Assembly (NCBI GenBank): GCA_022772585.1
Contig: JALEZN010000144.1
Location: 1-40,200, forward strand
DNA from: Clostridiales bacterium
GTDB lineage: Bacteria; Bacillota; Clostridia; Oscillospirales; Oscillospiraceae
Length of the DNA stretch: 40,200 nt
Reading direction: 5' to 3'
This document shows, in pieces, positions 1-40,200 of the stretch. The first letter of the stretch is position 1, and each line of letters begins with the position of its first letter. A program made the position numbers and the translations under genes. Below the pieces are notes generated by a model, which was not told the DNA's origin, made no database searches, and worked only from the letters and a program-made list of their open reading frames with translations.

Positions 1-26
1 CAAATTTCATTCAGGAGGTACTCATT

Positions 27-176
27 ATGGGATGCAATAATGGCTGGGGCGGCGGCTGCCTGTGGATCATTATCATCATCATCGTTCTCTTCTGCTGCTG
101 CGGCAACAACAACTGGGGCGGCAACTGCGGCTGCGGCAACAACAACGGCTGCTGCGGCAACAACGGCTGCTGCTGA
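27..176 (+). CDS. Small Gly/Cys/Asn-rich protein, 49 aa (YjcZ-like)
   Basis: An ATG at 27 follows a good ribosome binding site (AGGAGG, 13-18) and opens 49 codons ending in TGA at 174. The protein starts MGCNNGWGGG, has one short hydrophobic stretch at about residues 12-22 (LW, six Ile, VLF), and then a tail built almost only of Cys, Gly and Asn (CCCGNNN, GCGNNNGCCGNNGCC). This layout resembles the tiny YjcZ-type proteins common in spore-formers, which have a single hydrophobic helix and a Gly-rich flank. The cysteine content is much higher than in that family. A strong terminator follows 24 bases after the stop, so this is probably the end of its own transcript; the promoter is outside the window. 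The function is unknown. A membrane or spore-associated role is only an inference. Confidence 0.7.
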   Translation: MGCNNGWGGGCLWIIIIIIVLFCCCGNNNWGGNCGCGNNNGCCGNNGCC

Positions 177-199
177 TCTGCCATAGCGGGCGGTAACGA

Positions 200-236
200 C
201 CGGGCGGCGGAGCCTAGCTCCGCCGCCCGGTTTTTT
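200..236 (+). terminator. Rho-independent terminator after the 49-aa gene
   Basis: Perfect 14-bp GC-rich stem (200-213 with 217-230), a CTA loop and a run of six T (231-236). Confidence 0.92.
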
Positions 237-283
237 GATATAAGCAGCCTGCCGGCCCAAAGAGCAGAATGAACACAGGACGA

Positions 284-390
284 GCTGTCAGGTAGCTTCA
301 TTCCGGATATTTTCGTTTCCTATCCAAACCGAAGCCCGGCGCAGCAGGTTCGGTTTGAGAAGGAGCCGCAGTAGAATGAGTGCGCGGTGA
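284..390 (-). repeat. Dispersed repeat, copy A (next to tRNA-Arg 1)
   Basis: About 107 bases that recur at 13048-13166 (copy C) and 13247-13370 (copy B). The shared blocks, read on the plus strand, are CTGTCAGGT, GGATATTTTCG, an internal hairpin and a GGAGC-AGNAGAATGAG-like tail. In this copy the hairpin is CAAACCGAA (325-333) pairing with TTCGGTTTG (349-357). The stem bases differ between copies but stay paired. On the minus strand the repeat lies directly downstream of the tRNA terminator. No protein is supported. Confidence 0.8.
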
Positions 391-394
391 ATTT

Positions 395-431
395 AAAAAA
401 ATTCGCCGCAAGCGATATGACGCTTGCGGCG
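395..431 (-). terminator. Terminator of tRNA-Arg 1
   Basis: On the minus strand an 11-bp stem (431-421 with 414-404) with a 6-base loop is followed by AATTTTTTT (403-395). It starts 3 bases after the encoded CCA end of the tRNA. Confidence 0.9.
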
Positions 432-434
432 ACG

Positions 435-511
435 TGGTACGGCTGAAGGGATTCGAACCCCCGACCTACTGGTTCGTAGCCAGTCACTCTATCCAGCTGA
501 GCTACAGCCGC
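435..511 (-). tRNA. tRNA-Arg (anticodon ACG), copy 1
   Basis: A full cloverleaf of 77 bases including an encoded CCA (435-437). The acceptor stem is GCGGCTG with CAGCCGT, with a G-U first pair. The D arm contains AGCTCAGCTGGATAGAG. The anticodon stem is ACTGG/CCAGT with the 7-base loop CTACGAA, giving anticodon ACG (Arg, CGU and, after A34 editing, CGC/CGA). The T loop is GTTCGAATC. The identical gene is repeated in the same direction at 13412-13488. Confidence 0.97.
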
Positions 512-548
512 GTACCGCTGCCACAGTACTCTTACTGACAGCTCAATT

Positions 549-577
549 ATAATAGCATAGAACCAGCAGGAATGCAA
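549..577 (-). promoter_or_regulatory. Promoter of tRNA-Arg 1
   Basis: Minus strand: -35 TTGCAT (577-572), 17-base spacer, -10 TATTAT (554-549). The -10 lies about 38 bases before the tRNA 5' end. Confidence 0.65.
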
Positions 578-710
578 GTCCTTTTTTCCACAAACGACAA
601 AAATTTCAGAAGACAGCTGGATCGCGGAAAAAAGAAGAGAGGAGTACTCCGGCTCCATAAGATACCGCACTGCCGGCGGGCCAGGGGAGCGGCAAAGAGA
701 ATAGGCGGCG

Positions 711-881
711 TCAGCCGTCTCCGCGGGTCAGATTTTCCGCGTAGTCCTGGAGACTGGCGAAGGAATTGACGTTTTCAGCTCGTGTGCAGATCTGTTCCTG
801 AACATAGTCGGGGAGCTTGTTAAAATACTGTCTGGCCTCTGTTTCATGCTGGATGAGAGCATACAGGTCAGGGTATCGCAT
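711..881 (-). CDS. Small acidic hypothetical protein, 56 aa
   Basis: ATG at 881 preceded by CCGAGGTGATTTTAT (a good GAGGTG site), running to TGA at 711. The product is 56 residues: it begins MRYPDLYALIQHETEARQYF and contains KLPDYVQEQICTRAE and SFASLQDYAENLTRGDG. It looks like one compact helical domain with no signal peptide or membrane segment. Pro-Asp-Tyr and repeated Tyr/Gln/Glu residues suggest a soluble protein of the short hypothetical type often seen in Clostridia. Codon use matches the neighbours. It is transcribed divergently from the ABC operon at 1138. I cannot assign a function. Confidence 0.65.
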   Translation of the reverse strand: MRYPDLYALIQHETEARQYFNKLPDYVQEQICTRAENVNSFASLQDYAENLTRGDG

Positions 882-1137
882 ATAAAATCACCTCGGAATA
901 AGTATGCGCCTGCAACAGCGGCTTTATGCATAAAGGAAAGAAGTGACAAGATTAAAAAAGCACAAAAAACGGAAAAACGGCACTGACTATTCAGTCAAAA
1001 CACAAAATTTATCCATAAAAAAGTGACAAATTTCATGATTTACTGTGGGAAAAATCGTGATGAAAAAAACGGATTGTTTCTTATGTGCATAAAGCAGAAA
1101 AAAGCAATGGAGGATTTGTAAAAAATATCAGATACGC
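882..1137. other. AT-rich intergenic stretch, no gene seen
   Basis: This 256-base stretch separates the divergent 56-aa gene and the ABC operon promoter. It is unusually AT-rich for the window and holds only short dyads, such as TGACT-AT-TCAGTCA near 984 and TTATGTGCATAA near 1081. I see no ORF with a credible start. Confidence 0.5.
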
Positions 1138-1165
1138 TTGACATCAAACAGAAAAGTATTATAAT
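1138..1165 (+). promoter_or_regulatory. Sigma-A-type promoter of the BMP ABC operon
   Basis: TTGACA (1138-1143), 16-base spacer, TATAAT (1160-1165). Both hexamers match the consensus exactly. The leader to the first gene would be about 150 bases. Confidence 0.8.
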
Positions 1166-1170
1166 CAGTA

Positions 1171-1324
1171 TATGACTTGACCAACCAAAAGAAAAGACAG
1201 AGAAGAAGCTTTTGTAGGACTTGTCAAATACGAGAGTTCGGTATGCTGGCAGTGCGGGACGGTAAAGATTCCGCAGGTCCTCCCTCCGAACTCAATACCG
1301 TAAAGTAATTGGAGGAGAACAAAG
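1171..1324 (+). promoter_or_regulatory. Long structured 5' leader with mutually exclusive helices
   Basis: About 150 untranslated bases lie between the promoter and the lipoprotein start. GAGTTCGG (1234-1241) can pair perfectly with CCGAACTC (1286-1293), enclosing TGCGG (1253-1257) with CCGCA (1271-1275). Alternatively CGGTAT (1239-1244) can pair with ATACCG (1295-1300), which competes for 1239-1241 and lies 10 bases before the ribosome binding site GGAGGA (1311-1316). This looks like a regulated leader. I do not recognise a known riboswitch class, and the conserved core of the purine riboswitch is not visible. Confidence 0.45.
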
Positions 1325-2374
1325 ATGAAAAAGAGACTGTTGGCCCTGCTTCTTGCCCTTGGAATGTCTGCCACCCTGTTTGGGTGCGGCGGCGGCTCTG
1401 CTTCCGAGAGCAAGGCCCCCGCAGCTTCCGCCCCCGCCGCCTCTGCGCCCGCTGCCACCGACAACGGTTCCGGTGAGGTGGATTACTCCGGCATGAAGAT
1501 CGCGGTGCTGCTGGCCGGCCCCGCCAACGATAACGGCTGGAACGCCACCGCTTACAACGCTCTGACCAATATCTGCGCCAAGTACGGCCTGGAGGATCTG
1601 GCTTACTCTGAGAGCGTGGCCGCTTCCGATATGGAGGAGTTCCTCCGCGGCTATGCCCAGGACGGCTACAACATGATCGTCGCCCACGGCTCTCAGTTCG
1701 TGGACGCCGTTCACAAGGTGGCCCCCGATTTCCCCGACTCCAAGTTCGTGGTCTCCTTTGCCGGTGACGGCACTCAGCAGGAGCCCAATGTGGCCGGTGT
1801 TGGCCCCGTGAACTCCGGCTTCCTAGCCGGCGCTGTGGCCGCCGCCTCCTCCAAGACCGGCAAGGTCGTCATGCTGGGCGGTGAGGACACTCCCTCCATC
1901 GCCGAGCTGGTGGACGCTTTTGAGCCCGGCGCCAAGTACATCAACCCCGACATCGAGGTCGCTACCGCTTATATCGGCACCCTGACCGACGCCGACCGGG
2001 CCAAGGAAGTGGCTCTGGGCTACACCAAGCAGGGCTATGACGTTCTGTGCGCCAGCGCCAACAACGCCGGTCTGGGCGTCATCCAGGCCGCCGATGAGGC
2101 CGGTGTCTACGCCATCGGCTACAACGCCGACCAGTACAGCCAGGCTCCCGACGCCGTGGTGGTCAGCGTGCTGCGCAACTTCGAGGGCATGTTCGAGAAC
2201 GTGTTCAAGGAGATCGCCGCCGGCACCTTCGAGGCCAAGATCTACTCTTACGGCCTGAAGGACAACGGTACCGTCCTCTCCGATTGGCACGGCTGGGATG
2301 AGAAGATCCCCGAGGCCAAGGCTGCCATGGATCAGCTCTTCGCCGATCTGGAGGCCGGCAAGCTGGACAAGTAA
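1325..2374 (+). CDS. BMP-family ABC substrate-binding lipoprotein
   Basis: 349-residue extracellular binding lipoprotein of the BMP/PnrA family, which delivers purine or other nucleosides to the cognate ABC permease in characterised members. The signal peptide ends in a lipobox with Cys at residue 21 (TLFGC). A Ser/Ala/Pro-rich linker follows (about 24-47). The mature domain begins near IAVLLAGPANDNGWN, the typical BMP opening where Asp-Asn-Gly-Trp contacts the ligand. The start is set by GGAGGA at 1311. The gene leads an operon with two permeases and an ATPase. A terminator-like hairpin after it should raise the level of the binding protein over the membrane parts. The nucleoside substrate is a family-level inference, because members also carry other ligands. 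Confidence 0.9.
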   Translation: MKKRLLALLLALGMSATLFGCGGGSASESKAPAASAPAASAPAATDNGSGEVDYSGMKIAVLLAGPANDNGWNATAYNALTNICAKYGLEDLAYSESVAASDMEEFLRGYAQDGYNMIVAHGSQFVDAVHKVAPDFPDSKFVVSFAGDGTQQEPNVAGVGPVNSGFLAGAVAAASSKTGKVVMLGGEDTPSIAELVDAFEPGAKYINPDIEVATAYIGTLTDADRAKEVALGYTKQGYDVLCASANNAGLGVIQAADEAGVYAIGYNADQYSQAPDAVVVSVLRNFEGMFENVFKEIAAGTFEAKIYSYGLKDNGTVLSDWHGWDEKIPEAKAAMDQLFADLEAGKLDK

Positions 2375-2387
2375 ACAAGTGGATGAA

Positions 2388-2419
2388 AAAAGCGGAGGGC
2401 GCGCCCGCCCTCCGCTTTT
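2388..2419 (+). terminator. Attenuating hairpin between binding protein and permease
   Basis: 14-bp perfect stem (2388-2401 with 2406-2419), loop CGCC, closing on AAAA/TTTT. It sits 13 bases after the lipoprotein stop and before the permease. This placement is typical of partial termination that keeps the binding protein in excess. Confidence 0.75.
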
Positions 2420-2461
2420 GCTACCACTAAGAAGCTAGAGAGTAAGATTGGAGCGTGTACT

Positions 2462-3553
2462 ATGCAGAAATTTGACAAGATCAAATTCCGCAACAACATG
2501 TCCACGGCGGCCCGGCAGGCGGTCATTTCAGTGTCGGCGGTCGTGGTGGCCCTGGTCATCAGCATGCTGATCATCGCCGCCATGGGTGTGGATCCCTTCA
2601 AGGCCATGAGCAAGATCATCAGCGGCGCGCTGGGTGGAAAGAACGCCATCGCTGAGACCCTGGTCAAGATGACTCCCCTGATCTTTACCGGTATCAGCTA
2701 TGCCCTTGCCAGCCGCTGTGGCCTGACTAACCTGGGCATGGAGGGCCAGCTCTATATGGGCGCCCTGTTCGCCACCATCGCCGGCGTCTATATCCCCGGT
2801 CTCCCCATGGCCATCCATCTGCCCCTGACCATGTGCGCCGGCTTCCTGGGCGGCGCCATCTGGGGCTGGATCGTGGGCGTGCTGAAGGTCCGCTTCGACG
2901 CCAGTGAGCTCATCACCACTGTTATGCTTAACACCGTTGCCATCCAGCTGGTACAATACATGGTCAACGGCCCCATCACCGAGCCCCCCGGAAACGACGC
3001 CCAGAGCTCGCCGCTGCTGGAGAGCGCCAGCCTGCCGGTGATCCTGAAAGGGACCCGGGCCCATCTGGGCATCATCATCGCGCTGGTGTTTGTCTGGCTG
3101 TTCTGGATGTTCCTCTGGTCCAGCAAGAAGGGCTATGAGATCCGGGTCTCCGGACAGAACCCTGACGCGGCCATCTACTCCGGCATCAATACCAAGAAAA
3201 ATATCGTCCTGGTCATGCTGCTGGCCGGCGGCGTTGCCGGTCTGGCCGGCGCCACCGAGGTCATGGGCGTACAGGGACGTCTGTTCCCCACAGTCTCTCC
3301 CGGATACGGCTTCGACGGTATGGCCGTCGCCCTCATCGGCGCCAATACGCCGCTGGGCATCGTGGCCGGCGCCTTCCTGTTCGGCATCCTGCGTGCGGGC
3401 GGCAACTCCATGCAGCGGGCCACCGGCGTCCCCGTGGCCATCATCAAGGTCATCCAGGCCATCGTTATCATCATGGTGGTTGCTACCGCGATCCTGCGCG
3501 AGACCAGCTTCAAGCGCAAGAAGCGTAACGCCAAGACGGCCAAAGCGGCGTAA
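2462..3553 (+). CDS. BMP-type ABC transporter permease 1 (NupP-like)
   Basis: 363-residue inner-membrane permease of the branched-chain/simple-sugar type that partners BMP lipoproteins. After a short cytoplasmic N-terminus there is a hydrophobic helix (VISVSAVVVALVISMLIIAA), then the hallmark loop SRCGLTNLGMEGQLYMG, and about eight further membrane segments. The cytoplasmic coupling region YEIRVSGQNPDAAIYSGIN is clear (usual form RxxGxNPxAAxxxGI). It ends with a basic tail (RKKRNAKTAKAA). It forms a heterodimer with the next gene, which starts 12 bases downstream. Length is normal for the family. Confidence 0.9.
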   Translation: MQKFDKIKFRNNMSTAARQAVISVSAVVVALVISMLIIAAMGVDPFKAMSKIISGALGGKNAIAETLVKMTPLIFTGISYALASRCGLTNLGMEGQLYMGALFATIAGVYIPGLPMAIHLPLTMCAGFLGGAIWGWIVGVLKVRFDASELITTVMLNTVAIQLVQYMVNGPITEPPGNDAQSSPLLESASLPVILKGTRAHLGIIIALVFVWLFWMFLWSSKKGYEIRVSGQNPDAAIYSGINTKKNIVLVMLLAGGVAGLAGATEVMGVQGRLFPTVSPGYGFDGMAVALIGANTPLGIVAGAFLFGILRAGGNSMQRATGVPVAIIKVIQAIVIIMVVATAILRETSFKRKKRNAKTAKAA

Positions 3554-3565
3554 GGAGGAGAGCGT

Positions 3566-4492
3566 ATGGACTTTATCAGTATCGTAGGCGGCCTTCTGGC
3601 CTCCGATATCCGTATGGCGACCCCGATCCTTCTGGGCGCTCTGGGCCTGCTGATCATGAACCGGGCGGGCCTTATCAACATCGGCTGCGAGGGCATCATG
3701 CTCATCGCCACCTTCGTGGCCATCGCCGGTACCTATTATATGCACAACGTGTGGCTGGGTATGCTCTGTGCCATGCTGGTGGGCGCCCTGTTGGGCCTGC
3801 TTTTCGCCTTCCTCACGGTCAGCCTCCGGGCCAACCAGGTGGTGGTGGGCGTGGCGTTCAACACTTTGGGTGCCGGCGTGAGTACCGTGCTCTACCGCAT
3901 GATCTTCGGTATGGACTTCGTGTCCGTTAAGGAGTATGCCTTCCAGCGCATCTCCATTCCCGTCCTGAAGGACATCCCCCTCATCGGCGAGGCCCTGTTC
4001 AACCAGATGCCCGTGGTGTACATCGCGTTCCTGCTGGTGCCCGTGGTGTCCTATTTCCTGTTCCGTACCCCCACCGGCCTGAACCTGCGCTCGGTGGGTG
4101 AGAATCCCAAGGCCGCCGACACGCTGGGCATCGACGTGTACCGGATGCGGTATGCCGCCACTATCGTGGGCTGCATGCTCATGGCCATGGGCGGCGCATT
4201 CCTGTCCACCGGCCTGCTCAACTCCTTCCAGGAGGACATGACGGCCAACCGCGGCTTCATCGCCCTGGCCGCCGTTATCTTCGGCCGCTATAAGCCCACC
4301 GGGGTCATGCTGGCCACCCTGCTCTTCGCCTTTGGTCTGGCCGTGGCCAACCTGCTGCCCTCCATCAATTCTCCCATCCCCTACAACTTTGTGACCATGA
4401 TCCCCTATATCCTGACCATCGTGGTCCTGGCTGGCTTTGCCGGCAAGACCGTGGCCCCCGCCGCGGCGGGCAAGCCCTATAAGAAAGGCTGA
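3566..4492 (+). CDS. BMP-type ABC transporter permease 2 (NupQ-like)
   Basis: 308-residue inner-membrane permease, second half of the channel. It starts MDFISIVGGLLAS behind GGAGGAG. It has the paired family signature NRAGLINIGCEGIML at about residues 32-46 and the coupling segment LRSVGENPKAADTLGIDV, followed by RYAATIVGCMLMAMGGA. I count roughly eight to nine membrane helices. It is shorter than permease 1, as usual for this pair. The ATPase gene follows 14 bases later. Confidence 0.9.
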   Translation: MDFISIVGGLLASDIRMATPILLGALGLLIMNRAGLINIGCEGIMLIATFVAIAGTYYMHNVWLGMLCAMLVGALLGLLFAFLTVSLRANQVVVGVAFNTLGAGVSTVLYRMIFGMDFVSVKEYAFQRISIPVLKDIPLIGEALFNQMPVVYIAFLLVPVVSYFLFRTPTGLNLRSVGENPKAADTLGIDVYRMRYAATIVGCMLMAMGGAFLSTGLLNSFQEDMTANRGFIALAAVIFGRYKPTGVMLATLLFAFGLAVANLLPSINSPIPYNFVTMIPYILTIVVLAGFAGKTVAPAAAGKPYKKG

Positions 4493-4506
4493 GGAGGTGC
4501 GTACAT

Positions 4507-6039
4507 ATGTCTGAAATGATCCTGGAAATGAAGCATATCACCAAGCGCTTCCCCGGTGTGCTGGCCAACGACGACGTGAACCTCAGCGTGGCCAAGGGCG
4601 AGGTCCATACCCTGCTGGGCGAGAACGGCGCGGGCAAGTCCACCCTGATGAACGTGCTCTGCGGATTGTACCACCCCACCTCCGGCGAGATCTGGCTGGA
4701 AGGGCAGAAGGTCAAATTCAGCTCCGCCAAGGATGCCATGAACCGGGGCATCGGCATGGTGCACCAGCACTTCATGCTCATCCCCACCCTCAGCGTGGTG
4801 GAGAACTGCCTCATCGGCGCCAAGTCCAAGAGCCTGCTCAAGCTGGACCTGGAGGGCGCCGCCAGGGAGATCAAGGCCCTGGCCGACGAGTACAACATGG
4901 GCGTGGACCCCATGGCCAAGGTGGAGACTCTGCCTGTGGGCGCCCGCCAGCGGGCTGAGATCATCAAGGCCCTGTACCGGGGCGCCAAAATCCTGATCCT
5001 GGACGAGCCCACCGCCGTGCTCACTCCCCAGGAGACGGAGGAGCTCTTCAACATGGTGCGCAAGCTGACCAAGAGCGGCTACACTGTCATTTTCATCAGC
5101 CACAAGCTCAACGAGGTGCAGGAGATCAGCGACCGTATCACCGTCCTGCGGCAGGGCAAGAGCATCACCACCGTAAACAACGACGGCATCTCGGTCAACG
5201 AGCTGGCCCGCCTGATGGTGGGCCGCGAGGTGGATATGACGGTTACCCGCAAGGAGACCGACCAGTCCAAAGCCATGCTCACCGTGTCCCATTTGACCCT
5301 GGGCCAGAAGGACGGCAACCGCCTGCTCAACGATGTGTGCTTCGAGGTCCACAAGGGCGAGATCTTCGGCATCGCCGGCGTGGACGGCAACGGCCAGGGC
5401 GAGCTGGTGGAGTGCCTTACCGGCCTGGGGAAGGCCACCTCGGGCAATGCCATCTACAAAGACCTGGACCTGGCCAAGGCTACTACCCGTGAGATCATGA
5501 AGAGCGGCGTCTCCCACGTGCCTCAGGACCGCCAGAAGAGCGGCCTGATCCTCTCCATGAATCTGGCTGAGAACATGATCCTGCAGGATTATTATCAGCC
5601 TGAGTTCGGCAAGGGCCCCCTGCTGGACTGGAAGTATATCAACGACTTTACTGACCGCCTGATCCGGGACTTCCAGATCAAGGCCCCCAGCCGCTTTGAG
5701 CTGGCCCAGAACCTGTCCGGCGGCAACCAGCAGAAGGTCATCATTGCCCGGGAGGTGAGCCGGGAGCCCGGCCTCCTCATCGCCATGCATCCCACCCGCG
5801 GCGTGGATGTGGGCGCCATCGAGTACATCCACAAGCGCATCGTCCATGAGAGAGACGAGGGCCGCGCGGTCCTGCTGGTCTCCACCGAGCTGGAGGAGGT
5901 CATGAAGCTCTCTGACCGGGTGGCTGTCATGTACGAAGGCGAGATCATGGGTATTGTCAAGCCAGGTGAAGTCACCGTGGAAGAGATGGGCCTGATGATG
6001 GGCGGAAAGCGGCTGGAAGAGATCCGCGTGAAGGCGTAA
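4507..6039 (+). CDS. BMP-type ABC transporter ATPase, tandem domains (NupO-like)
   Basis: 510-residue cytoplasmic ATPase with two fused nucleotide-binding domains. Domain 1 has Walker A GENGAGKST (38-46), signature LPVGARQ (the usual S is P) and Walker B ILILDEPTAVL. Domain 2 has the degenerate P-loop GVDGNGQGE, an intact LSGGNQQK signature and the altered Walker B LLIAMHPTRGVDVG. This asymmetry is standard for the simple-sugar/nucleoside class, where one site is catalytically weak. In B. subtilis nupNOPQ the ATPase precedes the permeases; here it is last. The operon closes with a strong terminator. Confidence 0.92.
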   Translation: MSEMILEMKHITKRFPGVLANDDVNLSVAKGEVHTLLGENGAGKSTLMNVLCGLYHPTSGEIWLEGQKVKFSSAKDAMNRGIGMVHQHFMLIPTLSVVENCLIGAKSKSLLKLDLEGAAREIKALADEYNMGVDPMAKVETLPVGARQRAEIIKALYRGAKILILDEPTAVLTPQETEELFNMVRKLTKSGYTVIFISHKLNEVQEISDRITVLRQGKSITTVNNDGISVNELARLMVGREVDMTVTRKETDQSKAMLTVSHLTLGQKDGNRLLNDVCFEVHKGEIFGIAGVDGNGQGELVECLTGLGKATSGNAIYKDLDLAKATTREIMKSGVSHVPQDRQKSGLILSMNLAENMILQDYYQPEFGKGPLLDWKYINDFTDRLIRDFQIKAPSRFELAQNLSGGNQQKVIIAREVSREPGLLIAMHPTRGVDVGAIEYIHKRIVHERDEGRAVLLVSTELEEVMKLSDRVAVMYEGEIMGIVKPGEVTVEEMGLMMGGKRLEEIRVKA

Positions 6040-6056
6040 CAACTCAATATGCTGTG

Positions 6057-6097
6057 GAGCCTCTCCTTTCCGGGAAGCCGGAAAGGAGAGGCTCTTT
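6057..6097 (+). terminator. Terminator of the ABC operon
   Basis: 17-bp perfect stem (6057-6073 with 6078-6094), GAAG loop, then TTT. Confidence 0.88.
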
Positions 6098-6123
6098 ATC
6101 CAGATATATCATCCTCTTTGTAA

Positions 6124-6161
6124 GTAAAAGGGCGGAGCACACTTGTGCCCCGCCCTTTTAC
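6124..6161 (-). terminator. Terminator of the reductase operon
   Basis: 12-bp perfect stem (6124-6135 with 6150-6161) topped by GCACA-CT-TGTGC. It lies 49 bases past the GrdB-like stop and is convergent with the previous terminator. Confidence 0.75.
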
Positions 6162-6209
6162 TTGACCCGACAGTCTCAAAAACAGTCTGCGGATTTCGGG
6201 TAGCCTCTC

Positions 6210-7526
6210 TTATTCTTCGATGATGGCCCGATGTCCCTCTTCGGGGACCTTTTCCAGCATTTCTAGAGCCCGGAGGACATGGGCCTCCCGGTATGCTTTC
6301 TCACTGGGAAGGGGCAGAGAGGGGTCTCCGAATACGTGCAGGACGCTGTTGCCCCGCAGGATACGGTTGGCGCCGATGCCCTCGGCGATCTTTGTCAGAT
6401 TGGTCACCTGGATGACCGGGATACCAGCGCGCTGGATTTCTTTGGTAATCATGGACCCGCCACGACTGCTGGTCCCTCACGTAGAGGTCTCAATGGCGGC
6501 GTCACAGAGGTCGTCCTTGAGGGCCTGAGCGATCCCTTCGCCAAACTCCTTGCATTTTTCCATGGGTGTCATGACGCCTGCGGTGGAATAGAAACAGTCG
6601 TTGAGACTGCCGATAACGCCTTCCTTTACCAAGTGGCGCAGGGCATCTACCGGTACCAGGCGATTAGGATCCTGGAGAACAAAGGCATTGTTATAGCCCT
6701 GGTGGCTGACCTCCCAATCAGCAGGGTCCAACGTCTCCATTCCCTCGATGGAGTATCTGCGGAAGAACTTGGAATTTGTGGGGACCTGATGATCAGGATT
6801 TCCCTTGGGCACCAGGCCGCCGTCGGTCACAAGACCGATCCTGCACTCGGAGAGAGGCTTGGTAAGCACGGGAATGGGGATCTCCTCATGATTGGGCATC
6901 ATGACCTCAGTATGGAAGGCCTGCTTGTGGAACTTGGACAGCAGCATATCGATGCCGCGCTGGGCAGCAGGGATGCTGTAGTCGATCTCAATGGCGGGGC
7001 CGCTGCCGTGGAAGCCCTCTTCCTTACCGTCCAGGATGTTGTCACCGGCGACCAGGCGCTTGGCAAAGGCGGCCACCCGCGCGATAGCGTTCTTCATGTT
7101 TTTTGCGTTGTTGTCGGTCTGAAGAATGTAGCAGCGGTTTTTGTACAGGTCGGTGCCGGGATTCTCCGAGTAGAGAGCGGTGACGGCGGGGATCTTCAAC
7201 TGCTCGGTGACGGCGGCGGTGGTGGAGCCGCAGCCCAGGCCGTACCGGCCCGCATTGAAGCCGGGGCCCGCCACAAACAGGTCGGCTTTGGCTTCCTGAA
7301 CGACCGCAAGTACCTGGGGAATGATCTCGTCGGGATGCTCCGCAATGGTATTGTCGCCGCAGACGATGGTCTTTACGATCTCAAATTCATCGCCCAGGGC
7401 CGCTGCAAGCGCAGTACCGGGGCCCACAGGGCCGTCCCGCAGGGAAAGACCTACGCTGGCGGTATCTTCGCCGCCCATGCCAGCATAGAACTGATTGATA
7501 TAGTGGACTACTCGTTTCTTTTCCAT
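6210..7526 (-). CDS. GrdB-like reductase selenoprotein (in-frame UGA = Sec)
   Basis: 438-residue homologue of the selenoprotein subunit of glycine/sarcosine/betaine reductase component B, which reductively cleaves its substrate at the selenocysteine. The start is ATG 7526 behind GGAGG. The N-terminus VVHYINQFYAGMGGED and VAGPGFNAGRYGLGCG match the family, as do GLVTDGGLVPKGNPD and VSHQGY. TGA at 6479-6477 is codon 350, in the context ETST-U-GTSSRGGS, exactly where GrdB has Sec. The frame continues 88 codons (TKEIQRAGIPVIQVTNL) to TAA. Full length equals the family (about 436). The two cysteines that usually follow Sec (UGTCTRCG) are Ser and Gly here. It lies 3 bases after the GrdE-like gene. 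The substrate is unknown; no grdA/C/D genes are nearby. Confidence 0.88.
6447..6479 (-). promoter_or_regulatory. Candidate bacterial SECIS element in the grdB-like gene
   Basis: Immediately 3' of the UGA, transcript bases 10-17 (AGUCGUGG, 6467-6460) pair with bases 23-30 (CCAUGAUU, 6454-6447), including two G-U pairs. The 5-base loop is CGGGU (18-22). The loop G/U lie at the same distance from UGA as in the fdh element at 16971-17002. Confidence 0.6.
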
Positions 7527-7529
7527 AAG

Positions 7530-8792
7530 TTAGTCCTCCTTTCGTTCAATATCGCTGTCCGTTGTTACATAGCAGTCGCCCAGCTGGGACCAGATGCCCT
7601 GATATGCAAAATTGGTGGTATGGGTGAAGGGACCCCAGGGGTCATAGCCCAGGAGACAGGGGACGTTGGAACCCTCGCCGATGAGCCGCTCCACACGGGG
7701 ATGCTCCAGGTCGTAGTTGCGGCCGCTGTTGATGACTGCGTCCACCGCGGGATCGGCGATGACCAGCATGTCGCCGGGCTCGTCATTGGAGACGGCGGAG
7801 AGGTTGAGAACGGCGGGCATGCCCAGCTTCTGGCACCAGTTGAAGGCCAGGGCGGAGTCCAACTGACAGTGGCCCATGCCCGACTTGTTCAGCAGCACGC
7901 AGTCCGCTCCGAAGGTCTCCTTGCAGACGTTGGCCGCGATCATGCCCATGGTATCCTTACCGTCAATTTTCATGACGTTATTGGCGAAAACGATGCCCAC
8001 GAACTCCAGGTCTTTGCCGTGGCGCTTCATCAGCTCCTTGATGTAGACCTCGTTCTGTAGGAAGTAGTTGGGCTCCCAGTAACGCCAGATCATCGCGCCG
8101 TCCAGGATCTCGGTGGGCTGGACCACGAAGGGCAGGAAATTCAGGGCGCTCTGGCCGTAATACAGGAAATTCCAGGTGTCGTGGGAGGCCATGTGGGTCA
8201 CCAGATAGGCCACCTTGGGCAGCTTCTTAGCGGGATCCACAGGCTTGCGCTCAAAGACCTCGGTCTCGTCGGGCTCCAGGTCGATGGCCAGCTTGGCCAG
8301 GTGGACGTTCAGGGCCAGGGAGGCGTGCTTGAGGGCCTCGGCGTAAGTGGCGTCAGATACACCCTCGCCTGGAGTGGCGTCCAGGCAGATGTGGAAGTGC
8401 CGGGAGAAGTTGCTGTACTTGGCCGCCGGGCCGCCCATGTCCAGATAGTACTTGATGTTGCACTTTGCGTAATAGATATCCGACACCACGACGCCCTTGA
8501 GGGCTACGGTGCGGCCCTCGCCGGCAATGGACAGCTTGCCCCAAATGCCGGGGTAAGACTCCTCAGGATGATCCGCCTTGCAGCGGGGCTGCATCACGTC
8601 ATGGATGCTCAGAATACGGCAGCTTTCACCTGGGCGGGCCAGCTGGATGTCTACCCTGCCAAACAGGTCGCTGGAGACCAGCTCCAGCAGCTCCTGCTTG
8701 TTCAGGGTCAGGACCCCATCAACCAGGGAGGTTTTCTCGCCGAACCGGACGTCCCTCACTCTTACATAGTCGATTTGAAGCCGTTTGCTCAT
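7530..8792 (-). CDS. GrdE-like reductase component B subunit lacking the cleavage Cys loop
   Basis: 420-residue homologue of GrdE, the proprotein subunit of glycine/betaine/sarcosine reductase component B. The start MSKRLQIDYV at 8792 is chosen because AAGGA (8808-8804) lies directly against the upstream ATG and 11 bases from this one. Family blocks: VDGVLTLNKQEL (about 25-36), LARPGESCRI (51-60), DVMQPRCK, LKGVVV (98-103), DMGGPAAKYSNFS (118-130), PDETEVFERKP, VQPTEILDGAM (224-234), FVGIVFANN and ADPAVDAVINSGRN (347-359). In GrdE/PrdA, as I recall them, DGAI is followed by a loop with the motif GNCVSAC whose first Cys becomes the pyruvoyl group. Here DGAM runs directly into IWRYWEPNYF (235-244) with no cysteine. 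Either it is not processed or it works by other chemistry. Confidence 0.82.
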   Translation of the reverse strand: MSKRLQIDYVRVRDVRFGEKTSLVDGVLTLNKQELLELVSSDLFGRVDIQLARPGESCRILSIHDVMQPRCKADHPEESYPGIWGKLSIAGEGRTVALKGVVVSDIYYAKCNIKYYLDMGGPAAKYSNFSRHFHICLDATPGEGVSDATYAEALKHASLALNVHLAKLAIDLEPDETEVFERKPVDPAKKLPKVAYLVTHMASHDTWNFLYYGQSALNFLPFVVQPTEILDGAMIWRYWEPNYFLQNEVYIKELMKRHGKDLEFVGIVFANNVMKIDGKDTMGMIAANVCKETFGADCVLLNKSGMGHCQLDSALAFNWCQKLGMPAVLNLSAVSNDEPGDMLVIADPAVDAVINSGRNYDLEHPRVERLIGEGSNVPCLLGYDPWGPFTHTTNFAYQGIWSQLGDCYVTTDSDIERKED

Positions 8793-8833
8793 ACACGTAT
8801 TCATCCTTTCTGTTCAGTTCTGTCACAGGCGTG

Positions 8834-9718
8834 TCACCATTGGATGGAATTACCTGGCGCTTTGTCGGGAACGGCGTCCCCCTCCAGAATGGCGGAGAGT
8901 GCGTCCAGAAGTTTGGGTCTGTCATCCGGCAGATTTCCCACCAATGGGAGCACGTTGGAGCCGTGGTTTCCCACGAAGCGGCAGGGACTTATGCCGTCGA
9001 GGGCCTCCAGCAGCAGACGTTCCTCCTCCAGGATCAGCCGGGGCGGGGGGAGGTGGAACCGCCCGGCGGCAACGTCTGCCGCCAGAGGCGTCCCCTGCAT
9101 TGGCGTCAGGGTCATCACACGGATGGATCTGGGAGATACTTGGAGATAGAGGGCGGCTGTGTCGCGGGCGTGTTCCCTCCAGAGCTCCGTTCCGCCCAGG
9201 CCCAGGATGGAGCTCAGGCCGTAACGGATGCCTGCGCGGTCCAGGCGGTGCAGCTGCTGGATGATCTCTGCCGGGGTCTCGCCCTTATTACAGGCGGCCA
9301 GTACGCTGGCGTTTCCCGATTCAACGCCTACATACACCGTGTCCAGTCCGGCTTCACGGAGCCATACCAGCTGCTGGTCAGACTTTCCGGCGATATCATC
9401 CGCCCGGCCGTACAGGGCAAATTCCCGGATGTTCGGCAGATAGCGTTTGGCCATCCCAAACACGTCCAGAAGATAGTGGGTCCGGAAGGCCAGGACATTT
9501 TCTCCAGTGAGATAGAGCCGCTCTGATTCCGTTTCGTGTAGGGCCAGCTCCATCAGGCTGTCGGCCAGCATCCGGGGCGAGGCTAATTGAAGGGGGACTG
9601 ACCCGTCCGACAATCGGCAGAAGGTACACTTTCCATAACTGCATCCCACCGAAACTTCCAGAAGGAGGCTGCCTGCCTCTGTGGGGGGACGGTATATTGT
9701 CTCATAGAACGTGGCCAT
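8834..9718 (-). CDS. Radical SAM protein of unknown function
   Basis: 294-residue putative cytoplasmic [4Fe-4S]/SAM enzyme. The cluster motif is CSYGKCTFC (26-34), a CX4CX2C spacing instead of the common CX3CX2C; similar CxxGKCxFC sites occur in a subset of radical SAM proteins. The SAM-side motifs follow: a GEN segment (LTGENVLAFR), LYGRADDI, GLDTVYVGVESGN and GLSSILGLGG, an Elp3/HemN-like barrel. No B12 domain or C-terminal auxiliary cluster is visible. The start follows GAGGGCGTCC. It lies 25 bases after the MFS gene and 41 bases before the GrdE-like gene, so it is probably co-transcribed with the reductase. It could modify the reductase or generate its substrate. Neither can be told from sequence. 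Confidence 0.8.
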   Translation of the reverse strand: MATFYETIYRPPTEAGSLLLEVSVGCSYGKCTFCRLSDGSVPLQLASPRMLADSLMELALHETESERLYLTGENVLAFRTHYLLDVFGMAKRYLPNIREFALYGRADDIAGKSDQQLVWLREAGLDTVYVGVESGNASVLAACNKGETPAEIIQQLHRLDRAGIRYGLSSILGLGGTELWREHARDTAALYLQVSPRSIRVMTLTPMQGTPLAADVAAGRFHLPPPRLILEEERLLLEALDGISPCRFVGNHGSNVLPLVGNLPDDRPKLLDALSAILEGDAVPDKAPGNSIQW

Positions 9719-9743
9719 GGACGCCCTCTTTTCTTTAATTGTG

Positions 9744-10937
9744 TTACTTACGCTGCTTCTCTGCGCCGGGAAGAGTGAGCACCAGCAGGATACCGATCAG
9801 GGCGACCGCGCCGGCGCAGATAAAGGCGGTGGAGGGACCCACCATCTTGGCCAGCAGGGAGGCGCCCACCGAGCCGGTACCGAAGCCGATCATGGTCAGG
9901 GACAGGATGGTGCCCAGATTCTTGGTGCCGAAGCGGTCCGCGGCGATGGGGGAGAAGCAGGCCTGGCTGCCGCCGTAAGAGAAGCTGATGAGGCAGAAGC
10001 AGACAACATAGAGGTAACCGGTGGACACGGTGAGCAGTGCCACGCCGGTGGCGGTCAGCAGGAAGCTGATGGCGAACGCGCCCTTGCGGCCGATTTTGTC
10101 GCTGATGGTGGGGACGGCAAAGCGGCCGGCCACCTGGCACATGGAGGCGGCGCTTACGCCCAGGGTAGCCATGGCAGCAGTAAGGCCCTTGTCGGCACCG
10201 AAGGTGACGAAAATGCCGCTGAGCAGCAGATATGCGGGAACGGCGCAGAAATACAGGCCCATCAGGGTCCAGAATTCCTTTACATGGAATACTTCATGTA
10301 CCTCATACTGCTTTTTGGTGGTCATATTGGCACCAGTCCCCACATAGTCGGCCATATAGCCCTCGGGCGGGTTTTTCATGGTCAAGGTACCGAATACGCC
10401 GATAGCCAGGTAGACGAAGCCAACGATCATAAAGGACTTGCCGAAGCCGTAGTTCTTCAGCCATCCGCTTACCACGGGGCTGAACACGGTGGCCGACATA
10501 CCAAGCATCGCCAGCGTCAGGCCGGAGGCCAGACCCTTTTTATCGGGGAACCACTTGGGCATCAGGGCGACAATGACATTGTAGACCATTCCGTCGCCGA
10601 TACCGAACAGCCCGCCAAAGGTCAGGAACATGGCCCAGAACATGCTGCTGGGCAGGAAGGAGGTCAGTAGCCAGCCCAGGAACATCAGGGTATAGCCGAT
10701 GATCAGAGTTTTTTTCATGCCGAACGTTCTCTGGGACTGACCGCCCAGGAAGTTGCCTACGCAGAACACAGCGATGAAAATGGTGTAGGGAAGGCTCGCG
10801 CTGGCGGAGTCCACGTTAAAATGGGTCATGACGTGGGGCTGGAATAGGCTGTAGGTGTAGCAGATTCCCATGACCAGCATGCAGATCATGCCGCAGATCA
10901 TCAGGACCCACCGGTTCGTTTGCTTGGTTGCATTCAT
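9744..10937 (-). CDS. MFS transporter, oxalate/formate antiporter (OFA)-like
   Basis: 397-residue, 12-helix inner-membrane carrier. It opens with NRWVLMICGMICMLVMGICY, then YTIFIAVFCVGNFLGG (helix 2), the loop GMKKTLIIG, and MPKWFPDKKGLASGLTLAMLG between helices 4 and 5. This W(F)PDKKGLASG block is the hallmark of the OFA family, whose members exchange small organic anions. The centre contains a hydrophilic loop (PPEGYMADYVGTG). The start is set by GGAGG at about 10952. It heads the apparent operon MFS - radical SAM - GrdE-like - GrdB-like, so it may import the reductase substrate or export its acid product. Actual substrate unknown. Confidence 0.85.
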   Translation of the reverse strand: MNATKQTNRWVLMICGMICMLVMGICYTYSLFQPHVMTHFNVDSASASLPYTIFIAVFCVGNFLGGQSQRTFGMKKTLIIGYTLMFLGWLLTSFLPSSMFWAMFLTFGGLFGIGDGMVYNVIVALMPKWFPDKKGLASGLTLAMLGMSATVFSPVVSGWLKNYGFGKSFMIVGFVYLAIGVFGTLTMKNPPEGYMADYVGTGANMTTKKQYEVHEVFHVKEFWTLMGLYFCAVPAYLLLSGIFVTFGADKGLTAAMATLGVSAASMCQVAGRFAVPTISDKIGRKGAFAISFLLTATGVALLTVSTGYLYVVCFCLISFSYGGSQACFSPIAADRFGTKNLGTILSLTMIGFGTGSVGASLLAKMVGPSTAFICAGAVALIGILLVLTLPGAEKQRK

Positions 10938-11086
10938 GTTTTAACTTCCTCCTATCTCGTTTCTTGTCTCGGGCACAGAGCGCTTCTGATGCAGAGCTTT
11001 TCAACCGGACCTGGAGCAGCGCCTTTCGAGGGAATGAAACCTCCTTTCTGATCCTTCAATTCAGAAAACCTATTTGGAACAATTAC

Positions 11087-11116
11087 ATTATAGATGAAGC
11101 CTATGTACGATTTCAC
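11087..11116 (-). promoter_or_regulatory. Possible promoter of the MFS/reductase operon
   Basis: Minus strand: -35 GTGAAA (11116-11111), 18-base spacer, -10 TATAAT (11092-11087). It would leave a leader of about 145 bases containing a small TTCTGA/TCAGAA hairpin. The rest of the 393-base gap 10938-11330 holds no gene. Confidence 0.4.
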
Positions 11117-11168
11117 TTTACAATGAGATGAATATGCACAAAAAATGTGCAAGCGGATGAAAATGTTT

Positions 11169-11178
11169 CGTATATACG
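11169..11178. promoter_or_regulatory. Palindrome CGTATATACG, candidate TetR operator
   Basis: Perfect 10-bp palindrome in the divergent region between the MFS operon and the tetR gene. It shares CGTAT/ATACG half-sites with the palindrome in the promoter at 11916-11944. Confidence 0.35.
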
Positions 11179-11330
11179 TCCAATTTTGCTGAGATTTGTT
11201 GAGACTTATTGTAAGAAATGATATTGATTTTTACCTGTTAAGCCTGTAGAATGAAAATGAAAGAGTGTTATGTAAATGTTTTCCACTTCGTTGAGCACCT
11301 GCACTGTAATCGGAGGAGAGGGGCTATAGT

Positions 11331-11900
11331 GTGCCAAAGACTGAAATTACAAAGGCGGCCCTGGCGAGCGGCCTTCGCAGCCTCATGACGAAAAAGAAGC
11401 TGAATCAGATCACAATCAAAGACATTACGGACGAATGTGGGATCAGCCGTAACGCGTTTTATTACCACTTTTCCGACAAGTACGACTTGGTCAATTGGAT
11501 CTTTACCTCCCAGACATTGCCGGTCATCAATACTTTCAGTGACCCGGACCGCTACTTTGACGGGTTTGTCGCGCTGTGTAAGCACATGCTGGAGGACAAG
11601 CAGTTCTATATGGAGGCCTTTCGCTATTCCGGCCAAAACTCTCTGTGGGAGACATTGACAAAGTCCTATTTCGAGTTGATCAAAATTCATATTTCTTCGG
11701 TCTATGCCCAAATCGGATACCGACTGAGCGACAATGAACTGTTTATTGTGGCCCGGCTGGAGACGCACGCCTATGTAGGGATCATTAAGGAGTGGGTAAA
11801 AGATGGAATGAATGAGAACTATATTACCTATTTTGAGCAGCTCAAGCGAGTCAAGGCCGGACTGGCGTTCCCGCTGGCTCCCGATGAGACAAGGCAGTAA
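11331..11900 (+). CDS. TetR-family transcriptional regulator (DhaS-like)
   Basis: 189-residue DNA-binding regulator. The GTG start at 11331 follows GGAGGAGAGG (11312-11321). The HTH is IKDITDECGISRNAFYYHFSDKYDLV (about residues 26-51). The rest is an all-helical ligand/dimer domain of the TetR_C_8/DhaS type (RYSGQNSLWETLTKSYFELI, GIIKEWVKDGMNE). It is divergent from the MFS/reductase operon and lies just upstream of the short GrdB-like gene, so control of both is the simplest reading. Palindromes at 11169 and 11920 are possible binding sites. AT content is higher than in most neighbours. Confidence 0.85.
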   Translation: MPKTEITKAALASGLRSLMTKKKLNQITIKDITDECGISRNAFYYHFSDKYDLVNWIFTSQTLPVINTFSDPDRYFDGFVALCKHMLEDKQFYMEAFRYSGQNSLWETLTKSYFELIKIHISSVYAQIGYRLSDNELFIVARLETHAYVGIIKEWVKDGMNENYITYFEQLKRVKAGLAFPLAPDETRQ

Positions 11901-11915
11901 AAATGGATTTTTAGA

Positions 11916-11944
11916 TTGACATACGTATGGCTGTTCGGTACACT
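11916..11944 (+). promoter_or_regulatory. Promoter with embedded palindrome, upstream of the short GrdB-like gene
   Basis: TTGACA (11916-11921), 17-base spacer, TACACT (11939-11944). A perfect palindrome CATACGTATG (11920-11929) overlaps the -35 and spacer, where a repressor would block RNA polymerase. Confidence 0.6.
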
Positions 11945-11994
11945 TATATTGAAAATAAGGACGATTTGTACCGTTAGATCGCGAGGAGATTAGA

Positions 11995-12849
11995 TTGCCA
12001 AAACGATATATTGATATTGTCTGGAATCCGGATCAGCACCGGAAAAGTGTTGATGTATCGATCAAACATAATATCGACTATTCTGTGCCAGCGCCTACCC
12101 GCGGTATCGATATGCTGTTGACCAAATTCCGGGGCGAACCATTTAAAACAGAGGTGGAGTTTGCTGCCGCTCAGACAGTCCAGGTTCCCCGGCTGTCAAA
12201 GCCGCTGGCTGAGTCTACGGTCGCGTTTGTGACCGATGGAGGTCTGGTCCCTCGCGGCAATCCGGACGGCCTGCCGCCGGTCAATGCCGACAAGTTCTGT
12301 ATTTACCCGTTCTATGGGGCGGACAGCCTCTGTGCCGCCGACTACACGGTCAGCCACCAGGGCTATGACAACCGGTATATCCTGGAGGATCCCAACCGGC
12401 TGATCCCGCTGGACGCAGCCAGACAGGCGGTTGCGGACGGGAAGATCGCCGGGGTATTTGATTTCTTTTATGTCACCACAGGCGTTATGACGTCGGTTGA
12501 GAACAGCCAGGTTTATGGGAAACGGATCGCCGCGTCAATCGGCGCGAATGGGGTGGACGGCGTGATTCTGACCTCTACCTGCGGTACCAGTACCCGATGC
12601 GGAGCCTATATTTCCTGTGAACTGGAAAAGGCAGGGATTCCTGTGGTCCATGTCACCAACTTGGCCCATATCTCCGAATGGGTAGGATGCAGCCGCATCC
12701 TGTGCGGGAACGACATCAGCCATGTGTTTGGTGACCCGGAGATTTCTCCTGAGATGGAGAGGATATACCGCAAAAATATGTTTGACAAAGCGCTGCGCCT
12801 GCTTGATTCGGTCCCCGCCGATAACGCCAGCTTGGTGGTCCGGGGATAA
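11995..12849 (+). CDS. Short GrdB-like protein with Cys in place of Sec
   Basis: 284 residues from a TTG start at 11995, with GAGGAG 6 bases upstream. It aligns with the C-terminal two thirds of the GrdB-like protein at 6210: IDYSVPAPTRGIDMLL, FVTDGGLVPRGNPDG, TVSHQGYDNRYILEDPNRL, VTTGVMTSVE and KAGIPVVHVTNL. The active-site block is TSTCGTSTRCGAY, so the Sec position is Cys (residue 201) and one of the later cysteines is kept. The N-terminal domain (about 150 residues) of full-length GrdB is absent and no remnant lies upstream. In layout it recalls PrdB of D-proline reductase, which is also a short Sec protein. It has its own promoter and terminator. It could be a redox partner, an alternative catalytic subunit or a decayed paralogue; the clean frame argues against decay. 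Confidence 0.82.
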   Translation: MPKRYIDIVWNPDQHRKSVDVSIKHNIDYSVPAPTRGIDMLLTKFRGEPFKTEVEFAAAQTVQVPRLSKPLAESTVAFVTDGGLVPRGNPDGLPPVNADKFCIYPFYGADSLCAADYTVSHQGYDNRYILEDPNRLIPLDAARQAVADGKIAGVFDFFYVTTGVMTSVENSQVYGKRIAASIGANGVDGVILTSTCGTSTRCGAYISCELEKAGIPVVHVTNLAHISEWVGCSRILCGNDISHVFGDPEISPEMERIYRKNMFDKALRLLDSVPADNASLVVRG

Positions 12850-12864
12850 AATAGATAAAAAGTA

Positions 12865-12902
12865 AAACCAGCAGTTTCCGACGGGAAACTGCTGGTTTCT
12901 TT
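12865..12902 (+). terminator. Terminator of the short GrdB-like gene
   Basis: 15-bp perfect stem (12865-12879 with 12884-12898), loop GACG, then CTTT. Confidence 0.88.
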
Positions 12903-12911
12903 AAGTGCGGC

Positions 12912-13048
12912 GTCAATTCGGAACGAAGTGGAGAATTGTCATAGGCGGAATTTACTTCCGCCGTTAAATGATGAAATGGTGCTTCGGCCCGCCCCGCCGG
13001 GCCGAAGCCCAATAAAAATACCACGACATATGTCGTGGTATTTTTATT
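12912..13048. repeat. Run of hairpins ending in a 38-bp perfect palindrome
   Basis: No gene. In order: CAATTC/GAATTG (about 12914-12939), GGCGGAA/TTCCGCC (12943-12964), GCTTCGGCCC/GGGCCGAAGC (12981-13008), and a 38-base perfect palindrome (13011-13048; AATAAAAATACCACGACAT and its complement). The last can act as a terminator in both directions. It leads directly into repeat copy C. Confidence 0.7.
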
Positions 13049-13166
13049 GTCAGGTGGCTTTAATCTGGATATTTTCGCTTCTTAACCCGAATCGAAGCCC
13101 AGCGCAGCGGGTTCGATTCGGAAAGGAGGAGCAGCGGCATGAGCACGCTCTGACTTTTGTAAAAAA
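13048..13166 (-). repeat. Dispersed repeat, copy C
   Basis: Copy of the element at 284-390 and 13247-13370. The internal hairpin is CCGAATCGAA (13087-13096) with TTCGATTCGG (13112-13121). Unlike copies A and B it is joined to a different terminator hairpin and there is no tRNA beyond it. Confidence 0.8.
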
Positions 13167-13198
13167 GTCGGAGCAAGCGATATAAAGCTTGCTCCGAC
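13161..13198 (-). terminator. Terminator hairpin of repeat copy C
   Basis: Minus strand: 12-bp stem (13198-13187 with 13178-13167), 8-base loop, then TTTTTT (13166-13161). It occupies the same place as the tRNA terminators in copies A and B, but no tRNA precedes it. Confidence 0.75.
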
Positions 13199-13208
13199 GT
13201 GTACCAAT

Positions 13209-13242
13209 GCCCTGAGGCCTTTTCGTCGCCTCAGGGCTTTTT
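13209..13242 (+). terminator. Intrinsic terminator between repeat copies C and B
   Basis: 10-bp stem GCCCTGAGGC (13209-13218) with GCCTCAGGGC (13228-13237), followed by TTTTT. No gene directly upstream on the plus strand uses it. Confidence 0.75.
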
Positions 13243-13246
13243 CTGA

Positions 13247-13370
13247 GCTGTCAGGTGGCCTCAATCTGGATATTTTCGTTTCCCACCCGAACCGGAATCC
13301 AGCGAAGCGAATCCGGTTCGGAAGCGAGGAGCAGCAGAATGAGCGCGGGATGAGTTTTTGATGCGAAGCA
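13247..13370 (-). repeat. Dispersed repeat, copy B (next to tRNA-Arg 2)
   Basis: Third copy. The hairpin is CCGAACCGGA (13287-13296) with TCCGGTTCGG (13312-13321), exactly 200 bases from the hairpin of copy C, so B and C form a near-tandem pair. It leads into the same tRNA terminator and tRNA as copy A. Confidence 0.82.
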
Positions 13371-13371
13371 T

Positions 13372-13408
13372 AAAAAAATTCGCCGCAAGCGATATGACGC
13401 TTGCGGCG
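13372..13408 (-). terminator. Terminator of tRNA-Arg 2
   Basis: Identical to 395-431: an 11-bp stem followed on the minus strand by AATTTTTTT. Confidence 0.9.
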
Positions 13409-13411
13409 ACG

Positions 13412-13488
13412 TGGTACGGCTGAAGGGATTCGAACCCCCGACCTACTGGTTCGTAGCCAGTCACTCTATCCAGCTGAGCTACAGCCGC
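13412..13488 (-). tRNA. tRNA-Arg (anticodon ACG), copy 2
   Basis: Base-for-base identical to 435-511, including the encoded CCA and the anticodon loop CTACGAA. The identity with copy 1 covers 124 bases (13371-13494 against 394-517), taking in the terminator, and then stops abruptly on the promoter side. Confidence 0.97.
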
Positions 13489-13504
13489 GTACCGAACAAA
13501 AAAT

Positions 13505-13533
13505 ATTATATAATACTGAACAGTAAAAGTCAA
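13505..13533 (-). promoter_or_regulatory. Promoter of tRNA-Arg 2
   Basis: Minus strand: TTGACT (13533-13528), 17-base spacer, TATAAT (13510-13505). It differs in sequence from the copy 1 promoter and is closer to consensus. Confidence 0.75.
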
Positions 13534-13550
13534 GTGAAAAATGAAGCAAT

Positions 13551-13625
13551 AAAAAAGCGCACCCCATAGGTGCACCACGCAGATAGTCTGTACCTCCGGC
13601 AGAGGCGCATCACCCCTGCCGGAGG
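13551..13625 (-). terminator. Terminator and extra hairpin downstream of the amidase gene
   Basis: On the minus strand a hairpin CCTCCGGCAG/CTGCCGGAGG (13625-13593) is followed by a 7-bp stem (13575-13569 with 13563-13557) and TTTTTT (13556-13551). The second is a standard terminator. The rest of 13534-13765 holds no gene. Confidence 0.65.
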
Positions 13626-13765
13626 ACAGGACCAATAAAGAGAGGGAAGAGAGAGGAGGAGTTACAATTGATCTTCTGGTTCCTGACAATGATAGGATAT
13701 CAGTTTTTTCGGCAAAAAGGATGTACAGATTTCGAACTTGATATGAATTTTCTGTAAACGAAAGT

Positions 13766-14506
13766 TCAAATCAGGGTAACAAAATCGGAACTGGCCCAGC
13801 CTACCACACTGCCAAAACGTACCACATACCATCCCTGCCACTGATTCAGGACGGTCAGGGGAGCGCCGTCGTAAGCCCGGGCAATGACGGCGGAGGAGGT
13901 ATCCGGCCGGTCCCGGATATTGAGATATCCCCAGCTCACATCCACGACGGCCGAACGGGGCGGGCGGGGTTCCAGGAAGGGAAGCCCAAAAAATTCGGTG
14001 AGGGCCAGCACAATGCTGCGGGCGGCGGGTTCCAGATTGCTTTTGATCCAGGCGGCATCATCCGGATTGTCGTGGTAGCCCATCTCGATAAAAACAGAGG
14101 GCGCGCGTACCAGGCGGACTTCACCTACAGAAGTGGTAGGCTGTGCCCGGACCAGATTGGGCAGCGGGTAAATGGCCTTCAGATTGTCAGCCACCAGATT
14201 GGCTGCCTCCTGTCCCTCTGCGCTGCCGGGAAAATAGAAAACCAGGATGCCTCTGACCTGGCCATACCGGCCCTCCGGCGCGGCATTGGAGTGGAGCGCC
14301 AGATGCAGGTCATAGTTTCCGGAATTAGAGGCACGGATGGCGGCAGCGGCCGACATATCGGGCGTGTTGCGGGTGTAGCGGATGCCGTTGGCCGAGAGAT
14401 AGGGTTCCATGGCGTCGGCCAGGCGGTTCATCCATTCCTCCTCGGTACCGCCGTTGACATAGAGGTTGTTTTCCTGCGTAGAAGGGGAGAGATAAATAAT
14501 GGGCAT
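13766..14506 (-). CDS. N-acetylmuramoyl-L-alanine amidase-like protein with SH3 domain
   Basis: 246 residues from ATG 14506, chosen because AAGGAGG lies 8 bases upstream; a longer frame exists but lacks a site. The Amidase_3 fold starts MPIIYLSPSTQENN, with GGTEEEWM, LHLALHSNAAPEG and APSVFIEMGYHDNP. The family enzyme cleaves the amide between muramic acid and L-Ala in peptidoglycan. The usual first zinc ligand in GHGG is missing (LSPSTQ instead), as in a clostridial subgroup; the second His and the catalytic Glu are present. The C-terminal 65 residues are a bacterial SH3 domain (GYLNIRDRPDTSSAVIARAY, WYVVRFGSVVGWASSDFV). No signal peptide is seen, which fits a phage-like or mother-cell lysis role. 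Confidence 0.82.
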   Translation of the reverse strand: MPIIYLSPSTQENNLYVNGGTEEEWMNRLADAMEPYLSANGIRYTRNTPDMSAAAAIRASNSGNYDLHLALHSNAAPEGRYGQVRGILVFYFPGSAEGQEAANLVADNLKAIYPLPNLVRAQPTTSVGEVRLVRAPSVFIEMGYHDNPDDAAWIKSNLEPAARSIVLALTEFFGLPFLEPRPPRSAVVDVSWGYLNIRDRPDTSSAVIARAYDGAPLTVLNQWQGWYVVRFGSVVGWASSDFVTLI

Positions 14507-14578
14507 AGTATAAGACCTCCTTTTGCACCATTCTATGTGAAAGGGCAAAAAGAGTGATTGAAAGGAGCGGATCGTCTG

Positions 14579-15298
14579 TCAGATGGTAATGTCGATGCGT
14601 TCGGGGCAGGTGTAGAGGTTGACCCGTTCTCCCCGGACGAAGCCTGCCAGTGTGACGCCGTTCTCCTGGGCAATACGGATGGAACGATCGGTGGGGGCTC
14701 CTTTGGAGAGAACGACAGGGATACCGGCACGGACAGCCTTTTCCATCATATCAGCGGAGAGCCGTCCGCTGACGGCCAATACAGAGCGTTCCAGAGGGAG
14801 ATCATGAAGCAAAGCGTAGCCGATCACCTTATCCACCGCGTTGTGCCGGGCCAGGTCCTCCATGGACAGAATGGGGCTTTCAGGCAAGCTGAGCGAAACG
14901 CAGTGCATCCCGCCGGTGCGCCGGAAAAGGGAGGAGGCAGTGAGATTGCGCTCCATCAGGCCGCAGAGATGAGAATACTTCAGCCGCAGCACGCCGGAGC
15001 CGGGATGACTCCGGGGAGCCGGAGCTCCTGGGGTCAGTTCTGCCCGGACATACCCCAGATCTTCTGAAAAGGAGAGGGACTTTACATCGGATGCGGCAGA
15101 GATCAGGCCGCGGCTGAAGAGTGCGCCGGTTACCAGTTCTTCCAGATGGGCGGGGGAACAGGACAGGGTGAAGGCAGCTTCACCGGCTGCATCCACACGG
15201 AGAAGATGCTCGGAGACGACCTCTTCCAAAATGGGAGCGGCGGCGCCGGCATCGATCCGCAGGACCGCATGGCTGCGTGAGAGAGAAAGATGAGACAT
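14579..15298 (-). CDS. fdhD: FdhD, formate dehydrogenase sulfurtransferase
   Basis: 239-residue cytoplasmic sulfur carrier that passes sulfur from a cysteine desulfurase to the molybdenum cofactor of formate dehydrogenase; without it the enzyme is inactive. Conserved blocks: LVTGALFSRGLI (56-67), LFRRTGGMHC (124-133), MEDLARHNAVDKVIG (146-160), SGRLSADMMEKA (177-188), SKGAPTDRSI and TLAGFVRGERVNLYT. In E. coli FdhD the sulfur passes through a CXXC pair; here that region is SHLCGLMERN with a single Cys112, and Cys133 is the only other cysteine nearby. It lies 57 bases downstream of the Sec formate dehydrogenase, past a partial terminator. Confidence 0.93.
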   Translation of the reverse strand: MSHLSLSRSHAVLRIDAGAAAPILEEVVSEHLLRVDAAGEAAFTLSCSPAHLEELVTGALFSRGLISAASDVKSLSFSEDLGYVRAELTPGAPAPRSHPGSGVLRLKYSHLCGLMERNLTASSLFRRTGGMHCVSLSLPESPILSMEDLARHNAVDKVIGYALLHDLPLERSVLAVSGRLSADMMEKAVRAGIPVVLSKGAPTDRSIRIAQENGVTLAGFVRGERVNLYTCPERIDITI

Positions 15299-15321
15299 AA
15301 AACTACTCCATGAAAAACGGA

Positions 15322-15349
15322 GCCGCGGGAGCCCCAGGACTCCCGCGGC
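15322..15349 (-). terminator. Hairpin between fdhA and fdhD
   Basis: 10-bp stem GCCGCGGGAG/CTCCCGCGGC (15322-15331 with 15340-15349), followed on the minus strand by TCCGTTTTTC. Probably a partial terminator that lowers fdhD expression. Confidence 0.6.
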
Positions 15350-15355
15350 CGGAGA

Positions 15356-18070
15356 TCAGAGTTTTTCTACCTTGACAGCGCAGACCTTGTATTCCGGAGC
15401 GCGGGCGATCCGGTCCAGCGCGGCGTGAGTGAGCCAGTTGCAGCTGCCCTCTAGGTAATGGAAGGGCATCCAGCACTCGCCCGGAGAGGTTTTGCCGCTG
15501 ACACGGGCGCGCGTGAAGATCGTTCCGCGGCGGGAGGAGACGGATACCATTTCACCGTCCGCTACACCCAGGCGGGCCGCGTCCCGCTCATTGAGCTCGA
15601 TAAAGGACTCGCCGCCGGTCTCCACCAGACCGGGAGTCTTGTCAGTCATGGCGCAGGCGTTATAGTGGTAAAGGATGCGGCCGGTCATCATCAGAAGGGG
15701 ATACTCCTCATCGGGCAGCTCCACAGAGGGGATATACCGGGCAGGGTAGAACCAGCCCTTTCCGCGGCTGAACCGGCCTACATGGAGAATGGGAGTGCCG
15801 GGATGGTCCCCGGCAGGGCAGGGCCACTGAAGGCCCTGGCCGTTTACAGCAGGGCCGTCCAGACGCCGGTGACTGACGCCTGCGTAAATGGGCGCCAGTG
15901 AGGCGATCTCGTCCATGATCTGGGCAGGGGTGAGGCAGGGCTGAGGGTAGCCCATACGGTTCATCAGATCCATGAAGATCTCGGCATCCGGACGGGCGGC
16001 GCCGGGAATGGTGACGGCCTTGCGGACACGCTGGATCCGGCGCTCACTGTTGGTAAAGGTTCCCTCTTTTTCCGCATAGCTGACGCCGGGGAGCACCACA
16101 TCGGCCAGTTTGGCGGTCTCGGTCATAAAGAGCTCCTGGACCACCAGAAAATCAAGAGAGCGAAGGGCTTTGAGCACATGACCGGTATCGGGATCGGTGC
16201 GGACCGGATCCTCTCCGAAGATAAAGAGGCCGCGAAGCCTGCCCTCCAGCATGGCCGGGAAGCAGTCGGTGGCGAACATGCCGGGCTCCGGGTTAAGGGA
16301 CACACCCCAGGCCTGCTCAAATTTGGCCCGCACGGCAGGATCGGAGACCTTCTGATAGCCGGGAAGATCGGTGGGGGAGGCGCCCATGTCGCAGGCGCCC
16401 TGCACATTGTTCTGACCGCGGATGGGATTGACGCCGCAGCCCTCCCGACCCAGCTTGCCCACCAGCATGGCCAGGTTGGACAGGGACATGACGCCCTCGG
16501 TACCGGTGGAGTGTTCCGTGACGCCCAAACAGTAACAGATGGGGGCGCGCTCCGCCGTGGCGTACAGCCGGGCAGCGGCCCGGAGGTCATCGGCGTCGAT
16601 ATGACAGATCTCAGCCACCCGTTCGGGGGTATAATCCTTGACGGTCTCGCGGAGGGCTTCAAAGTTCTCCGTGCGCTCGGCGATGAAGTCCTTGTCCTCC
16701 AGACCTTCGGACAGGATAATATTCATCATGCCATTGGCAAAGGCCACGTTGGTTCCGGGCCTGAGCTTGAGATGGATGGCGGCCTGTCTGGACAGGCCGA
16801 TGTCGCGGGGGTCTACGACGATCAGCCGGGCGCCGCGCTGGACCGCCTGGCGGATCTGCATGCCGAAAACGGGGTGTGCCTCCTCAGGGTTGGAACCGAC
16901 GAGCATGATCACGTCGGAGCACTGGCTCACATCGGCGAAGGTATTGGTCATCGCACCGGAGCCCAAAGTGGTTGCCAGACCGGCAACTGTGGGAGCGTGT
17001 CACACACGTGCGCAGTTGTCGGTGTTGTTGGAGCCGAAACAGGTGCGCACCATTTTCTGCAGCATGTAGATGTCTTCGTTGGTGGAGCGGGAGCAGGCAA
17101 AACCGGCCAGTGCATCAGGGCCGTACTCTTTTTTGATGTCCATCATGCGGTTGGCCACCAGGTCCAGGGCCTCATCCCAGGAGGCCTCCCGGAACTCATT
17201 GGTAGCCCGGTCCCGGATCAGGGGAGCCGTGAGGCGGCGGCCGGAGTGGACAAAATCGAAGGAACCCGAGCGGCCTTTGACGCATAGGAGCCCTTTGTTG
17301 GAGGGGCCGTCGGCGGCCCTGGTGTCCACCACACGGCCGTCCTTTACCAGAAGGTCAAACTGACAGCCCACCGCGCAGTGGGGACAGGTGGTGCGGACGG
17401 CTTTCTCCACCTGCCAGGGACGGTAATCCTTCTTCCGTTTGGAGGTAAGGGCGCCGGTGGGACAGGCGGCCACGCAATTTCCGCAGGACTCGCAGGAGCT
17501 CTCGCTCCAGGGCATGCCGAAGGGTGGACTGATGACGGATTCAAAGCCCCGTTCCATGGTATCGATGGCGCCGCAGCCGGTGAGCTTGTGGCAGACGTTC
17601 ACGCAGCGGTGGCACAGGATACACAGGTTGGGATCGTAGGTAAAGAAGGGATTGGAGTCATCCACCGGCAGATCGGACATCTCACCGGGACAGGAGGTCT
17701 CCCTCACGCCGTACTCGTAGCACAGGTCCTGCAGCTTGCAGTCGCCGTTGGAAGGGCAGGAGAAGCAGTTGGTGGGGTGATTGGAGAGCAGCATATCCAG
17801 AATGCCCCGGCGGGCCTTGACCACGGCCTCGCTGCGGGTCTGGATATGGTCGCCCTCGGAGCAATGGGCGGAGCAGGCGGTATCCATTTTGCTGCGGCCC
17901 CGGTTTTCGATCTCCACCGTACAGATGCGGCAGGAGCCGTCGGGCATCAGGCCCTTGAGATAGCACAGGGTGGGGATCTTCACACCGATCTGCTCGGCGG
18001 CCTCCAGGATGGTGGTGCCCTGTTCCACCTCGATGGGGATACCATCGATGGTAACATGGATCAAATTCAT
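15356..18070 (-). CDS. fdhA: NAD-linked formate dehydrogenase, selenoprotein catalytic subunit with NuoG-like N-terminus
   Basis: 904-residue Mo/W-bis-MGD enzyme interconverting formate and CO2. The N-terminal third is NuoG-like: a [2Fe-2S] domain (PTLCYLKGLMPDGSCRIC), a cysteine-rich domain (NCFSCPSNGDCKLQDLC) and two [4Fe-4S] sites (CILCHRCVNVC, CESCGNCVAACPTGAL). The formate dehydrogenase domain opens with CPHCAVGC. TGA at 17002-17000 is codon 357, in DNCARV-U-HAPTVAGL, the universal Sec site of formate dehydrogenases. The frame continues unbroken to TGA 15356. A SECIS hairpin sits right after. Downstream motifs include VDPRDIGLSRQAAIHLKLRP and CDMGASPTDLPGYQ. It lies 18 bases after the NuoF-like gene. 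Reading it as two genes or a pseudogene would be wrong. Confidence 0.95.
16971..17002 (-). promoter_or_regulatory. Bacterial SECIS element of fdhA
   Basis: After the UGA, bases 13-18 (GUUGCC, 16987-16982) pair with bases 24-29 (GGCAAC, 16976-16971), and the loop is GGUCU. As I recall the E. coli fdhF element, its loop also contains GGUCU starting at base 19 after UGA, which is the same position. Confidence 0.85.
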
Positions 18071-18088
18071 GACAGTGGTTATCCTCCT

Positions 18089-19963
18089 TTATTCCACGGA
18101 AATGGCGCCCACGGGACAGCCTGCCTGACAGGCACCGCACTTGATGCACTTGGCGGCGTTGATGGTGTGGGGCTGCCTGGCCGCGCCGGAAATGGCCCCT
18201 ATGGGGCAGTTCCGGGCGCACTTGGTGCAGCCGATACACTTGTGGGGGTCCACCTGATAGATCCGCAGGGCCTCGCAGACATGGGCGGCGCATTTTTTCT
18301 CTGTAATGTGTTCCTCGTATTCCTTGCGGAAACGCTTGAGTGTGCTGATGACGGGAAGGGGAGCGCTCTTGCCCAGACCGCACAGAGAGTTCTGGCGGAC
18401 GAACTGGGCGATTTCCTCCAGCTTGTCCAGGTCCTCCATGGTACCCTTGCCGGCCACGATGCGCTCCAGAATCTCCAGCATCCGCTTGGTGCCGATGCGG
18501 CAGGGGGAGCACTTGCCGCAGCTCTCCCGCTGGGTAAAGCTCATAAAGAAGCGGGCCACCTCCACCATACAGGTGTGCTCGTCCATGACTACCAGGCCGC
18601 CGGAGCCCACGATGGCGTCGTACTTTTTGACCGAGTCGAAGTCCAGGCCGACGTCCAGGTGCTCCTGGGTAAGACAGCCGCCGGAGGGGCCGCCGATCTG
18701 GACGGCCTTGAAGGTTCCGCCGCCCTTGATGCCGCCGCCGATGTCATAGATAATCTCCCGCAGGGTGGTACCCATGGGGACCTCGATCAGGCCGGTGTTG
18801 GCGATCGCGCCGGTGATGGAGAAGGTCTTGGTGCCGGGACTGTTATCCGAGCCGATGGTGCGGAACCAGTCCGCGCCCCGCAGGACGATATTGGGCACGT
18901 TGGCATAGGTCTCCACGTTGTTGAGAACGGTGGGCTGACCCCAGAGCCCCTGATCCACGGTGCGGGGAGGCTTGGTGCGGGGCATACCGCGGCAGCCCTC
19001 AATGGAGGCGGTGAGGGCGCTGCCCTCGCCGCAGACAAAGGCGCCGGCGCCCCGGTTGACATGGAGGTGGAAGCGGACGCCGCTGCCCATGATGTCGTCG
19101 CCCAGCAGGCCGGCCTCCTCGGCCTGCCCGATGGCGTACTGGAGCCGGGCTACCGAGTTGGGATACTCGGCGCGGACGTAGATATAGCCCTCGGCGGCGC
19201 CCACAGCATAGCCTGCCAGGGTCATGCCCTCAATGAGCTTGTAGGGATCGCCCTCCATGACGGAGCCATCCATGAACGCGCCGGGGTCGCCCTCGTCGCC
19301 GTTGCAGACCACATATTTGACGGGTGCGTCCTTGTGGGCGGCCACCTGCTTCCACTTCCGTCCGGTGGGGAAGCCTCCGCCGCCGCGGCCCCGGAGGCCG
19401 GAGCGATCCACTTCATCGATCACCTGCTGGGGCGTCCTTTCGAAGAGGGCCTTGGACAGGGCGTCATAGCCTCCCACGGCGATATATTCGTCCAGGGAGA
19501 CCGCATCGATGCTGCCGCAGTGCTCCAGCACCAGCCGGGTCTGACCGGCCATGAAGGGGATGTCCTCCGGTTTCTGGCAGGATTTTCCGTTGCGGTCTTG
19601 ATAAAACAGCCGCTCCACGGGCTCGCCCTTGAGAACGGTTTTTTCAAAGATCTCGCGGCAGTCCTCGGGCTGGACCCGGAGATACTGGTAATGATAAGGC
19701 TCGATCCGGACCAGAGGTCCCAATTCACAGATGCCCTGGCAGCCGGTATTGGCGATGCCGATGTGAGGCACGTGGCCATTGGATTCTACCGAAACATTGG
19801 GCAGCCCGGCGCACAGCTCCCGCATGGTCTCATAGATGGCTTGGGAGCCGGAGGCGATACATCCGGTGCCGGAGCAGACCAGGATACGGCAGCGGCAGGC
19901 GCTCAGAGCGGTCTGGGCAGCCTCGCGGCGGGTCAGGAGGGCTTCTCTGCTTTCAATATTCAT
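18089..19963 (-). CDS. NuoF/HydB-like NADH-binding flavoprotein subunit
   Basis: 624-residue subunit that carries FMN and binds NAD(H), passing electrons between NAD and the Fe-S chain of the formate dehydrogenase. An N-terminal thioredoxin-like [2Fe-2S] domain (CSGTGCIASG, NTGCQGICELGP) precedes the NuoF core: GRGGGGFPTGRKW (FMN/NAD), CNGDEGDPGAFMD and ESCGKCSPCRIGTKRM (N3 cluster). The C-terminus adds two ferredoxin clusters (CIGCTKCARNCP and CIKCGACQAGCP). This is the HndC/HydB layout of soluble and often electron-bifurcating complexes. The start overlaps the NuoE-like stop by 4 bases (ATGA). Whether the complex bifurcates with ferredoxin cannot be read from sequence. Confidence 0.92.
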   Translation of the reverse strand: MNIESREALLTRREAAQTALSACRCRILVCSGTGCIASGSQAIYETMRELCAGLPNVSVESNGHVPHIGIANTGCQGICELGPLVRIEPYHYQYLRVQPEDCREIFEKTVLKGEPVERLFYQDRNGKSCQKPEDIPFMAGQTRLVLEHCGSIDAVSLDEYIAVGGYDALSKALFERTPQQVIDEVDRSGLRGRGGGGFPTGRKWKQVAAHKDAPVKYVVCNGDEGDPGAFMDGSVMEGDPYKLIEGMTLAGYAVGAAEGYIYVRAEYPNSVARLQYAIGQAEEAGLLGDDIMGSGVRFHLHVNRGAGAFVCGEGSALTASIEGCRGMPRTKPPRTVDQGLWGQPTVLNNVETYANVPNIVLRGADWFRTIGSDNSPGTKTFSITGAIANTGLIEVPMGTTLREIIYDIGGGIKGGGTFKAVQIGGPSGGCLTQEHLDVGLDFDSVKKYDAIVGSGGLVVMDEHTCMVEVARFFMSFTQRESCGKCSPCRIGTKRMLEILERIVAGKGTMEDLDKLEEIAQFVRQNSLCGLGKSAPLPVISTLKRFRKEYEEHITEKKCAAHVCEALRIYQVDPHKCIGCTKCARNCPIGAISGAARQPHTINAAKCIKCGACQAGCPVGAISVE

Positions 19964-20439
19964 CGCGCGGCACCTCTCAATTCCTGCAGCAGTGCGACCG
20001 CTTTTTCCGGCGTCATCTTGGGATGCACCTCATCGTTGACGGTCAGGGTGGGAGCCAGCCCACAGGCGCCCAGACAGGATACAGTCTCAACGGTAAACAG
20101 CATATCGTCTGTGGTGTGCTGATTGGCGCTCAGGCCCAATTCCTTCTGCATGGCAGCCAGAATGGGGGCGGAATGCCGGACGTGGCAGGCGGTGCCGTCG
20201 CATACCTTAATCACATATTTCCCTTTTGGCTCAAAAGAAAAGTTTTTATAAAAGGTGGCGATACTGTATGCTTTGGATTCTTTGATTCCCAGTTTGTCTG
20301 CCGCGTAAATGAGAAGTTCCCGTGGAATGTAGCGGTATTCCTCCTGGATATCCTCCAGAACGGGAATGATGGCGCTGGGCTTTTTGCCGTGATGGGCGAT
20401 GAACTTATCTGTCTTGGCAAAATAGGACGGATCTAACAT
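19960..20439 (-). CDS. NuoE/HydC-like [2Fe-2S] subunit
   Basis: 159-residue thioredoxin-like ferredoxin subunit. The start MLDPSYFAKT at 20439 follows GGAGG with 7 bases between. Helical N-terminal half: IIPVLEDIQEEYRYIP and IATFYKNFSFEPKGKY. The four [2Fe-2S] ligands are in CDGTAC and CLGACG, followed by LAPTLTVNDEVHPKMTPEKA. It is the first gene of the operon nuoE - nuoF - fdhA - fdhD. It supports electron transfer with NuoF, and in bifurcating enzymes it is essential although the route is debated. Confidence 0.93.
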   Translation of the reverse strand: MLDPSYFAKTDKFIAHHGKKPSAIIPVLEDIQEEYRYIPRELLIYAADKLGIKESKAYSIATFYKNFSFEPKGKYVIKVCDGTACHVRHSAPILAAMQKELGLSANQHTTDDMLFTVETVSCLGACGLAPTLTVNDEVHPKMTPEKAVALLQELRGAAR

Positions 20440-20550
20440 GAATGCTCCTCCTTGCTTGCTGATTTGCACTGGTCGAATGTTCTGTGGATCGGGTAATGCA
20501 GCCGGCGTCTGTTTTGTACGTCAGACGGAAATAGAATTATTATGTCTAAT

Positions 20551-20579
20551 AGGATACACCATTTAGCTGCGGTTGGCAA
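20551..20579 (-). promoter_or_regulatory. Possible promoter of the formate dehydrogenase operon
   Basis: Minus strand: TTGCCA (20579-20574), 17-base spacer, TATCCT (20556-20551), giving a leader of about 105 bases. The remaining AT-rich sequence 20580-20664 shows nothing further. Confidence 0.5.
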
Positions 20580-20664
20580 TAAAAATTATCCTGATAAGTT
20601 TAAAATTATAAGTCTATATTACAAACGATTTATATCAAAGAAGAAACGTGAGATTATAAAAAGA

Positions 20665-20703
20665 AAATGTACGGGCTCAAATTATATTTGAGCCCGTACA
20701 TTT
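20665..20703 (-). terminator. Terminator of pckG
   Basis: 17-bp perfect stem (20665-20681 with 20687-20703) with AAA/TTT ends and a 5-base loop. It works in either direction. Confidence 0.88.
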
Positions 20704-20742
20704 CGATTTGATCTGTATTCAGCAAAGCAGAGAGGAAGTAGA

Positions 20743-22515
20743 TCAGTTGAGACGGCTATCCAGCTCGTCCAGCTCATCAGCCAACTTCTTGGGCAGCTTG
20801 TCGCCGAATTTGCCGTAGAACTCGTGGATAGCGGCGGCTTCCTGCTTCCACAGGTCCACATCCACGCCCAGCATGGCCTTCAGGTCGTCCACGGTGATAT
20901 TCAGGCCGTCAATGTTGATGTCCTCGGGACGGGGCTGATAGCCGATAGCGGTCTCCACGGCGTCCACCTCGTCAAAGGCGCGCTTCATGATCCACTCCAG
21001 AACACGCAGGTTGTCGCCGAAGCCGGGCCACACAAAGTTGCCCTGGTCATCGGTGCGGAACCAGTTGACGTTGAAGATCTTGGGAGCCTTGTCGCCCAGC
21101 TTCTGGCCCATGTCCAGCCAGTGCTGCCAGTAGTCGGCCATGTGGTAGCCGCAGAAGGGGAGCATGGCCATGGGATCGCGGCGGACCACGCCCACAGCGC
21201 CGGCGGCGGCGGCAGTGGTCTCGGAGGCCATGGTGGAGCCTACGAACACGCCGTGGTCCCAATCGCGGGACTGATAGACCAGGGGAGCGGTCTTGGCGCG
21301 GCGGCCGCCGAAGATGATGGCGGAGATAGGCACGCCCTGGGGATTTTCAAACTCGCTGGACAGGCAGGGGCAGTTGCGGGCGGGAGCGGTGAAGCGGCTG
21401 TTGGGGTGAGCGGGCTTCTTCTCGTCGCCGCGGTGCCACTCCAGGCCGTTCCAGTCGATCAGGGTCTCAGGGATGGCATCGCCCTTGGTCAGGCCGTCCC
21501 ACCACACAGTGCCGTCAGCGGGATTATAGGCCACATTGGTAAAGATCGTGTCCTTCTTGGTGGACTCCAGAGCGTTGAAGTTGGACTTGGCATTGGTGCC
21601 GGGGGCCACGCCGAAGAAGCCATACTCGGGGTTCACGGCATACAGGCGGCCGTCCGCGCCCACGCGGAGCCAGGCGATATCGTCGCCCACACACCAGACC
21701 TTCCAGCCGGCCTTGCGGTAGCCCTCGGGAGGGATGAGCATGGCCAGGTTGGTCTTGCCGCAGGCAGAGGGGAAAGCGGCGGACAGGTAGCGGACCTCGC
21801 CCTTGGGATTCTCGATGCCCAGGATCAGCATATGCTCGGCCATCCAGCCCTCGTCACGGCCGAGGTTGGAGGCAATGCGCAGGGCGAAGCACTTCTTGCC
21901 CTGAAGCACGTTTCCGCCATAATTGGAGTTGAGGGACACAATGGTGTTGTCCTGGGGGAAGTGAACGATGTACTTGCCGTCCTTATCCAGGTTGAGCTGG
22001 CAGTGCAGGCCCTTGATGAAGCCCTCGTCATCACCCAGAGCATCGCAGACGGCCTTGCCGATCCGGGTCATGATGTTCATGTTCAGGACCACGTAGATGG
22101 AATCGGTAAGCTCAAAGCCGTATTTGGCAAAGGGAGAGCCGATGGGGCCCATGGAGTAGGGGATGATGTAGCAGGTGCGGCCCTTATAGGCGCCGGAAGC
22201 CATCTCGTTGATCTTGGAGTACATCTCGGCGGGCGCCATCCAGTGGTTGGTGGGGCCGGCGTCCTCTTCCTTCTCACAGCAGATGAAGGTGCGGTCCTCA
22301 ACACGGGCCACGTCGTTGGGATCGGTGCGGTGCAGGTAGCAGCCGGGCAGCTTTTCCTGGTTGAGCTCGGTCAGGATGCCCTCCTGAACGGCCTGCTCCC
22401 GCAGCTGGGCCAGCTGGCTCTCGCTTCCGTCGATCCAGACGATCTGGTCAGGACAGGTCAGAGCGACCATCTTGTTGATCCACTCCAGAGCCGCCTTGTT
22501 ATTTGTAAGTTCCAA
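20743..22515 (-). CDS. pckG: Phosphoenolpyruvate carboxykinase (GTP)
   Basis: 590-residue cytoplasmic enzyme interconverting oxaloacetate + GTP and phosphoenolpyruvate + CO2 + GDP. The start is TTG at 22515, 8 bases after GGGAGG. GTP-class motifs: YIIPYSMGPIGSPFAKYG, AAFPSACGKTNLAML (P-loop with the active-site Cys), VGDDIAWLRVGADGRLYAVNPEYGFFGVAPGTN, and SAIIFGGRRAKTAPLV. The C-terminal NVNWFRTDDQGNFVWPGFGDN is also typical. In fermenting anaerobes it can run toward oxaloacetate as well as gluconeogenesis. Monocistronic, with its own promoter and terminator. Confidence 0.96.
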   Translation of the reverse strand: MELTNNKAALEWINKMVALTCPDQIVWIDGSESQLAQLREQAVQEGILTELNQEKLPGCYLHRTDPNDVARVEDRTFICCEKEEDAGPTNHWMAPAEMYSKINEMASGAYKGRTCYIIPYSMGPIGSPFAKYGFELTDSIYVVLNMNIMTRIGKAVCDALGDDEGFIKGLHCQLNLDKDGKYIVHFPQDNTIVSLNSNYGGNVLQGKKCFALRIASNLGRDEGWMAEHMLILGIENPKGEVRYLSAAFPSACGKTNLAMLIPPEGYRKAGWKVWCVGDDIAWLRVGADGRLYAVNPEYGFFGVAPGTNAKSNFNALESTKKDTIFTNVAYNPADGTVWWDGLTKGDAIPETLIDWNGLEWHRGDEKKPAHPNSRFTAPARNCPCLSSEFENPQGVPISAIIFGGRRAKTAPLVYQSRDWDHGVFVGSTMASETTAAAAGAVGVVRRDPMAMLPFCGYHMADYWQHWLDMGQKLGDKAPKIFNVNWFRTDDQGNFVWPGFGDNLRVLEWIMKRAFDEVDAVETAIGYQPRPEDINIDGLNITVDDLKAMLGVDVDLWKQEAAAIHEFYGKFGDKLPKKLADELDELDSRLN

Positions 22516-22547
22516 AGCAATTACCTCCCTGTATCACGATTGGCTTC

Positions 22548-22576
22548 ATTTTACAAGAAACAGCGCCGAAAAGCAA
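22548..22576 (-). promoter_or_regulatory. Promoter of pckG
   Basis: Minus strand: TTGCTT (22576-22571), 17-base spacer, TAAAAT (22553-22548). AAGAAACAG and CTGTTTCTT form an imperfectly placed dyad around it (about 22556-22596) that could be an operator or a hairpin. 22597-22739 shows no gene. Confidence 0.55.
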
Positions 22577-22739
22577 GTATATTTTCTGTTTCTTGCAAAA
22601 AAGAGAAGGGGAAAAGAGGAAAAACCGGGAAATGGGCGAAAATACAAATTATTTTGGGGCCGTTACCGTCATTTGAGACAAAGAGAAAAAGGCAAAGCCG
22701 TAAGGACCGGCTTAATGCTGCTTCAGCGGGAAGAAGTGC

Positions 22740-23597
22740 TCAAAAAGTGCCTGCGGAATAGAGATAAGCTGCCAGTGCGGCGAATTCCGGGATGCCCAAC
22801 CGCTCTCCGCGGACCGTTTCCGGCAGCCCGCAGGCGGCAAGAGCGGAGCGTACCATATTTTTGTCATAGCCTGAGCTGCTGAGACTGTTGATCAGAGTCT
22901 TGCGCCGCTGTGCAAAGGCGGCCCGGACCACCCGGAAGAAGGTCTGGTCATCCACCAATGTCTGAGGAGGAGAAGAGCGGGGAATCAGGCGGATCACTGA
23001 GGAGGTCACCTTGGGCGCGGGGAGGAAGCACTCGGGGGGCACGTCGAACAGAAGTTCAGGTTCCGCATAGTACTGGCAGAACACAGAAAACGCTCCATAA
23101 TCCGGAGAACCGGGCCCGGCGCAGATGCGCCGGGCCACCTCCCGCTGGATCATGACGGTAATAGCGGAAAACACATGGGTCTCCAGAAAGGCGGTGATCA
23201 CCGGAGTAGTGATGTTGTAGGGCAGGTTGGCGCACACCATGGGGGTGAGGCCGGGCAGTTTTTCCGCCGCCAGGGCCGCCAGGTCCAGCTTCATCACGTC
23301 GCCGGGCACTACCTCCACATTGGGGTGCTCTGCCAGGGTCTCGGCCAGGACGGGGAGCAGGGTACGGTCCAGCTCCACGGCCACCACTTTTTTGGCCCGG
23401 CCGGCCAGCTGTACCGTCAACGGGCCGATGCCGGGCCCCACCTCGATGACGCCGCAGGTCTCATCGGCACCCGACGCCTCGGCAATGTTCCGGGGCACCC
23501 AGCTCTCGATGAGGAAATTCTGCCCCATTGATTTGGAAAAATGAAAACCGTGCCGGCCCAGCAGGGCCTTGATATCCCGGATATTGCAGAGATCCAT
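22740..23597 (-). CDS. rsmA: 16S rRNA dimethyladenosine transferase RsmA (KsgA)
   Basis: 285 residues from ATG 23597. A longer frame to 23711 has no homologous residues and would run through the promoter. The enzyme dimethylates two adjacent adenosines in the 3' helix of 16S rRNA late in 30S assembly. Motifs: KSMGQNFLIE (Q-N-F-L), VIEVGPGIGPLT (SAM motif I), VAVELDRTL, GDVMKLD and CANLPYNITTPVI (catalytic NLPY), then MIQREVARRICA, and a C-terminal domain with FAQRRKTLINSLSS. Length is normal. Confidence 0.95.
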   Translation of the reverse strand: MDLCNIRDIKALLGRHGFHFSKSMGQNFLIESWVPRNIAEASGADETCGVIEVGPGIGPLTVQLAGRAKKVVAVELDRTLLPVLAETLAEHPNVEVVPGDVMKLDLAALAAEKLPGLTPMVCANLPYNITTPVITAFLETHVFSAITVMIQREVARRICAGPGSPDYGAFSVFCQYYAEPELLFDVPPECFLPAPKVTSSVIRLIPRSSPPQTLVDDQTFFRVVRAAFAQRRKTLINSLSSSGYDKNMVRSALAACGLPETVRGERLGIPEFAALAAYLYSAGTF

Positions 23598-23630
23598 GTC
23601 TTTGACCGCCTTTTCGGTGTAATAAATATC

Positions 23631-23659
23631 AGTATACCATTTCCTGTACCGTTTGTCAT
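23631..23659 (-). promoter_or_regulatory. Promoter of rsmA
   Basis: Minus strand: ATGACA (23659-23654), 17-base spacer, TATACT (23636-23631). The -10 is 33 bases before the chosen start, which supports that start. Confidence 0.65.
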
Positions 23660-23791
23660 CCCGGGATGGGAAAAAGTCTGCTGTCCCGAAAAAGCTCCGC
23701 CCCCACATCATGTGATATGGGGGCGGATGTCAGTTCAGAACTGCTCAGCAGAGGGAGAAAAAGGGCTCCGTATCTCTGGTCGGAGGGAGAC

Positions 23792-24064
23792 TCAGCCCTT
23801 CCGCCAGCGCAGCAGCATAGGGAAGAACTGGCGCATCTGGGTTTTTGCCTGCTCGGCGGTCATCTCCGGGTGGCCCTGGACCATGAAGGGCGTGCAGAAG
23901 TCAATCATCTCCTCCATGGTCATGTCGCCGGTGAAGGCGCCGTTCTGATAGCAGTACTTGCAGTAGTGGGGGCTGGCGGAGCCATCCTGCTCGGTGCCGT
24001 GGAGGTTGGGGTCGGTAATGGGCATGCCGCAGGACTGACAGAAGTCGTTGGGATCGAATGACAT
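23792..24064 (-). CDS. Zinc-ribbon protein, 90 aa, internal start in the regulator frame
   Basis: ATG 24064 is preceded by AAAGGAGG, the strongest site in the neighbourhood, so separate translation is likely. The product starts MSFDPNDFCQSCGMPITDPN and has CQSCGMPI and CKYCYQNG, two CXXC knuckles for one zinc, followed by MTMEEMIDFCTPFMV. This is the putative zinc-ribbon family (PF12674-like) often found beside YafY regulators. The function is unknown. It is listed separately because the start signal is clear; the frame is shared with the preceding regulator. Confidence 0.7.
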   Translation of the reverse strand: MSFDPNDFCQSCGMPITDPNLHGTEQDGSASPHYCKYCYQNGAFTGDMTMEEMIDFCTPFMVQGHPEMTAEQAKTQMRQFFPMLLRWRKG

Positions 24065-25033
24065 GAGAGATTCCTCCTTTTGATTGGATAAGCTCATGAT
24101 ACCATGACAAACCTGACAACTGCTGTCAAGGCCGGAACAGCCCCGCCAGATCTCCCGGGCCAGCAGTCCCAGCCTGTCCCTGAGACCGGCGGGGGAGAGG
24201 ACCTCCACCGCCGCGCCGAAGGAGAGCAGATAGCCGTAGAGCCACTGGTCCTCAGGAAAGGTGACGCGCACGAGGAAAGAGCCGTCCTCCTCCGCCGTGA
24301 TGCAGCTCTCATCAAATTCGTCGTACACCCGGTAGGCCATCCAGGGCGCAAAGCGCAGCGTCACGGAGACCAGAAAAGGGGGCGGGGAGCCGCCCGCCTC
24401 GATGGGCGGCGGCTCCGGCATCTGGCGGGACTGCTCCTCCAGAACGGCGAGGCGCAGCATACGGCTGATCTTGAAGGTGCGGTAGTCCTGCCGCTCCAGG
24501 CAGAAGGCCTGGAGATACCAGGCCTGCCCCTTGAAGCAGAGGCGGGCGGGCCGGGCAAGACGCTGTGTGGTCTGCCCGGCGGAGCTGACGTAGGTGAAGG
24601 AAATGACCCGGCGCTCCAGGATGGCGGTACGCAGCTGCCGGAACTTTTCGTGGTCGGGGCCGGACTGCCCCCAGTGGGACAGGTCCACCTGAAGCCAGTC
24701 CGGAGGCCGCCGGCGGAAGAGGGCGGAGAGCTTGGACAGGGTGTGCTCCGATTCCGCACGGACCGATTCGGGCAGGCTCTGAAGGGCAGTCATGATCTGA
24801 GTCTGTTCCTGTTCGCTGAAGGAGGAGCGCTCCAGAATACAATTATCCAGCAGGGATATCCCGCCGCCGTGGCCGGAGACGGCATATACGGGCACGCCGG
24901 CGGCTGAGAGCGCGTCAATATCCCGGTAGATGGTGCGGACAGATACCTCGAACCGGGCGGCCAGCTCAGGTGCGGTGGCCTGCCCGTGGTCCAGCAGGTA
25001 ATAGAAAATGCCAAAGAGACGGCTGGCAGACAT
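23792..25033 (-). CDS. YafY/WYL transcriptional regulator, in frame with a C-terminal zinc ribbon
   Basis: 413 residues in one open frame from ATG 25033 (site GGGAGGTG). Residues 1-60 are an HTH_11 domain (LFGIFYYLLDHGQATAPELAARFEVSVRTIYRDIDAL). A WYL domain follows (ISFTYVSSAGQTTQRLARP, WYLQAFCLERQDYRTFKISRM), then a WCX-like domain (VRVTFPEDQWLYGYLLSFG). The usual YafY protein would end near LGLLAREIW; here no stop occurs and the frame runs on through GLDSSCQVCHG into an 90-residue zinc-ribbon protein. That part has its own ribosome binding site and start (24064), so the cell may make a fusion, two proteins, or both. A TGACA/TGTCA dyad lies in the junction. Confidence 0.75.
   Translation of the reverse strand: MSASRLFGIFYYLLDHGQATAPELAARFEVSVRTIYRDIDALSAAGVPVYAVSGHGGGISLLDNCILERSSFSEQEQTQIMTALQSLPESVRAESEHTLSKLSALFRRRPPDWLQVDLSHWGQSGPDHEKFRQLRTAILERRVISFTYVSSAGQTTQRLARPARLCFKGQAWYLQAFCLERQDYRTFKISRMLRLAVLEEQSRQMPEPPPIEAGGSPPPFLVSVTLRFAPWMAYRVYDEFDESCITAEEDGSFLVRVTFPEDQWLYGYLLSFGAAVEVLSPAGLRDRLGLLAREIWRGCSGLDSSCQVCHGIMSLSNQKEESLMSFDPNDFCQSCGMPITDPNLHGTEQDGSASPHYCKYCYQNGAFTGDMTMEEMIDFCTPFMVQGHPEMTAEQAKTQMRQFFPMLLRWRKG
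24096..24128 (-). promoter_or_regulatory. TGACA/TGTCA operator and extended -10 at the regulator/zinc-ribbon junction
   Basis: TGACA (24114-24118), 5 bases, TGTCA (24124-24128) form a perfect dyad. A further TGACA half-site lies at 24105-24109. On the minus strand an extended -10 TGGTATCAT (24104-24096) follows, 32 bases before the zinc-ribbon start. It lies inside the regulator reading frame, so the regulator may control its partner from within its own coding sequence. Confidence 0.5.
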
Positions 25034-25102
25034 CCCGGCACCTCCCGAAATTTTGTTCGATTCCAGTATAGCACAGGCGAGGGGCCGCTGTAAACAGAAA
25101 GA

Positions 25103-25130
25103 GTCCCTTCCGGGCATGCCCGGAAGGGAC
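25103..25130 (-). terminator. Terminator of degV
   Basis: 12-bp perfect stem (25103-25114 with 25119-25130), CATG loop, then CTCTTTCTG on the minus strand. Confidence 0.75.
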
Positions 25131-25151
25131 CTGGCCAGCGTGGGATTGGGA

Positions 25152-25988
25152 TCAATATGCCGCAATAACGCCGCCGTCGTTGGCGTAGACGGTGGAGATG
25201 CCGTGAGTCTCGCAGAGGATGATATCCCGGAAGCGGCAACTCTTGAGCACCATCTCCTTGAGAGAGAAAGCCCGCTCCAGACAGTTGCAGTGAGTGATAC
25301 AGAGGATGCGGCCCTGGTGCTTCTCATCCGCCGCCATGAGGGATACCATTTTTGAAAGGGCCTGCCTGACGGACAGGGCCTGCCCCCGCTTGCAGATCTC
25401 GCCCTGGGGTGTGGCGCCCATGAGCAGCTTGATCTTCAGTGTGCCGGTAACGATGCTCTGGAGCCGGGAGAGACGGCCGTTTTTCCGCAGATTGTCCAGA
25501 GTCTCTAGCACGAACAGGGTCTCCATCTCGCTGATGAAACGGGAGACCTGATCCACCACGGAGGAGAAGTCCATGCCGGACTGGGCCAGTTCCCGGATCT
25601 TCAGGGCGGGCAGCACCTCGCCGGAGGAGGCGGAGCAGGAGTTGAAGATGTGGACATTGGCATTGGGATGCTCCTCCAGGAACATGAGCCGCGCCTGGGC
25701 GGCGCTGTTGTGGGAACCCGAGAGGAGCGCGGAGAGGGTGACCACATAGATATCGTCTTCCCCGGTGCCGAAAGCCTCCAGATAGGCGGCGGGAGAGGGG
25801 CAGGAGGTGGTGGGAGCGTCCTCGCTCTCCTTCATGCGCCAGAGCAGGGTGGCCTGATCAAAGGCGGCGTCATCCACAAAAGAGTGGGAGCCCACCTGGA
25901 TGGTGAGGGGGACTTTAACGAAACAGGGGTCGGCCAGCATGGCGGGGGTCAGGTCGCAGCAGCTGTCCACGACGATCCTAAAACTCAT
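25152..25988 (-). CDS. DegV-family fatty-acid-binding protein (FakB-like)
   Basis: 278 residues from ATG 25988, chosen over two upstream ATGs because AAGGA (26002-25998) is 9 bases away. DegV proteins bind a fatty acid and present it to FakA for phosphorylation, feeding phospholipid synthesis. Motifs: RIVVDSCCDLTPAML at the N-terminus, TTSCPSPAAYLEAF (the conserved T-S-P-S ligand block), TLSALLSGSHNSAAQA and LETLDNLRKNGRLSRLQ. The final strand carries ETHGISTVYANDGGVIAAY, close to the usual GPVIGTHxGPG region but degenerate. Monocistronic. Confidence 0.9.
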   Translation of the reverse strand: MSFRIVVDSCCDLTPAMLADPCFVKVPLTIQVGSHSFVDDAAFDQATLLWRMKESEDAPTTSCPSPAAYLEAFGTGEDDIYVVTLSALLSGSHNSAAQARLMFLEEHPNANVHIFNSCSASSGEVLPALKIRELAQSGMDFSSVVDQVSRFISEMETLFVLETLDNLRKNGRLSRLQSIVTGTLKIKLLMGATPQGEICKRGQALSVRQALSKMVSLMAADEKHQGRILCITHCNCLERAFSLKEMVLKSCRFRDIILCETHGISTVYANDGGVIAAY

Positions 25989-26099
25989 GAACATCATTCC
26001 TTGATATCATATTTAAAATCAGATTCAAATCTTGTGACCATTGTAGCATGCCCGACACAAAAAGTAAAGCAATATGTGAAGCAGTCAGAAAAACAGGAA

Positions 26100-26126
26100 G
26101 CCCCGCGGGTCTGCGCCCTGCGGGGC
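26100..26126 (-). terminator. Terminator after trmD
   Basis: 7-bp GC stem (26126-26120 with 26106-26100), 13-base loop, then TTCCTGTTTTTCTG on the minus strand. Confidence 0.7.
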
Positions 26127-26145
26127 CTGTCTGGACAGAAATGGA

Positions 26146-26913
26146 TCATTCCCCATCCCGGCGTGCTTTGTGCTCTTCCTCTTCGATCTCCCGCAGCAGT
26201 TTCTGGTCGGCCTTGGAGCTCAGGTCCAGTCTGGCGTAGAGGTCGGGGCGGCGGTCCCGGGTGCGGATAATAGACTGCTTGCGCCGCCACCTGGCGATGT
26301 TGGCGTGGTGGCCTGAGAGCAGAATGGAGGGGACCTTGCGGCCGTGCCACTCCTCCGGACGGGAGTACTGGGGATACTCCAGCATGCCGTTCCAGTGACT
26401 CTCGTCCTCAAAGCACTCCGGGTCGGCCAGCACGCCGGGCACCAGCCGGGCTACCGCGTCGGCCACCGCCATGGCCGGGATCTCGCCGCCGGTGAGGACA
26501 AAGTCTCCCAGGGAGATCTCCTCGTCCACGCACTCCTCAATGAAGCGCTCGTCGATGCCCTCGTAGTGGCCGCAGACCAGGATCAGATGGTTATAGTCAT
26601 CCCGCAGGCGGCGGGCGTCGGCCTCGGTAAAAGTCTTGCCGGCGGGGGAGAGGTAGATGGTGCGTACCGGCCCCTCGCCCAGGGACTTCGCGTGCTCCCA
26701 GCAGCGGTAAAGGGGATCGGCCTGCATGACCGCCCCCCGTCCGCCGCCGTAGGGGTAGTTGTCCACCTGCTTCTGCTTGTCCACGGTGTAGTCCCGGATC
26801 TGGTGGGCCTCGATACGCAGGATGTCCCGCTCCTGGGCCCGGCCCAGGATGGACTCGCTCATCATGTCGCCCACGGTCTCGTCAAAGAGGGTGAGGATGT
26901 CGATATGGTACAT
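26146..26913 (-). CDS. trmD: tRNA (guanine-N1-)-methyltransferase TrmD
   Basis: 255 residues from ATG 26913. The knotted (SPOUT) enzyme methylates G37 next to the anticodon and prevents frameshifting. Motifs: HIDILTLFDETVG, YPYGGGRGAVMQADPLY, YLSPAGKTFTEADARRL, LVCGHYEGIDERF and EISLGDFVLTGGEIPAM (trefoil-knot SAM site), then LVPGVLADPECFEDESHW and HHANIARWRRKQSI. Its ATG shares one base with the rimM stop (TGATG), implying translational coupling. Confidence 0.96.
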   Translation of the reverse strand: MYHIDILTLFDETVGDMMSESILGRAQERDILRIEAHQIRDYTVDKQKQVDNYPYGGGRGAVMQADPLYRCWEHAKSLGEGPVRTIYLSPAGKTFTEADARRLRDDYNHLILVCGHYEGIDERFIEECVDEEISLGDFVLTGGEIPAMAVADAVARLVPGVLADPECFEDESHWNGMLEYPQYSRPEEWHGRKVPSILLSGHHANIARWRRKQSIIRTRDRRPDLYARLDLSSKADQKLLREIEEEEHKARRDGE

Positions 26914-27410
26914 CACATCTCCATCCCTTCGATAAGGTGGACCCGGACCCAGCCCTCTTCCACGCTGGTGCCCCGGAGGAAGGCGTCCACCGCGGGGATC
27001 ATATAGGATTTCTCCCCGCCCTTCACCACATAGACCTCATGGGCGGGCGGGGTGAGCACGTCGGCGATGACGCCCAGCTCGGCGCCGGTGTCGTCGTCAA
27101 TGACGGTGAGGCCTATCAGGTCGGCGATGAAGTGCCGGCCGCCGGGCAGCTCCACGCCGCTGCGGTCGATGCTGACCACCTTGTTTTTCAGGCGCATGGC
27201 GGCGTTCACGTCGTCCACGCCCTCCAGCCGGGCCAGCACATTGCCCTTGTGGGCCCGGGCGGCGCGGACCTTTACCGGCGTGCCGTCGATATACAGCGTA
27301 TCAAAGCCGCAGAGGAACTCCGGGGAATCGCACCAGGGGACGATCTTGACCTCGCCCTGAATGCCGTGGGTGTTTACGATCTGTCCGGCTTCGAGAAATG
27401 GATGTTTCAT
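26913..27410 (-). CDS. rimM: Ribosome maturation factor RimM
   Basis: 165-residue two-domain protein that binds ribosomal protein S19 and the 30S head during assembly. N-terminal barrel: EAGQIVNTHGIQGEVKIVPW. PRC-barrel domain: RHFIADLIGLTVIDDDTGAELGVIADVLTPPAHEVYVV and MIPAVDAFLRGTSVEEGWVRVHLIEGM. It is translationally coupled to trmD. An intrinsic terminator separates it from khpA upstream. Confidence 0.94.
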   Translation of the reverse strand: MKHPFLEAGQIVNTHGIQGEVKIVPWCDSPEFLCGFDTLYIDGTPVKVRAARAHKGNVLARLEGVDDVNAAMRLKNKVVSIDRSGVELPGGRHFIADLIGLTVIDDDTGAELGVIADVLTPPAHEVYVVKGGEKSYMIPAVDAFLRGTSVEEGWVRVHLIEGMEM

Positions 27411-27443
27411 GGCGTTTTCCTCCTGAACGGTGGATGGTACAAA

Positions 27444-27472
27444 AAAACAGCGGGGGAGACCCCGCCGTTTTT
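27444..27472 (-). terminator. Terminator between khpA and rimM
   Basis: GC stem GCGGGG/CCCCGC (27450-27455 with 27460-27465) with a GAGA loop, extended by A-run/T-run pairing. On the minus strand it is followed by TGTTTTTTT. It lies inside an otherwise conserved operon, so it should be a partial terminator or split the transcript. Confidence 0.7.
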
Positions 27473-27474
27473 GT

Positions 27475-27705
27475 TTAGTCGACGATCTCGACAGAGACCT
27501 TGCCGCCCTGGCGCTGGGCCACCGAGCGCATCAGCGCCCGGATCTCCTTGGCGATGCGGCCCTGACGGCCGATCACCTTGCCCATGTCCTCAGAGGCGAC
27601 CCGGAGTTCCAGGACGGTCTCGCCATCGCCGGCATGCTCGGTGACCTCCACCGCGTCGGGGTGGTCCACCAGATTCCGGGCGATGTAAGTGAGCAGTTCC
27701 TTCAT
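27475..27705 (-). CDS. khpA: KH-domain RNA-binding protein KhpA
   Basis: 76 residues from ATG 27705, chosen because GGAGGTC (27719-27713) lies 7-8 bases upstream; the earlier ATG would overlap the rpsP stop. A single KH domain: MKELLTYIARNLVDHPDAV, then VASEDMGKVIGRQGRIAKEIRALM with the GxxG loop GRQG. Homologues pair with KhpB (Jag) to bind RNA and influence cell division. The position between rpsP and rimM is the standard one for Firmicutes. Confidence 0.93.
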   Translation of the reverse strand: MKELLTYIARNLVDHPDAVEVTEHAGDGETVLELRVASEDMGKVIGRQGRIAKEIRALMRSVAQRQGGKVSVEIVD

Positions 27706-27722
27706 GCGGCCAAAGACCTCCA

Positions 27723-27962
27723 TTAAAGGGCGCCGGCTTTTTTCAGCAAGGCCTTGACGGTCTCAGTGGGCTGAGCGCCGGTCTTGATCCAGGCCTGAGC
27801 GCGCTCGGCATCCACCTTCAGCTCGGCGGGGTTGGTCAGGGGATTGTAAGTGCCGATCTCCTCGATGAAACGGCCGTCACGGGGATAACGGGAGTCAGCG
27901 ACCACGATGCGGTAGAAAGGAGCCTTCTTGGCGCCCATACGACGCAGACGGATTTTAACCAT
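27723..27962 (-). CDS. rpsP: 30S ribosomal protein S16
   Basis: 79 residues: [25 protein letters not shown] is the S16 hallmark, followed by [14 protein letters not shown] and [25 protein letters not shown]. It binds 16S rRNA early in 30S assembly. The start follows TGGAGGTG. It lies 65 bases after ffh, a gap with no other feature. Confidence 0.97.
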
Positions 27963-28027
27963 GGTAGATTCACCTCCATAATATTGTACATCTCTCTATG
28001 GTCAACGCGAAGCGTGTACCAACTTGC

Positions 28028-29383
28028 TCAGAAGGGGAACCTGCGTCCGCCCTTCATTTTGCCAAACATCCCGGCCCGGCGCTTCATCCGCCCGCCGGAG
28101 AACTGCTTGGTCATCTGCTGCATCAGATCGAACTGCTTGAGCAGGCGGTTGATGTCCACCACCTGGGTGCCGGAGCCGGCGGCGATGCGCTTTTTCCGGC
28201 TGTTGTTCAGCAGGGAGGGGTTCTCCCGCTCCTGGGGGGTCATGGAGAGGATAATGGCCTCGGTACGGGCCAGGGCCTTCTCATCCACAGAGGCCCCCTC
28301 CAGGGCCTTGGCGTTGACGCCGGGCAGCATACCGGCGATATCGCTGAGCGAGCCCATGTTCTTGATCTGGGAGAGCTGCTCATAAAAGTCGGCCAGGGTG
28401 AATTTGTTGGTGCGGAGCTTCTGCTCCATCTCCTTGGCCTTCTGAAGGTCAAAATTTTCCTGGGCCTTTTCGATGAGGGAGAGCATGTCGCCCATGCCCA
28501 GGATGCGGGAGGCCATCCGGTCGGGGTGAAAGACCTCGATCTGGTCCAGCTTCTCGCCCAGGCCCACGAACTTGATGGGCTTTCCGGTGACCGCCTTGAT
28601 GGAGAGAGCCGCGCCGCCCCGGGCATCGCCGTCCAGCTTGGTGAGCATGACGCCGGTGATGTCCAGCGCCTCGTCAAAGGCCTTGGCGGCGTTCACCGCG
28701 TCCTGGCCGATCATGGCGTCCACGATGAGCAGGATCTCGTCGGGCTCGACGGCGGCCTTCATGTCCTTGAGCTGGCCCATCAGTTCTTCATCCACATGGA
28801 GCCGGCCGGCGGTGTCGATAAACACCATGTCGTTGCCGTGCTTCCTGGCGTGCTCAATGCCGGCCTTGGCGATGTCGATGGGGTCGTTCTGGCCCATCTG
28901 AAAGACAGGCACATCCACCTGGCTGCCCACCACTTCCAATTGGGTGATGGCGGCGGGACGGAAGGTGTCGCAGGCCACCAGCAGGGGGCGCTTGCCGCTG
29001 CGGCGCTTCATGTAGCCGGCCAGCTTGGCGCCGTTGGTGGTCTTGCCCGCGCCGTTGAGGCCCACCAGCATGACCACGGTGGGGGGCGCGGAGGAGATAT
29101 TGAGTTTGGCCGCCTCGCTGCCCATCAGGGCGGTGAGCTCTTCATTGACGATCTTGACAATCATCTGGGCGGGGGTCAGGCTCTCCAGCACGTCGGAGCC
29201 GACGGCCCGCTCGGTGACAGTGGCCACGAACTGCTTGACGATCTTGAAGTTGACGTCGGCCTCCAGCAGAGCCACCCGGATCTCCCGCATGGCCTCCTTC
29301 ACGTCGGCCTCGGTGAGACGGCCCTTGCCCCGCAGCTTTTTAAAGGCGGCGGAGAGCTTTTCGGTTAATCCTTCAAACGCCAT
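28028..29383 (-). CDS. ffh: Signal recognition particle protein Ffh
   Basis: 451-residue GTPase that, with 4.5S/6S RNA, delivers nascent membrane and secreted proteins to FtsY. N domain: MAFEGLTEKLSAAFKKLRGK. G domain: GLNGAGKTTNGAKLA (P-loop, 108-122), DTFRPAAITQL, FIDTAGRLHVDEEL, LTKLDGDARGG and FVGLGEKLDQIEVFHPD. The M domain is rich in Met (MGDMLSLIEKAQE, DLMQQMTKQFSGGRMKRRAGM) and binds signal peptide and RNA. Length is typical. It lies 3 bases after ylxM. Confidence 0.97.
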   Translation of the reverse strand: MAFEGLTEKLSAAFKKLRGKGRLTEADVKEAMREIRVALLEADVNFKIVKQFVATVTERAVGSDVLESLTPAQMIVKIVNEELTALMGSEAAKLNISSAPPTVVMLVGLNGAGKTTNGAKLAGYMKRRSGKRPLLVACDTFRPAAITQLEVVGSQVDVPVFQMGQNDPIDIAKAGIEHARKHGNDMVFIDTAGRLHVDEELMGQLKDMKAAVEPDEILLIVDAMIGQDAVNAAKAFDEALDITGVMLTKLDGDARGGAALSIKAVTGKPIKFVGLGEKLDQIEVFHPDRMASRILGMGDMLSLIEKAQENFDLQKAKEMEQKLRTNKFTLADFYEQLSQIKNMGSLSDIAGMLPGVNAKALEGASVDEKALARTEAIILSMTPQERENPSLLNNSRKKRIAAGSGTQVVDINRLLKQFDLMQQMTKQFSGGRMKRRAGMFGKMKGGRRFPF

Positions 29384-29386
29384 TGC

Positions 29387-29758
29387 TTACTCCTGCTTCA
29401 GCTGATCGAGAACGGCCTGGATATCGTTGCAGCGGCTCTCGATGGTGTTGTCGTAATAGCGGCGCTCCTCGTTGACGGAGCGGATGCCGTCCACCGCCTT
29501 CTGGATCTCGGAAAACTGCTCCTGCATCTTGTGAAAGCGGCGGATGATGCCGGTCTTGTCCTCCAGTTCGGTGAGGATGGCCTCGGCCCGGACGATCACG
29601 TCCCGGACCCCCTGGCGGGTGATGCCGTAGTTCTCGGCGATCTCGGCCAGAGAGAGGTCCTCGTTGTAATAGAGGTCGTAGAATTCCTTCTGCCGGTCGG
29701 TGAGCATGTCACCGTAGAAGTCGAAGAGCATGGCCATACGGTACGCCTGATTCTTCAA
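29387..29758 (-). CDS. ylxM: YlxM, SRP-associated HTH protein (UPF0122)
   Basis: 123 residues from a TTG start at 29758, with GGAGG 8 bases upstream; no other start in this frame has a site. The protein carries a sigma-70 region 4-like helix-turn-helix: MLFDFYGDMLTDRQKEFYDLYYNEDLSLAEIAENYGITRQGVRDVI (about residues 9-54), followed by a helical tail. Homologues are encoded upstream of ffh and modulate SRP GTPase activity in some Firmicutes. First gene of the ylxM-ffh-rpsP-khpA-rimM-trmD cluster. Confidence 0.92.
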   Translation of the reverse strand: MKNQAYRMAMLFDFYGDMLTDRQKEFYDLYYNEDLSLAEIAENYGITRQGVRDVIVRAEAILTELEDKTGIIRRFHKMQEQFSEIQKAVDGIRSVNEERRYYDNTIESRCNDIQAVLDQLKQE

Positions 29759-29833
29759 TTCCGACGCCTCCTTCCGGGATTGTTTGTAAAGGTGAGCCGC
29801 TTTGTAAAGTTTGAGAGCTTTACAACATGATTG

Positions 29834-29862
29834 ATGATACAATATTCTGCCGGGTTTGTCAA
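29834..29862 (-). promoter_or_regulatory. Promoter of the ylxM-ffh-rpsP cluster
   Basis: Minus strand: TTGACA (29862-29857), 17-base spacer, TATCAT (29839-29834). The -10 is about 75 bases before the TTG start. Confidence 0.75.
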
Positions 29863-29978
29863 GAAAAAATGCGGCATCCGCAATAAAATTTGCAGCCATC
29901 CATGGGCACCTTTTCGTCTAAAATAGCAGAGAAAGCCCCGCCCGGCCGTTTTTGCGGCGGGGCGGGGCAAAAGCGCGG

Positions 29979-30866
29979 TCACTGGCCGGCGCCCTCCTCC
30001 GGGGCGGGCGGGGCACAGCGGTTGACCCACAGCTCCTCCGGCGTATGGCGGCGGAACTTCAGGTTCCAGACCAGCAGCGCGATCCCCACCAGACCGGAGG
30101 CAAAGCCCAGAAGCTGGGAGACCCGGATGCCGGTGGAGAAGAGGTAGAGGCTGTCGGTGCGCAGGCCCTCGATCAGGCCCCGGCCGATACCGTACCAGGC
30201 CAGATAGCTGAAAAAGATCTGGCCGTCGAAGGTCCGCCATTTCCGGGCGATGAGGATGAGGAGGGCCAGTCCCACCAGATTCCAGAGAGATTCGTAGAGG
30301 AAGGTGGGGTGGACTTCCCGAAAAACCTCGGTGCTGCCTGCCCACTCGATGATGCCCATGCGCCAGGGAAGCGTGGTGTCTCCGCCATAGGCCTCTACAT
30401 TGACGAAATTGCCCCAGCGGCCGATGGCCTGGCCGATGAGCAGGCCGTTGACCCCCAGGTCGGCAAAGGCCAGAAAGGAGATTTTCCGGGAGCGGCAGAA
30501 TACGAACAGGGTCACTGCCGCGGCGATGACGGCGCCGTAGATGGCCAGGCCGCCGTCCCAGATGCGCACCATCTGCATGAAGTCCAGCGAGCCGTCCTCA
30601 CGGCGGAAGAGGTCCAGGTAAAACACGATGTAGTAGAGCCGGGCCCCCAGAATAGCCAGGGGCGCGGCATAGAGGAGCATGTCCAGAATGTCGTCTTCCT
30701 TGATGCCGAAGCGCTTGGAGACGCGGGTACAGTAGGCCACCGCCAGCAGGAAGCCGGCGGCGATGATCACGCCATACCAGTGGATGGGCCAGCCGAAGAC
30801 AGTAAAGGCGATGGGGTTGAGATGAAATTCCAGGCCCAGGCCCGGAAAGGTGACAGTACGGATCAT
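29979..30866 (-). CDS. lgt: Prolipoprotein diacylglyceryl transferase
   Basis: 295 residues from ATG 30866, behind AAGGAGG and overlapping the peptidase stop by 4 bases (ATGA); a 17-residue upstream extension is spurious. Integral membrane enzyme that transfers diacylglyceryl from phosphatidylglycerol to the lipobox Cys, as needed for the binding protein at 1325. Motifs: IHWYGVIIAAGFLLAV (H-W-Y-G), GARLYYIVFY (G-A-R-x-Y-Y), GLLIGQAIGRWGNFVNVEAYGG (the Lgt signature), HPTFLYESLWN and GRGLIEGLRTDSLY. About seven membrane helices. It ends with a Pro/Glu/Gly-rich tail. Confidence 0.95.
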   Translation of the reverse strand: MIRTVTFPGLGLEFHLNPIAFTVFGWPIHWYGVIIAAGFLLAVAYCTRVSKRFGIKEDDILDMLLYAAPLAILGARLYYIVFYLDLFRREDGSLDFMQMVRIWDGGLAIYGAVIAAAVTLFVFCRSRKISFLAFADLGVNGLLIGQAIGRWGNFVNVEAYGGDTTLPWRMGIIEWAGSTEVFREVHPTFLYESLWNLVGLALLILIARKWRTFDGQIFFSYLAWYGIGRGLIEGLRTDSLYLFSTGIRVSQLLGFASGLVGIALLVWNLKFRRHTPEELWVNRCAPPAPEEGAGQ

Positions 30867-32140
30867 ACGCCCTCCTTGGGCCGGACCACGGCCAGGGCGG
30901 CGCGCTCCGGGGTGCACCAGCGGCGGATGGCGGACTCCACATCAGACTGGGAGATGGAATCGAACACGGCGGGGAAGTCCAGATAGTCCACGCCCGCGAA
31001 ATGGGACTGAGCAAGGGTGACGCAGGTGTGCTCAAAGGAGTTGAGGGCCCGTACCTGGCTGCCGTAGGCCGCCTTTTTCAGCCGCCGGAACAGGGCGGGA
31101 TCCACGCCTTCCCGGCCCAGGCGCTGGGCCTCAGAGAGCACCGCGTCCCGCACGGCCTCCGGGTCCCGGCTCTCGCCGCCGGCAGCCAGGAAGGCGCAGC
31201 CGGGGTAGGCCTCGTACCCGCAGCCGAAGTTTTTGTTGATGAGTCCCTCCCGGTAGAGCCGGGCGTACAGGGGACTGGAGGAACCGGCCAGCACCTCGGC
31301 TACCAGCTCGCCGATGAGCTCCTGCCGCAGGTGCTCCTGTCCGTGGGGAGCGGGGTCGGCTTTGAAGCCCAGCTGGAAGATGGGGGTGGAGACCTCCATC
31401 CGCAGCTCCCGCAGGGGCTCGTTGGCGGTCTCGGGCTCGTCCTCGCCGTAGTCCCGGGGGATGGCGGGACGGCCCTGGGCGGGCAGAATCTCCCGGGCCA
31501 GGGCGGCCACCCGTTCCGGATCCACGTCGCCGGCCACGCACAGCACCATGTTGGAGGGGTTGTAAAAGGCTTTGTGGCAGGCGTAGAGGGTGTCGGCGGT
31601 GATGTGGGAGATGGACTCCCGGCTGCCCGCCACCGATACCCGGACAGGATTGTGTGCATAGAGGGCGGAGAGCAGGTTGGTGAACACCTGCCACTCCGGG
31701 TCGTCCTCGATCATCTGGATCTCCTGGCCGATGATGCCCTGCTCCTTGTTCACGCTCTCCGGGGTGAACCAGGGGACGGAGACAAAGGAGAGGAGGATGC
31801 GCAGGTTCTCCTCGAATTTCTCGGTGCTCTCGAAGTAATAGCCGGTAATGGCCGTGCTGGTGAAGGCATTGGGGGAAGCGCCGTTGGCGGCCAGGTCCTG
31901 AAGGGCGTTACCGTCCTTGGTGTCAAACATCTTGTGTTCCAGGAAGTGGGCTACGCCGGCGGGAGTGTCCTGCCATACGCCGTCCAGCTCAAAGCGCATG
32001 TCCATGCCGCCGTAGTTGGTGGCGAAGAAGGCGTAGCTCTTCTGAAAGCCGGGCTTCACATCCACGTAGATGGGAAGGCCGTTGTCCAGACGGGTGGTCC
32101 AGACGGTCTCGCCCACCCGTGAATAGATCTGTTTCTCCAT
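30863..32140 (-). CDS. M16 metallopeptidase, active-type subunit (YfmH-like)
   Basis: 425-residue insulinase-fold peptidase. It has the inverted zinc motif HFLEH (residues 65-69, GVAHFLEHKMFD) and the downstream acidic region EQGIIGQEIQMIEDDPEW that supplies the third ligand. The C-terminal half is the inactive M16 repeat (VAEVLAGSSSPLYARLYREGLINKNFGCGYEAYPGC). B. subtilis YfmH, with YfmF, is linked to modification of elongation factor P. It follows its non-catalytic partner by 4 bases and is coupled to lgt. Confidence 0.9.
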   Translation of the reverse strand: MEKQIYSRVGETVWTTRLDNGLPIYVDVKPGFQKSYAFFATNYGGMDMRFELDGVWQDTPAGVAHFLEHKMFDTKDGNALQDLAANGASPNAFTSTAITGYYFESTEKFEENLRILLSFVSVPWFTPESVNKEQGIIGQEIQMIEDDPEWQVFTNLLSALYAHNPVRVSVAGSRESISHITADTLYACHKAFYNPSNMVLCVAGDVDPERVAALAREILPAQGRPAIPRDYGEDEPETANEPLRELRMEVSTPIFQLGFKADPAPHGQEHLRQELIGELVAEVLAGSSSPLYARLYREGLINKNFGCGYEAYPGCAFLAAGGESRDPEAVRDAVLSEAQRLGREGVDPALFRRLKKAAYGSQVRALNSFEHTCVTLAQSHFAGVDYLDFPAVFDSISQSDVESAIRRWCTPERAALAVVRPKEGV

Positions 32141-32144
32141 GCGA

Positions 32145-33425
32145 TCAGGCCTCCTTGCCTTTCAGGAAATAGACGGTGTCCAGCTCCAGAGTGTTGAGGG
32201 CCCGGACCACCTGCTCACGGGTGACCTGCTCCACCCGGCCGGCCAGGGCGTCAGGCCCCTCGGTGAGACCGGCTACCGCCTGTCCCAGCCAGAAGTCCTC
32301 CAGCCGGCCCTGGGCGTCCATGGCGCTCTTCAGCGCGCCCACCACCGAGCGGCGGGCGCCCTCCAGCTCCCAGTCCTCAAAATCCCCCGCCTTGCAGGCG
32401 GCCAGCTGGGCCAGGATCTCGTCCCTGGCCGGAGCAAACTGGTCAAACTCCACGCCGGAGGACACCAGCATCACGCCCTTGAACTTCTCCAGCTGAGAGC
32501 TGGCGTAGTAGCACAGGGAGAGCTTCTCACGCACGTTGAGGAAGAGCCTGGAGGTGGTGGTGCCGCCGTAGATGGCGTTGGCCAGCATGAGGGCGGGGTA
32601 CTGCTCGCTCCAGACGTCGCCGCCGGCCCGGAAGCCCATGGTCAGCTTGCCCTGGGTCACGTCCAGCGCCTCCTCCACATAGCGGGGCTGGGCGGGGGCC
32701 TCCTGCCGGACGGGCCGGGGAGGGACGGCGCGGGCGGCGGACCGGGGCAGGTCGGAGAGAGCGGCGCTCAGGGCGCCGGCCACCCGCTGGGGCTGGGCCG
32801 AGCCGCAGTAATAGAGCTCCAGGGGGGCGGAGGCGAGCAGGGCGCGGTACTGGTCCCACAGGGTTTGGGCCGTGATGGCAGAGGCATGGGTCTCGTCGCC
32901 CAGGCGGTCCACGCCGAAGGGTTCCCCGGCGCACATCTCCTGCTTCAGGCGGGAGAGGGCGTAGCTGCGCTTTTCGTTGACCTGGGCCCGGATGCGGTCC
33001 ACCAGGTTGTCCCGCTCGCCCCTGGTGTAGTCAGGACAGAAGGCGCCGTCCACAGTATAGGGGCGGAGGAGCAGCTCCCCCAGCAGACCGGCGGCAGGCT
33101 CCAGAATGGAGGCGCCGTCCAGGGTATAGGCATCGTCCAGAAAGCTGCCCAGAAAGCCCACGCACTGGGTCTCGCCCCGGGTGCGGACCATGGGCTCCAC
33201 AGAGCCGCCGTACAGCTCGTCCAGCGCGGCGGAGAGGGATTCCATATCAGGATGCATCTGTGTGCCCCGGCGGAGCACGGAGGGGATGAGGGCGTTGAGG
33301 GAGGCGGTTTCCTGGCCCAGCGGCGAGAGCAGCGTGGCGCCCAGCACGCAGGACTTGAATTTTTCGGTATGGACCGCCGTCAGATGGACGCCGGGGGACA
33401 GTTCGATTCGGGTCATATCGGCCAT
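32145..33425 (-). CDS. M16-family protein lacking the zinc motif (YfmF-like)
   Basis: 426-residue insulinase-fold protein paired with the gene at 30863. It starts MADMTRIELSPGVHLTAVHTEKFK. The segment where HXXEH should be reads LNALIPSVLRRGTQMHPD, so it lacks zinc ligands and is presumably the substrate-binding partner of a two-subunit M16 enzyme. The C-terminal repeat has ANAIYGGTTTSRLFLNVREKLSLCYYASSQLEKF, the conserved R-x5-Y-region that positions substrate. It is first in an apparent operon with yfmH-like and lgt; a minus-strand TATTAT/TATAAA sequence near 33505 may be its -10. Confidence 0.88.
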   Translation of the reverse strand: MADMTRIELSPGVHLTAVHTEKFKSCVLGATLLSPLGQETASLNALIPSVLRRGTQMHPDMESLSAALDELYGGSVEPMVRTRGETQCVGFLGSFLDDAYTLDGASILEPAAGLLGELLLRPYTVDGAFCPDYTRGERDNLVDRIRAQVNEKRSYALSRLKQEMCAGEPFGVDRLGDETHASAITAQTLWDQYRALLASAPLELYYCGSAQPQRVAGALSAALSDLPRSAARAVPPRPVRQEAPAQPRYVEEALDVTQGKLTMGFRAGGDVWSEQYPALMLANAIYGGTTTSRLFLNVREKLSLCYYASSQLEKFKGVMLVSSGVEFDQFAPARDEILAQLAACKAGDFEDWELEGARRSVVGALKSAMDAQGRLEDFWLGQAVAGLTEGPDALAGRVEQVTREQVVRALNTLELDTVYFLKGKEA

Positions 33426-33527
33426 AGGCCACCGTTCCTTTCCAATATGTGAGAGAGGAGACGCAAAGCGCCGTCCTTCTAGTCTGACAGTTTTACAGGT
33501 ATTTTATAATACCACATTTTTCATAAG

Positions 33528-33557
33528 TTGACAGCATGGTCGCAAAAAATTTACAAT
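33528..33557 (+). promoter_or_regulatory. Possible sigma-A promoter in the gap upstream of spoIIIAA
   Basis: TTGACA (33528-33533), 18-base spacer, TACAAT (33552-33557). It may be a chance match, since the spoIIIA operon needs a sporulation sigma factor and a better-placed sigma-E site lies downstream. Confidence 0.3.
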
Positions 33558-33614
33558 TTCTCCTCCTGTAGGCGACCCGTCCCGGCAGAGGCCCGGAAAA
33601 AAACGGACATGCCC

Positions 33615-33644
33615 GTCATAAAGAGGGACGTGCCCTCATAGAAT
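33615..33644 (+). promoter_or_regulatory. Sigma-E-like promoter of the spoIIIA operon
   Basis: GTCATAAA (33615-33622), 14-base spacer, CATAGAAT (33637-33644). This resembles the mother-cell sigma-E consensus (GTCATATT, 13-15 bases, CATACAAT), and the B. subtilis operon is under sigma-E. The start codon of spoIIIAA is 37 bases beyond the -10. Confidence 0.65.
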
Positions 33645-33680
33645 GTGCCAGTAATTCCAAAGACAAGGAGCGTGAGCGAT

Positions 33681-34619
33681 ATGACCACTGGGCAGGAAGA
33701 GAGAGCGGCGGAGCGGTTCCGTCAGGCGGCGGCGCTGCTCCCGGCGTGGCTGCGGGGGCCTCTGGAGCGGCTGCCCCGGGAGGAGCAGGCCATGACCGAG
33801 GAGATCCGCCTGCGGGCGGGACGGGCCATGACGGTAGGGAGCCCGGCAGGGGAGAAACAGGCGCCGGGCTCCGGAGAGATCGTCCGCAGCAGCGATCTGT
33901 CCCTGGTGCTGGAGGTGGCCACCCGCGCCTCGGCCCATACGGCGCTGGACCGGGTGCAGAACGGATTTTTCACCGTCCGGGGCGGACACCGCATCGGCCT
34001 GTGCGGTTCCGCGGTGGTGCGGGAGGGCGCGGTACATAATCTGCGGCAGCTCTCCTCACTGTCCATCCGGGTGGCCCGGGAGGTGCCCGGCGCGGCGGAG
34101 GCCGTTCTGGATGTGCTGCGGCGTCCCGGCGGCGTCCACAGCACGCTGATCCTCTCGCCCCCCGGCGGCGGAAAGACCACGCTCCTGCGGGACCTGGTGC
34201 GCTCCCTGTCCGACGGCGTGGAGGGCCCCGCTCTGCGGGTGGGCCTGGCGGATGAGCGCAGCGAGGTGGCCGCCCTGTGGGAGGGAATGCCCCAGCTGGA
34301 CGTGGGCGGGCACACCGATATTCTGGACGGATGCCCCAAGGCGGCGGCGCTGATGATGCTGCTGCGGGGGATGAACCCCCAGGTGCTGGCCGCCGACGAG
34401 ATCACCGCCCCTGAGGATGCGGAGGCGCTGGAGGCCGCTGCCAACTGCGGCGTGTCTCTGCTGGCCACCGCTCACGGTACAGGGCCGGAGGACCTGCGTA
34501 TCCGCCCCCTCTACCGGCGGCTGCTGGAGCGGAAGGTGTTTCAGCGTCTGGTGGTCATCCGGCGGGTTGGACCGGGCCGGGTATGCGAGGTGCGCAGTCT
34601 GGAGGGAGAGAGATGCTGA
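33681..34619 (+). CDS. spoIIIAA: SpoIIIAA, ATPase of the stage III sporulation channel
   Basis: 312 residues from ATG 33681 (AAGGAG 10 bases upstream); a GTG at 33645 abuts the -10 and is rejected. A secretion-type ATPase related to type II/III secretion motors, in the mother cell. Walker A is PPGGGKTTLLR (160-170), with GLADERSEVAALWEG, QLDVGGHTDILDGCPKA, MLLRGMNPQVLAADEI (Walker B) and LLATAHG following. It powers or supports the SpoIIIA-SpoIIQ channel feeding the forespore. Its end overlaps spoIIIAB by 7 bases. Confidence 0.96.
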   Translation: MTTGQEERAAERFRQAAALLPAWLRGPLERLPREEQAMTEEIRLRAGRAMTVGSPAGEKQAPGSGEIVRSSDLSLVLEVATRASAHTALDRVQNGFFTVRGGHRIGLCGSAVVREGAVHNLRQLSSLSIRVAREVPGAAEAVLDVLRRPGGVHSTLILSPPGGGKTTLLRDLVRSLSDGVEGPALRVGLADERSEVAALWEGMPQLDVGGHTDILDGCPKAAALMMLLRGMNPQVLAADEITAPEDAEALEAAANCGVSLLATAHGTGPEDLRIRPLYRRLLERKVFQRLVVIRRVGPGRVCEVRSLEGERC

Positions 34620-35125
34620 AGCTCCTGGGGGCGGTGCTTCTCACCGCAGGGGCGGCCGCCATGGGCTTTTCCGCCTCGGCCCAACTGGGGCGGAGGGTGA
34701 AGAGCCTGCGCGCGCTGCTGGGCGCGCTGGAGCTGGCCGAGCGGGAGCTCTCCTTTCGCCTGACCCCCATCCCGGAGCTGCTGGACGAGCTTTCCCGCCG
34801 CAGCCAGTCCCCGGCATGCGGCTTTTTCGGCCGCTGCCTGGACGGACTGGACCGCTTGGGGGAGCGGAGCCTGGGGCAGCTCTGGGAGGAGGCTCTGGCC
34901 GGCTGGCCCATGGACCTGGCGGAGGAGGACCGGGAAGCATTGGCGGAATTGGGACAGGTCCTGGGCCGCTACGACGGGGAGGGGCAGCGGGAGGCCATCG
35001 CCCTGACCCGGGCCCGGCTGGAGGGGAACCTGACCGCCGCTGAGGCCGACCGGGACGGACGGGGACGGCTCTATCAGGCGCTGGGCATGGCTGCCGGCAG
35101 TTTTTTCGTCATCCTTCTCCTGTAG
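34613..35125 (+). CDS. spoIIIAB: SpoIIIAB, stage III sporulation protein
   Basis: 170-residue membrane-anchored helical protein, resembling GspF cytoplasmic domains. An N-terminal helix (MLKLLGAVLLTAGAAAMGFSAS) is followed by RRVKSLRALLGALELAERELSFRLTPIPELLDELS and a second helix bundle. The C-terminal membrane segment is AAGSFFVILLL. ATG 34613 overlaps the spoIIIAA stop. It probably couples the ATPase to the membrane complex. Confidence 0.94.
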   Translation: MLKLLGAVLLTAGAAAMGFSASAQLGRRVKSLRALLGALELAERELSFRLTPIPELLDELSRRSQSPACGFFGRCLDGLDRLGERSLGQLWEEALAGWPMDLAEEDREALAELGQVLGRYDGEGQREAIALTRARLEGNLTAAEADRDGRGRLYQALGMAAGSFFVILLL

Positions 35126-35146
35126 GAGAGCGGAGGAAGTGGGAAC

Positions 35147-35344
35147 ATGATGGATGTGGATTTGATTTTCAAGATCGCCGCCATTGGCATTCTGGTCTCG
35201 GTGCTCAATCAGGTCCTGGCCCGGTCGGGGCGGGATGAGCAGGCCACCATGGTGACCCTGGCCGGGCTGGTGGTGGTACTTATGCTGGTGGTACGGGAGA
35301 TCAGCGCCCTGTTCGACCTGGTAAAGGAACTGTTTGGGCTGTGA
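35147..35344 (+). CDS. spoIIIAC: SpoIIIAC, small membrane protein
   Basis: 65 residues with two membrane helices: LIFKIAAIGILVSVLNQVL and ATMVTLAGLVVVLMLVV, joined by ARSGRDEQ. Standard length and sequence for the family. Part of the SpoIIIA channel base. Confidence 0.95.
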   Translation: MMDVDLIFKIAAIGILVSVLNQVLARSGRDEQATMVTLAGLVVVLMLVVREISALFDLVKELFGL

Positions 35345-35350
35345 TGGACT

Positions 35351-35737
35351 ATGACGGATATCATAAAGGCCGCCGCGCTGGCGGTGACCGCGGCGCTGTG
35401 CGCCGTGGTGGTCAAAAAGCAGGCCCGGGAGCTGGGACTGGTGCTGGCGCTGGCCGCCGCGGCCATGGTTCTGGGCGCCGCGCTCAGGACTGTGGACGGT
35501 CTGCGTACCGTTCTGGATGCACTGGCCGAGACGGCGGGACTGTCACCGGCGGTGCTCTCGCCGGTGCTCAAGACGGTGGGGATCTCCATCGTCACCCGCG
35601 TTGCGGCGGAGCTGTGCCGGGACGCGGGAGAGGGAGGCATCGGCGCGGCGATGGAGACCGCCGGGGCGGCGGCCGCCCTTTGGGTGGCGGCGCCTCTGCT
35701 CCGGGCGGTGCTGGACACCCTGAACGCTATGGTATGA
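35351..35737 (+). CDS. spoIIIAD: SpoIIIAD, membrane protein
   Basis: 128 residues, a longer relative of SpoIIIAC. Membrane helices near residues 4-20, 30-48 and 105-125, with the conserved central segment LKTVGISIVTRVAAELCRDAGEGGIGAAMETAG. The start is 6 bases past spoIIIAC. The stop TGA overlaps the spoIIIAE ATG. Confidence 0.95.
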   Translation: MTDIIKAAALAVTAALCAVVVKKQARELGLVLALAAAAMVLGAALRTVDGLRTVLDALAETAGLSPAVLSPVLKTVGISIVTRVAAELCRDAGEGGIGAAMETAGAAAALWVAAPLLRAVLDTLNAMV

Positions 35738-36864
35738 GCAGGACGCGGCGGTGGGCATGGATCCTTCTGGTATGTCTGGTTCTGCTCCCGGCGCTGTGTC
35801 CGCCCGCCGGTGCCACCGAACCGGAGGAGGTGGAGGCTGCCCAGGCCGAGGCGCTGGATCTGGACGGTTTGCGGCGGGCGGCGGAGGGAGAGCTGTCCGG
35901 GCTGGAGATCGGCAGCGGACTGGATCTGGATCAGGGAATAGAACAAATATTCGATAAAGGGAGGGACGAGCTCCCGGGCGTCCTGCGCCGGGCGGTGCGC
36001 AGCGCCGTGGTGCTGCTGAGCGTGGTGCTTCTGTGCGCTCTGGCGGGAGAGGTGTCCGGCAGTCTGGGCGCGCCGGCGGAGCTGGACGTGACCGCGCTGG
36101 CCGGCGCGCTGGCAGTGACGGCGGCGTCGGTGGCCGATATCCACGCCCTCATTGGCCTGGGGCGGGAGGCGCTGGACAGGATGAGCCAGTTTTCCAAGGT
36201 GCTGCTGCCCACCATGACGGCGGCCGCTGCCGCCGCCGGAGCACCGTCGGGCGCCGCCGCCCGGCAGCTTGCCACCATGCTGTTTTCCGACGTTCTGCTC
36301 ACCCTTATCAACAGCCTGCTGCTGCCGCTGGTGTACCTCTATGTGGCAGCCTGTACTGCCTACGCGGCGCTGGGGAATGAAGGGCTCAAACGGGTGGGAG
36401 AGCTGCTGAAATGGGCGGTGACCTCCATCCTCACCGCCGTTGTGCTGGCCTTTGTGGGGTATCTGACGGTGAGCGGCGTCATTGCAGGCAGCGCCGACGC
36501 CGTGACGCTGAAGGCAGCCAAAATGACCATCTCCGGCATGGTCCCGGTGGTGGGCGGCATCCTGTCCGACGCGGCCGGGACCGTACTGGCGGGGGCGGGT
36601 ATTCTGCGGGGCGCGGTGGGCGTGTTCGGTATGCTGGGGGTGCTGGCCATCTGTGTGGCCCCATTCCTGCAGCTGGGGGTCCATTATCTGGTCTATAAGC
36701 TGACGGCGGCCCTGTCGGCTACGGTGGCCGGCGGCCGGATGGCGGGCCTCATCGACGCCATTGGCGGGGCCTTCGGACTGGTGCTGGGCATGACGGGTGC
36801 CAGCGCCCTGCTGCTGCTGGTATCCATGGTGTCGGCCATTACCATGGCTGTGGGAGGCGTATGA
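35734..36864 (+). CDS. spoIIIAE: SpoIIIAE, polytopic channel protein
   Basis: 376 residues from ATG 35734, which overlaps the spoIIIAD stop (ATGA). The frame is open for another 130 codons upstream, but that part lies over spoIIIAD and is not SpoIIIAE-like. A signal-like helix (RRWAWILLVCLVLLPALCPPAGA) is followed by an acidic region (EEVEAAQAEALDL, DKGRDELPGVLRR) and about seven to eight membrane helices. Conserved stretches: QFSKVLLPTMTAAAAAAG, ILTAVVLAFVGYLTVSGVI and KMTISGMVPVVGGILSDA. Proposed channel-forming subunit. Confidence 0.95.
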   Translation: MSRTRRWAWILLVCLVLLPALCPPAGATEPEEVEAAQAEALDLDGLRRAAEGELSGLEIGSGLDLDQGIEQIFDKGRDELPGVLRRAVRSAVVLLSVVLLCALAGEVSGSLGAPAELDVTALAGALAVTAASVADIHALIGLGREALDRMSQFSKVLLPTMTAAAAAAGAPSGAAARQLATMLFSDVLLTLINSLLLPLVYLYVAACTAYAALGNEGLKRVGELLKWAVTSILTAVVLAFVGYLTVSGVIAGSADAVTLKAAKMTISGMVPVVGGILSDAAGTVLAGAGILRGAVGVFGMLGVLAICVAPFLQLGVHYLVYKLTAALSATVAGGRMAGLIDAIGGAFGLVLGMTGASALLLLVSMVSAITMAVGGV

Positions 36865-37352
36865 TGCTGGATGTGGTGAAGCAGTGGATCATGGGAGTCA
36901 CCGCTGCCGCTGTTCTGGTGGCCGCCGCCGGGAGTCTGATGCCCAGGGGCACGGTACAGCGGATCGGGAAGCTCACGGGCGCGCTGGTATTGATGCTCTC
37001 GGTGCTCTCCCCTATATGGAAGGTGGACGGGATGCGGCTCTCCCGGGCACTGACAGAATACCGCCTTCCCGAGGAGGACCGGGCGGTTATGGCAGACGCC
37101 AGCCTGGAGGTCATGAAAGAACTCATAGAAGAACAGTCCGATGCATATATATCGGACAAGGCGGAGGACCTTGGCATCCGCTGCACCGTGGCTGTGGAGA
37201 CCCGGGAGCAGGACGGCTATCCGGTGCCCTGGGCAGTGACTGTGCGCGGCAGTCTCACTGCGGAGCAGCGGGAGGCGCTGACCCGGAGGATCGAGGCCGA
37301 TTTCGCCATTCCGGCGGAGCGGCAGACGTATCATATGGAGGAAGTGGAATGA
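36861..37352 (+). CDS. spoIIIAF: SpoIIIAF, membrane-anchored ring protein
   Basis: 163 residues, beginning with two ATG codons (36861 and 36864) that overlap the spoIIIAE stop. Two N-terminal helices (VKQWIMGVTAAAVLVAAAGSLMP and LTGALVLMLSVLSPIW), then an extracytoplasmic ring-building domain (ELIEEQSDAYISDKAEDLGIRCTVAVE, LTRRIEADFAIPAE). Confidence 0.94.
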   Translation: MMLDVVKQWIMGVTAAAVLVAAAGSLMPRGTVQRIGKLTGALVLMLSVLSPIWKVDGMRLSRALTEYRLPEEDRAVMADASLEVMKELIEEQSDAYISDKAEDLGIRCTVAVETREQDGYPVPWAVTVRGSLTAEQREALTRRIEADFAIPAERQTYHMEEVE

Positions 37353-37876
37353 AAGGCTTGGATATGGCCGGCCTGACGGAGCGGCTGCGGTCCTGGGCCG
37401 GGAAATACCGCTATGTGCTCCTGGTCATTCTGGCAGGTGTGGTCCTGCTGCTTCTGCCCACAGGCGGAAAAGAGCAGGAGAGCGGAGCGGCCGAGACGGC
37501 AGCGGTGTCGGCGCAGGCTCTGGATACCGGCGCGCTGGAGGAGAAGCTGGAACGGGCCCTGAGCCGGGTCCGGGGGGCCGGGGAGGTAGACGTGGTCCTG
37601 TCGGTGGAGGCCGGTCCACGCCAGATCTGGGCCATGGACCGGAAACGGGAGCAGGAGGCGGACGCCGTGCGGGAGGAGGAATCGGCGGTGATTTTGTCCC
37701 GGGGATCGGGACAGGAGGAGACGGTCCCGGTCCAGCAGATTTCGCCCCGATTCCGGGGGGCGCTGGTGGTATGCTCGGGGGGAGACGATCCCTCGGTGCG
37801 TCTGGCCATGACGGAAGCGGTATCCGCCATCACCGGCCTGAGCACCGACAAGATCTCGATATGTAAAGGAAAGTGA
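37349..37876 (+). CDS. spoIIIAG: SpoIIIAG, ring-forming channel protein
   Basis: 175 residues from ATG 37349, overlapping the spoIIIAF stop. One N-terminal membrane helix (YVLLVILAGVVLLLLP), then a ring-building motif region. Sequence VRGAGEVDVVLSVEAGPRQIWA is followed by a variable Glu/Arg insert and by FRGALVVCSGGDDPSVRLAMTEAVSAITGLSTDKISI, the family signature. The B. subtilis homologue forms a 30-fold ring in the intermembrane space. Confidence 0.95.
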   Translation: MKGLDMAGLTERLRSWAGKYRYVLLVILAGVVLLLLPTGGKEQESGAAETAAVSAQALDTGALEEKLERALSRVRGAGEVDVVLSVEAGPRQIWAMDRKREQEADAVREEESAVILSRGSGQEETVPVQQISPRFRGALVVCSGGDDPSVRLAMTEAVSAITGLSTDKISICKGK

Positions 37877-37887
37877 GGAAATCAGGT

Positions 37888-38469
37888 ATGAAACTCTGGA
37901 AACGGAACGCGGTGGTGGCTGCCATCGTCCTCTTTGTGTGCGTGGCGGTCTATCTCAACTGGTCGTATAATCAGGAGGCGGCGGATGCTGGAAAGGTCCT
38001 GGGCCAGGCGGCGCTGGTGGGCGGACAGACCACCGATCCTCTGATCGCCGGAGACGGGACAAAGACCACCGCCTCCCCTGCGCCCAGCGCCACGCCGTCT
38101 CCCTCCGGCGGCAGCGGGTACTTTGACTCGGCCCGGCTCAACCGGAAGCAGGCCAGGGATAGCGCCCTGTCCATCCTTCAGCAGTCGGCTGAGAGCGACA
38201 CGGCGGACGAAGCCATGAAGGAGCAGATGACCGCTGCCATCGAGACCATGGCCAGCACCACGGTGTCGGAGGCTCAGATCGAAAATCTGGTCACCGCCAA
38301 AGGTTACAGTGACTGCGTGGCCTTCGTCAACGACGGCAGTGCCAGCGTGGTGGTGGCTGCCGCGGGAGAGGGGCTGTCCGACGCGGATATCGCCCGGATC
38401 ACGGAGATCGTCACCGGGGAGACCGGGCTCACGGCGGGCCAGATCAAGATCATCGAGGCAGAGCCCTGA
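37888..38469 (+). CDS. spoIIIAH: SpoIIIAH, partner of SpoIIQ
   Basis: 193 residues from ATG 37888 with GAGG 9 bases upstream; a GTG at 37873 is too close to its AAAGG. Cytoplasmic MKLWKRN, one membrane helix (AVVAAIVLFVCVAVYLNW), a Thr/Ala/Pro linker (TKTTASPAPSATPSPSGG), and the ring domain (FDSARLNRKQARDSALSIL, SEAQIENLVTAKGYSDCVAFVN, ITEIVTGETGLTAGQIKIIEA). It binds SpoIIQ across the intermembrane space. Last gene of the operon. Confidence 0.95.
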   Translation: MKLWKRNAVVAAIVLFVCVAVYLNWSYNQEAADAGKVLGQAALVGGQTTDPLIAGDGTKTTASPAPSATPSPSGGSGYFDSARLNRKQARDSALSILQQSAESDTADEAMKEQMTAAIETMASTTVSEAQIENLVTAKGYSDCVAFVNDGSASVVVAAAGEGLSDADIARITEIVTGETGLTAGQIKIIEAEP

Positions 38470-38517
38470 GAAACGAGCGGGTACATACGGGAAACAGCGG
38501 CTGTGGACGGGACACGG

Positions 38518-38551
38518 CAGGCGGAAAAATCTAGTGGTATTTTCCCGCCTG
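38518..38551 (+). terminator. Terminator-like hairpin after spoIIIAH
   Basis: 13-bp stem with one mismatch (38518-38530 with 38539-38551). It lacks a T run after the stem and overlaps the region just upstream of the asp23 -10. Confidence 0.35.
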
Positions 38552-38554
38552 ATG

Positions 38555-38563
38555 TGGTACAAT
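38555..38563 (+). promoter_or_regulatory. Extended -10 promoter of the Asp23 gene
   Basis: TGG followed by TACAAT (38558-38563), an extended -10 without a clear -35. It lies 52 bases before the Asp23-family start. Confidence 0.45.
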
Positions 38564-38614
38564 GTAGGTCAGTAAGCAAATCCTGCTGTACGACAAAAAG
38601 GAGCGTGACCTGAA

Positions 38615-39001
38615 ATGGCCGATGCAAGAGAATACGTTTCCCGTCCTGACGAGCTGGGGAACATCCATATATCCGAGGAGGTCCTGGCCGTGATCGCCGC
38701 CGCCGCCGCCCTGGAGGTGGAGGGCGTTGGCAGCCTGTCCCCCAACCTGGGGAGCGACCTGGCCGAGCTGCTGGGCAAGAAGAGCGCCCTGGCCAAGGGC
38801 GTGCACATTGCGGTGAACGAGGGCAGCGTCAGCGTGGAGCTGTCCATCTGCATCAAATACGGCTACACGATCCCCGAGGTGGCCAAGGCCGTGCAGGATG
38901 CGGTGTTCGGCGCCATCAGCAATACCAGCGGCCTGACGGTGGAGTGCGTGAACATCCACGTGGCCGGTGTGACCTTCGAGCGGGAGAGCAGGAAGGCCTG
39001 A
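38615..39001 (+). CDS. Asp23/Gls24-family envelope stress protein
   Basis: 128 residues, starting MADAREYVSRPDELGNIHISEEVLAVIAAAAALEVEGVGSL, the Asp23 hallmark (I-H-I-S-x-E-V, A-x-E-V-x-G-V). The C-terminal half is VSVELSICIKYGYTIPEVAKAVQDAVFGAISNTSGLTVECVNIHVAGV. Members sit at the membrane and are linked to envelope homeostasis. In Clostridia this one is usually upstream of nusB, as here. It has its own terminator. Confidence 0.94.
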   Translation: MADAREYVSRPDELGNIHISEEVLAVIAAAAALEVEGVGSLSPNLGSDLAELLGKKSALAKGVHIAVNEGSVSVELSICIKYGYTIPEVAKAVQDAVFGAISNTSGLTVECVNIHVAGVTFERESRKA

Positions 39002-39014
39002 GCGAAAGAAACGG

Positions 39015-39050
39015 CATGGAGCGGACGGCTGGGTCCGCTCCATGTTTTTT
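39015..39050 (+). terminator. Terminator between asp23 and nusB
   Basis: 12-bp perfect stem (39015-39026 with 39033-39044), 6-base loop, then TTTTTT. The AT-rich sequence after it (TTGAAA at 39060, TATAAT near 39096) may hold the nusB promoter, but the spacing is poor. Confidence 0.9.
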
Positions 39051-39158
39051 GTGTTTTTATTGAAATTGGTGGTTCCATTTTTGTATATGATTCTGTATAA
39101 TAAACTGGATAATGGATATTAATAATGCCGGGCTTTTGCCCGGACTGGAGGAATACGA

Positions 39159-39665
39159 ATGACAAGGACCAATGCCCGGGAGATTGCGGTTCACTTCTCC
39201 TTTGAACTTGGTTTTTCCAACGAAACAGCAGATGAACTGCTGGAGCATATGCTCACACGGGAGGTGTTTGCCCAGATCGGTCAGGAGGAGCCGCTTTACG
39301 CCGAGTTCCCCAATGAGAAGCAGCGTGACTACATAGGTACGCTGGTGAGGGGCGTTTATGCCCACTGCCCGGAGCTGGACGAATATATTTCCCGCTACGC
39401 CATCGGCTGGAAGTTTGCCCGCATCCCCCGGGTGGCTGTCTCCATCATGCGGGTGGCCATGTATGAGATCCTCTATATGCAGGATATCCCCAATGCCGCT
39501 GCCATCAACGAGGCGGTGGAGCTGGCCAAGCACTACGAGGGCCCGGAGGTGGTCTCCTTTATCAACGGCATCCTGGGCTCCTTTGTCCGCAGCGAGTGCC
39601 CGCCGGAGCGGGCCGTGTCCGCAGAGCCGGCGGAGACGGCCGGGGAGGACGGCGGCGCGGAATGA
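39159..39665 (+). CDS. nusB: Transcription antitermination factor NusB
   Basis: 168 residues. All-helical RNA-binding protein that, with NusE (S10), binds boxA and supports rRNA antitermination. Motifs: TNAREIAVHFSFELGFS at the N-terminus, then YIGTLVRGVYAHCPELDEYISRYAIGWKFARIPRVAVSIMRVAMYEILY and PNAAAINEAVELAKHYEGPEVVSFINGILGSF, the NusB signature. The C-terminal tail (ECPPERAVSAEPAETAGED) is acidic and probably disordered. It overlaps the next gene by 4 bases (ATGA). Confidence 0.95.
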   Translation: MTRTNAREIAVHFSFELGFSNETADELLEHMLTREVFAQIGQEEPLYAEFPNEKQRDYIGTLVRGVYAHCPELDEYISRYAIGWKFARIPRVAVSIMRVAMYEILYMQDIPNAAAINEAVELAKHYEGPEVVSFINGILGSFVRSECPPERAVSAEPAETAGEDGGAE

Positions 39666-40200
39666 GGAGCGAGGTCTGCCTGGGGCTGGATACCAGCAAC
39701 TACACCACCTCGGCTGCGGTCTTTGACGGGACGGAGGGGGTCAACGCCGGCAGGCTGCTGGAGGTGCCCCAGGGTGCCCTGGGCCTGCGGCAGAGTGACG
39801 CCCTGTTCCAGCATGTGAAGCGGCTGCCCGAGCTGTTCGACCGCCTGCGGGAAGCGGATTGCCTGGGAAATATCCGGGCCGTGGCGGCCAGCACCCGCCC
39901 CCGGGCAGTGGAGGGCTCTTACATGCCCTGTTTTCTGGCCGGTGAGGGGCAGGGACGCGCTCTGGCCGACGTGTTGGGCGTACCCTTTTTCGCGGTGTCC
40001 CACCAGCAGGGACACATCGCGGCGGCCGCATGGTCGGCGGGCCGGATGGACCTGCTGGACAGGCCCTTTCTGGCCTGGCACCTGTCCGGCGGCACCACGG
40101 AGCTGCTGAAAGTGACGCCGGATGGGGTCAACGTTCGGGCGGAGAAGATCGGCGGGACCAGCGATATCTCGGCGGGGCAGCTCATTGACCGCACCGGCGT
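39662..40200 (+). CDS. TsaD/Kae1-like (peptidase M22) protein, 3' end outside window
   Basis: The first 179 codons are visible. It starts MRSEVCLGLDTSNYTTSAAV, a glycoprotease/ASKHA opening. The metal motif is HQQGH (HXXXH), in VSHQQGHIAAAAW, and the phosphate loop is LSGGTTELL. KIGGTSDISAGQLIDRTG matches the domain that follows in TsaD. It is a shorter, divergent paralogue common next to nusB in Clostridia, not the canonical TsaD of t6A synthesis, which has more conserved NHMEGH and DDAVGEAFDK segments. The exact role is unknown. Confidence 0.85.
   Translation, partial: MRSEVCLGLDTSNYTTSAAVFDGTEGVNAGRLLEVPQGALGLRQSDALFQHVKRLPELFDRLREADCLGNIRAVAASTRPRAVEGSYMPCFLAGEGQGRALADVLGVPFFAVSHQQGHIAAAAWSAGRMDLLDRPFLAWHLSGGTTELLKVTPDGVNVRAEKIGGTSDISAGQLIDRTG

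What the first reader, a model, noticed from the sequence alone, without database searches (positions are those of the whole stretch)
6210..12849. Possible new Sec-dependent reductase locus: MFS, radical SAM, GrdE-like and GrdB-like genes with a TetR regulator and a Cys paralogue
Four minus-strand genes with gaps of 3 to 41 bases form one apparent unit, divergent from a TetR regulator and a second GrdB-like gene. Known glycine, sarcosine and betaine reductases need GrdA (selenoprotein A), GrdC/D (acetyl transfer) and thioredoxin. None of these lies in the 40-kb window, and a radical SAM protein and an organic-anion-type transporter take their place. This points to a different substrate and electron route, possibly without the acetyl-phosphate step.
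Basis: partly seen in the sequence, partly recalled or inferred. Interest (0 to 1): 0.82.

Follow-up and report, generated by a model that had tools for sequence, protein, structure and literature searches.

The report
Fluoroacetate-reductase operon with paralogue sensor candidate
A bacterium with sporulation genes carries a gene set already described in rumen bacteria for stripping fluorine from the poison fluoroacetate with a selenium enzyme; the part not described in the papers found is a conserved cut-down copy of that enzyme beside the regulator gene, which may act as its sensor.

Summary
The genes are real and correctly placed. The locus is not a new reductase: it is a farACEB (fluoroacetate reductase) operon as described in Cloacibacillus porcorum MFA1 (Leong 2023, PMC10838667), same order. 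FarE scores 863.9 bits against a cut-off of 675 for NCBIfam fluoroAc_FarE. The claim of an electron route without GrdA or acetyl phosphate fails: the same assembly holds trxB-trxA-grdA(Sec)-grdC-grdD, all over curated cut-offs, a GrdE/GrdB-type pair, tRNA-Sec and SelA. GrdA occurs in 19 of 22 FarE genomes against 14 of 394 genomes of the order. The radical SAM and OFA transporter are not core: all four genes occur in 3 of 29 far loci. What I found in no paper searched is the other half of the finding: the 'Cys paralogue' is a C-terminal half of FarB with Sec replaced by Cys, seen in 21 of 29 far loci, each time with a DhaS-like TetR, and many of these share an operator-like motif. I propose, untested, that it is a substrate-sensing partner of that TetR, built like the DhaQ/DhaS pair. 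Whether fluoroacetate or another small carboxylate is the natural substrate stays open.

The parts
6210..7526 (-). farB: GrdB-like selenoprotein, 438 residues with Sec; active site TST-U-GTSSRGGS
   Evidence: tree places it with Synergistota FarB of L084 and L083, 100/97
6477..6479 (-). in-frame TGA (selenocysteine codon) of farB
6450..6464 (-). SECIS-type stem-loop after the TGA (5-bp stem, 5-nt loop)
   Evidence: 99.2% and 99.5% of cells paired, compensatory pairs; Rfam SECIS_4 reached in 2 of 13 sources scanned (L025, L029), not in the window copy; folding alone gives no significant z-score
7530..8804 (-). farE: GrdE-like subunit without the Asn-Cys pyruvoyl cleavage site
   Evidence: NF053623 863.9 bits, cut-off 675; site absent in 29 of 29 FarE rows
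8834..9718 (-). farC: radical SAM protein (accessory, seen in 4 of 29 far loci)
   Evidence: PF04055 50.1 bits
9744..10937 (-). farA: OFA-family MFS transporter
   Evidence: best NCBIfam model is an L-lactate MFS transporter, 255.1 bits, below its cut-off of 320
11134..11152 (.). candidate operator ATGCACAAAAAATGTGCAA between farA and tetR (same half-site as in relatives, but the two half-sites stand in the opposite order to those of L027)
11331..11900 (+). DhaS-like TetR regulator (TetR_C_8)
11995..12849 (+). Cys half-FarB paralogue (C-terminal half of FarB; Cys at codon 12580-12582), candidate co-sensor

Best explanation
This is a far (fluoroacetate reductase) locus. FarA brings in a small alpha-substituted acetate; fluoroacetate is the only one documented in the papers found. 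FarE and FarB form a substrate-specific 'protein B' of the glycine reductase system. The FarB selenolate attacks the alpha carbon and displaces fluoride, so no Schiff base is needed, which fits the loss of the pyruvoyl site in FarE. The Se-carboxymethyl group then goes to GrdA (Sec) and GrdC/GrdD, coded elsewhere in the genome, which release acetyl phosphate; TrxA/TrxB supply electrons. FarC is a dispensable accessory. The TetR controls the locus from a TTTGTGCAT-type operator, probably together with the Cys half-FarB protein as ligand sensor. Shown here: gene content, Sec codon and stem, lost motifs, presence of GrdA/C/D/Trx in the assembly, co-occurrence, phylogeny, operator-like motif. Published for the relative: induction by fluoroacetate and fluoride release. 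Inferred: substrate in this organism, reaction steps, regulation, sensor role.
For: FarE 863.9 bits, cut-off 675. Same order A-C-E-B as in Leong 2023, where MFA raised operon expression about 5,000-fold on average and FarB without CxxC and FarE without the processing cysteines are described. L084 (Synergistota) holds the same six genes at 77, 58, 85, 81, 72 and 63% identity; window FarB groups with Synergistota FarB, 100/97. GrdA, GrdC, GrdD, TrxA, TrxB over cut-offs on C102; GrdE/GrdB-type pair on C54; tRNA-Sec 66.4 bits and SelA 490.8 bits on C134. GrdA in 19 of 22 FarE genomes, over its cut-off in 14 of 394 genomes of the order. SECIS covariation. A carrier of the FarA, LctP or LrgB kind in 21 of 29 far loci and in 0 of 12 GrdE control loci.
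Against: I found no report of a purified enzyme; the published case rests on induction, fluoride release and comparison of strains. NF053623 is an annotation model. Leong et al. themselves suggest the preferred substrate may be another, amine-containing compound. No fluoride riboswitch in the window or in 12 relatives scanned. 3 of 22 FarE genomes lack a GrdA match (all three records are MAGs). The assembly has 8.26% estimated contamination. Carriers differ between loci, so the substrate may differ too.
Confidence: 0.77

Rival explanations
1. Same protein B chemistry feeding GrdA/C/D, but fluoroacetate is a fortuitous substrate. The natural substrate is another small monocarboxylate (chloroacetate, glycolate, another alpha-substituted acetate), taken up by lactate/glycolate-type carriers and in some strains released from esters or amides. 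(Not exclusive with the best explanation.)
For: LctP-family permease in 14 of 29 far loci, OFA in 6, LrgB in 3, none of these in 12 GrdE control loci; M20 amidohydrolase in 7, two kinds of alpha/beta hydrolase in 7 and 8, DsbA-like in 8 of 29 (families). Hosts in several phyla seem many for a plant toxin (inference). No fluoride riboswitch in 13 scanned sources.
Against: The one substrate reported is fluoroacetate, with strong induction and fluoride release in relatives. The LctP-like carrier of L025 is over the Pfam cut-off but below the NCBIfam lctP cut-off, 320.8 against 341.15 bits, so its specificity is unknown. The controls come from one order while the far loci span phyla, and some hits lie several kb from farE. 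Hydroxide is a poor leaving group (recalled chemistry).
Confidence: 0.4
2. One reading: an independent reductase with a different electron route, radical SAM in place of GrdA, no acetyl-phosphate step.
For: No GrdA in the 40-kb window; radical SAM inside the operon.
Against: Complete grdACD-trxAB in the same assembly; GrdA in 19 of 22 FarE genomes against 14 of 394 in the order; radical SAM not seen in 25 of 29 far loci, a few of them cut by contig ends.
Confidence: 0.05
3. The Cys half-FarB is not a sensor but a redox or repair partner of FarB, supplying the thiols that FarB has lost.
For: FarB lacks the first Cys of UxxCxxC in 27 of 27 and a clade of 7 that holds the window lacks both; the half protein keeps Cys at +6 in every row with a letter there (21 proteins). 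In L027 it stands behind farB, away from TetR.
Against: It neighbours the TetR codirectionally in 19 of 21 loci and is not seen in 8 of 29 loci with FarE and FarB, of which L032 and L038 are cut by the contig end. It is less conserved than FarB in 189 of 190 locus pairs. L039 has a FarB with both cysteines lost and no half protein in its 21-kb locus.
Confidence: 0.25

Closest known systems
farACEB fluoroacetate reductase operon, Cloacibacillus porcorum MFA1 (Leong et al. 2023, PMC10838667, held main text read in full; figures and supplements not seen)
   Same: Gene order, four families, Sec in FarB, lost CxxC of FarB, lost processing cysteines of FarE, GrdA and GrdC-type components elsewhere in the genome
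   Different: Host is of another phylum (the window's genome does not appear among the matching genomes of the 185 searched as the phylum of the Pyramidobacter genome, though it has FarE) and has sporulation genes; the half-length Cys paralogue and a TetR operator are not mentioned in the held text (a figure legend names acrR); fluoroacetate use untested here
Glycine/sarcosine/betaine reductase protein B (GrdE/GrdB, GrdG/GrdF, GrdI/GrdH)
   Same: Pfam families PF09338 and PF07355; over the cut-off of the general selenoprotein B model TIGR01918 (393 against 65.45 bits); Sec position; co-occurrence with GrdA
   Different: Below the cut-offs of the three substrate-specific models (429.1 of 800, 370.8 of 775, 358.5 of 602.2 bits); no Asn-Cys site in FarE; FarB plus half proteins split from GrdB at 100/99
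DhaS-DhaQ of Lactococcus lactis (TetR activator with a catalytic-subunit paralogue as ligand sensor; recalled, original paper not held; PMC7911632 passages name DhaQ a coactivator)
   Same: DhaS model matched by 20 of 20 far TetRs scanned, next to an altered paralogue of the pathway enzyme
   Different: Window TetR is below the DhaS cut-off; the paralogue is a half GrdB, not a DhaK relative; no interaction or ligand data

Membership tests
far (fluoroacetate reductase) operon | FarE over the curated cut-off of NF053623 | tested here: met
   863.9 against 675 bits
far (fluoroacetate reductase) operon | Order farA-farC-farE-farB | tested here: met
   L084 shows the same order
far (fluoroacetate reductase) operon | FarB with Sec but without CxxC; FarE without processing cysteines | tested here: met
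far (fluoroacetate reductase) operon | GrdA and GrdC/D elsewhere in the genome | tested here: met
far (fluoroacetate reductase) operon | Induced by and releasing fluoride from fluoroacetate | not testable with these tools
   no expression or enzyme data for this organism
Glycine/sarcosine/betaine reductase protein B, broad family | Over the cut-off of PF07355/PF09338 and TIGR01918 | tested here: met
   429.1/22, 258.7/22.2 and 393/65.45 bits
Glycine, sarcosine or betaine reductase protein B proper | Over the cut-off of a substrate-specific GrdB model | tested here: not met
   best is GrdF, 429.1 of 800 bits
Glycine/sarcosine reductase protein B proper | Asn-Cys pyruvoyl site in the GrdE-type subunit | tested here: not met
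   absent in 29 of 29 FarE, present in 13 of 14 GrdE-type rows
DhaS (TetR activator) | Over the cut-off of TIGR02366 | tested here: not met
   92.2 of 129 bits, yet the best model for the window TetR
DhaS-DhaQ-like sensor pair (works like) | Regulator gene next to an altered paralogue of the pathway enzyme | tested here: met
   19 of 21 codirectional neighbours
DhaS-DhaQ-like sensor pair (works like) | Physical complex and ligand-dependent activation | not testable with these tools
   needs protein work

The most novel reading that the evidence does not exclude
The Cys half-FarB is a sensor made from the enzyme: a duplicated catalytic half that kept FarB-specific residues but has Cys in place of Sec. 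It binds, perhaps becomes alkylated by, the halo- or alpha-substituted acetate and then teams with the DhaS-like TetR to switch on far genes, a second, independently evolved case of the DhaQ/DhaS principle.
Probability: 0.4. Interest if true: 0.7.

Novelty: new member of a known kind. Interest (0 to 1): 0.47.

Why it matters
Cleavage of a carbon-fluorine bond under anoxia by a selenoenzyme system is unusual. The papers found describe it in Synergistota only; the same kind of locus stands in Lachnospiraceae (including Hespellia stercorisuis DSM 15480, Faecalimonas umbilicata DSM 103426 and Catonella morbi ATCC 51271), Oscillospiraceae, Clostridiaceae, Atopobiaceae and a Myxococcota MAG, so it can be tested in named strains. 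If the Cys half-protein is the sensor, the inducer that it recognises would point to the natural substrate, which is the open question about this enzyme.

Tried and rejected
Rejected: a GrdA-free route. Rejected: chance stop at the TGA. Rejected: the half gene as plain debris; it is seen in 21 of 29 loci, with 32 columns conserved at 90% or more in FarB and half proteins but not in GrdB and a fair model (pLDDT 80.7). Led nowhere: PDB sequence search with FarE and FarB gave no match; Foldseek of the half protein gave none at E <= 0.001; folding single SECIS strands gave z-scores of only -0.68 to -1.15; Rfam did not call the window SECIS; an inverted-repeat scan of the window intergenic region alone did not give the operator, which came from comparing loci. 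Synteny: in the same-genus genome G184 the ABC transporter matches at 83% DNA identity and no other queried window gene matches in the 17 kb beyond it, so an empty site could not be shown.

Weak points told: two of five SECIS measures do not beat the shuffles (pairs changed on both sides 395 of 500, further pair types 493 of 500), and related rows can beat shuffles without structure. The operator motif was chosen and tested on the same regions and related loci inflate the count; the best 8-mers are in 12 loci against at most 8 in 20 shuffles. Eight of 23 TetR loci lack exact TTGTGCA, among them L082, L083 and L086. The tree finds the half proteins as 2 changes, not one clade, and warns of long branches. 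L082's half protein lies in a 550-residue open frame and may be fused; not resolved. L039 has a TetR hit (31%) about 7 kb behind farB, counted (24 of 29) but not in my 23 neighbours of far genes.

Rows left out before counts: L041 (30% identity) is not counted as a far locus. L038 is counted although its FarE is just below the cut-off (668.8 of 675); the other FarE of L020-L040 were taken by tblastn identity, not scored one by one. L023 and L038 have FarB cut by the contig end, so FarB counts use 27 of 29. SECIS alignment A2 used 25 of 27 (L026, L081 near-copies left out). A1 used 14 of the 15 half proteins then known (L026 left out). TetR alignment A4 used 20 of 23 (L022 partial, L026 and L081 near-copies left out). 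The 29 loci include near-identical pairs (L025/L026, L031/L081). Match lists are cut by the tool.
Full report
WHAT IS THERE. The six genes are as described. Minus strand: GrdB-like selenoprotein, GrdE-like, radical SAM and OFA-type MFS, gaps 3, 29 and 25 bases. Plus strand: TetR, then a GrdB-like gene with Cys. The GrdB-like gene reads through TGA 6477-6479 as TST-U-GTSSRGGS. GrdB on contig C54 and in 12 genomes of the same order reads TST-U-GTCTRCGA. The second GrdB-like gene covers only positions 173-347 of PF07355, the C-terminal half.

WHAT IT IS. The GrdE-like protein reaches 863.9 bits against NCBIfam NF053623 (fluoroacetate reductase subunit FarE, cut-off 675). Leong et al. 2023 (PMC10838667, all four parts of the held text read; figures and supplements not seen) describe farACEB of Cloacibacillus porcorum MFA1: OFA antiporter, radical SAM, GrdE-like and GrdB-like selenoprotein. 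The operon was raised on average about 5,000-fold by fluoroacetate, FarB lacks CxxC, and FarE lacks the processing cysteines. PMC12366334 (passages only) repeats the operon. The window has the same order and the same losses. In 29 of 29 FarE rows the Asn-Cys site is replaced (window: WRYW), while 13 of 14 GrdE-type rows keep it.

THE ROUTE TO ACETYL PHOSPHATE. Contig C102 carries trxB-trxA-grdA-grdC-grdD, all over NCBIfam cut-offs (359.7/343.45, 152.5/140, 284.9/130, 790.1/450, 559.5/350 bits); C54 carries a GrdE/GrdB-type pair; C134 carries tRNA-Sec and SelA. Among 22 genomes with FarE (the window's own and those of L020-L040), 19 have GrdA; the three without are MAG records. In the window's order GrdA passes its cut-off in 14 of 394 genomes and FarE in 1 of 394, the window's own. 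GrdB of C54 groups with that of the same-genus genome G184, 100/100, and the ABC transporter beside the far genes is 83% identical in DNA to G184, which speaks against contamination of these contigs; C102 was not tested in this way. That FarEB hands its product to these proteins is inference from co-occurrence and from Leong et al.

DISTRIBUTION. One scan of 84,980 species genomes with the window FarE gave 21 relatives at 62-83% identity and one at 30% that I do not count: Lachnospiraceae, other Clostridia, Faecousia, Olsenella, Pyramidobacter and a MAG titled Deltaproteobacteria. In the phylum of the Pyramidobacter genome FarE passes the cut-off in 7 of 185 genomes. Window FarB sits inside a clade with L084 and L083 of that phylum, 100/97, so the locus seems to have crossed phyla. 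L084 has the same six genes. The window contig carries Spore_III_AA and Spore_III_AB genes (246.9/27 and 146.3/32.5 bits).

CORE AND ACCESSORIES. Over 29 far loci (window, L020-L040, L080-L086): FarE in 29, FarB in 29 (cut by the contig end in two), TetR next to the far genes in 23, Cys half-FarB in 21, OFA FarA in 6, radical SAM FarC in 4 (only 34% identical and on the other strand in L024), all of A, C, E and B in 3. An LctP-family permease is found in 14 loci and LrgB in 3; with FarA, 21 of 29 loci have one of the three carriers, and 8 have none of them. In 12 GrdE control loci of the order (10.6 to 19.5 kb each) none of the three was found. M20 amidohydrolase (7), alpha/beta hydrolases (7 and 8) and a DsbA-like protein (8) recur. 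This points to a small carboxylate substrate; it does not single out fluoroacetate. No fluoride riboswitch was found in 13 scanned sources. Controls from one order are an imperfect match for loci from several phyla.

SELENOCYSTEINE SIGNAL. A 5-bp stem starts at base 16 counted from the T of TGA. In 25 FarB genes 99.2% of cells pair, 2 of 5 pairs show changes on both sides, and the covariation score of 0.320 is reached by 0 of 500 shuffles, whereas the number of such pairs and of pair types is not above the shuffles (395 and 493 of 500). With 13 GrdB genes added, 99.5% and 0.421. Slid versions pair at most 72.8% and 80.5%. Rfam SECIS_4 is reached at the same place in L025 and L029, not in the window.

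THE CYS HALF PROTEIN. The 15 proteins aligned have Cys at the Sec position, Ser at +3 and Cys at +6. With profile A1, a stop-free match occurs in 1 of 394 genomes of the order (the window's own), while the other 13 matching genomes give only TGA-containing GrdB. In the Synergistota set 6 of the 7 genomes with FarE over cut-off have a stop-free match, and every other listed match contains a TGA (the list is cut). So the half protein goes with far and not with Grd in general. In the tree FarB (27) and the half proteins (21) separate from GrdB (24) at 100/99. Thirty-two columns are conserved at 90% or more in FarB and half proteins but not in GrdB; in 18 of them GrdB has another commonest residue, among them D81, Q122, N134, V164, M165 and S199; 17 columns shared by FarB and GrdB are not kept in the half proteins. 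Whether the 18 line the pocket was not tested. The half protein is less conserved than FarB in 189 of 190 locus pairs (mean identity 0.54 against 0.71). The model (pLDDT 80.7) puts Cys196 just before the helix 197-212.

THE REGULATOR. The window TetR has its best NCBIfam match in DhaS (92.2 bits, cut-off 129), its best PDB matches are 4mk6 (5.6e-16) and 2iu5 (9.1e-10), both DhaS-type, and 20 of 20 far TetRs scanned match DhaS and TetR_C_8. In 19 of 21 loci the half gene is the codirectional neighbour of tetR; in L024 it is divergent and in L027 it stands behind farB. From memory, L. lactis DhaS works with DhaQ, a catalytically dead paralogue of DhaK that binds the substrate; that paper is not held, and PMC7911632 passages name DhaQ a coactivator. 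An 8-mer shared by the intergenic regions leads to TTTGTGCAT(N10)ATGCACAAA, three times in L027 (the third copy lacks the last A). Exact TTGTGCA occurs in 15 of 23 TetR loci (200 shuffles: mean 1.9, maximum 7) and in 0 of 6 loci without a neighbouring TetR; TTTGTGCAT with one mismatch in 18 of 23 and 1 of 6. The window copy, 11134-11152, has both half-sites but in the opposite order (TGCACA then TGTGCA), so the two forms may not be read alike.

LITERATURE CHECK. Searches (listings) showed no paper on far outside Synergistota, nor on a Cys half-GrdB regulator; the library holds open-licence papers only.

VERDICT.

Noticed in passing
window 282-517 and 13245-13494: Two tRNA-Arg(ACG) genes with shared flanks (84% over 251 bp, same orientation) bracket the ABC transporter plus far region, with a partial third copy of the flank at 13048-13201; they could mark an island, but I saw no integrase among the ORFs and no empty site was shown.
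   Followed up: partly
window 15356-18070 (-): Molybdopterin oxidoreductase (formate-dehydrogenase-like) selenoprotein: in-frame TGA read as Sec gives NCARV-U-HAPT, next to FdhD-NarQ and Complex1_51K genes.
   Followed up: partly
window 1325-6039 (+): Bmp/PnrA-type ABC transporter genes just before the far genes; ATPase 85% identical in the same-genus genome G184.
   Followed up: partly
L022, L025, L026, L028 beside the far genes: Repeated pairs of an alpha/beta hydrolase and a 138-residue protein, of which the L022 copy has no Pfam match.
   Followed up: no
L081 and L082 (one genome, G530): Two far loci in one genome: one with the LctP-type carrier, one with FarA and the UGTSSRGGS type of FarB, which suggests two substrate or redox variants.
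   Followed up: no
PMC12934955 (passages): Riboflavin-induced fin genes of Clostridium scindens include two glycine/betaine/sarcosine-reductase homologues (finHI), another such pair of unknown role in Lachnospiraceae.
   Followed up: no
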